A DNA stretch of 64,000 nucleotides from Rhodoglobus sp. (GTDB lineage Bacteria; Actinomycetota; Actinomycetes; Actinomycetales; Microbacteriaceae), in the NCBI GenBank assembly GCA_025464445.1, contig JAODLY010000026.1, forward strand, positions 1-64,000. The letters are read 5' to 3'. The notes below the pieces were generated by a model. That model had not been told where the DNA came from and did no database searches. It saw nothing but the letters and a program-made list of their open reading frames with translations. The stretch's first letter is position 1; each line of letters begins with the position of its first letter. The position numbers and the translations under genes were made by a program. This document shows positions 1-64,000 of this stretch, piece after piece.

Positions 1-839
1 TCGAGGATCCAGGTGCGCAGGATCACGAGCAGGTGCTCCTGCCGCACGGCGATCGCGGCAGCGCCCCTGATGGTGCCGAGCGACACGATGGGCTCATCCA
101 GCGCGTCATCCGGCAGCACGACGACGAGGCTGGTGAACCGCACTCGCAACTGCCGCGCGAGCACCCTCGTTCGCGAGGCGAGTTCGTGCATCGGCCGCTC
201 GAAGCCGACGGCCTTGCCGATGAGCTCGCCCTTACGGGCTCGCACCGGGCCGCCGAAGTCCTCGGAGAGCATGGCGAACAGGCCGGTCGGGCCGAGCACG
301 ATGTGGTCGACCTTCTGCTCGGGATCGCCGGTCGACACGTCGTGCCACACGGTGTATCCGATGCCGAGGGTGCCGAGAATGCGCGCCGTCGCCTCCTCGG
401 CCAGGGCGTCGGCGAGCGTGTGCCGGATCTCGAGCGGCGCCTCGCGCACGAGAGCGGGGTCGTAGGGGTCGTCGAGGGTCGCACCGCGGCCGACCCACTC
501 GCGCATCTGCCCGAGGAACTTCTCGCGCCGCCAGCCTCCGGGATGCCCGAACGAGCGCACCTGGGGCCGGGTGTCGGGCCTGGGCCTGGCCGCCTGTGCC
601 GTGAACGTCTCGTGCGCACCCGAAAGGCCTCGCCCGGCGTCGTAGGCGGCGCGCTTCTCGGGCGTACCGATCCGCTCCCAGGCAAGCTGCACTGCGACGA
701 ACCGCTTCTGGTCTCCACCGGTGTCTGGATGGGTCTCGCGCAGCGCCCTGCGGAACGCCTTGCGCAGCTCGTCATGGGGCGCGGATGCCGCAACCCCGAG
801 CACCTCGTACGGGCTCGCCGACATCGGGCTCTCGGGCAT
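1..839 (-). CDS. J-domain (DnaJ-like) protein with NERD-like C-terminal region, truncated at left window edge
   Basis: Minus-strand reading MPESPMSASPYEVLGVAASAPHDELRKAFRRALRETHPDTGGDQKRF...AWERIGTPEKRAAYDAG has a J-domain with HPD; downstream EATARILGTLGIGYTVWHDVSTGDPEQKVDHIVLGPTGLFAML resembles NERD. Frame stays open to the window edge, so it is absent from the ORF track. Confidence 0.75.
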   Translation of the reverse strand, partial: MPESPMSASPYEVLGVAASAPHDELRKAFRRALRETHPDTGGDQKRFVAVQLAWERIGTPEKRAAYDAGRGLSGAHETFTAQAARPRPDTRPQVRSFGHPGGWRREKFLGQMREWVGRGATLDDPYDPALVREAPLEIRHTLADALAEEATARILGTLGIGYTVWHDVSTGDPEQKVDHIVLGPTGLFAMLSEDFGGPVRARKGELIGKAVGFERPMHELASRTRVLARQLRVRFTSLVVVLPDDALDEPIVSLGTIRGAAAIAVRQEHLLVILRTWIL

Positions 840-887
840 CGCTAAAGGATACCCGCGCGTAGCTGTGGGATCGTGCGCCGCCCCGGG

Positions 888-2474
888 CTACTTGCCCCTC
901 AGGTCCTTGCGCAGGATCTTGCCTGAACTCGACTTCGGCACGACGTCGATGAACGCGACCTGGCGCACCTTCTTGTGCGGTGCGACGTGTTCAGCCACGA
1001 AAGACATCACGCCCGCCTCGTCCAGCTGAGCGCCAGGGGCCAGCACCACGAACGCCTTGGGCACCTCCTGGCCGTCAGCGTCCGGGGAGCCGACGACCGC
1101 GGCATCCGCTATCCCGGGATGGGTGAGCAGCAGGGCCTCGAGCTCAGCGGGCGCCACCTGGTAGCCCTTGTATTTGATGAGCTCTTTGAGCCTGTCCACG
1201 ATCCAGAAGACGCCGTTGCTGTCGATCGTGGCGATATCGCCGGTGTGCAGGAATCCTTCGGCGTCGAGGGTCTGGCGGGTCGCCTCATCCTGCCCGAGGT
1301 AGCCGAGCATCACGTTCGGGCCGCGCACCAGCAACTCCCCCGGCTCGCTCATGCCGTGGTTGGTGTCTGCCTCGGGTGCGGCGATCTCCTCACCCGTCTC
1401 GACATCCACGAGCTTGCACTCGATGTTGGCGATCGGCACGCCGATGGAGCCGAGCGGGATGTCGTCGCGGTCCGGCGGGATCACGTGCGACACCGGGCTC
1501 ATCTCTGTCATGCCGTAGCCCTGCCGCACGCGTGTTCCGAGGCGTTTCGCGACGGCCTGGGCAAGCGCTGTGTCGAACGGGGCGGCGCCGGAGAGGATCG
1601 CGCGCACCGACGACAGGTCGTACGCGTCGATGAGCGGATGCTTGGCCAGCGCGACGGCGATCGGCGGCGCGATGAACAGGTAGGTGCACTCCTCGTCCTG
1701 GATGATCCGCAGGAACTCCGCGAGATCGAACTTGGGCATCGTCACGAGCCGCGCGCGTTTGCGCAGCGCGATGTTCAGCAGCACGGTCATCCCGTAGATG
1801 TGGAAGAACGGCAGCAGGGCGAGCACCCGGTCGTCGCGCTCGACATCGAGCACCGGCTTGCACTGGATCACGTTCGCCACGAGGTTTGTGTGGCTGAGCT
1901 TGACGCCTTTCGGCACACCCGTCGTGCCGGACGAGTACGGCAGCACGGCGACCTGGGTCGCAGGGTCGAAGCTGACCTCGGGTGCCGGCGCCTGCTCGCC
2001 GAGCAGGTCTTTCAGCGATGGATGCCCGTCGGCCCCGTCGATCACGATGAGGTGCTCATCGTCGATGCCGGCAGCGGATGCCGCGGCTTTCGCCTGGGCC
2101 AGCATGGGCGAGATCGTGAACAGGAACGTCGCGCCGGAGTCCTTCAGTTGCGTGGTGATCTCTTCCGGCGTGTAGAGCGCGTTGATCGTGGTCGCCGTGG
2201 CGCCGGCGCGCAGGATGCCGTGGAACACGGAGGCGAAGATCGGCAGGTTCGGGCAGAGCAACCCGACCACGTCGCCGACAGCGACGCCGCGTGCAGAGAG
2301 TGCGCCCGCGATCCCGTTGATCTGCCCGAGGAGCTGCCGGTAGGTGGTCTCCGCGCCGGAGCTGCCGTCGACGAGCGCTATTCGCTCGAGCTCGTCTTCG
2401 GTGATGTCCCCGAACAGGAATTCGTAGACACTGACCGCCGGGATCGTCTCGTCGGCGAACGGGCTCTTGTACAT
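888..2474 (-). CDS. AMP-binding acyl-CoA synthetase (4-coumarate--CoA ligase-like)
   Basis: AMP-binding motif YSSGTTGVPKGV, GYGMTE, GELLVRGPNVMLGY, C-terminal PKSSSGKILRKDL; start set at MYKSPFADE. Confidence 0.92.
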   Translation of the reverse strand: MYKSPFADETIPAVSVYEFLFGDITEDELERIALVDGSSGAETTYRQLLGQINGIAGALSARGVAVGDVVGLLCPNLPIFASVFHGILRAGATATTINALYTPEEITTQLKDSGATFLFTISPMLAQAKAAASAAGIDDEHLIVIDGADGHPSLKDLLGEQAPAPEVSFDPATQVAVLPYSSGTTGVPKGVKLSHTNLVANVIQCKPVLDVERDDRVLALLPFFHIYGMTVLLNIALRKRARLVTMPKFDLAEFLRIIQDEECTYLFIAPPIAVALAKHPLIDAYDLSSVRAILSGAAPFDTALAQAVAKRLGTRVRQGYGMTEMSPVSHVIPPDRDDIPLGSIGVPIANIECKLVDVETGEEIAAPEADTNHGMSEPGELLVRGPNVMLGYLGQDEATRQTLDAEGFLHTGDIATIDSNGVFWIVDRLKELIKYKGYQVAPAELEALLLTHPGIADAAVVGSPDADGQEVPKAFVVLAPGAQLDEAGVMSFVAEHVAPHKKVRQVAFIDVVPKSSSGKILRKDLRGK

Positions 2475-2575
2475 GTCGATCTCCTTTGACCGGGGTGGTT
2501 TGATCATTGCCCTCCCCGGGGGTTGCGGCAAGCATTTGCAGCCAAACCGCAGGCAGCCGGACGTAGGTTGTAGAC

Positions 2576-3082
2576 GTGACCACTATCAACACGACGCTCA
2601 ATGACATCCCCCTGACCACTATCGACGGCGCGACGACCTCGCTGGCGGAGTACGGGGACAAGGTGATGCTCATCGTCAACGTGGCATCCCGCTGCGGCCT
2701 CGCGCCGCAATACGAGAAGCTCGAGGAGTTGCAGAAGACCTACGGCGACCGCGGCTTCACCGTGCTCGGCTTTCCGAGCAACCAGTTCTTGCAAGAACTC
2801 AAAGACACCGAAGACATCAAGGAGTACTGCTCCCTCACCTGGGGTGTGACCTTCCCGATGTTCGACAAGGTGAAGCTGAACGGCAAGAACGCGCACCCGC
2901 TCTACAAGGAGCTGACCCAGACCGCCGATGCGTCGGGCAAGGCGGGCAAGGTGCAGTGGAACTTCGAGAAATTCGTCGTGACTCCCGACGGCTCTGTGCA
3001 CCGCTTCCGACCGAAGACCGAGCCCGACGACCCGGCGATCGTCAGCCTCATCGAAAGTTCGCTGCCCGCCTTGCGCGCCTAG
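2576..3082 (+). CDS. Glutathione peroxidase family protein
   Basis: NVASRCGLAPQYEKLEEL, GFPSNQF, WNFEKFVV motifs typical of GPx. Confidence 0.95.
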   Translation: MTTINTTLNDIPLTTIDGATTSLAEYGDKVMLIVNVASRCGLAPQYEKLEELQKTYGDRGFTVLGFPSNQFLQELKDTEDIKEYCSLTWGVTFPMFDKVKLNGKNAHPLYKELTQTADASGKAGKVQWNFEKFVVTPDGSVHRFRPKTEPDDPAIVSLIESSLPALRA

Positions 3083-3091
3083 GCTGGTGGG

Positions 3092-3817
3092 GTGCGCCTC
3101 CTTCTCATCCGGCACGGCCAGACCCCCGCAAACGTCGCAGGCGAACTCGACACCCTCGCTCCCGGCCCCGGACTCACCGCGCTCGGTGCCAGGCAGGCAG
3201 CCGAGGTGCCGCCGGCTCTCGCCAACGACCCGATCGACGGCATCTTCGCGAGCATCCTCGTGCGCACCCAGCTGACCGCCGCCCCGCTCGGCCTCGACCG
3301 CGGGCTCGAAGTGCAGGTCATGCCCGGCCTGCACGAGATCGAGGCGGGCTCGCTCGAGGGCAACACCGACCATGACTCGATCCGCACCTACCTGAAGACC
3401 GCCTTCGCCTGGGGCCTGGGCCAGCTCGACGCCACCATGCCCGGCGGCACAGACGGCCACGCCTTCTTCGAACGCTTCGACCGGGATGTCGCGGCAATCG
3501 CCCGACAGCTTGCCGGTTCGACGCTCAACGCCGACCCCGCCATCGCCCTGGCCACCGCCGCGAGCCGCACGGCAGTCGTCTTCAGCCATGGAGCGGCAAT
3601 CCGGGTCTGGGTGGCCGCGCGCGCCACGAACGTGCCGCCGTCGTTCGCCGGTGAGCACGACATCGACAACACGGGCGTTGTCGAACTCGTGGGCTCCCCC
3701 GCGTCGGGGTGGACGCTGCTGTCATGGCAGGGCACCCCGGTGGGCGGCGCCGACCTCGCAGATCCGACGGCGGACGACCCTACCGGCGAGACGCTGAGCG
3801 CCGCCGAGGCCGACTAG
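3092..3817 (+). CDS. Histidine phosphatase family protein
   Basis: N-terminal LLIRHGQT motif and later FSHGAAIR. Confidence 0.9.
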   Translation: MRLLLIRHGQTPANVAGELDTLAPGPGLTALGARQAAEVPPALANDPIDGIFASILVRTQLTAAPLGLDRGLEVQVMPGLHEIEAGSLEGNTDHDSIRTYLKTAFAWGLGQLDATMPGGTDGHAFFERFDRDVAAIARQLAGSTLNADPAIALATAASRTAVVFSHGAAIRVWVAARATNVPPSFAGEHDIDNTGVVELVGSPASGWTLLSWQGTPVGGADLADPTADDPTGETLSAAEAD

Positions 3818-5631
3818 CGGCCTCCGCCACCTCCTCCGCCACCACCACCGCCGGAGAAACCGCCGCCGAACGAGCCGCCACCGAACGAGCCGCCGCCGCT
3901 GCCACCCCAGCTCGTGGCCGGCGGCGCGAGGGCGGCCGAGAAACCGTGCACGGTGCCAGAGAACAGGGCTGCGTTGAATCCATTGGCGCCGATGAACCAG
4001 TCGGGCTGCTCCGGCAACTGCTCGACGCGCACGGCGAGCTCTTTCATCCACTGGTCTTCAACACCCCAGAGCACAGCCCAGGGCAGCAGTTTCTCGTAGA
4101 GCTTGACCATCTGCAGGTTGTCGCCGACATCGACGCGTTCGGCGCCATCGGGGCTCTGCAGGGCGCGCAGGCGATCCTTTTCGGCGAGAGTGAGGTACAC
4201 CTGCATGCCCAGGAGGTAGTCGCGGGCATCCGCGCCCTTGTCCGTGAGCTGCAGCGGCCGTCGCGCGAGAACGGCCGTCGCAATGAACGCGGCGGTGCCG
4301 ACGAGCATCGTCGGCCACAGGAACACGCTCACGGTGAGATAGGCGCCGGCCGAGACGACAAGCAGCCCCAGCGCGACGATTCCCATGACCACCTGGGCGA
4401 CGACCAGCAGGACGCCGGCAGCGCGATTGCCCGGCTTTCGCTGCAGCCCGCTCGAGACGAGTGACTCACCCGACCGGTCCGACAAGCCGGCCAGGGCGGT
4501 CATGACCGGCTGGTTCGACTGCCCGAAACCGACGACGGCGCCGGCCTGCGGGTTCTCGCCGAACACGATGTCGAGCAGCGCCCGGTCTTCGGCGTTTGTG
4601 CCATCGGCTCCCAGGTACTGCAGGGAGTAGGGCTCGCTGTCCTCGGCGGTCGCATAGGCGAGGATCCTGAGGTTTTTGCGCACGGCGAGCCGCACGATGG
4701 CGGCGGGCATAGCCGTCCATGCACGGTGCATGAGGTGCGCGGCCTGCAGGATCGTCACATCCTTCGGCTCGCTGTATTGCGCCACGATGATCCCTCGGCC
4801 GCGCGCGCCGCGACCGGCATGCACCCGCGCCGCGATCGCCCCGCCCAGCGCCGCGAGGCTCAGCACGCCGAGGCCGCCGGAGAGCAGGTCGAAGCCGAAG
4901 GGCAACGGCTGCGCCACCGGGGGCGGCGTGGGTGTCGGGGTGACGAATGTGCCCTGGGCGAAGCCGATGGCGACTGTGAGGGTTTCACCCGGGCCGAGGT
5001 TGGTAGCGGAGGCGGAGAAGCCGGCGGCGCCCGTGGGCGCGCCGATCGGGCAGGTAGTCGTGCTGCCCTGCGGCCCCACGTAGCAGGCGGCATTGCCGGT
5101 GAGGGTTTGCACGAGCGACGGGTCGACATGCACCATCGCGGAGACGCGGCCGAACGGCTGGGCCCATCCCGTGCCGTTGATGTCCCAGTAGAACTCGTTG
5201 GAGTGCGTGTCCTGGAAGGAGCGCACCACGTTCTGCTGCGAATAGCTGATCACGTACGTGACGGCGCCGTGCACGAAGTCGTTGGTGCCGAGCGCGAGGT
5301 CGACGAAGCCGCTCGCGTAGCTCGTCTCGAAAGGCACGGGGGCACCCTTCTCATCGGTCACCGAGTTCACCACCGTGCCGAGGTCGACCCCGTCGTAGTC
5401 GCTCGGGATTGCCCGGATGATGCCCCGGTTCTGGTCGAAGTCGGGGAAGCGGGCGACTATCGTCTCGACGACATCGAGGTGGGAGGTTCCGTCGTCCGCC
5501 CTGGTGATCGTGTAGTCGGCGTCGAAGGAGTCGAACGTGAAATCGCTCGTGTCGGCGACCGCCGCCGCCGCAGGCAGCAGCACCGCGGCGGCAACGGCAA
5601 GGAGGGCGGCAGAACCGAGAAGATGTCGCAT
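3814..5631 (-). CDS. DUF2207-type membrane protein with Gly-rich C-terminus
   Basis: Signal peptide, FDADYTITRADDGTSHLDVVETI..., TM segments, terminal GGGSFGGGSFGGGFSGGGGGGGGGGGR. Confidence 0.85.
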   Translation of the reverse strand: MRHLLGSAALLAVAAAVLLPAAAAVADTSDFTFDSFDADYTITRADDGTSHLDVVETIVARFPDFDQNRGIIRAIPSDYDGVDLGTVVNSVTDEKGAPVPFETSYASGFVDLALGTNDFVHGAVTYVISYSQQNVVRSFQDTHSNEFYWDINGTGWAQPFGRVSAMVHVDPSLVQTLTGNAACYVGPQGSTTTCPIGAPTGAAGFSASATNLGPGETLTVAIGFAQGTFVTPTPTPPPVAQPLPFGFDLLSGGLGVLSLAALGGAIAARVHAGRGARGRGIIVAQYSEPKDVTILQAAHLMHRAWTAMPAAIVRLAVRKNLRILAYATAEDSEPYSLQYLGADGTNAEDRALLDIVFGENPQAGAVVGFGQSNQPVMTALAGLSDRSGESLVSSGLQRKPGNRAAGVLLVVAQVVMGIVALGLLVVSAGAYLTVSVFLWPTMLVGTAAFIATAVLARRPLQLTDKGADARDYLLGMQVYLTLAEKDRLRALQSPDGAERVDVGDNLQMVKLYEKLLPWAVLWGVEDQWMKELAVRVEQLPEQPDWFIGANGFNAALFSGTVHGFSAALAPPATSWGGSGGGSFGGGSFGGGFSGGGGGGGGGGGR

Positions 5632-5664
5632 GGGGCAGAGCCTAACCTGCCCCCTATCGCCGGG

Positions 5665-6693
5665 CTATTTCCAGCCCAGGGGTGTCCAGATGTGTTCGAC
5701 GATGGTCCTCAGGAGCCGCGAGTTGTACTCGACCCCGAGTTGGTTGGGCACGGTGACCAGCACGGTGTCGGCCGCCTGCACCGCGGCATCCTTCACGAGG
5801 TCCGTGGCGATCTCGTCGGGCTCGCCGACGTAACTTTTGCCGAACCGCGCGAGCCCACCGTCGAGGTGGCCGACCTGGTCTTCGCTGCCCCGCTCGCCGC
5901 CGAAATAGCGGCGATCCTCGTCCGTCGTGATCGGCAGGATGCTACGGCTCACCGAGACGCGCGGCTCACGGGTGTGCCCTGCCGCCGCGTACGCCTCGCG
6001 GAAGATCGCGATCTGCTCGGCCTGCAGCTCATCGAACGGCACGCCCGTGTCTTCGGTCAGCAGTGTGGAACTCATCAGGTTCATGCCCTGCTCCCCCGTC
6101 CACTTCGCCGTCGCGCGCGTGCCGGAGCCCCACCAGATACGGTCGGGCAGCCCGGGTGACTGCGGTTCGATCGCGAGCAGGCCCGGTCCGCGGGATGCGT
6201 GGGCGATGCCGGCGCCGCCGATCGCCTGGCGGAAGATGGCGGTCTTCAGCCGCGCATCCTCTGCCGCGGCTTGCTCGTCGCCCTCCCCCGCTGCGGGAAC
6301 GTAGCCGAAACGCTCGTAGCCGTGCAGCGCGGTCTCCGGCGACCCGCGGCTGAGGCCCAGCTGCAGGCGGCCCTCGCCGTGGGCGTGGGCGCTGATGAGG
6401 TCGGCGGCCGCGGCATCCTCGGCCATATAGAGGGGGTTCTCGTAGCGCATGTCGATCACGGCGGTGCCCAGCTCGATGGTGCTGGTGCGCGCGCCCATCG
6501 CGGCCAACAGGGGGAACGGCGAAGCGAGCTGGCGGGCGAAGTGGTGCACGCGCACGTAGGCGCCGTCGACCCCGAGCTCTTCGGCGGCTACCGCCAGTTC
6601 GATCGTCTGCGCGAGCGCCTCTGCCGCGGTGCGCACGACAGAGCCGGGAACCGCCTGGTAGTGCCCGAAGGAGAGGAACCCGATGCGTTTCAT
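5665..6693 (-). CDS. LLM class flavin-dependent oxidoreductase
   Basis: MKRIGFLSFGHYQ...GVDGAYVRVHHFARQLASPFPLLAAMGARTSTIELGTAVIDMRYENPLYMAEDAAAADLIS; start moved from the ORF-track M to MKRIGF. Confidence 0.88.
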   Translation of the reverse strand: MKRIGFLSFGHYQAVPGSVVRTAAEALAQTIELAVAAEELGVDGAYVRVHHFARQLASPFPLLAAMGARTSTIELGTAVIDMRYENPLYMAEDAAAADLISAHAHGEGRLQLGLSRGSPETALHGYERFGYVPAAGEGDEQAAAEDARLKTAIFRQAIGGAGIAHASRGPGLLAIEPQSPGLPDRIWWGSGTRATAKWTGEQGMNLMSSTLLTEDTGVPFDELQAEQIAIFREAYAAAGHTREPRVSVSRSILPITTDEDRRYFGGERGSEDQVGHLDGGLARFGKSYVGEPDEIATDLVKDAAVQAADTVLVTVPNQLGVEYNSRLLRTIVEHIWTPLGWK

Positions 6694-6771
6694 GAGGTTT
6701 CCAGCGTATGACCGTTGCGAGGCATTCCCGCAGGTCGGCGATGTTCTCGCAACCGCACGTACGCTGGTTAC

Positions 6772-7056
6772 ATGGCCAAGACCCTCGCCCACGAACCGGA
6801 CGCCAGCCGCTACACGCTGCACATCGACGGCAAGCTCGTGGCACTCGCCGACTACGCGATCAACGGGCATTCGATCTCGTTCACCCACACCTACACGCAG
6901 CCGGCTGAGCGCGGGCACGGCTACGCGGGCGAGGTCGTCGACTTCGCGATGGACGACGTGGAGACGACATCGGACCGCAAGGTGCTGCCCATGTGCTGGT
7001 ATGTCGCCGAGTGGTTCGACAAGCATCCGGAGCGGGCCGGCCTGCTGACCCGCTAG
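6772..7056 (+). CDS. GNAT-like (YjdJ/DUF-type) N-acetyltransferase
   Basis: SFTHTYTQPAERGHGYAGEVVDFAMDD...VLPMCWYVAEWFDKHPE is the small GNAT architecture. Confidence 0.85.
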   Translation: MAKTLAHEPDASRYTLHIDGKLVALADYAINGHSISFTHTYTQPAERGHGYAGEVVDFAMDDVETTSDRKVLPMCWYVAEWFDKHPERAGLLTR

Positions 7057-7135
7057 GTCCCCACTATTGGGGACTCCCGCCTATCCCCCGCGATTGCCTA
7101 AGGTCAGGTGAATCGTTGCACTAATTGGGGGCCGA

Positions 7136-7828
7136 ATGTCGATCGCGGAGCACCAGGACGTACCAGCAGCCTGGTACCCGGACCGGACCGATCCGAGCCA
7201 GCTGCGCTGGTGGGATGGCGGCGACTGGACCGACGACGTGCGGCCGATGATCGCGGCAGTGCCGCAGCCCGAGGCAGCTCGCGCAGAGCCCGACGTGCCC
7301 GTCATGCAGACCAGGCGTGGGCTGCACGCCGTGGCACAGCACGCGCAGGGCTTCGGGCACGCATCCGCTGAGCAGCTGCGCGCCTGGCCACCGCCTTCGA
7401 TCGGGGAGCGCAAAGACATCCACACGGCCGTGCACGAGGTTCCCCGCGAGTGGAGTGCGCCGGCCGAGGCCGCGCCGGTTGCCCCGGAGGCGACAGTCGC
7501 CGAGACGATCGTCCCCGAGACGGCGGTTGCCGAAAGCACAGTCGCCGAGACCATCGAGTCCGACCTCTCCTACTCAGACCTGCCGCAGCCCGGCGAGTAC
7601 TTCCTCGAGGAGCCCGACGAGTTCGTCGCCGCTCCGCTGCCCCGCTACGACTTCTTTGCCGACATCAAGCAGCAGGCGCCCGTCGTGGAGCAGGTGCGAT
7701 ACAGCGAGCCGCTGCCGCACGTCGTCAACCACTTTCCCGACCCTGCACCATTCGGCACCAGCCTCACGCGCCGCCAGCTGCGCGAGATGGTCGGGCCGCT
7801 CACCACTTCAACGCTTCGCGCCGAATAG
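7136..7828 (+). CDS. DUF2510 domain-containing protein
   Basis: PAAWYPDRTDPSQLRWWDGGDWTDDVRP matches the DUF2510 signature; then a VAET/VPET/VAES-rich linker. Confidence 0.82.
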   Translation: MSIAEHQDVPAAWYPDRTDPSQLRWWDGGDWTDDVRPMIAAVPQPEAARAEPDVPVMQTRRGLHAVAQHAQGFGHASAEQLRAWPPPSIGERKDIHTAVHEVPREWSAPAEAAPVAPEATVAETIVPETAVAESTVAETIESDLSYSDLPQPGEYFLEEPDEFVAAPLPRYDFFADIKQQAPVVEQVRYSEPLPHVVNHFPDPAPFGTSLTRRQLREMVGPLTTSTLRAE

Positions 7829-7850
7829 TCGCGAGGGATACATCTAGCAC

Positions 7851-7881
7851 CCACGATGGCGGGTAGTACCCGCCATCGTGG
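7851..7881. terminator. Perfect inverted repeat, 13-bp stem with TAGTA loop
   Basis: CCACGATGGCGGG-TAGTA-CCCGCCATCGTGG directly after the stop at 7828; no T tract. Confidence 0.6.
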
Positions 7882-7910
7882 CCAGATGTGGTGATGGCAT
7901 AGTTGATTCC

Positions 7911-8045
7911 ATGACCGACAAAGACACGCCAGAACCGCTCGGGGCCCCCGAGGGCCCCACCCCGCCGTCCGCGCCGGAGGCACCGGAAACCCCGCAGCAG
8001 CATGGCTGGCATGACGGCGACGAGGAGCCCACTGAGGGCAGCTGA
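7911..8045 (+). CDS. Small hypothetical protein (44 aa, Pro/Glu-rich)
   Basis: MTDKDTPEPLGAPEGPTPPSAPEAPETPQQHGWHDGDEEPTEGS; fills the gap between two same-strand genes; below ORF-track length cutoff. Confidence 0.5.
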   Translation: MTDKDTPEPLGAPEGPTPPSAPEAPETPQQHGWHDGDEEPTEGS

Positions 8046-8146
8046 CCGCGCATCCCACCTTGTGGGACCCCGCCTATTGGGGGACGCGAGCACGGGCATC
8101 CGGTGGATATCGTCAGGTGACGACGAAACGCCGCCGGGGGGATGCG

Positions 8147-8362
8147 ATGTCAGGAACTATCACGCGGATGCCGCCTGCCGGCTGGTATCCCGATCTGCTT
8201 CATGCTGCGCAGGTGCGCTGGTGGAATGGCACGGCCTGGACCGAACACGTCGAACTCGTGAAGCACGGCTCGGCTCCGCAAGGCATCGCCATCAATCGGT
8301 TGCGCGACGAGCCGCTCGTGACATCCATCGAAGTGCTCCGCGCGGCTGCGGGCTTCCAATGA
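8147..8362 (+). CDS. Small DUF2510 domain protein (71 aa)
   Basis: MSGTITRMPPAGWYPDLLHAAQVRWWNGTAWTEHV; stop overlaps the next start (ATGA). Confidence 0.75.
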   Translation: MSGTITRMPPAGWYPDLLHAAQVRWWNGTAWTEHVELVKHGSAPQGIAINRLRDEPLVTSIEVLRAAAGFQ

Positions 8363-9222
8363 GCGACGGGATGCCGCCTGCCGGCTGGTACCCCGACGTG
8401 CTGGACCCTGAGCAGTTGCGCTGGTGGGACGGCAGCGCCTGGACGGAACGCGTGCACGGCCGGCCGACCCGCCCGACTCCCGTCGGGCCGTCCGGCTCAG
8501 CCGCCGCTGCCGACGCGCCGCAGAGCCGTCGCGAACTGCGCTCCCAGGTCGGCGCCCTCGTGCACGGTCAGCCTGACGCACCCGAGACCAGCCACCAGCA
8601 CCAGTCATCGGCCGTCTCGACCCTCGAGCGCCCACCGGAAGGCGAGGAGTTCAAGCGCCCGGGTGAGAATTGGGAAGAACTCGAACCACCCGCCGCGAGC
8701 ACGCCGGACATCACGATCAACCCCGCGCTCTCCGCCCCAGACAAGCTGCGTGTCGCCGGGGGGTACAGTCCGCTTGGCGAGGTGCACCCCGACGACCGCA
8801 CCTGGAAGTACGTGCCTTACCGCGCCAGTGTGCAGACCCTGCCCGGCTGGCTTCTCGCGTTCTACCCGACATGGACGGGTGCGGGCCTCGGCGTCGCGCA
8901 GTTCCTGCTGCCCGCCGACCAGCTGTTCGCGCGCGTGGGCGTGCTGATCCTGATGCTGCTGCTGATCGTGGGCCTCGTGCGAGCGGACGCGGCACGGCTG
9001 CGCGACCGCGGCTTCGCCCCCGTGGCATCCCCGTGGTGGATCCTGCTGCCGGTCGTCTACTTCGTGATGCGCATCGTGCGCACGGGCTCCGGCAGCGTCG
9101 CACTGCTGTTGACGTTCCTCTTCGCTGATCTGGTCATCGCCGGTGCGGCTCTCTTGGCATTCTCCGCGATCTTCGGCGTGCCGCTGCAGACACTGCTCCA
9201 GGCGGCTCTCGCCGCTCGGTAG
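8359..9222 (+). CDS. DUF2510 domain-containing membrane protein
   Basis: MSDGMPPAGWYPDVLDPEQLRWWDGSAWTERV followed by a linker and several hydrophobic segments. Confidence 0.82.
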   Translation: MSDGMPPAGWYPDVLDPEQLRWWDGSAWTERVHGRPTRPTPVGPSGSAAAADAPQSRRELRSQVGALVHGQPDAPETSHQHQSSAVSTLERPPEGEEFKRPGENWEELEPPAASTPDITINPALSAPDKLRVAGGYSPLGEVHPDDRTWKYVPYRASVQTLPGWLLAFYPTWTGAGLGVAQFLLPADQLFARVGVLILMLLLIVGLVRADAARLRDRGFAPVASPWWILLPVVYFVMRIVRTGSGSVALLLTFLFADLVIAGAALLAFSAIFGVPLQTLLQAALAAR

Positions 9223-9232
9223 CCTTGGGGTG

Positions 9233-9754
9233 ATGACTATCACCGCAGCCGCCGACGGGTCAGCCCTCGGCAATCCCGGCCCAGCGGGCTGGGCCTGGTA
9301 CGTCGACGACAACACCTGGGCGGCCGGCGGGTGGAAGCACGCCACAAACAACCAGGGTGAGCTGAAGGCCGTGCTCGAGCTGCTGCGGGCGACGGCGCAC
9401 GTCGATGACGACCTGCACATCCTGTGCGACAGCCAGTACGTGATCAACTCCGTGACCAAGTGGATGCCCGGCTGGAAGGCCAAGGGCTGGCGCAAGCGCG
9501 ACGGCAAACCGGTGTTGAACCTCGAGTTGCTCCGGGAGCTGGACGCGGCTCTCGCCGGCCGCCGCTACCGGTTCGAGTGGGTGAGGGGCCACATCGGCCA
9601 CGAGCTGAACGAAGCGGCGGATGACCGCGCTCGCGGTGCCGCAGAAGCCTTCGCCAGGGGTGCCCTGCCCGACACGGGCCCGGGTTACCCGGGCGGCGCT
9701 CCCGCAGTCACGCGGGATGCCGAGGCATCCGCGACGCCCGACACGTTGTTCTGA
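9233..9754 (+). CDS. rnhA: Ribonuclease HI
   Basis: ADGSALGNPGPAGWAW, NNQGELKAVLELL, ILCDSQYVINSV, FEWVRGHIGHELNEAADDRA. Confidence 0.92.
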   Translation: MTITAAADGSALGNPGPAGWAWYVDDNTWAAGGWKHATNNQGELKAVLELLRATAHVDDDLHILCDSQYVINSVTKWMPGWKAKGWRKRDGKPVLNLELLRELDAALAGRRYRFEWVRGHIGHELNEAADDRARGAAEAFARGALPDTGPGYPGGAPAVTRDAEASATPDTLF

Positions 9755-10075
9755 TCAGGCGGTCGCCAGCGCGAAGTAGGCGATGATCCCCGACGACACG
9801 AGCGACACCAGGGCGATCGCGATCAGTCCGCCGGCGAGCAGCCTCAGCCGTTGCGCGCCCGGGCCGACGATGAGGCGCACCACGACCATCGCGACATAGA
9901 GCACCGCCACGGTGATGGACGCTCCGAGGCCCACCCCGGCGGGCGGCATCCACGTCATCGGCAACAGCACAGCCAGGGCGATCACCGTGAACAGCCCGCC
10001 CACGATCAGCCAGCTTCGTCCGGTGGACGTCGTGAGCGCCGGCTGCAGTCCGATCCTGCTCGGATCCTCTGTCAT
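9755..10075 (-). CDS. Hypothetical small membrane protein
   Basis: Three hydrophobic segments; fits the gap between neighbours. Confidence 0.6.
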   Translation of the reverse strand: MTEDPSRIGLQPALTTSTGRSWLIVGGLFTVIALAVLLPMTWMPPAGVGLGASITVAVLYVAMVVVRLIVGPGAQRLRLLAGGLIAIALVSLVSSGIIAYFALATA

Positions 10076-10138
10076 GCCTCGACGGTACGCCCGTCGGGCA
10101 CGGGTGTGTCAACCCCCGTCGAGACGCCGGTGTACCGG

Positions 10139-10591
10139 CTAAGCGCTCCCGCGAAATGGCAGCGGGATCCAGGTGTCGACGATGGCGGCTCCCCCACCGG
10201 CGACGGTCGCGAGCCGCGGCAGGAAATGGGCCCACCCGTCGACGTGACCGGCGACCCGTAGGTCAGGCAGCTCGGAGTGTACGAGATCCACGCGGGTGCC
10301 GCCGGCACTCGGCGAGAGGCTGAAGCTGACGCGCGATGACCCCGCCGGAAACTCGTCGCTGCCCGCCAGACCCCACGACACGACGACGCGGTGGGGTCGA
10401 TCGACCTCGAGGTAGGTGCCGCGGATCGGCGAACCCGCGATGTCGACCTGGAACGTGCCGCCGGCGCGGGGTTCGAGGGTGGCGCGTTGGCCCATCCACG
10501 CGGTCATCCCCTCGGCCGTGACGAGGTACTCGAACACCTCGTCTGGGGTCGCCGCGATCTCGATGCTCGTGGCGTACTCAGCCACGGGCAT
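10139..10591 (-). CDS. SRPBCC (AHSA1-like) family protein
   Basis: TSIEIAATPDEVFEYLVTAEGMTAWMGQRATLEPRAGGTFQVD; overlaps the ArsR-type gene. Confidence 0.88.
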   Translation of the reverse strand: MPVAEYATSIEIAATPDEVFEYLVTAEGMTAWMGQRATLEPRAGGTFQVDIAGSPIRGTYLEVDRPHRVVVSWGLAGSDEFPAGSSRVSFSLSPSAGGTRVDLVHSELPDLRVAGHVDGWAHFLPRLATVAGGGAAIVDTWIPLPFRGSA

Positions 10592-10892
10592 CCCGCCCTT
10601 CGACTGCGGCTTTCAGGGCGGCGAGCTGCATCGGCCAGAAGTCGTCGAGGTAGCTGCGCACGGCCGCGAAGCCATCGGTGTCGACAGTGAAGAGGTGTCG
10701 CGTGCCCTCGCGCGTCTCGGTGACCAGGCCGGCGGAGCGCAGCACGCGAAGGTGGTGGGATGTCGTCTGTTGCGACAGTCCGAGCGTCTCGGCCAGCTCC
10801 CCCACAGGTCGCGGCTCGTTGCGGATCACCCCGAGGATCGCGCGGCGGTTGCCGTCTGCCAGGGCGCGCAGCGCACCGTCGAGATCGTTCAT
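10578..10892 (-). CDS. ArsR-family winged-helix transcriptional regulator
   Basis: LADGNRRAILGVIRNEPRPVGELAETLGLSQQTTSHHLRVLRSAGLVTETREGTRHLF. Confidence 0.93.
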   Translation of the reverse strand: MNDLDGALRALADGNRRAILGVIRNEPRPVGELAETLGLSQQTTSHHLRVLRSAGLVTETREGTRHLFTVDTDGFAAVRSYLDDFWPMQLAALKAAVEGRDARG

Positions 10893-10953
10893 GCGAGCAC
10901 GTTACCACAAACAGCGACTTGTACATGTTGGATGTTGTGGTTATGGTGCAGTC

Positions 10954-11316
10954 ATGACCACTTCTTCAATCGCCCGCGCCTACATCGGCGCCGTGAGCAC
11001 CCACGACCTGGCCCCGCTCGAGACCCTGCTCGACGATTCGCTGGACGCGCTGTTCGCTGGCGGCCACCTCGACAAGGCCGGCTGGATCGCCGCGCTGCAG
11101 CGCCTGCTGCCGGTGCTCGTGCGCAACGACATCCGCGAGGTCTTCGTCGACGGCGATAGGGCTTGCGTCGTCTACGGCTTCGTGACCGACACCCCAGTTG
11201 GCGCGGTCACCTGTGTGGAGTTGCTCACCGTCAGCGAAGGCCAGATCACGTCAATCGAGCTGCTGCTCGACCGTGTCGCGTTCGCGCCGGTGAACGCGGC
11301 GCTGGCGGACCGCTAG
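10954..11316 (+). CDS. SnoaL/NTF2-like domain protein
   Basis: SSIARAYIGAVSTHDLAPLETLLDDSLDALFAGG...ITSIELLLDR typical of SnoaL-like folds. Confidence 0.75.
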   Translation: MTTSSIARAYIGAVSTHDLAPLETLLDDSLDALFAGGHLDKAGWIAALQRLLPVLVRNDIREVFVDGDRACVVYGFVTDTPVGAVTCVELLTVSEGQITSIELLLDRVAFAPVNAALADR

Positions 11317-11600
11317 ACAGCCTGCCAGCGCGACCCGTTGCGTGCCGTGATCCGCCAGCCGGCCACCGCCGCCAGCGCCTGAACCGTGGATGCCACGTGC
11401 CGTCCGACCTGGGCCGCGATCTCCACATCGTCCGCCGCAAACCGCACAACGATCCGTGCCTGCCCGGATATCACCTGCAGGTCCGTGGCCTCGACTACCG
11501 CGAGCTCGAGCGCGGCCGCCTTCGCGGCCGGGAGAACCTCAGAGGGTGCGACACCCGCCGCCAGGGTGCCGATCGCGAGGGTGACGCGGAAGCTGGGCAC
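11313..11600 (-). CDS. Hypothetical protein
   Basis: 95-aa ORF with actinobacterial codon pattern. Confidence 0.5.
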   Translation of the reverse strand: MPSFRVTLAIGTLAAGVAPSEVLPAAKAAALELAVVEATDLQVISGQARIVVRFAADDVEIAAQVGRHVASTVQALAAVAGWRITARNGSRWQAV

Positions 11601-11778
11601 TGTTCGATCCTACGGACCGACTCGAGCGGCGCCCTGCTCGCCTGCCGCCCGACCTGCGACACCGACCTCTTCGCCGCGATCGCACGTGGCGGGCACGACC
11701 CGTGGGCGACTGAGCACAGCGTTGGACGCGATGGCCGCGATGGCCGCGATTTGAGGGGTTCTTCGCGGCGACCGCAGG

Positions 11779-13533
11779 CTAAGCGCTCGGGATGAACTTC
11801 GAGAGGTATTCGCGCAGATCGGGGTCGACTACATAAACATATGTGCCGAGGATGCCGCGGGTCAGGAGCACCGCATAGATATTGGTCACGAAGCGCAGGA
11901 GGTCGTCGTCCGTGTACTTCTTGCCGCGAACCGGGTTGTTCTCTTTGCCTTTCGTGTCGAAGTAGGAGTCCTTGTCGAAGATGATGGTCTTCGTGGCCGT
12001 GTCGTACCGAAGATCGCGCCCGATTATCACGCCGGCGTAGTTCAGGTCGTAACCCTGGATCGTGTGGATAGATCCGACCTCCTCCAAGGAGTTGGGCGAA
12101 GCTACCCAATCGACGTCAGTGCTGTTCCACTGAAGCCGGAGCCCATCGAGCTCGATGTCATACGCGCTCTTGTCGTTCTTGGACGCCCACTTCCAGGCGA
12201 AACCTGCGAGCATGCGTGACAACCCCATTTCGGCATCCCTGCGCCGGATCTCAGCCTGCATCGCTGGGAGGCTGCGGAACATCTTCAGGGCGTAGCCGTC
12301 GAACGTGGCCGTGTTCGGTAAGTCCGTCGTGCCGAGGATGCTCCGGATATAGCCCACATAGTCGGAGCCGGCCTGCACCCGCATCTGGGTAGCCAATGGG
12401 TAGTGACGGTTCGACGTCCTTGCTGCGCTGACTACTTCTGCGATCAGTTCGGGAGGGAGGTCTGCAGGTCGGACGCTTTGCGCAGCGTCGACAAGAAGGA
12501 TCTGATGGGTGCTCTTTGCTGTGATCCAGTCGAGCTGAGTCTTGGTGATGTCGTCGGTACCGAACAGTTGTTCGGTGATGTCCTTGAACTTCTTGTTCTG
12601 CACACCGGACGACTGGTTTGCTCGCTGATTCAATCGATGTGCTTCGTCGACGATCAACAGGTCAAAGTGCCGATCGGTCGCGCCGACATCGAAGGCGGTC
12701 ATGACCATGTCGGGGTTGAGACCGGGCGTCTTGCGAAACACCTTCTTAATCGACTCGCGAAGGGACTGCTGGGGCACCACCAGTCCAATCCGGATGCCGT
12801 CTAGAAGTTCTCGATATCCCTCCAGGAAGAACTCGGAGAAGATTGAGTCGCTGTCGAGGTCTTCTGCGGGCACGGTGTTGGCGATGTCGATCAGCAGCTT
12901 GATCATGTAGATCCCGACGACGGTCTTGCCGGTGCCTGGTTCGCCCTGGACTACGACCGTGCTTCCCGAACCAGACCGAAGATCGTCGAAGAAGCCCTCG
13001 AGGATGCCCTCGACCGCGATCGCCTGATCCTGTGTCAACGCCTTGAACGGCGAGAGTTTGAACAGGTCACTGTTCTCGATCTCAGGGATAGTTCGCGTGA
13101 AAACGCCATCTCGTTTGAGCTGATCGAAGACCTCGCGAAAAGTGTCGCGATAGCGTCCACGGTCGTAATAGTCGGATTCCGTTATGCCGTCGTTCCGATT
13201 GAGGACTCGGTACGCGCCGTCGCCCGCAAGCATCCGGATGAGGTAGGACTCCAAATCCAGACAGACCGATTTGTTGAACGTCTCGTCGACGATCACGCGG
13301 ATTTTGGACAGGTGCCGCTTCTCGGGCGAAGCGAGGTGCTGCCGCATTCGCGCGGCCGCGTTGAGGGACTCCCCGACGTATACGTCGTTCAGGCGTTCCT
13401 TTGTCGAGCGTCGCGTCGTCGCGTCGTCCAACACATAGACCACAGGCCAGTTGATGTTCCGCTGGTTAAGGGGCGCCCATCGATTTACGGCACCGAGTGT
13501 GAAGTCGAGGCCAGTGATGTCAAAGGGCGTCAT
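11779..13533 (-). CDS. GIY-YIG / DUF2075 (Schlafen-like AAA) helicase-type protein
   Basis: N-terminal GIY-YIG-like VVYVLDDA...DVYVGESLNAAARMRQHL...LDLESYLIRML; Walker A GEPGTGKT; Walker B LLIVDEAH; IHTIQGYDLNYAGVIIG; start at MTPFDITGLDF. Confidence 0.88.
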   Translation of the reverse strand: MTPFDITGLDFTLGAVNRWAPLNQRNINWPVVYVLDDATTRRSTKERLNDVYVGESLNAAARMRQHLASPEKRHLSKIRVIVDETFNKSVCLDLESYLIRMLAGDGAYRVLNRNDGITESDYYDRGRYRDTFREVFDQLKRDGVFTRTIPEIENSDLFKLSPFKALTQDQAIAVEGILEGFFDDLRSGSGSTVVVQGEPGTGKTVVGIYMIKLLIDIANTVPAEDLDSDSIFSEFFLEGYRELLDGIRIGLVVPQQSLRESIKKVFRKTPGLNPDMVMTAFDVGATDRHFDLLIVDEAHRLNQRANQSSGVQNKKFKDITEQLFGTDDITKTQLDWITAKSTHQILLVDAAQSVRPADLPPELIAEVVSAARTSNRHYPLATQMRVQAGSDYVGYIRSILGTTDLPNTATFDGYALKMFRSLPAMQAEIRRRDAEMGLSRMLAGFAWKWASKNDKSAYDIELDGLRLQWNSTDVDWVASPNSLEEVGSIHTIQGYDLNYAGVIIGRDLRYDTATKTIIFDKDSYFDTKGKENNPVRGKKYTDDDLLRFVTNIYAVLLTRGILGTYVYVVDPDLREYLSKFIPSA

Positions 13534-13840
13534 ACTTCGCGCTGCTGCCACGTGCCTTGTCCACCGGGTACTTCGCGCGGCTGATGGCCAGCTTGTCCAA
13601 GATGATCTCGTTGGGATCGGCACCGATCTTGGCGGCGAGCATCATGCAGTAGGTGAGCACGTCGGCGAGTTCTTCCCGAACGCGGGCGTCGTCTGCGTCG
13701 ACGTCCCACTGGAAGCATTCGAGGAGCTCGGCGGCTTCGATTGAGATGCTCTTCGCGAGGTTTTCAGGAGTGTGGAACTGGGACCAGTCTCGTTCGGCGA
13801 CGAAGGTGGCGATCTCGTCGCTAACGGTCAGGTCTGGCAT
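13520..13840 (-). CDS. MazG-like nucleotide pyrophosphohydrolase
   Basis: FVAERDWSQFHTPENLAKSISIEAAELLECFQW...VREELADVLTYCMMLAAKIG (EExxE...ELADV); overlaps the helicase start by 14 nt. Confidence 0.92.
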   Translation of the reverse strand: MPDLTVSDEIATFVAERDWSQFHTPENLAKSISIEAAELLECFQWDVDADDARVREELADVLTYCMMLAAKIGADPNEIILDKLAISRAKYPVDKARGSSAKYDAL

Positions 13841-13960
13841 GGCGTCAATTTACCAGCGGGATGCGATAGGCGGCGGGCAAAGTAGAACTAAACCAATATT
13901 CACCGACGCAAATGAGTATCCTTCGGATGGCAGGCTCGGACATTCACGAGGAGGAAAGTT

Positions 13961-14449
13961 ATGCATCAACGAACCTGGTTGCCCACGGGGTTCAGCGCGA
14001 GCCTCACCGGTGGGGGGATCGCGGGAACCTGGATAGAGTCCGACGCGCAAATTTGTCAAAAGCTAGCGGGATACGTCGAAGACAAGAGATTCATGTTCGA
14101 TGCTGTTAGATCCGAGTACGGGGATCACGTATTTCTGTCCGTACAGAACGTCCGCGAGTATGCGGTTCAGGCTCAATATCTTCCCAGAAGCAGGACCTCT
14201 CAGGCTGCGATCAAGGAGATCAGGCGCGCTTGTCGTGCGTACGTGTCCTCAGTCGGACGAGACCCGGATGCGGAGACCTTGGACGTGGCACTGCTCGCGA
14301 TTCGGCGCAGGATTGGTTCTTCGTTACTTGCGCTGGTCGAGAAATACGATCTCGAGTGCGACCTGGATCTATCCGACTATCGGGAGGACGGCATCGAGAT
14401 CCTCAATGGTTGGATGCGCAAAGAACCATACGACCTTCGACCAAACTAG
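13961..14449 (+). CDS. Hypothetical protein (possibly DUF6650-like)
   Basis: FSASLTGGGIAGTWIESDAQICQKLAGYVEDKRFMFD...VQNVREYAVQAQYLPRS; lower-GC island; family assignment from recall only. Confidence 0.55.
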   Translation: MHQRTWLPTGFSASLTGGGIAGTWIESDAQICQKLAGYVEDKRFMFDAVRSEYGDHVFLSVQNVREYAVQAQYLPRSRTSQAAIKEIRRACRAYVSSVGRDPDAETLDVALLAIRRRIGSSLLALVEKYDLECDLDLSDYREDGIEILNGWMRKEPYDLRPN

Positions 14450-14499
14450 GTTCCACAAGCACAAGAGGTTCGTCTTGCTTTGGTATTTGGTCGAGGACC

Positions 14500-14636
14500 A
14501 AGTTGCGTTCAGACGGACCGTTCCTCGCGATGTTGCTCGAGTTTGACCAATTTGTGGAGCACTCGGACAGGCTTGTGATGGTCGGTTATTCCTTCCGGGA
14601 CGACCTTAAGAAGGCGATTCGGCGCCGGTCTTGATC
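14500..14636 (+). pseudogene. Remnant resembling C-terminal segment of a SIR2-like protein
   Basis: Frame SDGPFLAMLLEFDQFVEHSDRLVMVGYSFRDD resembles the LVVIGYSFRDDHIN region of SIR2-like proteins, then ends in unrelated residues; no upstream catalytic domain. Confidence 0.5.
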
Positions 14637-14795
14637 CACTGGGCGGGGCTCGCGCGCAGCAGGATGCCCGCCTTGGTCGAACTGTTCGGTGAGGTCGGCG
14701 AGGAAGATGGCTTCGACGGTGGTATCCGTGGGCATGCGGGCGAGGAGTGCGTGGGCGGTGTCAGTGAGTTGGGATGTCGCATGACAGCAACCCGT
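14625..14795 (-). pseudogene. Frameshifted coding remnant of unknown family
   Basis: Two minus-strand half-frames look continuous across a shift: ATSQLTDTAHALLARMPTDTTVEAIFLADLTEQFDQ | AGILLRASPAQWIKTGAE. Confidence 0.35.
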
Positions 14796-14854
14796 CCAGC
14801 TCAGGCCTTGTTGAGCACGACTCACGTGGCCTATGCTCACCGCAGGAGGCAACG

Positions 14855-15472
14855 ATGCCCAAGATCCCAGTCCGCCGACCGCTGACGAAGAGTGAGAAAG
14901 TGATGCTCGGCATTGCCGGCGGCATTCTGGCTGTGATGGCACTGAGTTCGCTCGCAAACGCCAAGCCATCTGCGCAGTCGATCCAGCTCGTGGCTGAGTC
15001 AAGCCAACAAAGCGAGGTCACTCCCACTCCGAAGGCGTCCGTCGTAGTCACGGGGGAAGAAACCGAAGTCGTATCTATTCCGTTCGACAAGCAGGCGATT
15101 GATGATGAGAACTACCCCGCCGGCACCGTGCAGGTGACCACTGTGGGAGTTCCGGGCACCAAAACCGTCGTGTACCAGGTGACTAAGCGAGATGGTCTTG
15201 AGACATCACGGACAGTGCTATCGGAGACGGTGACGCTCGCGCCGGTCTCCGAGGTCACATCGCGCGGAACGTATGTGGCTCCCCCGCCTGTTGCCGCCGC
15301 GCCATCGGGATGCGATCCAAACTACGACGGCGGATGCGTGCCGATTGCGAGCGACGTCGACTGCGCGGGCGGAAGCGGGAACGGACCGGCCTACGTTAGC
15401 GGTCCCGTGTACGTGGTTGGATCAGACATCTACGGTCTCGACCGCGACGGCGACGGGGTTGCCTGCGGGTAG
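14855..15472 (+). CDS. Secreted/anchored G5 domain + excalibur-like protein
   Basis: N-terminal TM, G5-like EETEVVSIPFDKQAIDDENYPAGTVQVTTVGVPGTKTVVYQVTKRDGLETSRTVLSE, C-terminal DIYGLDRDGDGVACG. Confidence 0.82.
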   Translation: MPKIPVRRPLTKSEKVMLGIAGGILAVMALSSLANAKPSAQSIQLVAESSQQSEVTPTPKASVVVTGEETEVVSIPFDKQAIDDENYPAGTVQVTTVGVPGTKTVVYQVTKRDGLETSRTVLSETVTLAPVSEVTSRGTYVAPPPVAAAPSGCDPNYDGGCVPIASDVDCAGGSGNGPAYVSGPVYVVGSDIYGLDRDGDGVACG

Positions 15473-15517
15473 CTGAAGCTGTCGGGGCGGGCGACTCCGG
15501 TTCGCCCGCCAGGTCGA

Positions 15518-15667
15518 CTAGTTGACCTTTGTCCATTTCGTGTTCTGACCGGGTCCGCATTTGGCGCACGGAGGCAGCACATCGCTCGCGTCGTCCAGTG
15601 TTACCTGGTGCCCGTAAGCATCCTGGTATGTGCCCTTGCCTGGCTTCTCGCCAATGTCGTAAGACAT
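15518..15667 (-). CDS. Small CxxC protein (49 aa), zinc-ribbon-like remnant
   Basis: MSYDIGEKPGKGTYQDAYGHQVTLDDASDVLPPCAKCGPGQNTKWTKVN; complete 150-nt ORF, not in track. Confidence 0.7.
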   Translation of the reverse strand: MSYDIGEKPGKGTYQDAYGHQVTLDDASDVLPPCAKCGPGQNTKWTKVN

Positions 15668-15816
15668 ATTGACTCCGTTCTGTCCGCACGCGAAACGGCT
15701 TCGCCGAGTTGCGGACGACTAGACCCTCTCACTGGCCGCCGACACAGGAAGATTATTCACCTCGAAAGTCGGGGGCGGGCGTGAATCACGACCGCCCCCG
15801 ACCAAGCTGTCGAGAG

Positions 15817-16338
15817 CTACTTGCGCCCGCGCTCCTTGCGGGTGAAGTAGTAACCCGTCGCGATGAGGGCGGCGCCGAAGAGCACGACGACCACGGTGCC
15901 GAGGGTGCCCAGTGCGAGGGTGCCGATCAGGGCGAACAGGAAGAGCGCGCCCAGGATCGTCGCGATGATGAAGATGATCGCGGAGGCGTTGGTGACCTCT
16001 TTGCCGACGTAGAGCAGGATCGCGCCGATCAGCCCGCCGATGGCGGCGACGATGGCGGCGATCGTCAGCAGGGTGCCGGGCAGCCCGAGCCCGAGACCGA
16101 AGACGGCGAGGATGGCCCAGCCGACGGCCGCGGCGATGAGCGCGACCTTCGCGAGGGTGCTGTTCACGGCGCCGACCGCGAGGATGATGAAGGCCACAGC
16201 GAGGGCGACCTCGGCCAGCACGAACAGCCAGGGAGCCGACAGGCCCAGCAGCGGCACGAGCAGCGAGAGCAGCACGAGCGCTCCGGCGATGATGAACACG
16301 ATGCCAGAAGTGGAACGGCGGGACCGGGATACTGCCAT
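15817..16338 (-). CDS. Multi-pass membrane protein (HdeD/DUF308-like)
   Basis: Six hydrophobic segments, RK-rich C-terminus. Confidence 0.65.
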   Translation of the reverse strand: MAVSRSRRSTSGIVFIIAGALVLLSLLVPLLGLSAPWLFVLAEVALAVAFIILAVGAVNSTLAKVALIAAAVGWAILAVFGLGLGLPGTLLTIAAIVAAIGGLIGAILLYVGKEVTNASAIIFIIATILGALFLFALIGTLALGTLGTVVVVLFGAALIATGYYFTRKERGRK

Positions 16339-16388
16339 GAAAGATCTCCAAACGTCGTTGTAGGTGAGGCTCAGCGCCTGCCGCGAGT

Positions 16389-16841
16389 CTAGGGGTTGGC
16401 GGGCGCCTTACGCGGGTGCTGCATGCGGAAGATCCGGTGGCCGATACCGAGGCCGAAGCCGGTCATGCCGTGGGGTCCGTATGGCTCGTAGGCGCGCATC
16501 CTGATGATCTTCGTTCCGTCGGTGTCGATCACGAACACCTGCGGAAAGTCGAGGTGCTGGCTGCCCATGTTGATCAAGTGGTGGGTGGCGACCTCGACTG
16601 TCGCGCTCAGGCCGTCCTCACTGAGAAACCAGCGCTCGATGTCGAAGCCCATGGACTTCATCTGCGTGAACGCCCATGTGATGCCCTCGCGCACCTCCGC
16701 GACTCCGCTCATGTTGGGGTAGGGGTAGTGCGGGTCGTAGAGCTCGACGTCGTCCGCCAAGGGTGCGGTCGCGGCATCCACATTCTTGGCTTCGACACCG
16801 GCGAACATGCTCTTGATCAGGGGCTTGATGTCTGTGGGCAT
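16389..16841 (-). CDS. SnoaL/NTF2-like domain protein
   Basis: MFAGVEAKNVDAATAPLADDVELYDPHYPYPNMSGVAEVREGI. Confidence 0.78.
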   Translation of the reverse strand: MPTDIKPLIKSMFAGVEAKNVDAATAPLADDVELYDPHYPYPNMSGVAEVREGITWAFTQMKSMGFDIERWFLSEDGLSATVEVATHHLINMGSQHLDFPQVFVIDTDGTKIIRMRAYEPYGPHGMTGFGLGIGHRIFRMQHPRKAPANP

Positions 16842-16856
16842 GCTGCACGGTAGCAG

Positions 16857-18053
16857 TCAGTGCCTGCTCCCCCACAGGTCGGCCTGCACCTGCATCGCGA
16901 GCTGGCCGAGAAGCGAGCTCTCCGCCGGGGAGAACGCCCTCGGCTTGGAGTCCATGATGCACAGCGCCCCGACGCGCTGCCCGTTGCCCGCCTCGATGGG
17001 AAAGCCGGCGAAGAACCGCACCTGGTCGCGTCCGGTAACCCAGGAATACTTTCGAAAACGCGGGTCGACACTCGCATCGGTCACGACGAGGATCTTGCCG
17101 CTGTTGACCGTCGCGTCACCCAGCGCGTGGCCACGGGGGCTGTCGGTCGGGTCCAGGCCGACGCTTGCCTTGGTCCACTGGCGATCGCAGTCGATGAACG
17201 TGAGGGATGCCCCGGCTACGCCGAACAGGTCACGGGCAGACGCGACGATGCGGTCGAACCGCTCCTCACGCGCAGTATCGAGGATGCCAAGTTCACCCAG
17301 CGCGACCTGGCGGGCCGGCTCGTCGATCGCCGAAGGACCGCGCGGGTTCGACAACTGCGCGTCGAGCACGCGCGCGACTTTCGGAGCGAGCAGGCCGGCC
17401 CACATGCTGTACAAGAGGCTGCCGCTGTCATACAGGAAGTCGGCGGCTTCGGGATGGAAGGGAACGTACGTTGCTCCCGTGTGCTCGGCGCAGGCCCGCT
17501 TCAGCTGTTCGTCCAGCCGCGCGCTGCTTCGATCGACAAGGGCCCGGAAGATCCGCGGCAGTCTCGAAACACTGGGGATCGACGGGATGCCGACGAAAAC
17601 CACGCTCAGGCTCGACGGTGCGTGGTTATCGACCCAGGTGAGGAGAGCATCCAGGTCATGCCGGAACCGCCTCACCGGCACGAGATTGAGGGCTTCATCC
17701 GCGCCGAGAGTCATGACGAGGGCATCGAAGCTGGACAGGTCGAACGATTCGATCGCCGACGCGCATCCAGACACTCGCATTCCCAGTTCGGCGACGGTAT
17801 GCACGGATGCGCCCCGCCCGGTCAGCATGGTCAGCTGCCGCGCGAGGTGCCCCCCTAGCGCAAGACCCGCCGTGCGCACGCCGTAGCCGACCGCCAGCCC
17901 ACCGCCGACGAGAAGGATCTTGTCGGCGTTCGCGCCGGGGGAATGTGCGAGACGATCTGTCGGCCTGGGCAGCAGTCGCCAGGATTCGCTCGAGTTCTTC
18001 AGCCAAAGGCGCACCAAAGGCGAAACGATCGCGTGCAGTAGAAGCTCGGCCAT
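16857..18053 (-). CDS. SGNH-hydrolase-like (degenerate) domain + GAF domain protein, paralogue 1
   Basis: SWRLLPRP...GANADKILLVGGGLAVGYGV...GGHLARQL, VMTLGADEAL, then GAF FDRIVASARDLFGVAGASLTFIDCDRQWTKA...GFPIEAGNGQRVGALCIMD. Confidence 0.8.
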   Translation of the reverse strand: MAELLLHAIVSPLVRLWLKNSSESWRLLPRPTDRLAHSPGANADKILLVGGGLAVGYGVRTAGLALGGHLARQLTMLTGRGASVHTVAELGMRVSGCASAIESFDLSSFDALVMTLGADEALNLVPVRRFRHDLDALLTWVDNHAPSSLSVVFVGIPSIPSVSRLPRIFRALVDRSSARLDEQLKRACAEHTGATYVPFHPEAADFLYDSGSLLYSMWAGLLAPKVARVLDAQLSNPRGPSAIDEPARQVALGELGILDTAREERFDRIVASARDLFGVAGASLTFIDCDRQWTKASVGLDPTDSPRGHALGDATVNSGKILVVTDASVDPRFRKYSWVTGRDQVRFFAGFPIEAGNGQRVGALCIMDSKPRAFSPAESSLLGQLAMQVQADLWGSRH

Positions 18054-18122
18054 GACATGTCCCCCGACGTCGCCCCCGCCAGGGGCGCGTGGCGGCGAGT
18101 CTAGTCCGGCAACATGTGTTTT

Positions 18123-18665
18123 CTACGCGGCGTCGTACGCGCGCTCGAGCCAGCCGAGCAGTTCTGCATCGATTTGTGCGGCATCGACCAGGCGCACGCG
18201 GTGGGTGACCATGACGTTCCATGACCCGGCCGGCTCGAAGCGGTCGGTGGGGGCGGCATCCTTCAGCTTGATGCCGATATCCAGGCGGTCAGCAGTCATC
18301 GCGACGATCGCGAATTTGGCCTTGCCCTTGAGCAGGCTCACGTAGGTGTCGGTCGCGGCGGTGCCGACAGGGCCGTGCTTGCCGAGGGTCGCGAGCAGCG
18401 CGTCGAATGTGGCCCGCCAGTGCGCCTTCGTTCCCGTGAACTGCTTCTCGAGGCGCTCCTCGCGCGCCGGGCGGTCCTGGAAGATGTTGACGATGGCCAT
18501 GGCGTGGCCGCGCCCGAGACCGAAGTCCTCCTTGAGCCAGTCGACGATCTGGGTGACCTTGACGCCTTCGGCAAGGAGGCCGCGCTCTTCGGCGAGCCTG
18601 CGGAAATCGGCCGGATCGAGGCCGGTCTTCGCCTTGATGGTGTCGAGGTACGCCTGGAAGCTCAT
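18123..18665 (-). CDS. DUF4287/DUF5655-like protein
   Basis: MSFQAYLDTIKAKTGLDPADFRRLAEERGL...VKVTQIVDWLKEDFGLGRGHAMAI; C-terminal DUF5655-like. Confidence 0.85.
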   Translation of the reverse strand: MSFQAYLDTIKAKTGLDPADFRRLAEERGLLAEGVKVTQIVDWLKEDFGLGRGHAMAIVNIFQDRPAREERLEKQFTGTKAHWRATFDALLATLGKHGPVGTAATDTYVSLLKGKAKFAIVAMTADRLDIGIKLKDAAPTDRFEPAGSWNVMVTHRVRLVDAAQIDAELLGWLERAYDAA

Positions 18666-18696
18666 GGGGAGAGGATAGCGGCGTAGCCTCGAAGGA

Positions 18697-20445
18697 ATGA
18701 CATTCACGCCTGCCTCGACGTTCACCACCCGTCCGACACTTCGAGGCAGTTTCGGGATGACAGCTTCGACTCACTGGCTCGCGACCGCCTCCGCCCAGGC
18801 CGTGCTCGAGCGCGGCGGCAACGCCTTCGACGCCGCTGTCGCCGCGGCGTTCGTGCTGCACGTCGTCGAGCCGCACCTCAACGGCCCCGGCGGTGACATG
18901 GTCGGCATCTTCGCCGTAGCCGGCGGCGAACCGACAGTGCTCATGGGCCAGGGGCCAGCGCCGGCGGGCGCGACCATCGAGCACTACCGCTCCCTCGGGC
19001 TGTCACTCGTGCCGGGAGCTGGCGCACTGGCGGCGGCGATCCCCGGTGCGATGGACGCCTGGCTCCTGCTGCTGCGCGATCACGGTAGCTGGGAACTCGA
19101 GGATGTGCTGGCCTTCGCGATCGGGTACGCCCGGGACGGGCATCCCGTGCTCGACCGGGTCTGCTCGACAATTGCCACCGTCGCCGAGTTGTTCGAGCAG
19201 CACTGGCCCACGTCGGCAGAACTGTGGATGCCGCGGGGCCGCCCGCCCGCGCCGGGAGAGGTCATCACGAACCTCCCCCTCGCGCGCACGTATTCGCGCC
19301 TGCTGGCCACGGCTGTCGGTTCGACCCGCGAGGATCGCATCGACGGGGCGCGCACCTCGTGGTCGGCCGGGTTCGTGGCCCAGGCCATCGACGACTTCGT
19401 GCGCACCCCGCACCGCCACTCCGACGGCAACGACTACGCGGGAGTGCTTCGCGCGACCGACGCGTTCGAGGCGACGTATGAGGCGCCCGTCACGGGCGAG
19501 TTCCGCGGGCACACAATCGCCAAGTCTGGGGCGTGGGGCCAGGGGCCCGCGCTGTTGCAGATGCTCGCGATGCTCGACGGCTTCGAAGACCTCGACCCGT
19601 CGTCAGGGCTCGGGGCGCACACGATCCTCGAGGTGGAGAAGCTCGCCCTCGCCGACCGCGACGCCTACTTCGGCGACGGACCCGTGCCGCTCGACGTGCT
19701 GCTCTCCGCCGACTACATCGCCGCCCGGCGCGACCTCGTGACGGGCGCAGCATCGCACGAATTCCGCCCCGGGGTCGTGCCAGGGGTCGAGCCGTTCCTG
19801 CCGCCGCTCACGGTCGGGGCGACGGGACTCGGCGAGCCCACCGTCTCGCTGAGCGGCGAGACCAAAGGCGACACCTGCCACATCGATGTGATCGACAGGT
19901 GGGGCAACATCGTGTCGGCCACCCCCTCCGGTGGGTGGCTGCAGTCCTCGCCCGCGATCCCCGAGCTCGGGTTCGCGCTCGGGACGCGACTGCAGATGAC
20001 CTGGCTGGTGCCGGGAACCGCGGCGTCCCTCGCGCCCGGCAGGCGACCGCGAACGACGCTCACGCCCACGCTCGTGCTGCGCGACGGACGCCCGGTGACG
20101 GCGCTCGGCTCCCCCGGCGGCGACCAGCAAGACCAGTGGCAACTGCTCTACCTGCTGCGCACGATCGTCGGCGGCTACACCCCGCAGCAGGCAATCGACG
20201 CGCCCGCGCTGCACACCACATCCTTCCCCGACTCGTTCTGGCCACGCACCTGGGAGCCCGGCGGCGCCGTCATCGAGAACCGGCTGAACAACCTCGTCGC
20301 CGGCCTGCAACAGCGCGGGCACGTCGTCACGCGCGCCGGCGACTGGACGCTCGGGCGCCTCTCCGCCGTCGGCGTGGATGACACCGGGCTGCTGTTCGGC
20401 GCCGCAAACCCGCGCGGCGCACAAGGGTACGCCGCGGGGCGGTGA
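18697..20445 (+). CDS. Gamma-glutamyltransferase family protein
   Basis: ASAQAVLERGGNAFDAAVAAAFVLHVVEPHLNGPGGDM; GDTCHIDVIDRWGNIVSATPSGGWLQSSP; TLVLRDGRPVTALGSPGGDQQ. Confidence 0.93.
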   Translation: MTFTPASTFTTRPTLRGSFGMTASTHWLATASAQAVLERGGNAFDAAVAAAFVLHVVEPHLNGPGGDMVGIFAVAGGEPTVLMGQGPAPAGATIEHYRSLGLSLVPGAGALAAAIPGAMDAWLLLLRDHGSWELEDVLAFAIGYARDGHPVLDRVCSTIATVAELFEQHWPTSAELWMPRGRPPAPGEVITNLPLARTYSRLLATAVGSTREDRIDGARTSWSAGFVAQAIDDFVRTPHRHSDGNDYAGVLRATDAFEATYEAPVTGEFRGHTIAKSGAWGQGPALLQMLAMLDGFEDLDPSSGLGAHTILEVEKLALADRDAYFGDGPVPLDVLLSADYIAARRDLVTGAASHEFRPGVVPGVEPFLPPLTVGATGLGEPTVSLSGETKGDTCHIDVIDRWGNIVSATPSGGWLQSSPAIPELGFALGTRLQMTWLVPGTAASLAPGRRPRTTLTPTLVLRDGRPVTALGSPGGDQQDQWQLLYLLRTIVGGYTPQQAIDAPALHTTSFPDSFWPRTWEPGGAVIENRLNNLVAGLQQRGHVVTRAGDWTLGRLSAVGVDDTGLLFGAANPRGAQGYAAGR

Positions 20446-20446
20446 G

Positions 20447-21736
20447 TCAGAACCAGAGGCCCAGGTGTGGCGGCCGCGCGCTGCGGAACGCCGTGTCGAG
20501 AGCTGCCGCGGCACCCGGCAGCAGCTCGGTGATGCGTGCGGCGGCGACGAGTGTCGTGGCGGCGACCCCGCCCAGGTAGAGCGCGGACAACTCGTTGATC
20601 GACATGGCCAGGGATGCCGCGGCATCCGTCACCGCCACCGTGGCGACCCCGTCGGCGATCTCCACGGCGAACCGCCCGCCCGCGAAGCCGAGCTCGTCCG
20701 CGATCTCGAGCACGAAGGCGCCGGACCCCGTGTACGCCCGCGCCTCGAGCGCCGCCTTTACATCGAGAATGCGCAGCCACAGGTGATCCGCCTTCTGCGT
20801 GCGCACCGCGCGCATGTCGCTCACCTGCCACAGCACCGGCTCGTCGACCGAGCGCATCCCCGCCCTCACCTGGCTCACCAGGTCGACCTCGAGCAGGTAG
20901 CGCCACAGCGCCGCGTAGGCCTCAGGGGTTTCCGTGGACAGGTACTCGACGACGAGGGTGTGGGTGGAGAAGTCATCATCGCCGCCGGTCACCCGGTAGA
21001 TGGCGACCCCGGTCGTCGCGCCATCGGGAGCGTCGTAGCGCACAGCCCGCAGAGCCTTCGTGCGTTCGGCGTCATCGCTGGCCACGCCCGTGTACTCGTC
21101 CCAGCGCATCCCCCACATCTCGATCTGTCCGGGCACAGATCTGCGAACGCGATCGTGCATCGCGGCGACCTCGTCACGGAATTGCTCGATCGACACGAAA
21201 TGCACCCGGCCCGGCGCATCCGGACCCGCCCACTTCGCCCGGCGCGTGTCGAATGTGAGGGATGAGACGAACGCGCCCGGGGCGAAACCGAAACGCCCAT
21301 AGATGGTGCTCTCCGACACCGTGAGGATCGCGAGCGGCACCCCCTGCGCGTGGGCAGTCCGCAACTCCGCCTCGAGCAGCGCCCGTGCGATGCCCTTCCT
21401 GCGGTGGGTGGGCGCGACAGTCACCGAACTGATCGCCCAAGCCGGCACGATGCGCTCCCCCGGCACGCTCAGCTGCGCGACCCATGAGTTGACAGTCGCC
21501 ACCGGGGATGCCGCGTGCGGCGCGCCCTCGTCCCAAACCGCGGTCGTGCGGCGATACGCCAACGCGGCAAAGTACTGCGCGACCCGCTCGTCGGTCAGCT
21601 CGCCGCCGTGGAAACCGCGGTTGTCCGCACGCGTCCACGCCTCGAATGCAGCCGGGTCGCCCGTGTCGACGAGCCCGAGGCGCAGCCCCTTCGCCTCGAG
21701 GTCTGCAGCGGACGTGGGGTCGATCGGTTGGGGCAT
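20447..21736 (-). CDS. Eis-like GNAT acetyltransferase with sterol-carrier-like C-terminus
   Basis: VAPTHRRKGIARALLEAEL, LAILTVSESTIYGRFGFAPGA, long C-terminal domain. Confidence 0.88.
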   Translation of the reverse strand: MPQPIDPTSAADLEAKGLRLGLVDTGDPAAFEAWTRADNRGFHGGELTDERVAQYFAALAYRRTTAVWDEGAPHAASPVATVNSWVAQLSVPGERIVPAWAISSVTVAPTHRRKGIARALLEAELRTAHAQGVPLAILTVSESTIYGRFGFAPGAFVSSLTFDTRRAKWAGPDAPGRVHFVSIEQFRDEVAAMHDRVRRSVPGQIEMWGMRWDEYTGVASDDAERTKALRAVRYDAPDGATTGVAIYRVTGGDDDFSTHTLVVEYLSTETPEAYAALWRYLLEVDLVSQVRAGMRSVDEPVLWQVSDMRAVRTQKADHLWLRILDVKAALEARAYTGSGAFVLEIADELGFAGGRFAVEIADGVATVAVTDAAASLAMSINELSALYLGGVAATTLVAAARITELLPGAAAALDTAFRSARPPHLGLWF

Positions 21737-21931
21737 GGGTTAAGGGTAGCCGGGGGTTGGGGTGCGCTGCCCGGGGGCTGCTGCTGCGGCCCGGCCTGCA
21801 TGTTCGTGCCTCCCGTCCCCGCCGGCTTGCTCGTCCCTGCCTCCCGCCGCTGCCGCCCTGCTCGTCCCTGCCGCGTCCTCTCCCTCACAGGAGCTGCGGA
21901 AAGAACTTCCCCACAGATTCGCCCCAGCACT

Positions 21932-21947
21932 TCGAATATATGTTCGA
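21932..21947. promoter_or_regulatory. Putative LexA/SOS box
   Basis: TCGAATATATGTTCGA matches TCGAAC-N4-GTTCGA with one mismatch; 18 nt upstream of the HNH gene start. Confidence 0.6.
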
Positions 21948-21965
21948 ATCTGGCAAAATAGAACT

Positions 21966-23369
21966 ATGACAAATCCAACCGAGGCGGTGATCGCGGCCAC
22001 CGGAATTCTCTCGGCAGCAGCCGTGACTGCTGCCGAAGTTGCCGCGCTCGACGAGGCCGGCCTCCTACGGCTCCAGGCCGCCGTGAGCGCGCATCGCCGG
22101 GCGATCGACACCTTTGCGGGGCTCGCCGCCGGGGAGATCGCCCACCGCTCCCGACGCGATCTCGGTTACGCCGGGCTGGCCCAGTCCAATGGGTTCCGTT
22201 CCGCCGAAGACTTCATCCAATCCGTGTCGGGCACCACGAAGGCCGAGGCGGGCAAGCTCGTGCATGTCGGCTCGATGATGCTTGCGGCGGCCGCCCCGAC
22301 CGACGACGATCCGCCCGCGTGGAGCGCTCCCCTCGCCGCCGCCCTCTCCCGAGGCGGGGCCTCGCTCGACGCGATCGAGTCGATCCTGCGTGGGCTCGGC
22401 GAACCGGATGCCGCTGTCACTCCCCCGCAACTGCAGGCCGCAGCTGAGCGACTGCTCGCCGACCTCGACAACCTCGACGCCGACCAGCTCTACCGCCGTG
22501 CCCGCGCACTGCGCAACGAACTCGATGAGCAGGGCATCGCCCGCCGCGAAAAGCAGCGCAGGGACATGCGCTACCTCAGGGTCGCGCGGCGCCCCGACGG
22601 TCTCGTCGCCGGTTCATTCCTCCTCGACCAGGAAGACGGCGCCCTGTTCCTCTCCGCGATCGACACCGCGCTCAGTCCCCGTCGTGGTGGTCCGCGATTC
22701 GTGGATGCCGCGGCCAAAGCCAGGGCGGCGGCGCTCCTCGCCGACCCCCGCACGAACGACCAGCTCGCGGTCGACACCCTCATGACAATGGTCCGCCTGG
22801 CCATCGACGCCGACAGCGGCACGATCTTCGGCAGCCGTCGGCCCGCCGTTCGCGTGATCGTCACGGAAGACAGCATCAGGCAGCGTGGCAGCGGCGCACT
22901 GGAGGGAATGCCCGATCCCGTGGCTTTCGGCACAGTCGAGCGGTACCTCTGCGACACCGGAACCCTTGGAATCCTGTTCGATGACGAAGGCAAGGGCATC
23001 AACGTCGGCCGCGAGCGGCGACTCTTCACCGACCACCAGCGAACCGGACAATCCGTGAGAGACGGTGGATGCATCTATCTCAACTGTCTGCGCCCACCCG
23101 GCGAATGCGAAGCCCATCACATCAACCAATGGCATCGAGATACCGGCCGCACAGACCTTGCCGACGGCGTGCTGTTATGTCGTTTCCATCACATGTTGCT
23201 GCACAACAACGGCTGGGAGATTCGCCGAACCGGCGCGCAATACTGGCTCGTGCCGCCGCGGGCCGTCGACCCGCAGCAACAGCCGATCCTCCTCGTGAGC
23301 AAAACCCCCGCGGTGAAACAACTCGTCGACCGCGGGCTCGATCGCACTCAAGAACTCGTGGACGCGTAG
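21966..23369 (+). CDS. DUF222 / 13E12-type HNH endonuclease signature protein
   Basis: N-terminal DUF222-like region; C-terminal HNH CEAHHINQWHRDTGRTDLADGVLLCRFHHMLLHNNGW. Confidence 0.92.
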   Translation: MTNPTEAVIAATGILSAAAVTAAEVAALDEAGLLRLQAAVSAHRRAIDTFAGLAAGEIAHRSRRDLGYAGLAQSNGFRSAEDFIQSVSGTTKAEAGKLVHVGSMMLAAAAPTDDDPPAWSAPLAAALSRGGASLDAIESILRGLGEPDAAVTPPQLQAAAERLLADLDNLDADQLYRRARALRNELDEQGIARREKQRRDMRYLRVARRPDGLVAGSFLLDQEDGALFLSAIDTALSPRRGGPRFVDAAAKARAAALLADPRTNDQLAVDTLMTMVRLAIDADSGTIFGSRRPAVRVIVTEDSIRQRGSGALEGMPDPVAFGTVERYLCDTGTLGILFDDEGKGINVGRERRLFTDHQRTGQSVRDGGCIYLNCLRPPGECEAHHINQWHRDTGRTDLADGVLLCRFHHMLLHNNGWEIRRTGAQYWLVPPRAVDPQQQPILLVSKTPAVKQLVDRGLDRTQELVDA

Positions 23370-23406
23370 CCGCATGAGGCCCCAAGCGCAAGAACGCACC
23401 CAGAAG

Positions 23407-24066
23407 CTAACCCGCCACCACCGGCCCCACCGGACCGACCGACAGGATGTTCGCCGAACCGTTCGCGCAACCGGTGTACCCACTGGCCACGATCGTGACG
23501 GGCGTGCTGATGTTCGGCGGCAAGACCTTCACGCCGACAGCATCCTGGGGATCGCAGCTATCGACGTTGCCGGCATCCGTCACCTTGAGAAGTGCCGAAA
23601 CCGCATTGCCCGGATCGATCGTATTGTCACTGATCGGCTGGGTCGTATCGGGCGAAGCCGCCGCACCGATATCCGACCCCGAAGAATCGATGAGAGAGAC
23701 GACCGGATACCCGCTGAGCGTGCACGCCGCGCTACCCGAATTGGTGAAGATGACCGGCACGAAAGTGCTGCCGGCAGTGCCATCCGGGGTGCCGAGCGTC
23801 ACCGTGAGATCCCCAGCCCCACAGGCAGTCGGGCTGGGTGGTGCCGTCGGAGTCGAGGTCGGGGTCACAGAGGCCGACGGCGTCGGAGTCGGTGTCGACG
23901 CGGGTGCTGCGCCATTGCGCGCGAACAGCAACACGATGAGGGCGATGATCGCGAGACCCAGAACCGTCGCCAGCACGACCAGAGCGATTCTCGCTCCACT
24001 TCGGGGCGGCTTCTCGCCATGCCGCGCAGGCTCGGGCAGGGGCTGCGTGCGGTTGTCGAAAGTCAT
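23407..24066 (-). CDS. DUF4232-like secreted/membrane-anchored protein
   Basis: TM anchor, PTPTPSASVTPTSTPTAPPSP linker, FTNSGSAACTLSGYPVVSLIDSSG. Confidence 0.75.
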   Translation of the reverse strand: MTFDNRTQPLPEPARHGEKPPRSGARIALVVLATVLGLAIIALIVLLFARNGAAPASTPTPTPSASVTPTSTPTAPPSPTACGAGDLTVTLGTPDGTAGSTFVPVIFTNSGSAACTLSGYPVVSLIDSSGSDIGAAASPDTTQPISDNTIDPGNAVSALLKVTDAGNVDSCDPQDAVGVKVLPPNISTPVTIVASGYTGCANGSANILSVGPVGPVVAG

Positions 24067-24107
24067 GTTCAACGGTGGCACTGCGGCCCGGGCATCCACA
24101 ACCCCCG

Positions 24108-25328
24108 CTATTGGCGCCGAAGTGCGTTCTCCCAGAGCAGCGCCTGCGCGCTCAGCGCGAGGTCACGCAACAACATCGCGTCGGAACCGGCGAACACCCG
24201 CGGCTTCGTGTCGACGATGCAGAGGGCGCCGATGCGCTGGCCGTCGGGTGCCTCGACCGGGTACCCAGCGTAGAAACGCACGGCATCCGGCCCGGTCGTC
24301 CACGATCTTGACCGAAAGCGATCATCCTCGAGCGTGTCTTCGACGACGAACAGACCGGGCGTGCCGATTGTCGTGTCGCACAGCGACTCGTCCCGCGGCA
24401 CGCCGGCATGGGGCACCCCGGACGCCGCGCACGCCCACTGCCTATCGCCCTCGATGATGTTGAGCGATGCCCCATGCGCGCCGAACAGGTCGCGCGCACT
24501 CGCCACGATCTTCGCGACCCTCTCGTCGGGGCTCTCGTGAAGGTTCATTGCCGTGACCGCGCGCATGCGGGCAGCCTCATCGACCTCTTCATCGAGATGG
24601 GCGGCATGGGCATCAAGGGCGAGCGCGACATCCGGCGCGACCATCGCCGACCACTCGTTGTAGACATCACCACGGGCGAGCGAACTGAAGTCGCCGGCAC
24701 GCGGTACGAACGGCACAAACCTCACCTGCGGGTCGACAGCGGCGAGAGCGATCGTCTCCTCATTCAGCGCCCTACCCGCCCGGATCACGAAAGGAGCGAA
24801 TCGGGCGGGCATGGGGATTATGGAGGGCATCGCCGCCACCGCAATGACGATCACTGTGAGACTCGCCGGCGCCGCGCCCCCGATGAAAGCCACCAGGGAA
24901 CGCAACTGGCCACGCCATCTGCCCCTCGGCATGAGCTGCAGCGCTTCCAGCCCCCCGAAAGTGAACATGACAGCGTCGTAACGTGCCAGGTTCACACTCG
25001 CGAGGGCTGCCCGAGCCGCAAGCGGGCCCATATCGGGACCGGCGATGACATCGACGTCCGTGCCGCGCCCGGTGATCTGCGACACCCGACGAGCGAGGTG
25101 CCCGGCAACGCCAAGGTCATGCGAGAGCACGCCGTATCCCACGGTGCCACCAGACCCGACAAGCAGGATGCGGTCGGCATCCCGTCCTGGCGCGTGCACC
25201 GACGCAGTCGAGGCGGGTCGAGGCAGCTGCCTCCACGAGTTCGGCGACGTAGCATGCCAGACGCGCAGGATGGTGCTCGCGACGAAATGACCGACATATC
25301 CCATGAGCTGGCCTCCGGTGGATGCCAT
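24108..25328 (-). CDS. SGNH-like (degenerate) + GAF domain protein, paralogue 2
   Basis: SWRQLPRP...GRDADRILLVGSGGTVGYGV; GAF ...GASLNIIEGDRQWACA...AGYPVEAPDGQRIGALCIVD. Start may be the internal MGYVGHF (25304). Confidence 0.8.
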   Translation of the reverse strand: MASTGGQLMGYVGHFVASTILRVWHATSPNSWRQLPRPASTASVHAPGRDADRILLVGSGGTVGYGVLSHDLGVAGHLARRVSQITGRGTDVDVIAGPDMGPLAARAALASVNLARYDAVMFTFGGLEALQLMPRGRWRGQLRSLVAFIGGAAPASLTVIVIAVAAMPSIIPMPARFAPFVIRAGRALNEETIALAAVDPQVRFVPFVPRAGDFSSLARGDVYNEWSAMVAPDVALALDAHAAHLDEEVDEAARMRAVTAMNLHESPDERVAKIVASARDLFGAHGASLNIIEGDRQWACAASGVPHAGVPRDESLCDTTIGTPGLFVVEDTLEDDRFRSRSWTTGPDAVRFYAGYPVEAPDGQRIGALCIVDTKPRVFAGSDAMLLRDLALSAQALLWENALRRQ

Positions 25329-25480
25329 CGGGTATGACGGCTCGGGATGACTGTATGGGCCGCGAGCCGCCCAGCCCGCGATAGACCCGCCAGCGTCTTG
25401 CGCAGCCTACGCAGCGGGGTAAGACGCGACCCGCAGCTAAATCGCTTCGGCGCCCACCGAGCCGAGCGGCGGCCGGTGGG

Positions 25481-25540
25481 GGTGCGGGGGGCCCGGTCAG
25501 GGTGCCGGGGGGCCGGTCAGGGTGCCGGGGGCCCGGTCAG
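25481..25540. repeat. 3 x 20-bp G-rich tandem repeat
   Basis: GGTGCGGGGGGCCCGGTCAG / GGTGCCGGGGGGCCGGTCAG / GGTGCCGGGGGCCCGGTCAG. Confidence 0.9.
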
Positions 25541-26334
25541 GCAGCCGGCTGGAACCACGGCGGGTAGACCGCGACCTTCGGCGCGGGCACTACACCAGAC
25601 ACAAGCTCTCGCACCTTGTCGCGTACACGGTCATTGGCGACACCGATGAGCTGCACAGACTCGAACGGGAACGAGTGCATCACCAGGGCCTCGGCGCTGC
25701 GCCGGGCATCCTCATCGTCGTGGAGCTTCTCGATTGTGCGCTGGATGCCGTCACCCGTCGAGAAGCGCGTGAACGTCGCGGCGGCGTCACCGTCCGCGAT
25801 CACCGCGCCATCACCCAGCGCCCCGACAGTGCTGACGAGGAACACGAAATCGGCGGGGGTGGCTTTGCGCGCGGCATCCGACCAACGGGTCTCGTCGACC
25901 GCACCCGCACGCAGGTCCTCCCAGAGTGCCGCGTCCGGTGCGAGGTAGAAGGGCACGTACTCGGCGACACTCGCGTGGCGGCCCGCGCCATCCAACCCGG
26001 CGCTGGCCGATGGTGAGACCTCTGCGGACATCCGCAGCTCCTTAGTCAGTTCAGAGCTCACGTCGACAACAGGCGCAGCATCGGCCGAAAGCGCGCCGGC
26101 CGAGACGATGCCCTGGAGGTTGCGGATGTGCGTCACGTGGTAAATGCGCTGGTCCCCCGCGTTTATCGACTTGCGCGAGGTTCTTACCGGGACGGAACGA
26201 GCAGTGCGTGGGGCCGCCGCCGCGCGGGCTGCACGCGGTTTCTCCGGTGCGGCCTTCGGGTAGCAGATATCGCAGAGCGGAACCTCGAGACCGTGAATGC
26301 ACTCCGTCACTTGCGCCGTATCCTCCCGTGGCAT
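25537..26334 (-). CDS. DarT-like (DUF4433) ADP-ribosyltransferase domain protein with N-terminal Cys/His motif
   Basis: IYHVTHIRNLQGIVSAGALSAD, AEYVPFYLAPDAAL, SAEALVMHSFPFESVQLIGVAND; N-terminal ECIHGLEVPLCDICYPK. Upstream M at 26382 possible. Confidence 0.78.
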   Translation of the reverse strand: MPREDTAQVTECIHGLEVPLCDICYPKAAPEKPRAARAAAAPRTARSVPVRTSRKSINAGDQRIYHVTHIRNLQGIVSAGALSADAAPVVDVSSELTKELRMSAEVSPSASAGLDGAGRHASVAEYVPFYLAPDAALWEDLRAGAVDETRWSDAARKATPADFVFLVSTVGALGDGAVIADGDAAATFTRFSTGDGIQRTIEKLHDDEDARRSAEALVMHSFPFESVQLIGVANDRVRDKVRELVSGVVPAPKVAVYPPWFQPAA

Positions 26335-26469
26335 CCCGGATCGGGGACCATGACTAACGCTACGTCGACTTCCGATGTGCAAAGACCATGGCCGCCACCG
26401 GAGCGTCAGCCTAAGGTGTGTTGACGGCGTTCGCCCTCTCGCTTCTCGGCTCGCTCATCGGCGCCGCGG

Positions 26470-26526
26470 GCGTGATTTTCAAGCCGCTGCGTGATTTTCA
26501 AGCCACTGTGTGATTTTCAAGCCACT
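26470..26526. repeat. 3 x 19-bp tandem repeat
   Basis: GCGTGATTTTCAAGCCGCT / GCGTGATTTTCAAGCCACT / GTGTGATTTTCAAGCCACT; intergenic. Confidence 0.92.
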
Positions 26527-26538
26527 GTCAGACGAAGG

Positions 26539-27273
26539 CTAACCCTGGGAACGCGGCCCCGCCGTGACGGGCGAGTGGGGCTCGAGCGCGACAGTCACCG
26601 GGGGCGCGATGATCTCCGCCCACTGCCGATATGTGCGGCCGGTTCCCGTGCGCCCGGCGAGGTCTTTCGGCTCGAACGGCACGAATGTCGTGCTGCTGCG
26701 CGACTTGCACAGCAACTCGATCTCCGCGTTTATGCGTCGTGACGAGATCTTCGAGAGCAGGCCCAGGATTCGCGGCATCCGCACTATCGAAGCAAGCGGC
26801 GGAACGCCCACGATGAACACGTGCAGGCTTGCCGGGGCATGGTCGAGTACGTAGTCGAGCACGGCTTCGATCTGTCGGCGCCATGCCCTGGGTGAGCGCA
26901 TGAGGAGTGTTTCGGGGCCTCCCGGGGTCGCGACGATGGTGTCGACAGAGGTGAGCCACTTGCGATTGAGTGCCTTACGCACGTCGTTGCCGGTCATCTC
27001 CTCGGTGACGAGAACGTCGACCCGCGCCCCCCTGCCGGTGATCTCTGACACGCGCAGGGCCAGCTGGCCGGCAAGTGCAAGGTCGTGCGACACCGCGCCG
27101 TATCCCACGGCGATACCGGAACCGACGAGCAGCAACCTGTCGGGGTTCATTCCCGGAACACTTGCCGTAGGTTTTCCGCTCGGTCGGGGAAGGTCGTGCC
27201 AGGACTCGGTGGATGACGCGAGCCACGAGCGCAGCAAAGGAAGCACGAGTACGTGCCTCAGAAGCTCCTGCAT
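26539..27273 (-). CDS. SGNH-like (degenerate) protein, paralogue 3, no GAF domain
   Basis: SWHDLPRP...GMNPDRLLLVGSGIAVGYGAVSHDLALAGQLALRVSEITGRGARVDV; ORF ends after the SGNH-like domain. Confidence 0.75.
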   Translation of the reverse strand: MQELLRHVLVLPLLRSWLASSTESWHDLPRPSGKPTASVPGMNPDRLLLVGSGIAVGYGAVSHDLALAGQLALRVSEITGRGARVDVLVTEEMTGNDVRKALNRKWLTSVDTIVATPGGPETLLMRSPRAWRRQIEAVLDYVLDHAPASLHVFIVGVPPLASIVRMPRILGLLSKISSRRINAEIELLCKSRSSTTFVPFEPKDLAGRTGTGRTYRQWAEIIAPPVTVALEPHSPVTAGPRSQG

Positions 27274-27402
27274 TCTTCCCCCCACCCGATTTTGTGACCA
27301 GTATATCCGTGCGATCATGAGTTAGGCTCACGCCCGTCAACCCAGTTCAGGGGTGTTGCGGACCCCTTTCCCCCGCTGGAGGGACGTTGCTACGGTAAAT
27401 GT

Positions 27403-28017
27403 ATGACTGATTCCGGGACGTTCACAGATCCACTCGCGCCGCTGGCCAGGGGCATCTGGTGGTGGGTGCTCCTCCGTGGCATCCTCGCCGTCGTATTCGG
27501 CGTTATCGCACTCATCGCGCCCGGCACTGCCTTGACCGCCGTCGCCATAGTCTTCGGCGCGTATGCGCTCGTCGACGGCATCATGGCGGCCAGCCAGGCG
27601 GTGCGCGTGCGCAACTCGTTCAAGCCGTGGGGCTGGCTGCTCGTGCAGGGCATCCTCTCGGCCCTCGCGGGTCTGGCCGCGCTCGTGCTTCCCGCCCTTG
27701 TGGGCGCTCTCGGCGGCCTCGTCGTGCTCTGGACGATAGCGATCTGGAACCTCATGCACGGTTTCGCCGGAATCCGGTCGGCCGCTGGCGCCTCCGATGG
27801 TCGGGCAAAGACCTGGGGAATAGTCGCCGGTGTCCTGACCCTGGTCTTCGGGATCGTGCTCGGCGTGCTGATTCTCCTCACCCCGGGCGCGACGCTGCTT
27901 GGTCTCATCTGGGCGGTCGGCATCTACGCCGTCGTCTTCGGAGTGACCCTCGTTGTCACCGCAATCCAGGTGCGGATCGCCGCGCACTCCAACGGCGCGA
28001 CTGTCAAGACCGCGTAG
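27403..28017 (+). CDS. HdeD/DUF308 family membrane protein
   Basis: WWVLLRGILAVVFGVIALIAPGTALTAVAIVFGAYALVDGI. Confidence 0.9.
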   Translation: MTDSGTFTDPLAPLARGIWWWVLLRGILAVVFGVIALIAPGTALTAVAIVFGAYALVDGIMAASQAVRVRNSFKPWGWLLVQGILSALAGLAALVLPALVGALGGLVVLWTIAIWNLMHGFAGIRSAAGASDGRAKTWGIVAGVLTLVFGIVLGVLILLTPGATLLGLIWAVGIYAVVFGVTLVVTAIQVRIAAHSNGATVKTA

Positions 28018-28021
28018 CTGC

Positions 28022-28432
28022 CTAGCGGCCCCGGCCGCCTGATGACTCACGCGTGGCCCGCTGCTCGGCTTTGGCCGCGCGCTCGGTCTTGATTCTCGAA
28101 TTCTCGTCCTGCACGACCGCATGCGTCGCGCGCTCGACGACGAGCCATTCGGGCTTCTGTTCCAGCAGTGACTTGATCTCGCTTGTCGTCATGACGTCTG
28201 CTGCGCCGGCGCGGGCGAGCCCAGACGTGGAGATGCCCAGCTTCTGCGCGACCACCTGGCGCGGGTGCGGCCCGTCTTTGCGCAGCGCGACAAGCCACTC
28301 CGGCGGATTCGACTGCAGTTCGAGAAACTCAGCGCGCGTCACCTCCGCGGCCTGGAAAGCCTCAGGCGTTGCCGGCAGGTAGATACCCAGCTTCCTGGCT
28401 GCTGTCGCTGGCTTCATTGTCTGGTCTGGCAT
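28022..28432 (-). CDS. DUF5997-type protein
   Basis: KPATAARKLGIYLPATPEAFQAAEVTRAEFLELQSNPPEWLVALRKDGPHPRQVVAQKLGIS. Confidence 0.82.
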   Translation of the reverse strand: MPDQTMKPATAARKLGIYLPATPEAFQAAEVTRAEFLELQSNPPEWLVALRKDGPHPRQVVAQKLGISTSGLARAGAADVMTTSEIKSLLEQKPEWLVVERATHAVVQDENSRIKTERAAKAEQRATRESSGGRGR

Positions 28433-28441
28433 TATCCAAGG

Positions 28442-29659
28442 CTAACGGGTGCCCGCACCCGCGGCCCACAGCCTCGATTGCACCCGCAGCGCCAGTTCGC
28501 GCAGCAGTGAAGCATCACTCGCCGTGAACGTGCGCGGCTGGGTGTCTACTATGCACAGCGCTCCCACCCGTTCCCCGTTCGGCGCTTCGAGCGGATACCC
28601 GGCATAGAACCGTATGTGTTCGTCGCCGGTCACCCATGGGTGGGATGCGAAGCGCTTATCGGCCAGCGCATCCTCGACAACGAACAACTTGTCACGCCCA
28701 ATCGTGACCGAGCAGAACGAATCCTGGCGCGGGGTGACATTTCTGCGGATACCCGCCGCCGACTTGATCCATTGCCGATCCCTGTCGATGAACGTGACCG
28801 CGGCGCCGGAGGCGCCGAACAGGTCGCGCGCCACGCGGGTGATCGAGTCGAATTGCTCATCCCGCGGCGTATCGAGGATGTGCAACTCGTCGAGCGCATG
28901 CTGGCGATCAGACTCGTCGACGCGAGCGTGCACCCGAGGACCCTCGCTCGCCGCATTGAGCACGGGCAGCATCGCGGGAACTATCCGGCCTGCCCAGGTC
29001 TCATAGAGATTCGTTCCCCTCGTGGGCCCGAGACCCGCGAGATCGGCGGCGTTGGCCTCGAACTGCACGAAACTCACCCCGGCCCTGCCGGCAACCGACG
29101 CGCTGGTTTGGGCATTGAGGCGCACAACTTTGCGCCCGATGACACGTCGGAGCGGTTTCGGGAGGTTCACGATAAGCGGAAGAGGCGGAATACCGACAAT
29201 CAGGGTCGTCAGGGTCGACGGGGCGGCCCCGGCGATGGCGTCGAACAGCGCCTCGAGATCCTGCCGCCATTCGCTCCTTTGCGCGAGCATCATGGCTTCG
29301 CGCATTCCGAGGAGCATGACCACAGCATCGAACCTGCCGAGATCTGTTGCCTCGACGAGACGCGTGCACTGCTGCACCGTGAGATTGAGGTTGCCGACCA
29401 CCTCTATGTCGGCGCCACGCCCGGTGCTGGCGGACAGATGCCGTGCGAGATGTCCGCCAAACGCGATCTCGTGGGATGTGACACCAAGACCCTGTACAGC
29501 TGCGCCCCCGATGAGCAGCACGCGGTCGGCGTTCGGGCCCATGGCGTAAATGTGCGGCAGGTCGTGCGGTCGTGGGAGGGCGGCCCACCTCCGCCATACC
29601 GGCATCAGGAGCAGCTCCATTACGGGAGCCGAAATCCTGTGCGCCAACTGCCTGCGCAA
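28442..29659 (-). CDS. SGNH-like (degenerate) + GAF domain protein, paralogue 4
   Basis: WAALPRP...GPNADRVLLIGGAAVQGLGVTSHEIAFGGHLARHL; GAF ...GAAVTFIDRDRQWIKS...AGYPLEAPNGERVGALCIVD. Start may be MELLLMPVW (29620). Confidence 0.8.
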   Translation of the reverse strand: MRRQLAHRISAPVMELLLMPVWRRWAALPRPHDLPHIYAMGPNADRVLLIGGAAVQGLGVTSHEIAFGGHLARHLSASTGRGADIEVVGNLNLTVQQCTRLVEATDLGRFDAVVMLLGMREAMMLAQRSEWRQDLEALFDAIAGAAPSTLTTLIVGIPPLPLIVNLPKPLRRVIGRKVVRLNAQTSASVAGRAGVSFVQFEANAADLAGLGPTRGTNLYETWAGRIVPAMLPVLNAASEGPRVHARVDESDRQHALDELHILDTPRDEQFDSITRVARDLFGASGAAVTFIDRDRQWIKSAAGIRRNVTPRQDSFCSVTIGRDKLFVVEDALADKRFASHPWVTGDEHIRFYAGYPLEAPNGERVGALCIVDTQPRTFTASDASLLRELALRVQSRLWAAGAGTR

Positions 29660-29770
29660 AATCTCTCCAGTGCGTTTCCGGCGCCGACAACCGTGCCACC
29701 GCGTAATCGGAGTTTAACCCCGGAGGCTGTGAGCCCGGTCGCCCCAGAACGGGCGCGCTAGCCTGAACGC

Positions 29771-30433
29771 GTGCCTGAACCCTTCGTCGTCGCCTTCGTC
29801 GTCGGGGTGACGCCGGGCAAATGGGCCCGCGCCTGGGAGGCGAGGATGCCCGCATCCCCGCTCACCCTGCGTGCCCTGTCCCAGGGGGCCGCCCTGGCCG
29901 CCCTCGCCGATGGAACCGTGGATGCCGCCCTCCTGCGGCTGCCCATCGAGGACGAGTCCATCTCCACGATCGCGCTCTACGCCGAGCAGCCCGTCGTCGT
30001 CGCCGCGAAGGGGCACGCTCTCGAAGCTGTGGACAACGTGACCCTCGCTGAGCTCGCCGGGTTCGGCATCCTCGAGGATTCCGACTGGGAAGCAGCCGTC
30101 GAACTCGCCGCAGCGAATGTTGGCGTCGCCGTCATGCCGCAGTCGGTGGCCCGGGCGCACAGCAGGCGGGATGTCACGGCTCGCCCGGTAACGGACGCGC
30201 CAGAGACCCGCATCGCCCTCGCCTGGCCGACTGCCCGTACCACCGGCACCGTTGACGAGTTCATCGGGATCGTGCGTGGTCGCACAGCCAACAGTTCGCG
30301 CGGCGTGCGGCCGCCGGAGCCGGAGAAGAAGCCGGAGCCGGCCAAGAAAGCCGCGCCGAAGGGCGGACCGAAGAAGCCCGGCCCCAGGAAGCCCGGCCCC
30401 AGAAAGCCACCCAAGCGGCCTAAACGGCGCTGA
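29771..30433 (+). CDS. LysR-type substrate-binding domain protein without HTH, Lys/Pro-rich tail
   Basis: TLRALSQGAALAALADGTVDAALLRLPIEDESISTIALYAEQPVVVAAKGHAL; C-terminal KKPGPRKPGPRKPPKRPKRR. Confidence 0.78.
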   Translation: MPEPFVVAFVVGVTPGKWARAWEARMPASPLTLRALSQGAALAALADGTVDAALLRLPIEDESISTIALYAEQPVVVAAKGHALEAVDNVTLAELAGFGILEDSDWEAAVELAAANVGVAVMPQSVARAHSRRDVTARPVTDAPETRIALAWPTARTTGTVDEFIGIVRGRTANSSRGVRPPEPEKKPEPAKKAAPKGGPKKPGPRKPGPRKPPKRPKRR

Positions 30434-30778
30434 TCAACTATCGATCTGCTCGAGAAGGTGCTTCGCGGCCTTCTCGATGTCGTCGTGGTCATTCTGCGCA
30501 GCGCGACTCTCGAGGGAGATCACCCCGCAGCGGTGCACTTTCAAGAAATCGCCGAACGGAAAGCTGTACCGGCCTTTGGTGTCTTCCGGCTTCGTCTCGT
30601 CGACGCCCAGGAACCATTTCGCATACTCGCCGAAGCCGTGCTCATCGATGTAGGAGTTCTCATCATCGGCAGTCGGCGCGTCTTCGCTCCAGTCGTCCCG
30701 TTCGTCGTGCACAGCCTTGCCTGCCCTCACGAGGGCTTTGGCGTGGTCATATCCTGCGTGGTTCAGTTTCACGGCCAT
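30434..30778 (-). CDS. Conserved hypothetical protein
   Basis: KLNHAGYDHAKALVRAGKAVHDERDDWSEDAPTADDENSYIDEHGFGEYAKWFLGVDE. Confidence 0.7.
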   Translation of the reverse strand: MAVKLNHAGYDHAKALVRAGKAVHDERDDWSEDAPTADDENSYIDEHGFGEYAKWFLGVDETKPEDTKGRYSFPFGDFLKVHRCGVISLESRAAQNDHDDIEKAAKHLLEQIDS

Positions 30779-30820
30779 ATTCCGGTGTATCGCCGGAAGC
30801 TGGCAACTGCCAGGGGTTGA

Positions 30821-31075
30821 CTAGCGGGGCAGAACGGCTTCGATCGCACTGACCACTGCCGGGTCATCCGGAGTCGTATTCGGGCGGAAGCGGCCCACCA
30901 CCTCACCGCCGGGAGCGATGAGGAACTTCTCGAAGTTCCACTGGATGTCGCCGCTGTCGCCATTGGCATCTTCGGCTGTCACGAGCTCGTCGTAGATCGG
31001 GTGCCTGCCATCGCCATTGACCTCGATCTTGCCGAAGACCGGGAACGTGATGCCGTAGGCCGCGCGGCCGACACG
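30821..31075 (-). pseudogene. 5'-truncated glutathione peroxidase
   Basis: YGITFPVFGKIEVNGDGRHPIYDELV...QWNFEKFLIAPGGEVVGRFRPNTTPDDPAVVSAIEAVLPR is the C-terminal half of a GPx; catalytic Cys half missing. Interrupted next to the imuA' promoter. Confidence 0.75.
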
Positions 31076-31105
31076 CCGGTCGGATGTCGCCAGCAATTGA
31101 CACAA

Positions 31106-31121
31106 TCGAACGTATGTTCGA
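31106..31121. promoter_or_regulatory. LexA/SOS box
   Basis: TCGAACGTATGTTCGA, exact TCGAAC-N4-GTTCGA palindrome 10 nt upstream of the imuA' start. Confidence 0.85.
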
Positions 31122-31131
31122 ATATGGACAC

Positions 31132-31860
31132 ATGTCCACTGCGGCTGTCCTGACCCCAGAGCCGGTCATCGACGAGCCCGCCGCCCGGTCCACCCAGTCC
31201 GTGCAGCAGCTGCAGGCGCGCATCCGTTCGATGCAGGCGACGAAACTCGATTCTCGGCTCATCCCCACCCATCCGGCGATCGCCGGGCTGCTGCCGGGCG
31301 GCGGCCTCAAGCAGGGTGCCGTGTATTCGGTGGAACGCTCGGCGATGCTGCTCATGACGCTGCTTGCGGGGCCGTCAGCAGCCGGGTCGTGGTGCGCGGT
31401 CGTGGGGGTGCCGGAGTTCGGGGTGGAGGCCGCCCAGCGTTTCGGGATCGACCTCGAGCGGCTCGTGCTCGTGCCGCATCCCGGGGATGACTGGCTCACG
31501 GTCACGGCAGCCGTCGCCGATGTCATGGGCGTCGTCGTCACGCGTCCGCCAAAACGCGCGACCGATTCGAGCATCGCCCGGCTCTCTGCCCGGCTGCGCC
31601 AGCGCGGCGCCACCCTGCTCGTGCTCGGCAGCTGGCCGCAGAGCGAGGCGATGCTCTCCCTCTCGCAGAGCCAGTGGCACGGCATCGGCGAAGGCCACGG
31701 GCACCTGGCCGCCCGCGAAGTCACCGTCACTGTGACCAATCGCGTGACCGGCAGGCCGCGCAGCGCACGGCTCTGGCTGCCAGACGCCGACGAGCAGGTG
31801 CGGCGCTCTGCGTCCGCTTCTGCTGGCTTCTCCACGATGCCGCGGGAGGCGACGGGATGA
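31132..31860 (+). CDS. ImuA'-like (RecA-related) mutasome protein
   Basis: LPGGGLKQGAVYSVERSAMLLMTLLAGPSAAGSWCAVVGVPEFGVEAAQRFGIDLERLVLVPHPG; directly upstream of imuB/dnaE2; SOS box. Confidence 0.82.
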   Translation: MSTAAVLTPEPVIDEPAARSTQSVQQLQARIRSMQATKLDSRLIPTHPAIAGLLPGGGLKQGAVYSVERSAMLLMTLLAGPSAAGSWCAVVGVPEFGVEAAQRFGIDLERLVLVPHPGDDWLTVTAAVADVMGVVVTRPPKRATDSSIARLSARLRQRGATLLVLGSWPQSEAMLSLSQSQWHGIGEGHGHLAAREVTVTVTNRVTGRPRSARLWLPDADEQVRRSASASAGFSTMPREATG

Positions 31861-33488
31861 GCCCGCACACCCGCCGCGCCGCGCCCATCCGTATCCCCGC
31901 GGATGCCGCCCTCTCGCCCAGGCATCCCGGCGGTGGCGAGCTGCCCGGCGCGACGATCCCGCGGGTGATGGTCCTGTGGTGTCCAGACTGGCCGATCACC
32001 GCTGCGATACATGAGGCACGACCGGCGTCGGATGCCGTGGCGCTCATCGACAAAGGGCTCGTTTACGCGTCATCCGCCGCCGCTCGCGCAGACGGGGTCA
32101 CCCGCGGCCTGCGCCTGCGGGAGGCACAGGCCCGCTGTCCAGCCCTCGTCGTGCTCGATTACGACCCAGCCGTGGACAACCGGGTGTTCGAGCCGATAAT
32201 CGCCGGCCTCGAACAGCTCACGCCGCACGTGCAGGTGCTGCGCCCCGGAATGTGCGCGCTGCGGGTGCGCGGTGTCGCCCAGTACTACGGCGGCGAGAAG
32301 GGGGCGGCCCTCGCCCTTGCCGGGCGCATGGACGAACTGGGCGCAGGGCAGACCCGCGCAGGTGTCGCTGACGGCATCTTCACGGCGGAGCAGGCCGCCC
32401 GCGGGAGCAGGGGTGGTCACGGGCGGGTGCGGGTCGTCGCGCCCGGCGAGTCCGCCGCGTTCCTCGCACCACTCGATGTCGGGTTGCTCGACGACGCCGC
32501 ACTTGTGACGCTGCTGCGCCGGCTCGGAGTGCGCACCCTCGGGAACTTCGCAGCGCTGCCCGCCGACGACGTGCGCACCCGGTTCGGCGAGCCCGGCCGC
32601 AGGCTGCACGCACTCGCCAGTGGCAGGGACTCCTGGCCGCTCGTGCCCCGCACTCCCCCTGACGACTTCGATGTCGTCATCGACTTCGAGCCGGCGCTCG
32701 ACAGGGTCGACCAGGTGGCATTCGGCGTGCGTACTGCGGCCGAGCGGTTCATCGATGCGCTCACCGCCGCGAAACTTGCCTGCACGGCGATCAGGGTGGA
32801 ACTGCTCTCCGACGCCGCGGATGTCTCAGAGCGGGTGTGGCTGCATCCGCGATCATTCACGCCCGCCGACGTTGTGGACAGGGTGCGCTGGCAGCTGCAG
32901 GGCAGCGGGGTCATCGACGCAGGGCTGAGTGCTGGCATCATCCGCGTCAACATCACCCCTGAGGCCGTTGACGCGATCGGCAACCACGAGTCGGGGCTGT
33001 GGGGCACAGGGCCAGACGAACGCATCCACCACGGGCTCTCTCGCGTGCAGAGCATGCTCGGCCACGGTGCGGTGCTCATGCCGTCGATCGGCGGTGGCCG
33101 CACCCTCGGCGACCGGCAGCAACTCGTGGCGTGGGGTGACCGTCCAGTCGGCGTTCGACAGGTGGCCCAGCCGTGGCCCGGCCGGCTGCCCGTGCCGCTG
33201 CCGGGCACAGTGTTCGAGCCGCGGCATCCCGTGCATGTCTTCGGTGCCGGCGGTGTGGCAGTCGTTGTGGATGAGCGTGGGGCGCTCTCCGCTGCCCCAG
33301 CCGAGCTTTCCGCGGGGGCCACAGTGCTGGGCATCGGCTCGTGGGCGGGGCCGTGGCCGGTCGACGAGCGCTGGTGGTCGCAGGATGCCCGGCGGTGTTG
33401 GCGCTTCCAGGCGGTCGACTCGACGGGCTGTGCCTGGCTGCTCGTGCTCGACGAGGGCGGCTGGTGGGCGGAAGCCCGGTACGACTGA
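31857..33488 (+). CDS. imuB: ImuB-type Y-family polymerase-like protein
   Basis: VMVLWCPDWPITAAIHEARP...AAARADGVTRGLRLREAQARCP; ATGA overlap with imuA' and 1-nt overlap with dnaE2. Confidence 0.88.
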   Translation: MSPHTRRAAPIRIPADAALSPRHPGGGELPGATIPRVMVLWCPDWPITAAIHEARPASDAVALIDKGLVYASSAAARADGVTRGLRLREAQARCPALVVLDYDPAVDNRVFEPIIAGLEQLTPHVQVLRPGMCALRVRGVAQYYGGEKGAALALAGRMDELGAGQTRAGVADGIFTAEQAARGSRGGHGRVRVVAPGESAAFLAPLDVGLLDDAALVTLLRRLGVRTLGNFAALPADDVRTRFGEPGRRLHALASGRDSWPLVPRTPPDDFDVVIDFEPALDRVDQVAFGVRTAAERFIDALTAAKLACTAIRVELLSDAADVSERVWLHPRSFTPADVVDRVRWQLQGSGVIDAGLSAGIIRVNITPEAVDAIGNHESGLWGTGPDERIHHGLSRVQSMLGHGAVLMPSIGGGRTLGDRQQLVAWGDRPVGVRQVAQPWPGRLPVPLPGTVFEPRHPVHVFGAGGVAVVVDERGALSAAPAELSAGATVLGIGSWAGPWPVDERWWSQDARRCWRFQAVDSTGCAWLLVLDEGGWWAEARYD

Positions 33489-36400
33489 TGGGCTGGAATA
33501 ACCCCGAAATCTCCTGGTCGGAGTTCGAACGGAGGCTCAGCGATGCCTCGCGGCCCGGCTCAGCTCCCCCGCCCAATGCTGACGGCGGTGACAGCCCGGC
33601 ATGGTCGTACAAGCGCAAAGCCTATCAAGCGCCCGCGGATGTCATCGCCCTGCCCGTCGCGGGCGTCGTGCCCTACGCCGAACTGCACGCCCACTCGAGC
33701 TACAGCTTTCTCGATGGGGCGAGCATGCCCGAGTCGCTCATCGAGGAGGCAACGGAGTTGGGCCTGCACGCCCTGGCCATCACCGACCACGACGGCTTTT
33801 ACGGCATGGCTCGTATGGCCGAGGCCGCTGCCGGCAACGCCACGAGGATGAGGGAGGCCGGGCTGCGCCCCACGGCGACAGTCTTCGGCGCCGAGCTCTC
33901 CCTGGGGCTGCGCACCCCGCAGAACGGCATCGCCGATCCCGAAGGAACACACCTGCTGGTGCTGGCCCGACGACAGGAGGGCTATCACCGGCTGGCTCTC
34001 GCCATCACGACTGCCCAGCTGCGGGGCAAGGAGAAGGGGCGCCCTGTCTACTACCTCGAGGAACTCGCGCGCCAAGCGGGCGGCCACTGGCTGGTGCTGA
34101 CCGGATGCCGCAAAGGCTCGGTCAGGCAGGCGCTCGAGCACGGCGATCCTGGTGCAGAGCTCGACCGGCTCGTGCGGCTCTTCGGCGCCGGGAATGTCGT
34201 CGTCGAGCTGTTCGATCGTGGCGATCCCCTCGACAGCACCCACAATGACGTGCTGTACGAGTTGGCGCGCGAGCGCGGGCTGCGAGTGGTCGCTACCGGC
34301 AACGTCCACTACGCGTCGCCGGAACAGCACCACCTGCACACCGCGCTGGCCGCAGTCAGGGCGCGCAGGAGCCTCGACGAACTCGATGGCTGGCTGCCAT
34401 CATCCGGTGCTGCTCACCTGCGCTCCGGGGCCGAGATGGCGGCGCGCTTCGCCAGGTACCCCGGAGCTATCGAGAACACGGTGGCGATCGCCGACGAGCT
34501 GAGTTTCGAACTGCGCTCCGCGAGACCTGAGCTGCCGGACACTGAGGTGCCGGAGGGGCACACCCCCGACAGCTTCCTGGCCGAGCTGGTCTGGGGCGGG
34601 GTCGCCGACCGGCAGATCGAGCTGACGCAGAAGAACAGGGACAGGATCAGCGGGGAGCTGAAAGCGATCGAGCAGAAGCATTTCGCCGGATACTTCCTGA
34701 TCGTGTGGGACATGGTGCGGCATGCCCGCAGCCTCGGCATCCTGTGCCAGGGCCGGGGTTCGGCCGCGAGTTCGGTGGTCTGCTACCTGCTCAACATCAC
34801 GGCAGTGGACCCGATCCTGTTCAACCTGCCCTTTGAACGGTTCATCTCGAGCATGCGCGAGGAGGAGCCGGACATCGACGTCGACTTCGATTCGGAGCGG
34901 CGCGAAGAGGTCATCCAGTACATGTTCGATAAATACGGGCGCGAGAACGCGGCCCAGGTCTCGAACGTCATCCAGTACCGCCCCAAGTTCGCGGTGCGGG
35001 ACATGGCCAAGGCCTTCGGCCACAGCACGGGACAGCAGGATGCCTGGTCGAAACAGGTAGAGCGCTGGGGTGCCGAGATCTCAAGTGCAGACCACGACAT
35101 CCCGGAGCAGGTCGTCGGGCTTGCCTTCCAGGCGATGAAGCTGCCGCGGCACCTGGGCATCCACTCCGGCGGCATGGTGCTCACCAAACGGCCGGTCGGC
35201 GAGGTCGTGCCTGTCGAGTGGGCACGGATGAAAGACCGCACAGTCGTGCAGTGGGACAAGGACGACTGCGCCTGGATGGGTCTCGTCAAGTTCGACATGC
35301 TCGGGCTCGGGATGCTCTCCGCGCTGCAGTACACCTTCGACATGGTGCGCGGTTCGCTCGGCGAGGACTGGGATCTGGCGAGCATCCCCAAAGAGGAGGC
35401 GGGCGTTTACGACCAGCTCTGCCGGGCCGACGCGATCGGGGTGTTCCAGGTGGAGAGCCGCGCGCAGATGGGGCTGCTCCCCCGGCTGCAGCCGCGCGAG
35501 TTCTACCACCTGGTCGTGGAGATCGCGCTCGTGCGTCCCGGTCCGATCCAGGGCGGGGCCGTGCATCCCTACGTCAGGCGCAAGACGGGTGACGAGACAA
35601 TCACTTACCTGCATCCCCGGCTCGAGAAGGTACTTAAGCGCACGCTCGGCGTGCCCATCTTCCAGGAGCAACTCATGCAGATCGCCGTTGAGATCGGCGG
35701 CTGCACGGCGGACGACGCCGATCGGCTGCGTCGGGCGATGGGTTCCAAACGAGGTGTGGAGAAAATCGCAGCACTACACGACAAGCTCTACGCGGGGATG
35801 AAGCGCAACGGCCTCAGTCTCGAGCAAGCAGACAAGATCTACGGGGCGATCGAGGCTTTCGCGGGTTTCGGCTTCGCCGAGAGCCACGCCCTGAGCTTCG
35901 GGCTGCTCGTCTACGCGAGCGCCTGGCTGCGGCTGCACTACCCCGCTGCGTTCCTTGCCGCGATGCTGCGGGCCCAGCCGATGGGCTTTTACTCCTCGCA
36001 GAGCCTGGTGGCGGATGCCCGGCGCCACGGTGTCGAAGTGCTCAGGCCAGACATCCTCAAGTCGGGGGTGTACGCGTCACTCGAAGCCATCCCCGGAGCC
36101 GCGGCCACGGGCGCGGACTCCTGCCTGCTGCACAAACAGCCCGCAGTACCGGAGAAGTTCGACCGCGAGGCCCACTTCGACACCGATGACCACAGGCGCG
36201 ACGGCGCCTACGTCGTGCGCCTCGGGCTCGACGAGGTCAGCGGCATCGGCGAGCCGGTCGCGAAGAAGATCATCGCGGAGCGAGAGCGGGCCGGCGCGTT
36301 CACGAGCATGAACGATCTCGTACGGCGCGTGGGCCTCAGCACTAAACAACTCGAGGTGCTTTCCGCCGCCGGGGCATTCGACGGGTTCGGCATCTCGCGC

Positions 36401-36913
36401 CGCGAGGCGATGTGGAACGCCGGCAATGCCGCACAAGACAGGGAGGAGTTCCTGCCCGGCAGTGTGGCGGCAGTGCAGCCGCCGCTCTTCGCGATGCCTT
36501 CGCCGGTCGAGGAGCTGATGAGCGACCTGTGGGCGACGGGGGTCTCACCGGACAGCCATCCGGTGCAGCACCTGCGGCCGCTGTTGGCCGGGCGCGGGGT
36601 GATCACTGCAGCGGGCCTCGCCACCGCGGAGAACGGTCGCAGGGTGGAGGTGGGCGGCGTCGTGACACATCGCCAGCGCCCCGCGACGGCAAGCGGCATC
36701 ACCTTCATCAACCTCGAGGATGAGACCGGCCTGGTCAATGTGATCTGCAGCGTCGGCGTGTGGAACCGCTACCGTCGCGTCGCGCGCGAGGCCCCCGCGA
36801 TGATCATCCGCGGCATCCTTGAGCGGTCAGCGGAGGGCGTGACCAATATTCTCGCCGACCGTTTCGAGCTTCTTTCGATGACGCCGCGCATGAAATCCCG
36901 CGATTTTCGGTGA
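33488..36913 (+). CDS. dnaE2: Error-prone DNA polymerase III alpha subunit
   Basis: [25 protein letters not shown] (PHP), [80 protein letters not shown]. Confidence 0.95.
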
Positions 36914-37068
36914 ACGGGCTTCATCACCATCCAGCACCAATTGTGAAATACATGGCAGTCACAGGCGACTACTGCTATAGCCTGTGTTCATCGTCGGCAA
37001 TCTCTTCGGAGCGCGCCGATGTGGCCTCGACTGTCGGGGCCAGAAGAACGCTCCTGGAGGAGTTTTAC

Positions 37069-37272
37069 ATGGCATTAGGCACCGTCAAGTGGTTCAACGC
37101 GGAAAAGGGCTTTGGTTTCATCGCCCCTGAGGACGGAAGTCCTGACGTGTTCGCCCACTACTCTGCTATCGCATCGAGCGGCTACAAGTCACTCGACGAG
37201 AACCAGAAGGTTGAATTCGACATCACCCAGGGACCGAAGGGTCCCCAGGCGGAGAACATCCGCCCCCTCTGA
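37069..37272 (+). CDS. cspA: Cold-shock protein
   Basis: [34 protein letters not shown]. Confidence 0.96.
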
Positions 37273-37292
37273 TCTTGATAAATCAGTAACGG

Positions 37293-37325
37293 AAACGCCC
37301 CGGTCAATACCGGGGCGTTTTCTTG
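37293..37325 (+). terminator. Rho-independent terminator of cspA
   Basis: AAACGCCCCGG-TCAATA-CCGGGGCGTTTTCTT, perfect stem with T-rich tail. Confidence 0.93.
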
Positions 37326-37390
37326 TTAAGCGCTTCGTGTGATCGCGTTCCTGCGCGCACTCGTCGGCGAGTGCGCGGGCGCCGAGCGTG

Positions 37391-37471
37391 CGAAATGCAG
37401 GAGTCGGCGGGGTTCGCGGCATGCACTCCCACGAGATACCGCGAACGGGATGCCGCAACTCCTGCATTTCG
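37391..37471. repeat. Inverted-repeat element between convergent genes
   Basis: 14-bp arms CGAAATGCAGGAGT ... ACTCCTGCATTTCG plus nested GTTCGCGG ... CCGCGAAC. Confidence 0.85.
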
Positions 37472-37516
37472 TACCGCGACTGCCACCCCGCCGCCATCCG
37501 GGGTCGCGCCCGGCTT

Positions 37517-39358
37517 CTAGTTCCGCAGGCCGCGGCGCAGGTAGTCGATGCGGGCCTGCAGCTGGGTGACGGACGCCTGCGCGACCGGCGGCCCACCGCA
37601 CACGCGGCGCAACTCGGCGTGGATGAGGCCGTGCTGCTCGTTCGAGAGCTTCGCGCGCATCCCGACAAGGGAGTTGAGCAGTTTGCGCTGCTCCTTGAGG
37701 TCGCGGTAAAGCGGTGCGGGAAGCTCAGCCGCGGCCGCCGGCCGTTGTGCGGCGTGGCGCGCCTGGCGGGACTGGCGCTGTTTGAGCAGCTCGCGCACCT
37801 GCTCCGGTTCGAGAATGCCGGGCAGGCCGATGAAGTCGAGTTCCTCGTCGCTGCCGGTGGGTGCGGCGAACCCGAACTCATCGCCGTCGAACAGCACCTT
37901 GTCGAAGTTCGCGTCGGACTCGATTGCCTGCCAGGTGAACTCGTCAGCGAGCTCGTCAGAGGTGGGGTCCGACCGGTTCTCCCGCTCGAGCAGGTCGTCG
38001 TCGAGCAGCTGGTCGTCGTCGCGCTCACGATCGAGCGCATGGTCGCGTTCGAGCTCGAGCAGGGTCGCGAGCTCGATGAGGGATGGCACGCTCGGCAGGA
38101 AGATCGACGCCGTCTCCCCGCGCCGCCTTGCCCGCACGAATCGACCGACAGCCTGCGCGAAATACAGCGGTGTCGCCGCGGATGTCGCGTACACGCCCAC
38201 AGCGAGGCGGGGAACGTCGACGCCCTCCGACACCATGCGCACGGCCACCATCCAGCGCCGCTCGCCCGCGGCGAACGCCTCGATGCGCGACGAGGACGCC
38301 TTCTCGTCCGACAGCACCACCGTGGGGGTCTCCCCCGTGATGTCCTTGAGCAGCACCGCATAGTCGCGCGCCGACTGCTGGTCGGTGGCGATGACAAGTC
38401 CGCCCGCGTCGGGCATCGAGTGGCGCACCTCGGTGAGGCGGGTATCCGCCGCACGCAGCACGGACGGCATCCAGTCGCCTGTGGCGTCGAGGGCCGTGCG
38501 CCAGGCTTGCGCCGTCACATCCTGCGTGTCGGGCTCGCCGAGACGCGCCTCCATCTCGTCGCCCATGCGAGTGCGCCAGCGCATCTTGCCCGCGTAAGCC
38601 ATGAAGATGACGGGGCGCACGACAAAGTCGGCGAGGGCCCTGCCATAGCTGTAGGTGTAGTCGGTGACGGAGGTGCGTATGCCTTTCTCGTCGGGCGCGT
38701 AGGTCACGAACGGGATGGGCGCCGTGTCGCTGCGGAACGGAGTGCCGGTGAGTGAGAGTCTGCGCGTGGCCGGACCGAACGCCTCGCGGATGGCGTCGCC
38801 CCAGCTGAGCGCGTCCCCGCCATGGTGCACCTCGTCGAGGATCACGAGGGTGCGTGCAGACTCGGTGATCTCGCGGTGCAGGGATGCCCGCACGGCGACC
38901 TGCGCGTAGGTGACGGCCATGCCGTGGAACCGCCGTCCCCCGTACCCGTCCCCGTTGGCGTACCCGGGATTGAGGCGCAGGCCCGCCTTGTGGGCGGCGT
39001 CGGCCCACTGCCGTTTGAGGTGATCTGTCGGTGCCACGACGGTGACCCTGTCGACCACCCGCCTGGCGATCAGTTCGACGGCGAGGCGGAGTGCGAACGT
39101 CGTTTTGCCAGCGCCCGGGGTCGCAGCGGCGAGAAAATCGCGCGGCTCCCGCTCGAAGTAGGCGTCGAGTGCCTCGGCCTGCCAGGCGCGGAGCTTGTCG
39201 GCAGTGCCCCGCGCCGCACGTTCGGGGTATGACGGTGAGAGGTGCTCTGCCGCGAAGGTGCCGACCGTGGCGGCGAAACCGCGAGTAGGAGGGAGCGAGC
39301 CCACGACGCCCGGGGCGCCGCGAAGCGGTGGACCGGCCGTGGGGTTGGGGATGCTCAC
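37517..39358 (-). CDS. DEAD/DEAH-box (SF2) helicase
   Basis: LRAWQAEALDAYF, AATPGAGKTTFALRLA, LVILDEVHHGGD, LSLTGTPFRSD, AVGRFVRARRRGE; GTG start at VSIPNP. Confidence 0.9.
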   Translation of the reverse strand: MSIPNPTAGPPLRGAPGVVGSLPPTRGFAATVGTFAAEHLSPSYPERAARGTADKLRAWQAEALDAYFEREPRDFLAAATPGAGKTTFALRLAVELIARRVVDRVTVVAPTDHLKRQWADAAHKAGLRLNPGYANGDGYGGRRFHGMAVTYAQVAVRASLHREITESARTLVILDEVHHGGDALSWGDAIREAFGPATRRLSLTGTPFRSDTAPIPFVTYAPDEKGIRTSVTDYTYSYGRALADFVVRPVIFMAYAGKMRWRTRMGDEMEARLGEPDTQDVTAQAWRTALDATGDWMPSVLRAADTRLTEVRHSMPDAGGLVIATDQQSARDYAVLLKDITGETPTVVLSDEKASSSRIEAFAAGERRWMVAVRMVSEGVDVPRLAVGVYATSAATPLYFAQAVGRFVRARRRGETASIFLPSVPSLIELATLLELERDHALDRERDDDQLLDDDLLERENRSDPTSDELADEFTWQAIESDANFDKVLFDGDEFGFAAPTGSDEELDFIGLPGILEPEQVRELLKQRQSRQARHAAQRPAAAAELPAPLYRDLKEQRKLLNSLVGMRAKLSNEQHGLIHAELRRVCGGPPVAQASVTQLQARIDYLRRGLRN

Positions 39359-39395
39359 TTGATAAGACGATACGCGACCCGGGCGACAAGCCGGT

Positions 39396-40682
39396 CTAGT
39401 CGCGCTGCCCCAGCCGCGGCCGCTCCGTGGCCGAGTGGCCGATGAGGCGAGCGGGTTTGACGGTGCCGCTGCCGAAACGAGCGGACGCAGCATCCATCAC
39501 GTCTTCGGCCTCGCGCCAGCCCTCCGACTCGTCCCACAGCCCGAGCTGGGCGGTCGCCGCGTCTTGCAGCTGTTCGGCCCGCACCCCGACCAGGCGGATC
39601 GCCGCGTTCTGGGTGCGTCCGCGGTCGGCACGCTGGGATGCGACGGGGCTGTCGCCGAGGGCGTCGTAGATCTCGCGCACTTCTTCGTAGATGCGCCGGC
39701 CCAGGTCTGTCGATTCACGCAGGGTTCGGGAGCGCGTGATCGTGGTGAAGTCGGCGAACCGCAGTTTGAGCACGACCGTGCGCCCGACGAATCCCGCCTT
39801 GCGCAGGCGCACGGCGACCATGTTGGACATGCGCAGCAGCTCGCGATGGATGACCTGTGGGTCGGTGATATCCGTCTCGAATGTCATCTCGTGGCCGATG
39901 CTCTTCTCGTCGGCCCCATCGTGGACGACGCGCGGGTCGATGCCCCAGGAGAGGTCGTGCAGGCGCTGCGCCGCGGCATCCCCCAGCGTCTTCCTGAGCA
40001 GGTCGACGGGAGTGTTGGCGAGGTCGCCGATCGTGTTGTAGCCACGGCCGCGCAGCGACTCCTCGGTTTTGCCGCCGACGCCCCACAGGCGAGCGATGGG
40101 CAACGGATGCAGGAATGCGATGGTCTCGTCGTGCGGCACCACGAGCAGCCCGTCGGGTTTGGACAACCCGCTCGCGAGCTTCGCCACGAATTTCGTCGAG
40201 GCGGCCCCCACCGAGCAGATCAGCCCGGTCTCCGATCGCACCCGGCTGCGGATGAGCTCAGCGACCTGCACGGGCGAACCGAAGACCGTGCGGGTGCCGG
40301 CGACATCCAGGAATGCCTCGTCGATGCCGAGCCGTTCCACCCTGGGCGTGACCTCATCGAATATCGACATGACGACCTTCGAGTAGTGCGTGTAGCGCTC
40401 GAAGTGGGGCTCGAGGATTATCGCCTGCGGACAGCGGCGCAGGGCAATCGACATGGGCAGTGCCGAGTTGACCCCGAACTTGCGGGCCTCGTAGGTGGCC
40501 GCCGTGACGATCGAGCGCGAAGAGTTGTGGCCGACGATGACGGGCTTGCCCTTGAGCTCCGGATGGTCGAGCAGCTCGACGGAGGCGTAGAACGCGTCCA
40601 TGTCCACGTGCAGGATCGTGGCGGTGCTGTCGTCGACGGGCCCAGAGGTGACCTGGCGGTCGCGCCCATCCTGCTTGCCCAT
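39396..40682 (-). CDS. dinB: DNA polymerase IV
   Basis: ILHVDMDAFYASVELLDHPELKGKPVIVG, RLGIDEAFLDV, FVAKLASGLSKPDGL. Confidence 0.95.
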   Translation of the reverse strand: MGKQDGRDRQVTSGPVDDSTATILHVDMDAFYASVELLDHPELKGKPVIVGHNSSRSIVTAATYEARKFGVNSALPMSIALRRCPQAIILEPHFERYTHYSKVVMSIFDEVTPRVERLGIDEAFLDVAGTRTVFGSPVQVAELIRSRVRSETGLICSVGAASTKFVAKLASGLSKPDGLLVVPHDETIAFLHPLPIARLWGVGGKTEESLRGRGYNTIGDLANTPVDLLRKTLGDAAAQRLHDLSWGIDPRVVHDGADEKSIGHEMTFETDITDPQVIHRELLRMSNMVAVRLRKAGFVGRTVVLKLRFADFTTITRSRTLRESTDLGRRIYEEVREIYDALGDSPVASQRADRGRTQNAAIRLVGVRAEQLQDAATAQLGLWDESEGWREAEDVMDAASARFGSGTVKPARLIGHSATERPRLGQRD

Positions 40683-40716
40683 GCTGCGATTCTCGCAGCA
40701 ACGACCGACCGGCATG

Positions 40717-40749
40717 ACGAAGGGCGGCGCACACGGCGCCGCCCTTCGT
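40717..40749 (-). terminator. Perfect 14-bp hairpin after the GlsB/YeaQ gene
   Basis: ACGAAGGGCGGCGC-ACACG-GCGCCGCCCTTCGT between stop of 40759..41025(-) and dinB. Confidence 0.75.
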
Positions 40750-40758
40750 CGTCGCGGA

Positions 40759-41025
40759 TCAGACCCTGCGACTACTGCGGGTGACCAGGCCGTAGATCAG
40801 CAGCACGATGATCGCGCCGCCGATTGCCAGCAACCAGGTCGTGAGGTCGAAGAAACCCTGAAGCCCTACACCGAAGATCGCGCTTCCGATGAACCCCCCG
40901 AGCAACGCCCCGACCACGCCGAGGACGAGGGTGATGATCCATCCACCGCCCTGTGTGCCGGGAAGGATTGCTTTTGCGATTGCACCGGCAACCAGTCCAA
41001 GAATGATCCAGCCGATGATACCCAT
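40759..41025 (-). CDS. GlsB/YeaQ/YmgE family membrane protein
   Basis: MGIIGWIILGLVAGAIAKAILPGTQGGGWIITLVLGVVGALLGGFIG. Confidence 0.92.
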   Translation of the reverse strand: MGIIGWIILGLVAGAIAKAILPGTQGGGWIITLVLGVVGALLGGFIGSAIFGVGLQGFFDLTTWLLAIGGAIIVLLIYGLVTRSSRRV

Positions 41026-41175
41026 GACGACCTCCCAGTCGTTGTTGCGTGGGCCCCGGGTTTCGGGACCTAGTCCAGAGAACCACGCCCCCGAATGGGG
41101 GGCAACGGGGTTGCCCGCCCCGTGCGCGCTGTGCTACGCCGGCTCCGGTCATCCGGCAGTTGTAGCGTTGGGTCC

Positions 41176-41937
41176 ATGACGCAGCAGCACCCGTGGAGCC
41201 GATACGTAGCGATCGGGGACTCGTTCACGGAAGGCATCGGGGATCCTGAGCCCCTGAGCCCTGGCGGGCACCGCGGCTGGGCGGACAGGGTCGCAGAGGT
41301 GCTCAGTGACGGCACCGAGGATTTTGCTTACGCGAACCTCGCAATTCGCGGGCGACTGCTGCAACAGATCATCGACGAGCAGGTGGATGCCGCACTGGCC
41401 CTCAAACCGGACCTCATCACCGTATCGGCGGGCGGCAACGACATCCTTCGTCCTGGCACCGACCCCGACGACATCTCCCGGCGGTTCGAGACGATGATCG
41501 AGAGACTGCGCAGCGAGGGTGCGACGGTGCTCATGTTCAACGGACCCGATGTCGGGATGACGCCCGTGCTCGGCAGGGTGCGAGGCAAGGTGGCCATCTA
41601 CAACGAGAACCTGCGGGCGATAGCGCAGCGGCATGACGCGATAGTCGCGGACATGTGGGCCATGCACGAACTGGCCGACCCGCGGATGTGGGCTCCAGAC
41701 CGCCTGCACTTCTCCCCCACCGGCCACCATACGATCGCCCGCATGGTGTTGGATGCCCTCGCCGTCGAGAACGATCTCGAACCCTTCGCCCCAGAGCCGC
41801 TTCGACCGGTACGGTGGCGGCAGGCGCGCGCCGAAGATATCGGCTGGGCCCGGGAGTACCTCGTTCCCTGGGTGCTGCGCCGGGTGCGGCACCAGTCATC
41901 CGGCGACGATGTGACGCCGAAGCGACCGGGCTTCTAG
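41176..41937 (+). CDS. SGNH/GDSL hydrolase (canonical active site)
   Basis: YVAIGDSFTEGIGDP (block I), SAGGNDIL (GxND), APDRLHFSPTGHH (DxxH). Confidence 0.93.
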   Translation: MTQQHPWSRYVAIGDSFTEGIGDPEPLSPGGHRGWADRVAEVLSDGTEDFAYANLAIRGRLLQQIIDEQVDAALALKPDLITVSAGGNDILRPGTDPDDISRRFETMIERLRSEGATVLMFNGPDVGMTPVLGRVRGKVAIYNENLRAIAQRHDAIVADMWAMHELADPRMWAPDRLHFSPTGHHTIARMVLDALAVENDLEPFAPEPLRPVRWRQARAEDIGWAREYLVPWVLRRVRHQSSGDDVTPKRPGF

Positions 41938-41986
41938 GCACGTCGCCGGGCGACCGGCCGGGCAGAGTTCCAGCCCGGGCGGAGTC

Positions 41987-43090
41987 TTAGCCTGCGATGC
42001 CGTTGTACCCGCCGCGACCCGCGGCCGGGCAGTCGAACGGATCCGTGGAGCGGCCGACCTCGTTGAGGTAGCTCACGACGGAACCGTACGCGGTCGGCAG
42101 GCCGACCTCCGTGTAGAGAATGCCTTTGGCCTGGCAGTATTCGCGCACGATCTCACCGGCACGCCGCAGGTGGGGCCGCGCCATGCTCGGGAACAGGTGG
42201 TGCTCGATCTGGTAGTTCAGCCCGCCCATGAAGTGGTTCATGACGTGTCCGCTGCGGATGTTGCGGCTGGTGAGCACCTGGCGACGCAGGAAGTCGACCT
42301 TCGAATCGCGGGCGAGGATCGGCATCCCGATGTGGTTCGGGGCAAATGATGCCCCCATGTACAGGCCGAAGATTGCCAGCTGCACGCCGAGGAAGGCGAA
42401 TGCCATGCCCAGCGGCATGAACGTGAAGATCACCGTGACGTAGCCGACGTTGCGCACTGTGAGCAGCACGATCTCGAGTGCGCGCTTGTCGACGCGCCCC
42501 TTCGAGAACACCGTCTTGAACGCGTGGCGGTGCAGGTTGATGCCCTCGAGCAGCAGCACCGGGAAGAACAGGAAGCCTTGGCGGTGCGCCATGAACTTCG
42601 CCACACCGGTGAGGCCCGCCGCCGCCTCCGGGTGGAAGACGATGAAGTCGGTGTCGACGTCTGGATCCTTGTCGATGGTGTTCGGATTCGCGTGGTGGCG
42701 CGAATGCTTGCTCATCCACCACGAATAGCTGATGCCGACCACGAGGTCGGCCATGATGCGGCCGGAGAAGTCATTGAGCTTGCCCGACTCGAATACCTGG
42801 CGGTGCGAAAGTTCGTGGGTGATGAACGCGTACTGCGTGAATAGCACCCCGAGCACACCCGCGATGAGCAGCAGGTACCAGGTGTCGTGCAGCAGCGCGA
42901 AACCGAACCAGGCGGCAACCATCGCCGTGGTGATGACGCCGAAGGTGATGCCGTAGAACCGCTTGCTGCGACGAAGCAACCCGGCGTCCCTCACCGTGTG
43001 CAGCAACGCCGAGAACTCGGAAAGGGTGTTTGGAACCCCCCGGCTTCCGGTCTTGATGATGCGGGAGGGTTCGGCGGCGGCAGTAGTCAC
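41987..43090 (-). CDS. Fatty acid desaturase
   Basis: Three His boxes HELSHR, HSRHHANP, QIEHHLFPSM. Confidence 0.93.
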   Translation of the reverse strand: MTTAAAEPSRIIKTGSRGVPNTLSEFSALLHTVRDAGLLRRSKRFYGITFGVITTAMVAAWFGFALLHDTWYLLLIAGVLGVLFTQYAFITHELSHRQVFESGKLNDFSGRIMADLVVGISYSWWMSKHSRHHANPNTIDKDPDVDTDFIVFHPEAAAGLTGVAKFMAHRQGFLFFPVLLLEGINLHRHAFKTVFSKGRVDKRALEIVLLTVRNVGYVTVIFTFMPLGMAFAFLGVQLAIFGLYMGASFAPNHIGMPILARDSKVDFLRRQVLTSRNIRSGHVMNHFMGGLNYQIEHHLFPSMARPHLRRAGEIVREYCQAKGILYTEVGLPTAYGSVVSYLNEVGRSTDPFDCPAAGRGGYNGIAG

Positions 43091-43203
43091 GTGGCCTCAA
43101 TGGGGTCGAATGACTTCACAGTCACAACAGGTGAGCAGATGCTCGAGATACGGCAAGCGTAGCGGGCAAGGCTGGGAACCTGTTGCCAATCCGTTACCTC
43201 GGT

Positions 43204-44430
43204 TCAGAACAGCTTCGTGGGGTTGGTGAGCCGCCACCACGGGCCGGGATCGTCGATCGTGCCTCGCAGCTCGAGCTGCACGGAAATCGTGCGGTTTCCG
43301 GCAGTGAACTCGAGAGTCCCGACATCCGTACCGTCCGTGGCGAGGGCGAGGGAGTCGGCGTTTATCGCCAGATTCACCGGCGTGTTCGACCAGAGCACGA
43401 CGGACGAGTCTTTCGCGGCGACCGCCGCCGCGGCATCCCCCCAGGCTGTGCGCCAGCTGGCGAACTGCTCACCGGCGGTCGTGAGAGTCACCACGTGGAA
43501 TCCCGCGACAGCCTGCGCTATGAGGGCGCGCACGCTCGCATCCACGGTGGGGTGATCGGGGCCGCCAAGCACGACTCCGACGAGGGTGATGGTCTCGGTG
43601 CCGACAGTCTCCTTCGCGGAGAACAGCAGGCAGGAGCCCGCCTCGTCGAGCGTGCCGGTCTTGATGCCGTCGACACCGTCGATCCCCACCAGGGCATTTC
43701 GGTTCTGCACGAGTCCGATCCCCGGCACGTCGAGAGTCACCGTCGCGACGATCTGGGAGATGACCGGGTCGGCGATCGCGCGCTTGCCCAGGGCGATCAG
43801 GTCGGCCACCGAACTCACGTTCGCGGGGTCGATCCCCGTCGCGTCGTGCACGACGGTGCTCGTGAGTCCCTGCGCCTGCAGCCAGGCATTTGCGGCGTCG
43901 GCATAGGCGGCCTCCGTGCCGAAGGCCCAGGTCGCGAGCGACTCCGCGTAGTTGTTCGCGGAGGCCATGAGCATGAGATCGAGGATGTTGCGCTCAGACA
44001 TCTGCTGCCCCGCGTGCACCTCGGCGACAACACCGTCGACGGCCACCTGGGCGGCGTAGAAGCCCTCGTCCACCGCCGAGAACGTCACTGTCGGGCCCGG
44101 ATCGGTGACGGTTATCGGCTTCGATTGCAGCACGACGAGAGCCGTGACGATCTTGCTTATCGACGCGATCGGCAGCGGGGTGGTGGGGCCAGCGCTCTCG
44201 AGCACCCCGTCGTAGCCGACAGCGCCGATCCCGGATGCGCCGTATGCGGGAAAGCCGAGCGCCGGCTCGGTTGGCGGCGGCGCCGACCACACGTCGACGT
44301 GGGCCGCGACGGTGTCCAGTGGGGCCAGGAGGGTGAGCGGGAGGTAGAAGCCCGCCGCCAGTACGATGGCGGCGCCGCCGAACACCGCTATGCGCCTACG
44401 CCTGAAGATCTGGCGTTTGGTCGGCGGCAT
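43204..44430 (-). CDS. D-alanyl-D-alanine carboxypeptidase family serine hydrolase
   Basis: SISK (SxxK), SANN (SxN), GIKTG (KTG); N-terminal TM. Confidence 0.88.
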   Translation of the reverse strand: MPPTKRQIFRRRRIAVFGGAAIVLAAGFYLPLTLLAPLDTVAAHVDVWSAPPPTEPALGFPAYGASGIGAVGYDGVLESAGPTTPLPIASISKIVTALVVLQSKPITVTDPGPTVTFSAVDEGFYAAQVAVDGVVAEVHAGQQMSERNILDLMLMASANNYAESLATWAFGTEAAYADAANAWLQAQGLTSTVVHDATGIDPANVSSVADLIALGKRAIADPVISQIVATVTLDVPGIGLVQNRNALVGIDGVDGIKTGTLDEAGSCLLFSAKETVGTETITLVGVVLGGPDHPTVDASVRALIAQAVAGFHVVTLTTAGEQFASWRTAWGDAAAAVAAKDSSVVLWSNTPVNLAINADSLALATDGTDVGTLEFTAGNRTISVQLELRGTIDDPGPWWRLTNPTKLF

Positions 44431-44495
44431 CCGCCCATCGTAAGCGAACGATCCGCGTCGAAGGCTCTCAGGGGGTGGGCGTGGCTCCCCTGGCG

Positions 44496-45311
44496 CTAAG
44501 GCGCGCTCGGGCGGGACCGCAGCGCATAGAGCGCGACAGCGCTCGCCGAGGCCACGTTGAGCGAATCGACGCCGTGCATCATCGGGATCGTGACGACGGT
44601 ATCCGCGGCCTCCAGCGCCGCCCTGCTGAGCCCGTCACCCTCCGCGCCGAGCACGAGCGCGACGCGTGCGGGCGCGTTGGCCGCGAAGTCGTCGAGGGAG
44701 ACGGCTGTGGGCGAGAGCGCGAGCGCCGCGATGTGGAATCCGGCATCCCGCAACTGCTGCGCGCCGAGCGGCCAGTCAGCGAGCCTCGTCCACGGCACCT
44801 GCAGCACGGTGCCCATGCTCACCCGCACGCTGCGCCGGTACAGCGGGTCCGCACAGCGCGGGGTGACCAGCACGGCATCCGCGCCGAGGCCGGCAACCGA
44901 ACGGAATATCGCGCCGACGTTCGTGTGGTCGACGATGTCTTCGAGCACCACGACGCGGTGCGCGTCGCGCAGAATGTCGCCCACAGCAGCAAGTGGCGGT
45001 CGATGCATTGCGGCGAGGGCACCACGATGCAGGTCGAAGCCGGTGAGCGACTCGAGCAGCTCCGGCTCCCCCACGAAGACGGGGACGTCATAGTCCGCGA
45101 GAAGCGGTTCAAGATCGGCGAGCCACTTCTCGATCACCAGAACTGAGCGCGGGAGGTGTCCGGCAGCCAGCGCGCGGGCGATCACCTTCGGCGACTCGGC
45201 GATGTAGAGCCCTCCGGCCGGCTCCGACAGGCGGCGGAGCGCGACATCCGTGAGGTTTGCGTAGTCGGAAAGGCGCTCGTCGGCGAGGTCGGCGATGCGA
45301 ACGACGTGCAT
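44496..45311 (-). CDS. TrmH/SpoU family RNA methyltransferase
   Basis: VVLEDIVDHTNVGAIFRSVAGLGADAVLVTPRCADPLYRRSVRVSMG, LVLGAEGDGLS, VTIPMMHGVDSLNVASASAVALY. Confidence 0.92.
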   Translation of the reverse strand: MHVVRIADLADERLSDYANLTDVALRRLSEPAGGLYIAESPKVIARALAAGHLPRSVLVIEKWLADLEPLLADYDVPVFVGEPELLESLTGFDLHRGALAAMHRPPLAAVGDILRDAHRVVVLEDIVDHTNVGAIFRSVAGLGADAVLVTPRCADPLYRRSVRVSMGTVLQVPWTRLADWPLGAQQLRDAGFHIAALALSPTAVSLDDFAANAPARVALVLGAEGDGLSRAALEAADTVVTIPMMHGVDSLNVASASAVALYALRSRPSAP

Positions 45312-45401
45312 CCAGCCTCCCCTGCCCACCCGCGATGTGCAGCATTCGGAAACATAACCGAAAACTGTGTTGTTTAGTCTTTCAGCAGGGAAGGGGAACG
45401 G

Positions 45402-46250
45402 ATGCCCAACGCACAGTCGACAGCCGCGCCGGTTTCCTCGCCGAGCCTCGACGCTGCCGTGGCCGCCCTCGCCGGGCACACGATCGCCGTGCTCACCGGT
45501 GCCGGCGTGAGCACGGATTCTGGCATCCCCGACTATCGCGGCGAAGGCGCCCCCGTCCGCACCCCCATGACCTTCCAGCAGTTCCTCGCCGACACGAACC
45601 ATCGCAAGCGCTATTGGGCGGGCAGCCACCTCGGCTGGAAGCGCTTCGACTCCGCAGAACCCAACGCGGGGCACCGAGCGCTCGTCGAACTCGAACTCGC
45701 CGGCCACGTCGACGGTGTCATCACGCAGAACGTCGACGGCCTGCACCTGAGGGCGGGCTCGCAGCGCGTGGTGGACCTGCACGGCACGATGGACAACGTG
45801 CGCTGCCTGAACTGCGGTCAGTCGTATGCACGCACGAGCATCGCCGAGCGGATCGCGCAGGACAATCCGTGGCTCGACACACCAGAAGCCGTCGAACTCT
45901 CCCCCGATGGCGACGTGCAGGTGGCCGATGTTGACGCGTTCGCGATCCCGGCGTGCACGGTGTGCGGCGGCATCCTCAAGCCCGACGTGGTGTTCTTCGG
46001 GGAGTTCGTGCCCAGGGAGAAGTTTGCGGAGGCGACAGCGCTCATGCAGTCGGCGGACGCGCTGCTCATCGCCGGGTCATCCCTCGCCGTCAACTCGGGC
46101 ATCAGGCTGCTCGAGCAGGCGCACCGCCGCAGGCTGCCGATAGTGATCGTCAATCGCGGCAGCACCAAGGGTGATAGCCGGGCAACGGTTAAGATTGACG
46201 CGGGAACCACCGAGACCCTCATGGCGCTCGTCGAGCGCCTCGGCGCCTAG
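45402..46250 (+). CDS. NAD-dependent protein deacetylase (sirtuin)
   Basis: VLTGAGVSTDSGIPDYRG, ITQNVDGLHLRAGS, CLNCGQ...CTVCGGILKPDVVFFGEFVP. Confidence 0.95.
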   Translation: MPNAQSTAAPVSSPSLDAAVAALAGHTIAVLTGAGVSTDSGIPDYRGEGAPVRTPMTFQQFLADTNHRKRYWAGSHLGWKRFDSAEPNAGHRALVELELAGHVDGVITQNVDGLHLRAGSQRVVDLHGTMDNVRCLNCGQSYARTSIAERIAQDNPWLDTPEAVELSPDGDVQVADVDAFAIPACTVCGGILKPDVVFFGEFVPREKFAEATALMQSADALLIAGSSLAVNSGIRLLEQAHRRRLPIVIVNRGSTKGDSRATVKIDAGTTETLMALVERLGA

Positions 46251-46269
46251 GTTCCCCGAGAGGAACCCT

Positions 46270-46908
46270 GTGCTGCTCTACCTGGTGCGCCACGGCGAAA
46301 CCGACTGGAACCTGCAGCACCGCATCCAGGGCAGCACCGACATCCCGCTCAACGGGACGGGGCGCGAGCAGGCACGTGCGACCGGCGTGCTGCTCGCCGG
46401 ACGGGACTGGGACGCGATCGTCTCCAGCCCGCTCTCCCGAGCACTCGAGACCGCGACGATCATCGCCTCGGCGGCCGGCCTGGCGACGCCAACGACCATC
46501 GACTCGATAGTCGAGCGCAACTACGGCGACGCCGAAGGGCTCACGGATGCCGAGATCACCGAGCGCTTTCCCGGCGACACCCCCGTGCCCGGCCGCGAAA
46601 CCCGCGAGCAGGTCATCGAGCGGGTACTGCCTGCGCTCATGGCGATCGCGGAGAGCCACCCGGACGAAGCTGTGCTCGTGGTGAGCCACGGCGGCGTCAT
46701 CCGTTCGGTGCTCAACGCCGTCGACCCTGAGACGAAACACGGCATGATCACCAACGGCTCCGTGCACAGTTTCAGCTACGAAGACGGCTCGCTGCGCCTC
46801 ATCGCGTTCGACGACCCGATCGAAGCCGAATCGCTCGACTGCGCGACCGAGGACCTCGACGAGCAGAACGCCATCGAACGGCGCGAAACCGCGGGGACCC
46901 AGGCCTGA
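46270..46908 (+). CDS. Histidine phosphatase family protein
   Basis: LYLVRHGETDWNLQHRIQGSTDIPLN, VSHGGVIRSVL; GTG start. Confidence 0.93.
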   Translation: MLLYLVRHGETDWNLQHRIQGSTDIPLNGTGREQARATGVLLAGRDWDAIVSSPLSRALETATIIASAAGLATPTTIDSIVERNYGDAEGLTDAEITERFPGDTPVPGRETREQVIERVLPALMAIAESHPDEAVLVVSHGGVIRSVLNAVDPETKHGMITNGSVHSFSYEDGSLRLIAFDDPIEAESLDCATEDLDEQNAIERRETAGTQA

Positions 46909-47363
46909 TGGCGGTATCGACATTCCTCGACAGGATGGCCGCGATCGGTGTCGACATCGAGGTGCGCCAGATGGATGACACGACCCACACCGCCGTCGAG
47001 GCCGCAACCGCCCTCGGCACGACCGTCGCAGCCATCGTCAAGAGCCTGCTGTTCGTGGCCGGAGGCGAGCCCCTGCTCGTGCTGGCATCCGGTCCGAACC
47101 GCGTCGACACCCGGCTCCTTGCGGCCATCGTCGGCGGCGAGGTTTCGATGGCGGACGCGAAGAGCGTGAAGGCCGTGACGGGCTACTCGATCGGTGGGGT
47201 GCCCCCGATCGGGCATCCCGAAGCCTTACGCACGATCATCGACGAGGACCTGCTCGTGTTGCCCGTCGTGTGGGCCGCGGCGGGAAGCGCGAGTGCGGTG
47301 TTCGGCATCGAGCCGCACCGCCTCGCCGAGCTCAGCGGGGCGACGGTCGCCCGCGTCTCCTGA
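46908..47363 (+). CDS. YbaK/EbsC family aminoacyl-tRNA deacylase-like protein
   Basis: AATALGTTVAAIVKSLLFVAGGEPLLVLASGPNRVD...VKAVTGYSIGGVPPIGH. Confidence 0.9.
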   Translation: MAVSTFLDRMAAIGVDIEVRQMDDTTHTAVEAATALGTTVAAIVKSLLFVAGGEPLLVLASGPNRVDTRLLAAIVGGEVSMADAKSVKAVTGYSIGGVPPIGHPEALRTIIDEDLLVLPVVWAAAGSASAVFGIEPHRLAELSGATVARVS

Positions 47364-47419
47364 GTTGCGGACTTCCGCCCCAACCCGTCACGCCACGACC
47401 GGCAAAAGTCCGCAACTCA
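47361..47419. repeat. Inverted-repeat element spanning the stop codons of both convergent genes
   Basis: TGAGTTGCGGACTT (47361-47374) / AAGTCCGCAACTCA (47406-47419), perfect 14-bp arms. Confidence 0.92.
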
Positions 47420-48544
47420 GGGCCTGGCACGTCGCGCGAGGCGCCTGGCACGTCGTGCGGGGCGCGCGAGGCGAGACTTGCGCGCCGCATCCGCATCGGT
47501 CAGCACCTGCAGTAGTTGCTTCGCGGCATCCGGCCAGTTGTACCGTCGCGCCCACACCACGGATGCCGCGGACCGCCGCTTCCACTCCCCCGGGTCCTCC
47601 AACTCGCGCACCGCACTCACGAACGACTCGACGTTGGAGCCGTCGAAGTAACCGGCTGGCGCGCCGCCGATCTCGCGGAAGATCGGGATGTCGTTGAGCA
47701 GCACGGGCGTGCCAAGGGCCTGTGCCTCCACCACCGGCAGGCCGAAGCCCTCGTCGCGGGACGCGGAGACGAGCGCTGTCGCGGCCTTCAGCGCGGACTC
47801 GTAGTCGGCGTCTGATGCGCCGTCGAAGAACTCGACGCTGCCGTAGGGGGCTAACGCCGCCAGCCGTGCGCGCTCCTCGTCGGGGATGCGGCTCATGAGC
47901 TGCAGCCGATACCCGGGCAGCTTCTCCATCGACTTCACGAGCAGGTCCACGTTCTTGTACGGCATGAACGAGCCCATGTACACGAGCGTTTTGGATGAAG
48001 GCGCGCTGCGGTTTGGGGTGACCGCGGGCTGCTCCGTGCCCAGCAGCACGACGTTCATCGGATTCTTCGTGAGGTGGTGCTCCGCCATGAGATCGCGTGT
48101 GGTCTCGGAGTCGACGAGGTGGGCATCCGCCCTGTTGAGCAACGATCGCTGGAACGCCCAGGACAGGTGGTAGAGCCGCCAGAGCAGCCGCAGCGCGGGG
48201 TTCAGGTCCCGCGGCGGGGTGCGGTGCGTGTAGTAGATCAGGTCGTGCACTGTGGTCACGAGCGCATAATCCCGAAAGCCCGGCCCCATGGTCTGCATCG
48301 GGGAGAATACGACGTCCGGGTGGTATTTGTTGACGGTCAGCGCCACGAACGGCTCGGCCGCTGAGGTCGGGTCAGGGCCGAGCACCCACGGCAGGTCTGG
48401 CAGCATCGCCAGCTGCCGCTCGTCGGAGATGAGCATCGTAACGGGATGCAGCTTGCCGAGTTCCTCGACGAGGCGCGCGCCGAAACGGCTGATGCCGTCG
48501 TGCCGCCCCAGCCGCGTGTAGCGGCAGTCGAAGATGATCTTCAC
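47417..48544 (-). CDS. GT4-type glycosyltransferase
   Basis: KTLVYMGSFMPYKNVDLLVKSMEKLPGYRLQLMS, SRDEGFGLPVVEAQALGTPVLLNDIPIFREIGG. Confidence 0.92.
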   Translation of the reverse strand: MKIIFDCRYTRLGRHDGISRFGARLVEELGKLHPVTMLISDERQLAMLPDLPWVLGPDPTSAAEPFVALTVNKYHPDVVFSPMQTMGPGFRDYALVTTVHDLIYYTHRTPPRDLNPALRLLWRLYHLSWAFQRSLLNRADAHLVDSETTRDLMAEHHLTKNPMNVVLLGTEQPAVTPNRSAPSSKTLVYMGSFMPYKNVDLLVKSMEKLPGYRLQLMSRIPDEERARLAALAPYGSVEFFDGASDADYESALKAATALVSASRDEGFGLPVVEAQALGTPVLLNDIPIFREIGGAPAGYFDGSNVESFVSAVRELEDPGEWKRRSAASVVWARRYNWPDAAKQLLQVLTDADAARKSRLARPARRARRLARRARP

Positions 48545-49461
48545 GCTTCGGCCGCCGCGGCGGGCACGACCTGCCCGGCACCCAGGAAGGCCACGACCTG
48601 CTCCGCGGCCTCGCGCGGCTTCTCGTAGTGCACGAGGTGGCCGACACCCTCGAGCACCACGAGCGTCGCGTCAGGAAACAGCTCCACGAGCTTCTGCTGC
48701 GCCGCGACGGAACTTATCGGGTCGCGATCGGCGGCGATGAGCAACGTCGGCACCGTGATCCTGGAGGCGAACATGCTGACATCGGAGCTGATGGATGCCT
48801 CGAACCCCTCCACCACCGTGTCGCGGTTCGCATACCGGCTGAAGTAGGCGTGGTGCTGGGCGTGGATCCAGCGCCTCAGCGCCGGGTCCTTCGTCTTGGC
48901 GAGGAACACGCTCATGCCGCGCACGATCGCCCAGCTGGAGAGCAGGCCGGCCCCGAGCCGCTGCGGCAGCGCCCGCGCGACGCGGTAGTAGAGCAGCGTC
49001 AGGCGGCTGCCGAACGCGTTCGGCCCTTCCAGCGCGGGTGCGGCGATCGGGTTCACGAGGATGAGCTTCGGCGTCGTGAGGCCGCCGGCGACGGCGGCCG
49101 CTGAGACTATCGAGCCGAACGAGTGCCCGAGGATCACCGCGGTGCCGGTGAGACCCAGGGCTTCGACGAAGGCGACGAGCCACGCCGAATAGCCGGCGAT
49201 GTCGTGCGAAGCGGTGCCCAGCGGGCCCGATTCGCCGAACCCGGGCAGGTCGGGGCTGATGATGCGCAGGTCCCGCAGTTGCGCGATGACGGGCTCCAGG
49301 CCGTGGTGTTCGCCGCGGTAACCGTGCACCACGACGACTGTCGTCTCCGCGGCATCCTGGCCGTACACCCAGTACCTCGTGTCGCCGCCCATCACCCGCA
49401 CGGAACTGTCGCGAGTGGGGATTGCGGCGAGCAGCTCTGCGTACGGGGAGTCGACTGTCAC
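48541..49461 (-). CDS. Alpha/beta hydrolase
   Basis: VVVVHGYRGEHHGLEPVIAQL, ISPDLPGFGESG, LGHSFGS, GVGHLVHYEKP. Confidence 0.92.
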   Translation of the reverse strand: MTVDSPYAELLAAIPTRDSSVRVMGGDTRYWVYGQDAAETTVVVVHGYRGEHHGLEPVIAQLRDLRIISPDLPGFGESGPLGTASHDIAGYSAWLVAFVEALGLTGTAVILGHSFGSIVSAAAVAGGLTTPKLILVNPIAAPALEGPNAFGSRLTLLYYRVARALPQRLGAGLLSSWAIVRGMSVFLAKTKDPALRRWIHAQHHAYFSRYANRDTVVEGFEASISSDVSMFASRITVPTLLIAADRDPISSVAAQQKLVELFPDATLVVLEGVGHLVHYEKPREAAEQVVAFLGAGQVVPAAAAEA

Positions 49462-49523
49462 GCCCCAATTCTAGGCAGCGCGCTGTGCACAAGCGCTTGC
49501 AACGCGGTTCTAGACTCTTGACC

Positions 49524-51233
<1,710 letters not shown>

Positions 51234-51278
51234 GCGCGTCGCCGGGTGGCTGTCAGTGAAGCGACCTAACCTGAAGTC

Positions 51279-52790
51279 ATGAACAACTGGGGCCAGCTGG
51301 CAGTCTTCGACCTGGAGACGACCGGCGTGGACGTGGAATCCGCCCGCATCGTCTCCGCATGTATCGCCGTGCTGGCTGCCGACGGTTCCGTGATCGAGCG
51401 TTGGGACTGGCTCGCCGACCCGGGCATCAACATCCCGGATGGCGCGGCGGCAGTCCACGGCATCACCACCGAACGTGCACGCGCGGAGGGCCGTGCCGCC
51501 GAGATCGTCATCGCCGAGATCGCCCAGGCGCTGCGCGTGCTGTTCGCGCTCGGAATGCCGCTCGTGGTCTACAACGCGCCATACGACCTCACCCTGCTCG
51601 ACCGGGAGTGCCGCCGTCACCGGCTGCGCCCGCTCGAGGTGTTCTCGCCGGTGATCGATCCGCTCGTCATCGACAAGGCCGTCGACCGCTACCGCAAAGG
51701 CAAGCGCACACTCGAGGTCACAGCCGAGCTCTATGGGGTCGCTCTCGATGACGCCCACGATGCGGGGTCGGATGCGATAGCCGCCGGTCGCGTGGCGCAG
51801 GCGCTCGGCGCGGCATACCCCGATGAGCTCGATGTCACCCTTCCCGACCTGCACGGCAGGCAGGAGGTCTGGTACGCAGAACAGGCGGCCAGTTTCCAGG
51901 ACTTTATCCGCACGGCGAAGGGCGACGAGAGCTACGTCGCCGATTCCGCCTGGCCGATGCGGCCCGTCGTCGACCCGTCGACATTCCTCGACACCCAGCC
52001 GATCCCGGCGCCAGCCCCGCGGCCGAGCCTTACAGTGCCGGTCATCGATCTCGACGCCTTCGAGCGCGGCGGAACGGCAGTGATACCGCCGGAGCTGGGC
52101 GGGTTGGAGCAGCCCCGGTCGACCGATGCTGACGCCGCCGCCGAGGCGGAGCAGGCGATCGCCCCGTTCGCTGTGGAGCAGGTCGTGGTGATCGAGCAGC
52201 GCGTCGTAGCCGAGAACGTCGTGGTTGCCGAGAACGCTGTGATTGCCGACGATGCGATCGTCGCCGAGAGCGTGACGACGGTCGCACCGCCATCGATTCC
52301 AGAACAGCCGCCGCTCATCGAGCCGGATTTCTTCGCGGCGCATGCGGCCACCCCGGAACACCCGCAGCACGCGAGCCGACCGGCGATCCTGCGCATCGCG
52401 GCCGGCATCATCACCGATCCCGCCGGCCGCACGCTGCTCGTGCGAAAACGGGGCACCACGGCGTTCATGCAGGCCGGCGGCAAGATCGAGCACGGTGAGA
52501 GCGCACTGGATGCCCTCGCCCGCGAACTGACCGAGGAGATCGGTCTCGAACTCGACCCGGACAACACCGAGTATCTCGGCAGTTTTCGCGCACTCGCCGC
52601 GAACGAGCCGGATACTGTCATCCGCGCCGAGGTCTTCGCCCTGCTTGTCGCGCACGAACTTGTACCGTCCGGTGAGATCGAGGAACTGCTCTGGATCGAA
52701 TCCGGCGAACCGTCCGGCATCGAGCTGGCGCCACTGACGCGGGACACGATCCTGCCCCTCTGGGCGGAGCGGCGGTCAGCGCTCTTCTAA
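51279..52790 (+). CDS. DEDDh 3'-5' exonuclease - Nudix hydrolase fusion
   Basis: Exo: FDLETTG, NAPYDLTLL, HDAGSDAIA. Nudix box GKIEHGESALDALARELTEEIGL. Linker VVAENVVVAENAVIADDAIVAES. Confidence 0.92.
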   Translation: MNNWGQLAVFDLETTGVDVESARIVSACIAVLAADGSVIERWDWLADPGINIPDGAAAVHGITTERARAEGRAAEIVIAEIAQALRVLFALGMPLVVYNAPYDLTLLDRECRRHRLRPLEVFSPVIDPLVIDKAVDRYRKGKRTLEVTAELYGVALDDAHDAGSDAIAAGRVAQALGAAYPDELDVTLPDLHGRQEVWYAEQAASFQDFIRTAKGDESYVADSAWPMRPVVDPSTFLDTQPIPAPAPRPSLTVPVIDLDAFERGGTAVIPPELGGLEQPRSTDADAAAEAEQAIAPFAVEQVVVIEQRVVAENVVVAENAVIADDAIVAESVTTVAPPSIPEQPPLIEPDFFAAHAATPEHPQHASRPAILRIAAGIITDPAGRTLLVRKRGTTAFMQAGGKIEHGESALDALARELTEEIGLELDPDNTEYLGSFRALAANEPDTVIRAEVFALLVAHELVPSGEIEELLWIESGEPSGIELAPLTRDTILPLWAERRSALF

Positions 52791-52820
52791 CCAGCGCTTT
52801 TCTAGCCAGCGCAAACGAGA

Positions 52821-52857
52821 AACGGCGACCGGGCTGTAATTACAGCCAATCGCCGTT
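52821..52857 (-). terminator. Compound hairpin downstream of rpmE2
   Basis: AACGGCGA...GGCTGTAATTACAGCC...TCGCCGTT. Confidence 0.75.
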
Positions 52858-52874
52858 GCTTCGGAAGCTGCTGG

Positions 52875-53144
52875 CTACTTGGAGTCGTCCTTCTTGGTGC
52901 CGAAACCCGCGTAGCGCGAGTTGAACTTCTCGACGCGGCCGGCCGAGTCGAGGATGCGCTGCTTGCCCGTGTAGAACGGGTGCGACTCAGACGAGATCTC
53001 GACATCGATCACCGGGTAGGTGTTGCCGTCCTCCCACTCGATCGTCTTGTCGCTCGAGACTGTCGAGCGCGTGAGGAATGTCGCACCGGACGCCAGGTCG
53101 CGGAACACGATGGGCGCGTATGTGGGGTGAGTATCGGACTTCAT
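52875..53144 (-). CDS. rpmE2: 50S ribosomal protein L31 type B
   Basis: [28 protein letters not shown]...[25 protein letters not shown]; no Cys residues. Confidence 0.95.
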
Positions 53145-53250
53145 GGCTGTTCCTTGTGATTGGGATGGAGAAAAGATTGTGTGGGCCGCGCAGAACTGCG
53201 ACTTGACCGACTATCAAGCCTACCAGAGTGGGGCCCCAATGGCGCCCCGG

Positions 53251-54033
53251 TCAGGCTGCGCGTGCGGTGAACCGCCCGTTGTCTGCCGTCACGACGAGGG
53301 GCAGGCCGAATGCGGCACTCAGGTTGTCGGCGGTAATCACCTCGGCGAGCACGCCGGCGGCCTGGATTGCGCCATCCGCAAGGAGGAGCGCATGGGTGAA
53401 GCCTTCGGGTATCTCCTCCACGTGGTGGGTCACCATCACGATCGCAGGCGAGGTGGTAGCGCTCGCGAACCCGCCGAGCAGCTGCAGAAGCTCCTCGCGG
53501 GCGCCGAGGTCGAGGCTCGCCGCCGGTTCATCCAGCAGTAACAACTCCGGGTCGGTCATCACCGAGCGGGCGATCTGTACCCGCTTCTGTTCGCCGTCGC
53601 TGAGGTCGCCGAAGCGGCGATTCTCGAGGGCGTCGAGCTTCCACTCGACGAGCACACGCTGGGCGCGGCGAAGGTCGATCTCCTCGTAGCTTTCATTCCA
53701 GCGACCCGTCACCGAGTAGGCCGCAGTAAGCACGACGTCGATCACCCGCTCATCCCTGGGCACTCGACGTGCGAGTGCCGTGGACGCGAACCCGATGCGG
53801 GGACGCAACTCGAACACGTCGGCCTTGCCCATCGTGTCGTCGAGCACCTGCACCCGGCCGGACGTGGGATGGATCTGCGCGGCGGCGAGCTGGAGCAGCG
53901 TGGTCTTTCCCGCGCCGTTGGGACCGAGGATGACCCAGCGCTCCGAGTCATCCACCGTCCAGTTCACGGACTTGAGGATCGCGTTGGCGTCCCTGACTAC
54001 GGACACATCGGTGAGCTGGAGAACACTGGCCAT
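53251..54033 (-). CDS. ABC transporter ATP-binding protein
   Basis: Walker A GPNGAGKTT, LSDGEQKR signature, LLLLDEPAASLD. Confidence 0.93.
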   Translation of the reverse strand: MASVLQLTDVSVVRDANAILKSVNWTVDDSERWVILGPNGAGKTTLLQLAAAQIHPTSGRVQVLDDTMGKADVFELRPRIGFASTALARRVPRDERVIDVVLTAAYSVTGRWNESYEEIDLRRAQRVLVEWKLDALENRRFGDLSDGEQKRVQIARSVMTDPELLLLDEPAASLDLGAREELLQLLGGFASATTSPAIVMVTHHVEEIPEGFTHALLLADGAIQAAGVLAEVITADNLSAAFGLPLVVTADNGRFTARAA

Positions 54034-54065
54034 GATGCTTCCACCCTAAGCGCTGGAGGACGGTC

Positions 54066-55256
54066 TCACGGGCCGGGAACGAGGCTCGAATAGATCTCGA
54101 TGGTGCGGTTGGCGATACTCGTCCAGCTGAAGTCGCGCTCCGCGCGCACGCGGCCGGCCTCGCCCATCCGCTTCGCCGCCGCGGGATCACTTACGACCTC
54201 GGTGAGGGTCCTGGCCAGGTCCGCGACGAACCTGTCGGGGTCAAGGGGTGTCCCTGTGCCGTCGTCGGCCTGCTCGATGGGGACGAGCCTGCCCGTGACG
54301 CCGTCATCGACCACTTCGGGGATGCCGCCGGTCGCCGTCCCCACGACCGGTGCCGAACAGGCCATGGCTTCGAGGTTCACGATGCCGAGCGGCTCGTAGA
54401 TCGACGGGCAAACGAATGTCGTCGCCTGGGTAAGCACCGCGGCGAGTTCGCGCTGGCTGAGCAGCCTGTCGAGCCAGACGACGCCGGAACGCTGCGCCTG
54501 CAGGGCCTGCACGCCCGCCTGCACCTCTGCGAGGATCTCCGGGGTGTCTGGGGCCCCCGCGCACAGCACGACCTGCACCTCGGGCGGCAGCATGGCTGCT
54601 GCACGCAACAGGTAGGGCAGGCCCTTCTGCCGAGTGATCCTGCCGACGAACACGACAGAGGGGCGGTCGGGGTCGATGCCCAACTCACGCACCAGGTCGG
54701 GGTCATCCACGGGTTTCCAGCGCTCGAGGTCGATGCCGTTGTGAACGACAGCCACGCGCTGTGGGTCGAGCGCCGGATACGAGCGCAGGATGTCGCGGCG
54801 CATGCCGTCGCTGACCGCGATGATCGCGGCCGCTCCCTCGAACGCTGTCTTCTCGATCCAGCTGGACACCCGGTATCCCCCGCCGAGCTGCTCGGCTTTC
54901 CAGGGCCGCAGCGGTTCGAGGCTGTGCGCTGTCACGACGTGCGGGATGCCGTGCAACAGCGAGGCGAGGTGGCCGGCGGCATTCGCGTACCAGGTGTGCG
55001 AGTGCACGAGGTCGGCGCCGACGACGTCCTGCGCGATCTGCAGGTCGACGCCGAGCGTGGCAAGCGAAGGGTTGGCCTGGGTGAGCTCGGGCGGCACCAG
55101 GTAGTTGAAAACGTCGAGCTCATCGCGCGGCATCCCGAAGCAGCGGACGACGACGTCCACGTTGGGCCTGAGTGCCCTGACGAGCTCCGCGACGTGTACC
55201 CCGGCACCGCCGTAAACCTCTGGTGGATATTCGCGGCTGATCAGGTCTACTCGCAT
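54066..55256 (-). CDS. glgA: Glycogen synthase (GT4-type)
   Basis: [29 protein letters not shown]...[23 protein letters not shown]; divergent from glgC. Confidence 0.92.
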
Positions 55257-55316
55257 CCAACCGAGGTTACAGCCAGTCGCTATCTGCAGCCCCACGCCCT
55301 CGCCTACTGTTGCCCT

Positions 55317-56555
55317 ATGGCGTCAAAGAAGATCTTCGGAATTGTTCTCGCCGGCGGAGAGGGCAAGCGCCTCATGCCGCTCACCGCCGACCGCGCCAAG
55401 CCTGCCGTGCCCTTCGGCGGAGGTTACCGTCTCATCGATTTCGCGCTCAGCAACCTCATCAATTCGGGCCTGCGCCAGATAGTCGTGCTCACCCAGTACA
55501 AGTCGCACAGCCTCGACCGACATGTGTCGCAGACGTGGCGCCTGTCTGGCATGCTCAACGCCTACGTGGCATCCGTTCCCGCCCAGCAGCGGCTCGGCAA
55601 GCGCTGGTTCAGCGGCTCGGCCGATGCCATCCTGCAGAGCCTCAACCTGCTTCGCGACGAGAAGCCGGACATCGTCATCGTCGTCGGCGCCGACCACGTC
55701 TACCGCATGGATTTCAGCCAGATGATCGACGCGCACATCGAGTCGGGGCTCGGGCTCACCGTCGCGGCGATCCGACAGCCCATCGCCCTCGCCGACCAGT
55801 TCGGCGTGATCGAGGTGGATGCCGCCAACCCGGGTCGCATCGCCGCATTCCACGAGAAGCCGCAGAAAGCTGTGGGGCTCGCCGACTCCCCCACCGAAGT
55901 GCTCGCCTCGATGGGAAACTACATTTTCGACGCCGAGGTGCTCATCGACGCGGTGCAGCGCGACGGTGAGCGCAGCGACTCCAACCACGACATGGGCGGC
56001 GACATCGTTCCGGATTTCGTCTCGAGGGGTCTCGCGGGCGTTTACGACCTCAACCTCAACGAGGTGCCCGGTTCAACCGAACGCGATCGCTTCTATTGGC
56101 GGGATGTCGGCACTATCGAGTCCTTCTTCGACGCGCACCAGGACCTCATCTCCGCCCTGCCGATATTCAACCTCTACAACCGCGAGTGGCCGATCTTCAG
56201 CCAGCAGCTCAACTCGCCGCCTGCGAAGTTCGTGCGCGACGCGAAAGGCAACAACGGCACGACTATCGACTCGATAGTCTCCCTCGGCTGCGTCGTCTCG
56301 GGGGCGCACATCGAGCGCAGCGTCATCGGCCCGTGGACGAACATCGACTCCGGCGCAATAGTCGCGGATGCGGTTGTCTTCGAGCGCGTGCGCATCGGCC
56401 CGAACGCCGTCGTGCGACGCGCTATTCTCGACAAGGATGTCGTGATCAGCGAAGGCGCGACAGTCGGTGTCGATCAGGATGCCGACCGCGCCCGCGGCTT
56501 CACTGTCACGGAGACCGGCATCACCGTCGTCGGCAAGGGCGTCGTCGTCTCGTAG
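55317..56555 (+). CDS. glgC: Glucose-1-phosphate adenylyltransferase
   Basis: [43 protein letters not shown]. Confidence 0.97.
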
Positions 56556-56580
56556 TCCGCGACAGGGAAGGCTCACGCAT

Positions 56581-57219
56581 ATGGCGCGCTTCCTCGTGGT
56601 GCTCGACGTGGATTCCACGCTCATCGAGAACGAAGTGATCGAGCTGCTCGCCGCCGAGGCCGGGTCACTCGCGGAGGTCGAGTCGATCACCCGGGCGGCG
56701 ATGAACGGCGAACTCGACTTCGAGGCATCCTTGCGCGCACGGGTGGCGACCCTCGTCGGCCTCCCCGAGGCGGTCTTCGGCAAGGTTCGGGCGCGTGTCA
56801 CCGTGACGGCCGGTGTGCCCGCCATGATCGCCGGCGTGCGAGGAGCCGGGGGCCGGGTCGGCGTTGTTTCCGGCGGATTCCACGAGGTGATCGACCCCGT
56901 GGCGCAGGCGCTCGGGCTCGACTATTGGCGGGCGAACCGGCTGGAGGTGGCCGACGGTGTGCTCACCGGCGGGCTTGTCGGGCCGGTCATCGACGCGCAG
57001 GCGAAGGCGACGACACTGCGCGAATGGGCGGCGGACTTCGCAGTGCCGCTGTCCCGCACAGTCGCGGTCGGCGACGGCGCCAACGACCTGCCCATGATGG
57101 CGATCGCCGGACTCGCTGTCGGCTTCGACGCCAAAGCGCCGGTACGAGACCTCGCCGGCGTGCTGCTTGACGTGCGCGACCTCTCGCAGGTGCTGCCGCT
57201 GCTGGGCCTGAGGGGCTGA
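56581..57219 (+). CDS. serB: Phosphoserine phosphatase
   Basis: VVLDVDSTLIENEVIELLAAEAG, VVSGGFHEVIDP, VAVGDGANDLPMMAIAGLAVGFDAK. Confidence 0.94.
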   Translation: MARFLVVLDVDSTLIENEVIELLAAEAGSLAEVESITRAAMNGELDFEASLRARVATLVGLPEAVFGKVRARVTVTAGVPAMIAGVRGAGGRVGVVSGGFHEVIDPVAQALGLDYWRANRLEVADGVLTGGLVGPVIDAQAKATTLREWAADFAVPLSRTVAVGDGANDLPMMAIAGLAVGFDAKAPVRDLAGVLLDVRDLSQVLPLLGLRG

Positions 57220-57229
57220 GCCAGCGGGG

Positions 57230-57940
57230 TTAGTGCCCCATGCCCAATCCCCCGTCGACGGGGATCACCGCACCCGAGATGTACCCGGCGTCATCGCTCG
57301 CGAGCCAGGCTATGACCTTCGCGACCTCTGCTGCGCTTCCGTACCGCCCGGCCGGGATCTGTTTCAGGTAGGCGGCCTGCTGCTCTTCGGGCAGCTCCGC
57401 GGTCATGTCCGTCTCGATGAAGCCTGGCGCCACGACGTTGGCGGTGATGCCGCGACCACCCAGTTCCCGGGTGACCGAACGGGCGAGGCCCACGAGGCCA
57501 CTCTTCGACGCGGAATAGTTGACCTGCCCCGCGGAGCCGAGCAGGCCGACAACACTCGAGACGAGGATGATGCGCCCGAAACGGGCCTTCAGCATCCCCT
57601 TCGATGCGCGCTTGACGACGCGGAACGCACCCCCGAGGTTCGTGTCGACGACGTCGGTGAAGTCCTCGTCACTCATGCGCATGAGCAGCATGTCGCGCGT
57701 GATCCCCGCGTTCGCGACAACGATCTCGACGGGGCCGAGCTTCGCCTCGACCTCGGTGAACGCCGCATCGATGCTCGCGGCATCCGTGACGTCGGCGATG
57801 ACGGTGAGGCTGCCTGCCGGGCCCTGGCCGGAGCGGGCGGTGACGGCGACGCGGTGGCCCAACGCGACGAATTCCTCGGCGATCGCCCTGCCGATGCCCC
57901 GATTGCCGCCGGTGATGAGTACAGTCCTGGGCTCGGTCAT
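57230..57940 (-). CDS. fabG: 3-oxoacyl-ACP reductase-like SDR
   Basis: VLITGGNRGIGRAIAEEF, VANAGITRDMLLMRM, YSASKSGLVGLARSVTREL. Confidence 0.93.
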   Translation of the reverse strand: MTEPRTVLITGGNRGIGRAIAEEFVALGHRVAVTARSGQGPAGSLTVIADVTDAASIDAAFTEVEAKLGPVEIVVANAGITRDMLLMRMSDEDFTDVVDTNLGGAFRVVKRASKGMLKARFGRIILVSSVVGLLGSAGQVNYSASKSGLVGLARSVTRELGGRGITANVVAPGFIETDMTAELPEEQQAAYLKQIPAGRYGSAAEVAKVIAWLASDDAGYISGAVIPVDGGLGMGH

Positions 57941-58022
57941 GCGCACCAGCCTATAGTCAGCCCGTGGCGACGTAGGCTGGTTTCAGCGGCCTCATCCCGG
58001 CGCCGCAGAATCGTGTGAGCCC

Positions 58023-58304
58023 ATGAAGCAGCCGCAGTCGATCACCTCCCTTCCGGAGTCGCCAGACGTCGACCGCCGGCGCAGGATGACGCGCTACTTC
58101 ATCGCCATGGTCACCCGGGTGCTGTGCATCGTGCTGTGCTTCTTCGTGCACGGCTGGTGGCTGCTGCTGCCCATCGTCGGCGCCCTGGTCCTGCCGTATA
58201 TCGCCGTCGTGCTCGCGAACGTGGGTACTGGCGGCAACCCCGAGGTGCTGCGGCCTGGCGCCGTGGTTCCCGTGCCGCACAACGCCGACGGGGCCGGCGA
58301 GTGA
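58023..58304 (+). CDS. DUF3099 domain-containing protein
   Basis: QSITSLPESPDVDRRRRMTRYFIAMVTRVLCIVLCFF...LPIVGALVLPYIAVVLAN. Confidence 0.88.
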   Translation: MKQPQSITSLPESPDVDRRRRMTRYFIAMVTRVLCIVLCFFVHGWWLLLPIVGALVLPYIAVVLANVGTGGNPEVLRPGAVVPVPHNADGAGE

Positions 58305-58531
58305 TCGGTGCTCAGGGCCCTTCATCCGAACGGTGCTCGAGGGCCGGCTGCACCGAGGCTGCCGCCTGGAACGTGAACTGGCGCAACCCCCGCATCCACG
58401 CCGCGGACCGGGTCAAGATCTGGCTCGCCTGCGACGACCACGTCGAGTACCTGCGTGACTATCTGGCCACGCGTGACTTCCCGGTGATCGTCACGCCGAT
58501 CGCTGAGCATGTCGAGAGGGTCCCCGGATGA
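58301..58531 (+). CDS. Small conserved hypothetical protein
   Basis: GTG start overlapping DUF3099 stop; SRAGCTEAAAWNVNWRNPRIHAADRVKIWLACDDHVEYLRDYLATRDFP; stop overlaps SURF1 start. Confidence 0.8.
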   Translation: MIGAQGPSSERCSRAGCTEAAAWNVNWRNPRIHAADRVKIWLACDDHVEYLRDYLATRDFPVIVTPIAEHVERVPG

Positions 58532-59376
58532 ACGGCTGGCGGTTCGCGCTGTCCCGGCGCTGGCTCGGTTACCTCGGACTTGCAGTGGCCTTCGCGATCG
58601 CCTGCGCCGGCCTCGCCAACTGGCAGCTCGCCAGGCGCGACGAGGCGCTCGCAGAGATCGCCAGGGTGGACGCGAACTGGGAAAGCACCCCGCGGGCGCT
58701 CACCGATGTGCTGCCGACGCTCGGCAGTTTCGATGACGCCGATAAATGGATGCCCGTGACGATGTCTGGCCACTACCTGCCAGCCGACCAGCTGCTCGTG
58801 CGCGGCCGCCCGCTCGACGGCAATGCCGGTTTCGAGGTGCTTGCCCCGTTCCAGCTCGGGGACGGCACCGTCTTCGTCGTGGATCGCGGCTGGCTGCCTG
58901 TCGGCAGCAGCCAGGACGAGCCAGATACGATCCCGGCAGCACCGACGGGCGAGGTCACCGTCGTGGTCCGGCTCAAGGCGAGCGAACCGACGGTCGTCGG
59001 CAGGTCCGCTCCCGCCGGGCAGATCGCCACAATCCATCTCCCCGACATCGCCGAGCGGGTGGGCGACCCGACCTACACCGGCGCATACGGTGTGCTCGCC
59101 TCCGAGGATCCGGCGGTGGCGACGCGTCCGACAGCGGTCGCCAAACCGGTGCCAGACGAGGGCCCCCACCTGTCATACGCGTTCCAGTGGGTGGCGTTCG
59201 CGATCATGGGATTCTTCGGGCTCGGCTGGGCGATCCGACAGGAGTACCGCATCCGCAACTCGGACGACCCGGAGGAGCGCAAGCGCGCGGCGGCACGGCG
59301 GGTCAAGGCCGCGGCCAAACCGCGAAGCGATGCCGAGGTCGAAGACGAGATCCTCGACGCCCGCGCGCGGCTTTAG
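58528..59376 (+). CDS. SURF1 family protein
   Basis: RWLGYLGLAVAFAIACAGLANWQLARRDEAL, VDRGWLPVG, LSYAFQWVAFAIMGFFGLGWAIRQEYRI. Confidence 0.93.
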   Translation: MNGWRFALSRRWLGYLGLAVAFAIACAGLANWQLARRDEALAEIARVDANWESTPRALTDVLPTLGSFDDADKWMPVTMSGHYLPADQLLVRGRPLDGNAGFEVLAPFQLGDGTVFVVDRGWLPVGSSQDEPDTIPAAPTGEVTVVVRLKASEPTVVGRSAPAGQIATIHLPDIAERVGDPTYTGAYGVLASEDPAVATRPTAVAKPVPDEGPHLSYAFQWVAFAIMGFFGLGWAIRQEYRIRNSDDPEERKRAAARRVKAAAKPRSDAEVEDEILDARARL

Positions 59377-60971
59377 GCCAGGCTCACCAGTTCGGCGTAG
59401 TCCTTGTTCCAGTGGTCCTCGACCCCGTCCGGCAGGATGAGCACCCGCTCCGGGTTGAGTGCTTCGACGGCGCCCTCGTCGTGGCTCACGAGCACGACGG
59501 CGCCGGTGTAGCCGGCCAGGGCGCCGAGGATTTCGAGGCGGGATGCCGGGTCGAGGTTGTTTGTCGGTTCGTCCAGCAGCAGCACATTGGCCCCGCTCAC
59601 GACGATCATGGCGAGGGCGAGGCGCGTCTTCTCGCCACCGGAAAGCACGCCGGCCGGCTTAACGGCGTCGTCCCCAGTGAACAGGAACGAGCCGAGCACC
59701 CGGCGCGCCTCGGTCTCGGTGATATCCGGCGAAGACGAGACCATGTTCTCGAGCACGCTTCGCTTGACGTCGATGGTCTCGTGTTCTTGCGCGTAGTAGC
59801 CGATGCGCAGGCCGTGGCCGGGCTCGATCCTGCCGGTGTCCGGTTTGTCGACGCCGGCGAGCATCCGCAGCAGTGTCGTCTTGCCGGCGCCGTTGAAGCC
59901 GAGCACGACGACCTTCGAGCCGCGGTCGATCGCGAGGTCGACAGCGGTGAAGATCTCGAGTGAGCCGTAGCTCTTGCTCAGGTTGCTTGCCATGAGCGGG
60001 GTGCGTCCGCACGGGGCGGGGTCGGGGAAACGAAGCTTCGCAACCCTGTCGACTGTGCGCACCTCGTCGAGGCCAGCGCGCAGCTTCTCCGCCCGAGCGA
60101 CCATCTGGTGGGCGGCTGCGGCCTTGGATGCCTTGGCCCCGAACTTCGCGGCCTGGGTCTCGAGCACTGTCGCCTTCTTCTCGGCGTTCGCCCGCTCCTT
60201 CTTGCGGCGCTCCTCATCGGATTCGCGCTGCCTCAGGTAGTTCTTCCAGCCCATGTTGTACACGTCGATCACCTGGCGGTTGGCGTCGAGATAGAAGACC
60301 TTGTTGACTGTCTCCTCGACGATCTCCAGGTCGTGGCTGATCACGATCAGGCCGCCCTGGAAGCTCTTGAGAAAGTCGCGCAGCCAGACGACCGAGTCGG
60401 CGTCGAGATGGTTGGTGGGCTCGTCGAGCAGCATCGTGTCCGCGCCGGAGAAGAGGATGCGGGCGAGTTCGATGCGCCGCCGCTGGCCGCCGGAGAGTGT
60501 CGAGAGCTGCTGGTCGAGGATGCGGTCGGGCAGCGCCAGGTTCGATGCGATGGATGCCGCCTCCGCCTCCGCCGCGTAGCCGCCGAGGGCCGTGAAGCGT
60601 TCCTCGAGCCTGCCGTACTTGTTCATCGCGGCCTCGCTGGTCGCGGCATCCGGGCTTCCCATGTCGTGGGTGGCTTTCGCCATGTCGATGACGATCTGGC
60701 CCAGACCGCGCGCGTCGAGGATGCGGGTGCGCGCGAGATCCTCCGGATTGCCGGAGCGCGGGTCCTGCGGCAGGTAGCCGATCTCCCCGGTGCGGTCGAT
60801 GCGGCCGCCGGCGGGCTGCAGCTCCCCCGCGAGCGTCTTGGTGAGCGTCGTCTTGCCTGCACCATTGCGCCCGACGAGGCCGATCTTGTCCCCGCGGTCG
60901 ACCCTGAACGACACGTCCTCCATGAGGAGGCGTGCCCCAACGCGCAGCTCGAGATCATGCACAGCGAGCAC
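59373..60971 (-). CDS. ABC-F family ATP-binding protein
   Basis: Two ABC cassettes: GRNGAGKTT / LSGGQRRRIELA / LLDEPTNHLD and GFNGAGKTT / LSGGEKTRLALA / LLDEPTNNLDP. Confidence 0.95.
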   Translation of the reverse strand: MLAVHDLELRVGARLLMEDVSFRVDRGDKIGLVGRNGAGKTTLTKTLAGELQPAGGRIDRTGEIGYLPQDPRSGNPEDLARTRILDARGLGQIVIDMAKATHDMGSPDAATSEAAMNKYGRLEERFTALGGYAAEAEAASIASNLALPDRILDQQLSTLSGGQRRRIELARILFSGADTMLLDEPTNHLDADSVVWLRDFLKSFQGGLIVISHDLEIVEETVNKVFYLDANRQVIDVYNMGWKNYLRQRESDEERRKKERANAEKKATVLETQAAKFGAKASKAAAAHQMVARAEKLRAGLDEVRTVDRVAKLRFPDPAPCGRTPLMASNLSKSYGSLEIFTAVDLAIDRGSKVVVLGFNGAGKTTLLRMLAGVDKPDTGRIEPGHGLRIGYYAQEHETIDVKRSVLENMVSSSPDITETEARRVLGSFLFTGDDAVKPAGVLSGGEKTRLALAMIVVSGANVLLLDEPTNNLDPASRLEILGALAGYTGAVVLVSHDEGAVEALNPERVLILPDGVEDHWNKDYAELVSLA

Positions 60972-61091
60972 AGCAAAGGTCCAGTTCTTTTGGAGGGGAT
61001 GGGCGCGGCTCTACGGTGCGCCAGCCAGCTAGTCTACTTTGTGCAGCCGGTCGATCCGGCTACCGACAATCCCGACGACACAGGAGTCCCT

Positions 61092-61727
61092 TTGAGCAAC
61101 ATGACAATCGCGCTCGGCCGCCCCACCCTCGCCGATCGCATCTTCAGCCGTAGCCTCGCACTCGACATCGTGCTCGTCGCCGCCGGCGCAGCGCTCACTG
61201 CCATCGCCGCGCAAATTTCGGTGCCGCTCGTTCCTGTGCCGGTCACTGGCCAGACCCTCGCGGTGCTGCTCGTCGGCGTCACCCTCGGCGCCACCAGGGG
61301 GGCCATCTCCCTCACGCTCTATGCGCTGCTCGGCATCGTCGGCCTCCCGGTGTTCAGCGACCACTCGTCCGGCTGGGGAATCATCAGCGGCGCGACGGGG
61401 GGCTATATCGTCGGCTTCATCTTCGCCGCGGCACTCACCGGCTGGCTCGCCCAGCGCGAATGGGACCGCAAGCTGCTGCGCGCCTTCCTCGCCTTCCTCG
61501 CGGGGTCGGTCGTGCCCTTCGCTATCGGCCTGCCCTGGCTCGCCGCGTGGCTCGGCAACGCCGGCTACCCGAACGACGTGCAGTCGGTGCTTGTCGCCGG
61601 CTTCTACCCGTTCATAGTGGGCGGCCTCATCAAGGCGGCGCTCGGTACCGGCATCATCTCGCTGGCCTGGGTCGGCGTGCGCGCCTCGGACCGCCGCAAG
61701 GCGGCCAGGGCCGAAGCCGCGGAGTAA
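61092..61727 (+). CDS. bioY: Biotin transporter BioY
   Basis: ISVPLVPVPVTGQTLAVLLVGVTLGATRGAISLTLYALLGIVGLPVFS; TTG (61092) or ATG (61101) start. Confidence 0.92.
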   Translation: MSNMTIALGRPTLADRIFSRSLALDIVLVAAGAALTAIAAQISVPLVPVPVTGQTLAVLLVGVTLGATRGAISLTLYALLGIVGLPVFSDHSSGWGIISGATGGYIVGFIFAAALTGWLAQREWDRKLLRAFLAFLAGSVVPFAIGLPWLAAWLGNAGYPNDVQSVLVAGFYPFIVGGLIKAALGTGIISLAWVGVRASDRRKAARAEAAE

Positions 61728-61734
61728 CGCCTAC

Positions 61735-61764
61735 TAGATCGAGAAGCCCTAGATCGAGAAGCCC
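61735..61764. repeat. 2 x 15-bp tandem duplication over the stop of the DUF59 gene
   Basis: TAGATCGAGAAGCCC TAGATCGAGAAGCCC. Confidence 0.9.
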
Positions 61765-62078
61765 AGGGCGCGCATCATGTCGCGGCCGTCCTCGGTGATC
61801 TTGTCGGGACCCCATGGCGGCATCCAGACCCAGGTGATGCGGAACGCGTCCACAATGCCGTCGAGAGCCTGTGCGGTCTGCTCCTCGATGACGTCGGTGA
61901 GCGGGCATCCCGCAGAGGTCAGCGTCATGCTGATGATGAGTGCGTTGTTGTCGGGGTCCCAGCTCAGGTCGTAGATGAGGCCGAGGTCGACGACGTTGAC
62001 CCCGAGCTCGGGGTCGACTACGTCTTTCAGGGCCTCCTCGACCTGGTCGAAGAGTGCCGGTGCCAAGGCTGTTGCCAT
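61749..62078 (-). CDS. DUF59 metal-sulfur cluster assembly factor (SufT-like)
   Basis: VEEALKDVVDPELGVNVVDLGLIYDLSWD...MTLTSAGCPLTDVIEEQ...WMPPWGPDKITEDGRDMMRALGF. Confidence 0.93.
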   Translation of the reverse strand: MATALAPALFDQVEEALKDVVDPELGVNVVDLGLIYDLSWDPDNNALIISMTLTSAGCPLTDVIEEQTAQALDGIVDAFRITWVWMPPWGPDKITEDGRDMMRALGFSI

Positions 62079-62082
62079 GGCT

Positions 62083-62847
62083 CTACGCTACGCTCGCCGG
62101 GTCGAGAAAGCGATCGTAGCCCTCGTTCTCGAGGCGCTCGGCCAGCTCGGGCCCACCCTCCTCAGCGACGCGGCCATCGACGAATACGTGCACGAAGTCC
62201 GGCTTGATGTAGCGCAGGATCCGCGTGTAGTGGGTGATGAGCAGCACGCCGAGGTCGTTGGCGGCGTGCGCGCGGTTGACGCCCTCCGACACAATCTTGA
62301 GGGCATCGACATCCAGGCCCGAATCGGTCTCGTCCAGGATTGCGAACTTCGGCTTGAGCAGCTCGAGCTGCAGGATCTCGTGGCGCTTCTTCTCGCCACC
62401 GGAGAATCCCTCGTTGACGTTGCGCTCGGAGAACGCCTTCTCCATGCGCAGGCCCTTCATGGCCTCGCTGACCTCTTTGAGCCACGGACGCAGCGGAGGC
62501 GCTTCACCATCCAGGACTGTCTTCGCCGTGCGCAGGAAATCGGCCATACGCACTCCCGGGATCTCAACCGGATACTGCATCGCGAGGAAGATGCCGGCCC
62601 TGGCCCGTGCGTCCACGGACATGGTGAGCACCTCTACGCCGTCGAGCGTGACAGAGCCGCTCTCGACGTGGTACTTGGGATGCCCGGCAATCGAATAGGC
62701 CAGCGTCGACTTGCCCGAGCCATTCGGCCCCATCACCGCGTGGATCTCGCCCTGCTTGATCGACAGGTTCACGCCCTTGAGGATGTGCTTGGTGCCCTGC
62801 TCCGTCTCCACGCTGACGTGGAGGTCTTTGACTTCTAGTACTGACAT
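62083..62847 (-). CDS. sufC: Fe-S cluster assembly ATPase SufC
   Basis: GPNGSGKSTLAYSIAGHPKY, GFSGGEKKRHEILQL, AILDETDSGLDVDALK. Confidence 0.96.
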   Translation of the reverse strand: MSVLEVKDLHVSVETEQGTKHILKGVNLSIKQGEIHAVMGPNGSGKSTLAYSIAGHPKYHVESGSVTLDGVEVLTMSVDARARAGIFLAMQYPVEIPGVRMADFLRTAKTVLDGEAPPLRPWLKEVSEAMKGLRMEKAFSERNVNEGFSGGEKKRHEILQLELLKPKFAILDETDSGLDVDALKIVSEGVNRAHAANDLGVLLITHYTRILRYIKPDFVHVFVDGRVAEEGGPELAERLENEGYDRFLDPASVA

Positions 62848-62873
62848 TTGCTGTATTTCCCTGTCTTGTCGCC

Positions 62874-63203
62874 CTAAACGGCGATGGTCTGGGTCGGGTC
62901 GATGTATACGACGCCATCGGCGTCCACTGTCACGACGAACACCGGTACGGGTTCGTAGGCGGGAAGACTCAGCGGCTTGCCGGTTTTGAGGGAGAACATC
63001 GAGCCGTGCGCCCAGCACTCGATCGCGTCATCCTCGACGAAGCCCTCGGCGAGCGAGATGTCGCCGTGGGTGCATAGGTCGCCGATGGCGTGCACGGTGC
63101 CGCTCTCATCCTTGACGACGGCGATCGGGGTCTCCCCCAGCACTACGCGATACGCCTGGTTGGTCTCCAGCTCATCCGTCGTGCAGATCCGCTCTGCGGT
63201 CAT
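62874..63203 (-). CDS. Rieske-type ferredoxin
   Basis: LCTHGDISLAEGFVEDDAIECWAHGSMFSLKTG (CxH...CxxH) inside suf operon. Confidence 0.93.
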   Translation of the reverse strand: MTAERICTTDELETNQAYRVVLGETPIAVVKDESGTVHAIGDLCTHGDISLAEGFVEDDAIECWAHGSMFSLKTGKPLSLPAYEPVPVFVVTVDADGVVYIDPTQTIAV

Positions 63204-64000
63204 GGCGCTGTCCTCTCGAGTTCTTTCTCGATGGCCTTGTGCAGGCGCGTCTCGAGTTCGGTGTTGCCGATGCGCTGCACGATCTCCGAGAGGAAGCCGA
63301 TGACCACGAGGCGGCGCGCCTCCTCTTCGCTGATGCCGCGCGCCTGCAGGTAGAACAGTTGCTCGTCGTCGAAGCGGCCAGTCGCGCTCGCGTGCCCTGC
63401 GCCGAGGATCTCGCCGGTCTCGATCTCCAGGTTGGGGATCGAATCCGCGCGGGCACCCTCGCTCAGCACGAGGTTGCGGTTCTGCTCGTAGCTGTCGGTG
63501 CCTGCGGCGTCCCTGCCGATGAGCACGTCGCCGACCCACACGGTGTGTGCGCCCTTGCCCTGCAGTGCGCCCTTGTAGTTGACGCGCCCCTTGGTGTTCC
63601 TGGCGACGTGGTGCAGGTAGACGCGCTGCTCGAAGTGCTGGCCGGCATCCGCGAAGTAGAGGCCGTAGAGGTCGCCGTCTGCGCCTTCGCCGTCAAGGTG
63701 CACCGAGGGGTTGATGCGCACGACTGTGCCGCTGAGGGAGACCACGACGTGCTTGAGCTTCGCGTTCTGTCCCACTGTCGCGAAGTGGCTCGCGAGATGC
63801 AGGGCGTCGTCCGCCCATTCCTGCACGGACACGACGGTGAGCGACGCGCCATCCTCGACGACGATCTCCACGTTCTCGGAGAGCGTCGCCTGCCCGCTCG
63901 ATTGCAGGATGATCGTCGCGCTGCTGTTCGGTTTCGCCGTGATTATCGTGTGGGCAGCGCGCGGCTCTGCCCCGAGCCCCGACCTGCTCACGATGACGTC
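63200..64000 (-). CDS. sufD: Fe-S cluster assembly protein SufD, truncated at right window edge
   Basis: LYGLYFADAGQHFEQRVYLHHVARNTKGRVNYKGALQGKGAHTVWVGDVLIGRDAAGTDSYEQNRNLVLSEGARADSIPNLEIETGEILGAGHASATGRFDDEQLFYLQARGI; reading frame runs to the edge. Confidence 0.93.
   Translation of the reverse strand, partial: DVIVSRSGLGAEPRAAHTIITAKPNSSATIILQSSGQATLSENVEIVVEDGASLTVVSVQEWADDALHLASHFATVGQNAKLKHVVVSLSGTVVRINPSVHLDGEGADGDLYGLYFADAGQHFEQRVYLHHVARNTKGRVNYKGALQGKGAHTVWVGDVLIGRDAAGTDSYEQNRNLVLSEGARADSIPNLEIETGEILGAGHASATGRFDDEQLFYLQARGISEEEARRLVVIGFLSEIVQRIGNTELETRLHKAIEKELERTAP

Follow-up and report, generated by a model that had tools for sequence, protein, structure and literature searches.

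Four related open reading frames (ORFs) lie close together on the minus strand of a Rhodoglobus sp. contig, and their products resemble SGNH hydrolases in which the catalytic residues have been replaced. This raises the question of whether they are broken enzymes, enzymes of altered chemistry, or proteins that have been put to another use. For the window, i.e., the whole 64,000-nucleotide stretch of DNA that was analysed, the original prediction had proposed a family of eroded SGNH domains, mostly fused to a GAF domain, with a ligand-binding or sensory role. All four ORFs, P0001 to P0004, were present at the expected positions (Table 1). For P0003, a longer frame is possible from an ATG at position 27318; homology favours the start at 27273. 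The four proteins show approximately 37 to 43% pairwise identity (31 to 43% by pair and overlap) and can be aligned as a single family. The N-terminal signature attributed to all of them was present, if only approximately: SWRLLPRP, SWRQLPRP, SWHDLPRP, and RWAALPRP, followed by GANADK, GRDADR, GMNPDR, and GPNADR, respectively. A further minus-strand ORF (27337 to 28122) was rejected as a gene, as it is antisense to a DUF308 gene. The moments of the N-terminal helices, computed with membrane binding in mind, were moderate, and a search with PADLOC for a role in defence returned zero matches for P0001 to P0004.

Table 1. Positions and properties of the features discussed in the text
Feature	Position	Strand	Remarks
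P0001, SGNH-like pseudo-hydrolase + GAF, 398 aa	16857..18053	-	GGG at former GDS, GADE at GxND, DxxH block lost
GAF domain of P0001 (residues 262-389)	16887..17270	-	Pfam PF01590, 3e-16; nearest solved structure 4zmu, Dcsbis
P0002, SGNH-like + GAF, 406 aa	24108..25328	-	GSG / GGLE / without DxxH
GAF domain of P0002 (residues 267-393)	24150..24530	-	PF01590, 2.4e-9
DarT-like gene	25537..26382	-	PF14487, 2.4e-19; adjoins SGNH paralogues in most genus island loci read
P0003, SGNH-like without GAF, 244 aa	26539..27273	-	GSG / GGPE / without DxxH; no Pfam match, SGNH fold predicted; clade of GAF-less orthologues, support 98
DUF5997 gene	28022..28432	-	1.5e-48; syntenic neighbour
P0004, SGNH-like + GAF, 405 aa, TTG start	28442..29659	-	GGA / GMRE / without DxxH; clade support 96
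GAF domain of P0004 (residues 266-393)	28481..28864	-	PF01590, 3.2e-14
LysR substrate-binding domain protein without HTH	29771..30433	+	Syntenic neighbour
Canonical SGNH hydrolase, control outside the pseudo-hydrolase family	41176..41937	+	Catalytic motifs, Pfam

The C-terminal GAF domain proposed for three of the four proteins was recovered well above the curated PF01590 cutoff of 22.4 bits, with scores of 60.5, 38.3, and 54.0 bits for P0001, P0002, and P0004, and none was found in P0003. The SGNH assignment required further support, since the GDSL_2 model was below threshold in two of the proteins (28 to 29 bits versus 32.9) and absent in the other two. Relatives within the same alignment reached an E value of 2e-13 for Lipase_GDSL_2. 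The original prediction had called for structures to verify the SGNH-like layout, and AlphaFold2 models of P0001 and P0003 (pLDDT of 89.7 and 88.7) bear it out. SGNH esterases were among the Foldseek matches of the P0001 model in the PDB. With P0003, SGNH enzymes made up nearly all of the top matches despite the lack of a Pfam match, and its model displayed the three-layer SGNH fold, with a TM-score of 0.72 by target length and an E value of 4e-8 against 8ik1. The SGNH matches of the two models included EstL5 (8ik1), the GDSL esterase 7e16, and TesA. We conclude that P0001 to P0004 have the SGNH fold, which is predicted with good confidence.

Judged from the alignment, all four proteins lack the block I Ser, the block III Asn of GxND, and the block V DxxH, with its His, that are expected of an active SGNH enzyme. 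The residues found in blocks I and III agree with those originally read, including the replacement of the nucleophile, as do the C-terminal segments that take the place of DxxH, and the gene at 41176 is indeed a canonical SGNH enzyme suited as an internal control. A canonical homologue of the same subtype is encoded elsewhere in this genome (L007), with GDS, GAND, and DLFHPSESGYRDWA. Alignment with L007 shows that P0001 to P0004 retain the block I and block III glycines as well as the Y..WA segment located after DxxH. Because the homology of these proteins with the active cousins extends to the C-terminal block, the position of the catalytic His can be placed. Alignment, tree, and fold all support the loss of the catalytic set, and no conserved triad was found at another place, which would have contradicted it.

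To describe the relatives, motifs were tabulated for 151 distinct homologous domains, and those with neither GDS nor GES (126/151) were classed as non-canonical. Ninety-six of these 126 are fused to GAF. The former Ser position was occupied by Gly or Ala in 123 of the non-canonical domains, and among the GAF-fused proteins a Ser stood there in 1 of 96 (L032), which lacks the remaining catalytic residues. The acidic residue of GxND was retained as Asp or Glu in 124/126. The 25 more distant homologues (24 GDS and 1 GES) were nearly all canonical, having GxND and DxxH as well (DxxH in 23), and none carried GAF. One of these 25, L076, which has GDS and lacks both GxND and DxxH, forms a long branch within the pseudo-hydrolase clade. 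Among 63 representatives chosen below 55% identity, the former Ser column contained 57 Gly, 5 Ala, and 1 Ser, ranking 14th of 232 in conservation. Other residues are specific to the family and unconserved in its canonical cousins, including the His of V-x-SH (86%), the Thr just before G-R-G (97%), an Arg in the first helix (90%), and a Trp after block III.

The block III Asn was retained in 50 of the 126 non-canonical relatives. Many relatives from Cryobacterium and other genera combine it with DRxR at the site of the canonical DxxHP, and most copies within the genus of the window lack both. The two features are associated (Fisher P = 7e-5 among representatives, with kinship ignored), which suggests that the change was stepwise. 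Less-derived relatives that keep GxND and have DRxR instead of DxxH may possess residual chemistry of another kind. It could be supposed that the whole family consists of active enzymes of altered chemistry, for instance, with a Ser or Cys relocated to the second residue of block I (GSG or GCG) or by means of DRxR. This would suit the GSG of P0002 and P0003 and a Cryobacterium group with GCG and DRHR, where a His may occupy the catalytic position. However, the second position, formerly the Asp of GDS, now varies freely (S, G, N, A, D, E, C, or Y; rank 125 of 232) and differs even among close relatives (GCG, GGG, and GSG within the DRHR group), P0001 to P0004 have no DRxR, and P0001 has Thr-Ala instead of the Ser-His pair conserved in the family. 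We therefore regard altered chemistry as rather improbable.

The family is under constraint. The SGNH and GAF domains had median dN/dS values of 0.16 and 0.17, respectively, calculated from 149 non-independent pairs that exclude P0001 to P0004 as too diverged, and almost all ORFs were intact. The term "eroded" is thus not quite apt, since the former Ser column is among the most conserved, with the replacement residue itself conserved, and dN/dS is low. On the sequence evidence, the domain is a constrained, re-specified pseudo-hydrolase and not a decaying one, and its catalytic residues are gone while purifying selection continues, as in a pseudoenzyme. That the genes are pseudogenes in progress, left by an expansion of an esterase family, is very improbable. 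The family is divergent, multi-copy, and partly GAF-less, and in one Cryobacterium MAG (L158, 2349 to 3664) the SGNH and GAF parts lie in separate frames through a frameshift or sequencing error; when GAF remnants were sought downstream of solo members, this was the only one found. Decay is nevertheless at odds with the low dN/dS, the nearly complete set of intact ORFs, the occupation of 41 genera, and the fixation of the nucleophile position as Gly.

The family was present in 27/27 genomes of the window's genus. Of the Microbacteriaceae sampled, 87/200 genomes and 41/85 genera contained SGNH-like homologues; for the non-canonical type, these counts are upper limits, as the E value cutoff admits some canonical cousins. 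Outside Microbacteriaceae, alignable matches in a 397-genome sample of the phylum read as canonical GDS or GES, with 7 candidates scored per genome, so that rare cases may be missed. Named matches, for which the degenerate scan was built on a four-row alignment, were from Salinibacterium, Rhodoglobus, a Leifsonia MAG, Cryobacterium, Glaciihabitans, Marisediminicola, Amnibacterium, and Schumannella, all of them Microbacteriaceae. Further matches derived from MAGs named to phylum only and from one MAG contig labelled Acidobacteria (L154), whose SGNH-GAF gene may reflect misbinning or transfer. With the motif columns excluded, the tree separated the non-canonical proteins from canonical enzymes with a support of 99. 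P0001, P0003, and P0004 each fell into a subclade with orthologues from other genomes (support of 99, 98, and 96), and the placement of P0002 was unsupported. Since orthologues in other genomes share these subclades, the tree indicates that the four paralogues predate the species. A tree had been proposed as a check for lineage-specific expansion; the paralogues belong to older subfamilies, and the family spans Microbacteriaceae and is no local curiosity. Large parts of the tree have weak support; it requires at least 12 changes in GAF presence.

As selection maintains this design in roughly half of the sampled Microbacteriaceae genera, the proteins are probably an undescribed kind of non-enzymatic sensor rather than broken enzymes. 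We consider it fairly likely that they are non-catalytic pseudo-hydrolases of the SGNH fold, kept by selection as ligand-binding regulatory proteins. The sensory role first suggested for them fits the purifying selection and the GAF fusion, and we infer it from these features. The old active-site cleft, formed by the GxGxxxGxG loop and the retained acidic residue, would bind a small ligand, probably acyl- or ester-like, without cleaving it. The GAF domain could dimerise the protein and sense a second ligand, by analogy to the proposal for Dcsbis, and output might occur through protein-protein contact, plausibly with GAF-bearing kinases. GAF would nevertheless be dispensable for some functions, since many members are solo proteins that lack it.

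Alternatively, the SGNH-like part may be a mere structural or dimerisation scaffold, with all sensing and output performed by GAF. By Pfam score, GAF is the better conserved module, and the nearest GAF structure dimerises on its own (PMC4937426). However, both domains are under purifying selection of equal strength, the SGNH domain has conserved cleft residues of its own, and GAF-less members make up at least one supported lineage. A pure scaffold is therefore unlikely, and we retain the ligand-binding regulatory protein as the preferred reading.

The four genes belong to an island that is syntenic within the genus and comprises imuA/imuB, the LysR effector domain gene, DUF5997, the SGNH paralogues, and genes for the DarT-like protein, an Eis-like acetyltransferase, DUF4287/DUF5655, and a gamma-glutamyltranspeptidase. 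In six relatives of the genus (L039, L040, L041, L043, L045, and L053), the island also encodes, next to the SGNH genes, a Ser/Thr kinase that has a C-terminal GAF of its own; in three of these relatives (L039, L041, and L043), the kinase gene lies immediately upstream on the same strand. The VAVK, HRD, and DFG motifs were intact in the kinases checked. In the genome of the window, the kinase-GAF gene is located on a separate contig (L006). GAF domains of the kinases and SGNH proteins are approximately 33 to 46% identical, and a special kinship between them was rejected, as either group is closer to other GAFs. Since the two are not nearest kin, the linkage is a lead and not proof; found almost wholly within the window's genus, it may be inherited synteny. 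It appears unlikely at present that the pseudo-SGNH-GAF proteins and the kinases make up a lineage-wide signalling system, with the former as ligand-binding partners of the latter through GAF-GAF contacts and with the old nucleophile elbow turned into a GxG ligand loop.

Other neighbours were observed as well. The DarT-like protein contains an N-terminal CxxH..CxxC segment, no DarG was recognised beside its gene, and the gene is kept across genus loci beside the SGNH paralogues and the Eis-like acetyltransferase; perhaps it is not a toxin. The DUF5997 and LysR-domain gene pair recurs in the window's genus and in Cryobacterium. The pair may constitute a split LysR regulator, given the HTH-like stretch of DUF5997 (KLGISTSGLARAG in L108). 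Mutasome genes on the plus strand (31084 to 36913), encoding ImuA-like (no Pfam match), ImuB-like, and DnaE2-like proteins, adjoin the island, and in other genera, too, imuA-like genes occur in the vicinity of SGNH-GAF genes (L124 and L152). An AraC-family regulator gene, mostly divergent, adjoins an SGNH(-GAF) subfamily at 11 loci of other Microbacteriaceae genera (L138, L139, L140, L143 to L145, L147, L149, L153, L156, and L157), and in L050 a heliorhodopsin gene (6996 to 7838, plus strand; 2e-94) directly adjoins an SGNH-GAF gene.

To our knowledge, bacterial pseudoenzymes have been little studied. If our reading is true, this undescribed family offers an internal contrast of active cousins in the same genome, GxND-keeping intermediates, and fully re-specified copies, by which a change from hydrolase to sensor becomes testable. 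Automatic annotation of its genes as "GDSL hydrolase" would mislead. A system of such architecture is not known to have been described, as the original prediction noted, and in the open-access literature, to which the search for SGNH with GAF or pseudoenzyme was confined, we likewise found no description of it.

With SGNH/GDSL hydrolases (PF13472; EstL5 8ik1, 7e16, and TesA), the window proteins have in common the fold, the block I and block III glycines, and the Y..WA segment. Unlike these enzymes, they lack the Ser, the oxyanion Asn, and DxxH, have conserved residues of their own, and, in three of four cases, are fused to GAF. CE2 carbohydrate esterases, whose structures 2wao and 2wab were among the Foldseek matches, provide a precedent for an SGNH-fold active site that serves binding; they retain catalysis, unlike the proposed pseudo-hydrolases (PMC2661963). 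The GAF of P0001 is 41% identical, over 150 positions of structural alignment, to that of the GAF-GGDEF diguanylate cyclase Dcsbis/PA2771 (4zmu), but it follows a pseudo-hydrolase as the C-terminal domain, whereas Dcsbis combines its GAF with GGDEF. Dcsbis dimerises through its GAF, which has a large hydrophobic pocket and a degenerate NKFDE motif and does not bind cAMP or cGMP (PMC4937426). The NKFDE motif of cyclic nucleotide-binding GAFs was not seen in the window GAFs, as read by eye. The Ser/Thr kinase-GAF proteins of the same bacteria (L039 and L006) share the C-terminal GAF class and have a catalytically intact kinase where the SGNH-GAF proteins have the SGNH domain.
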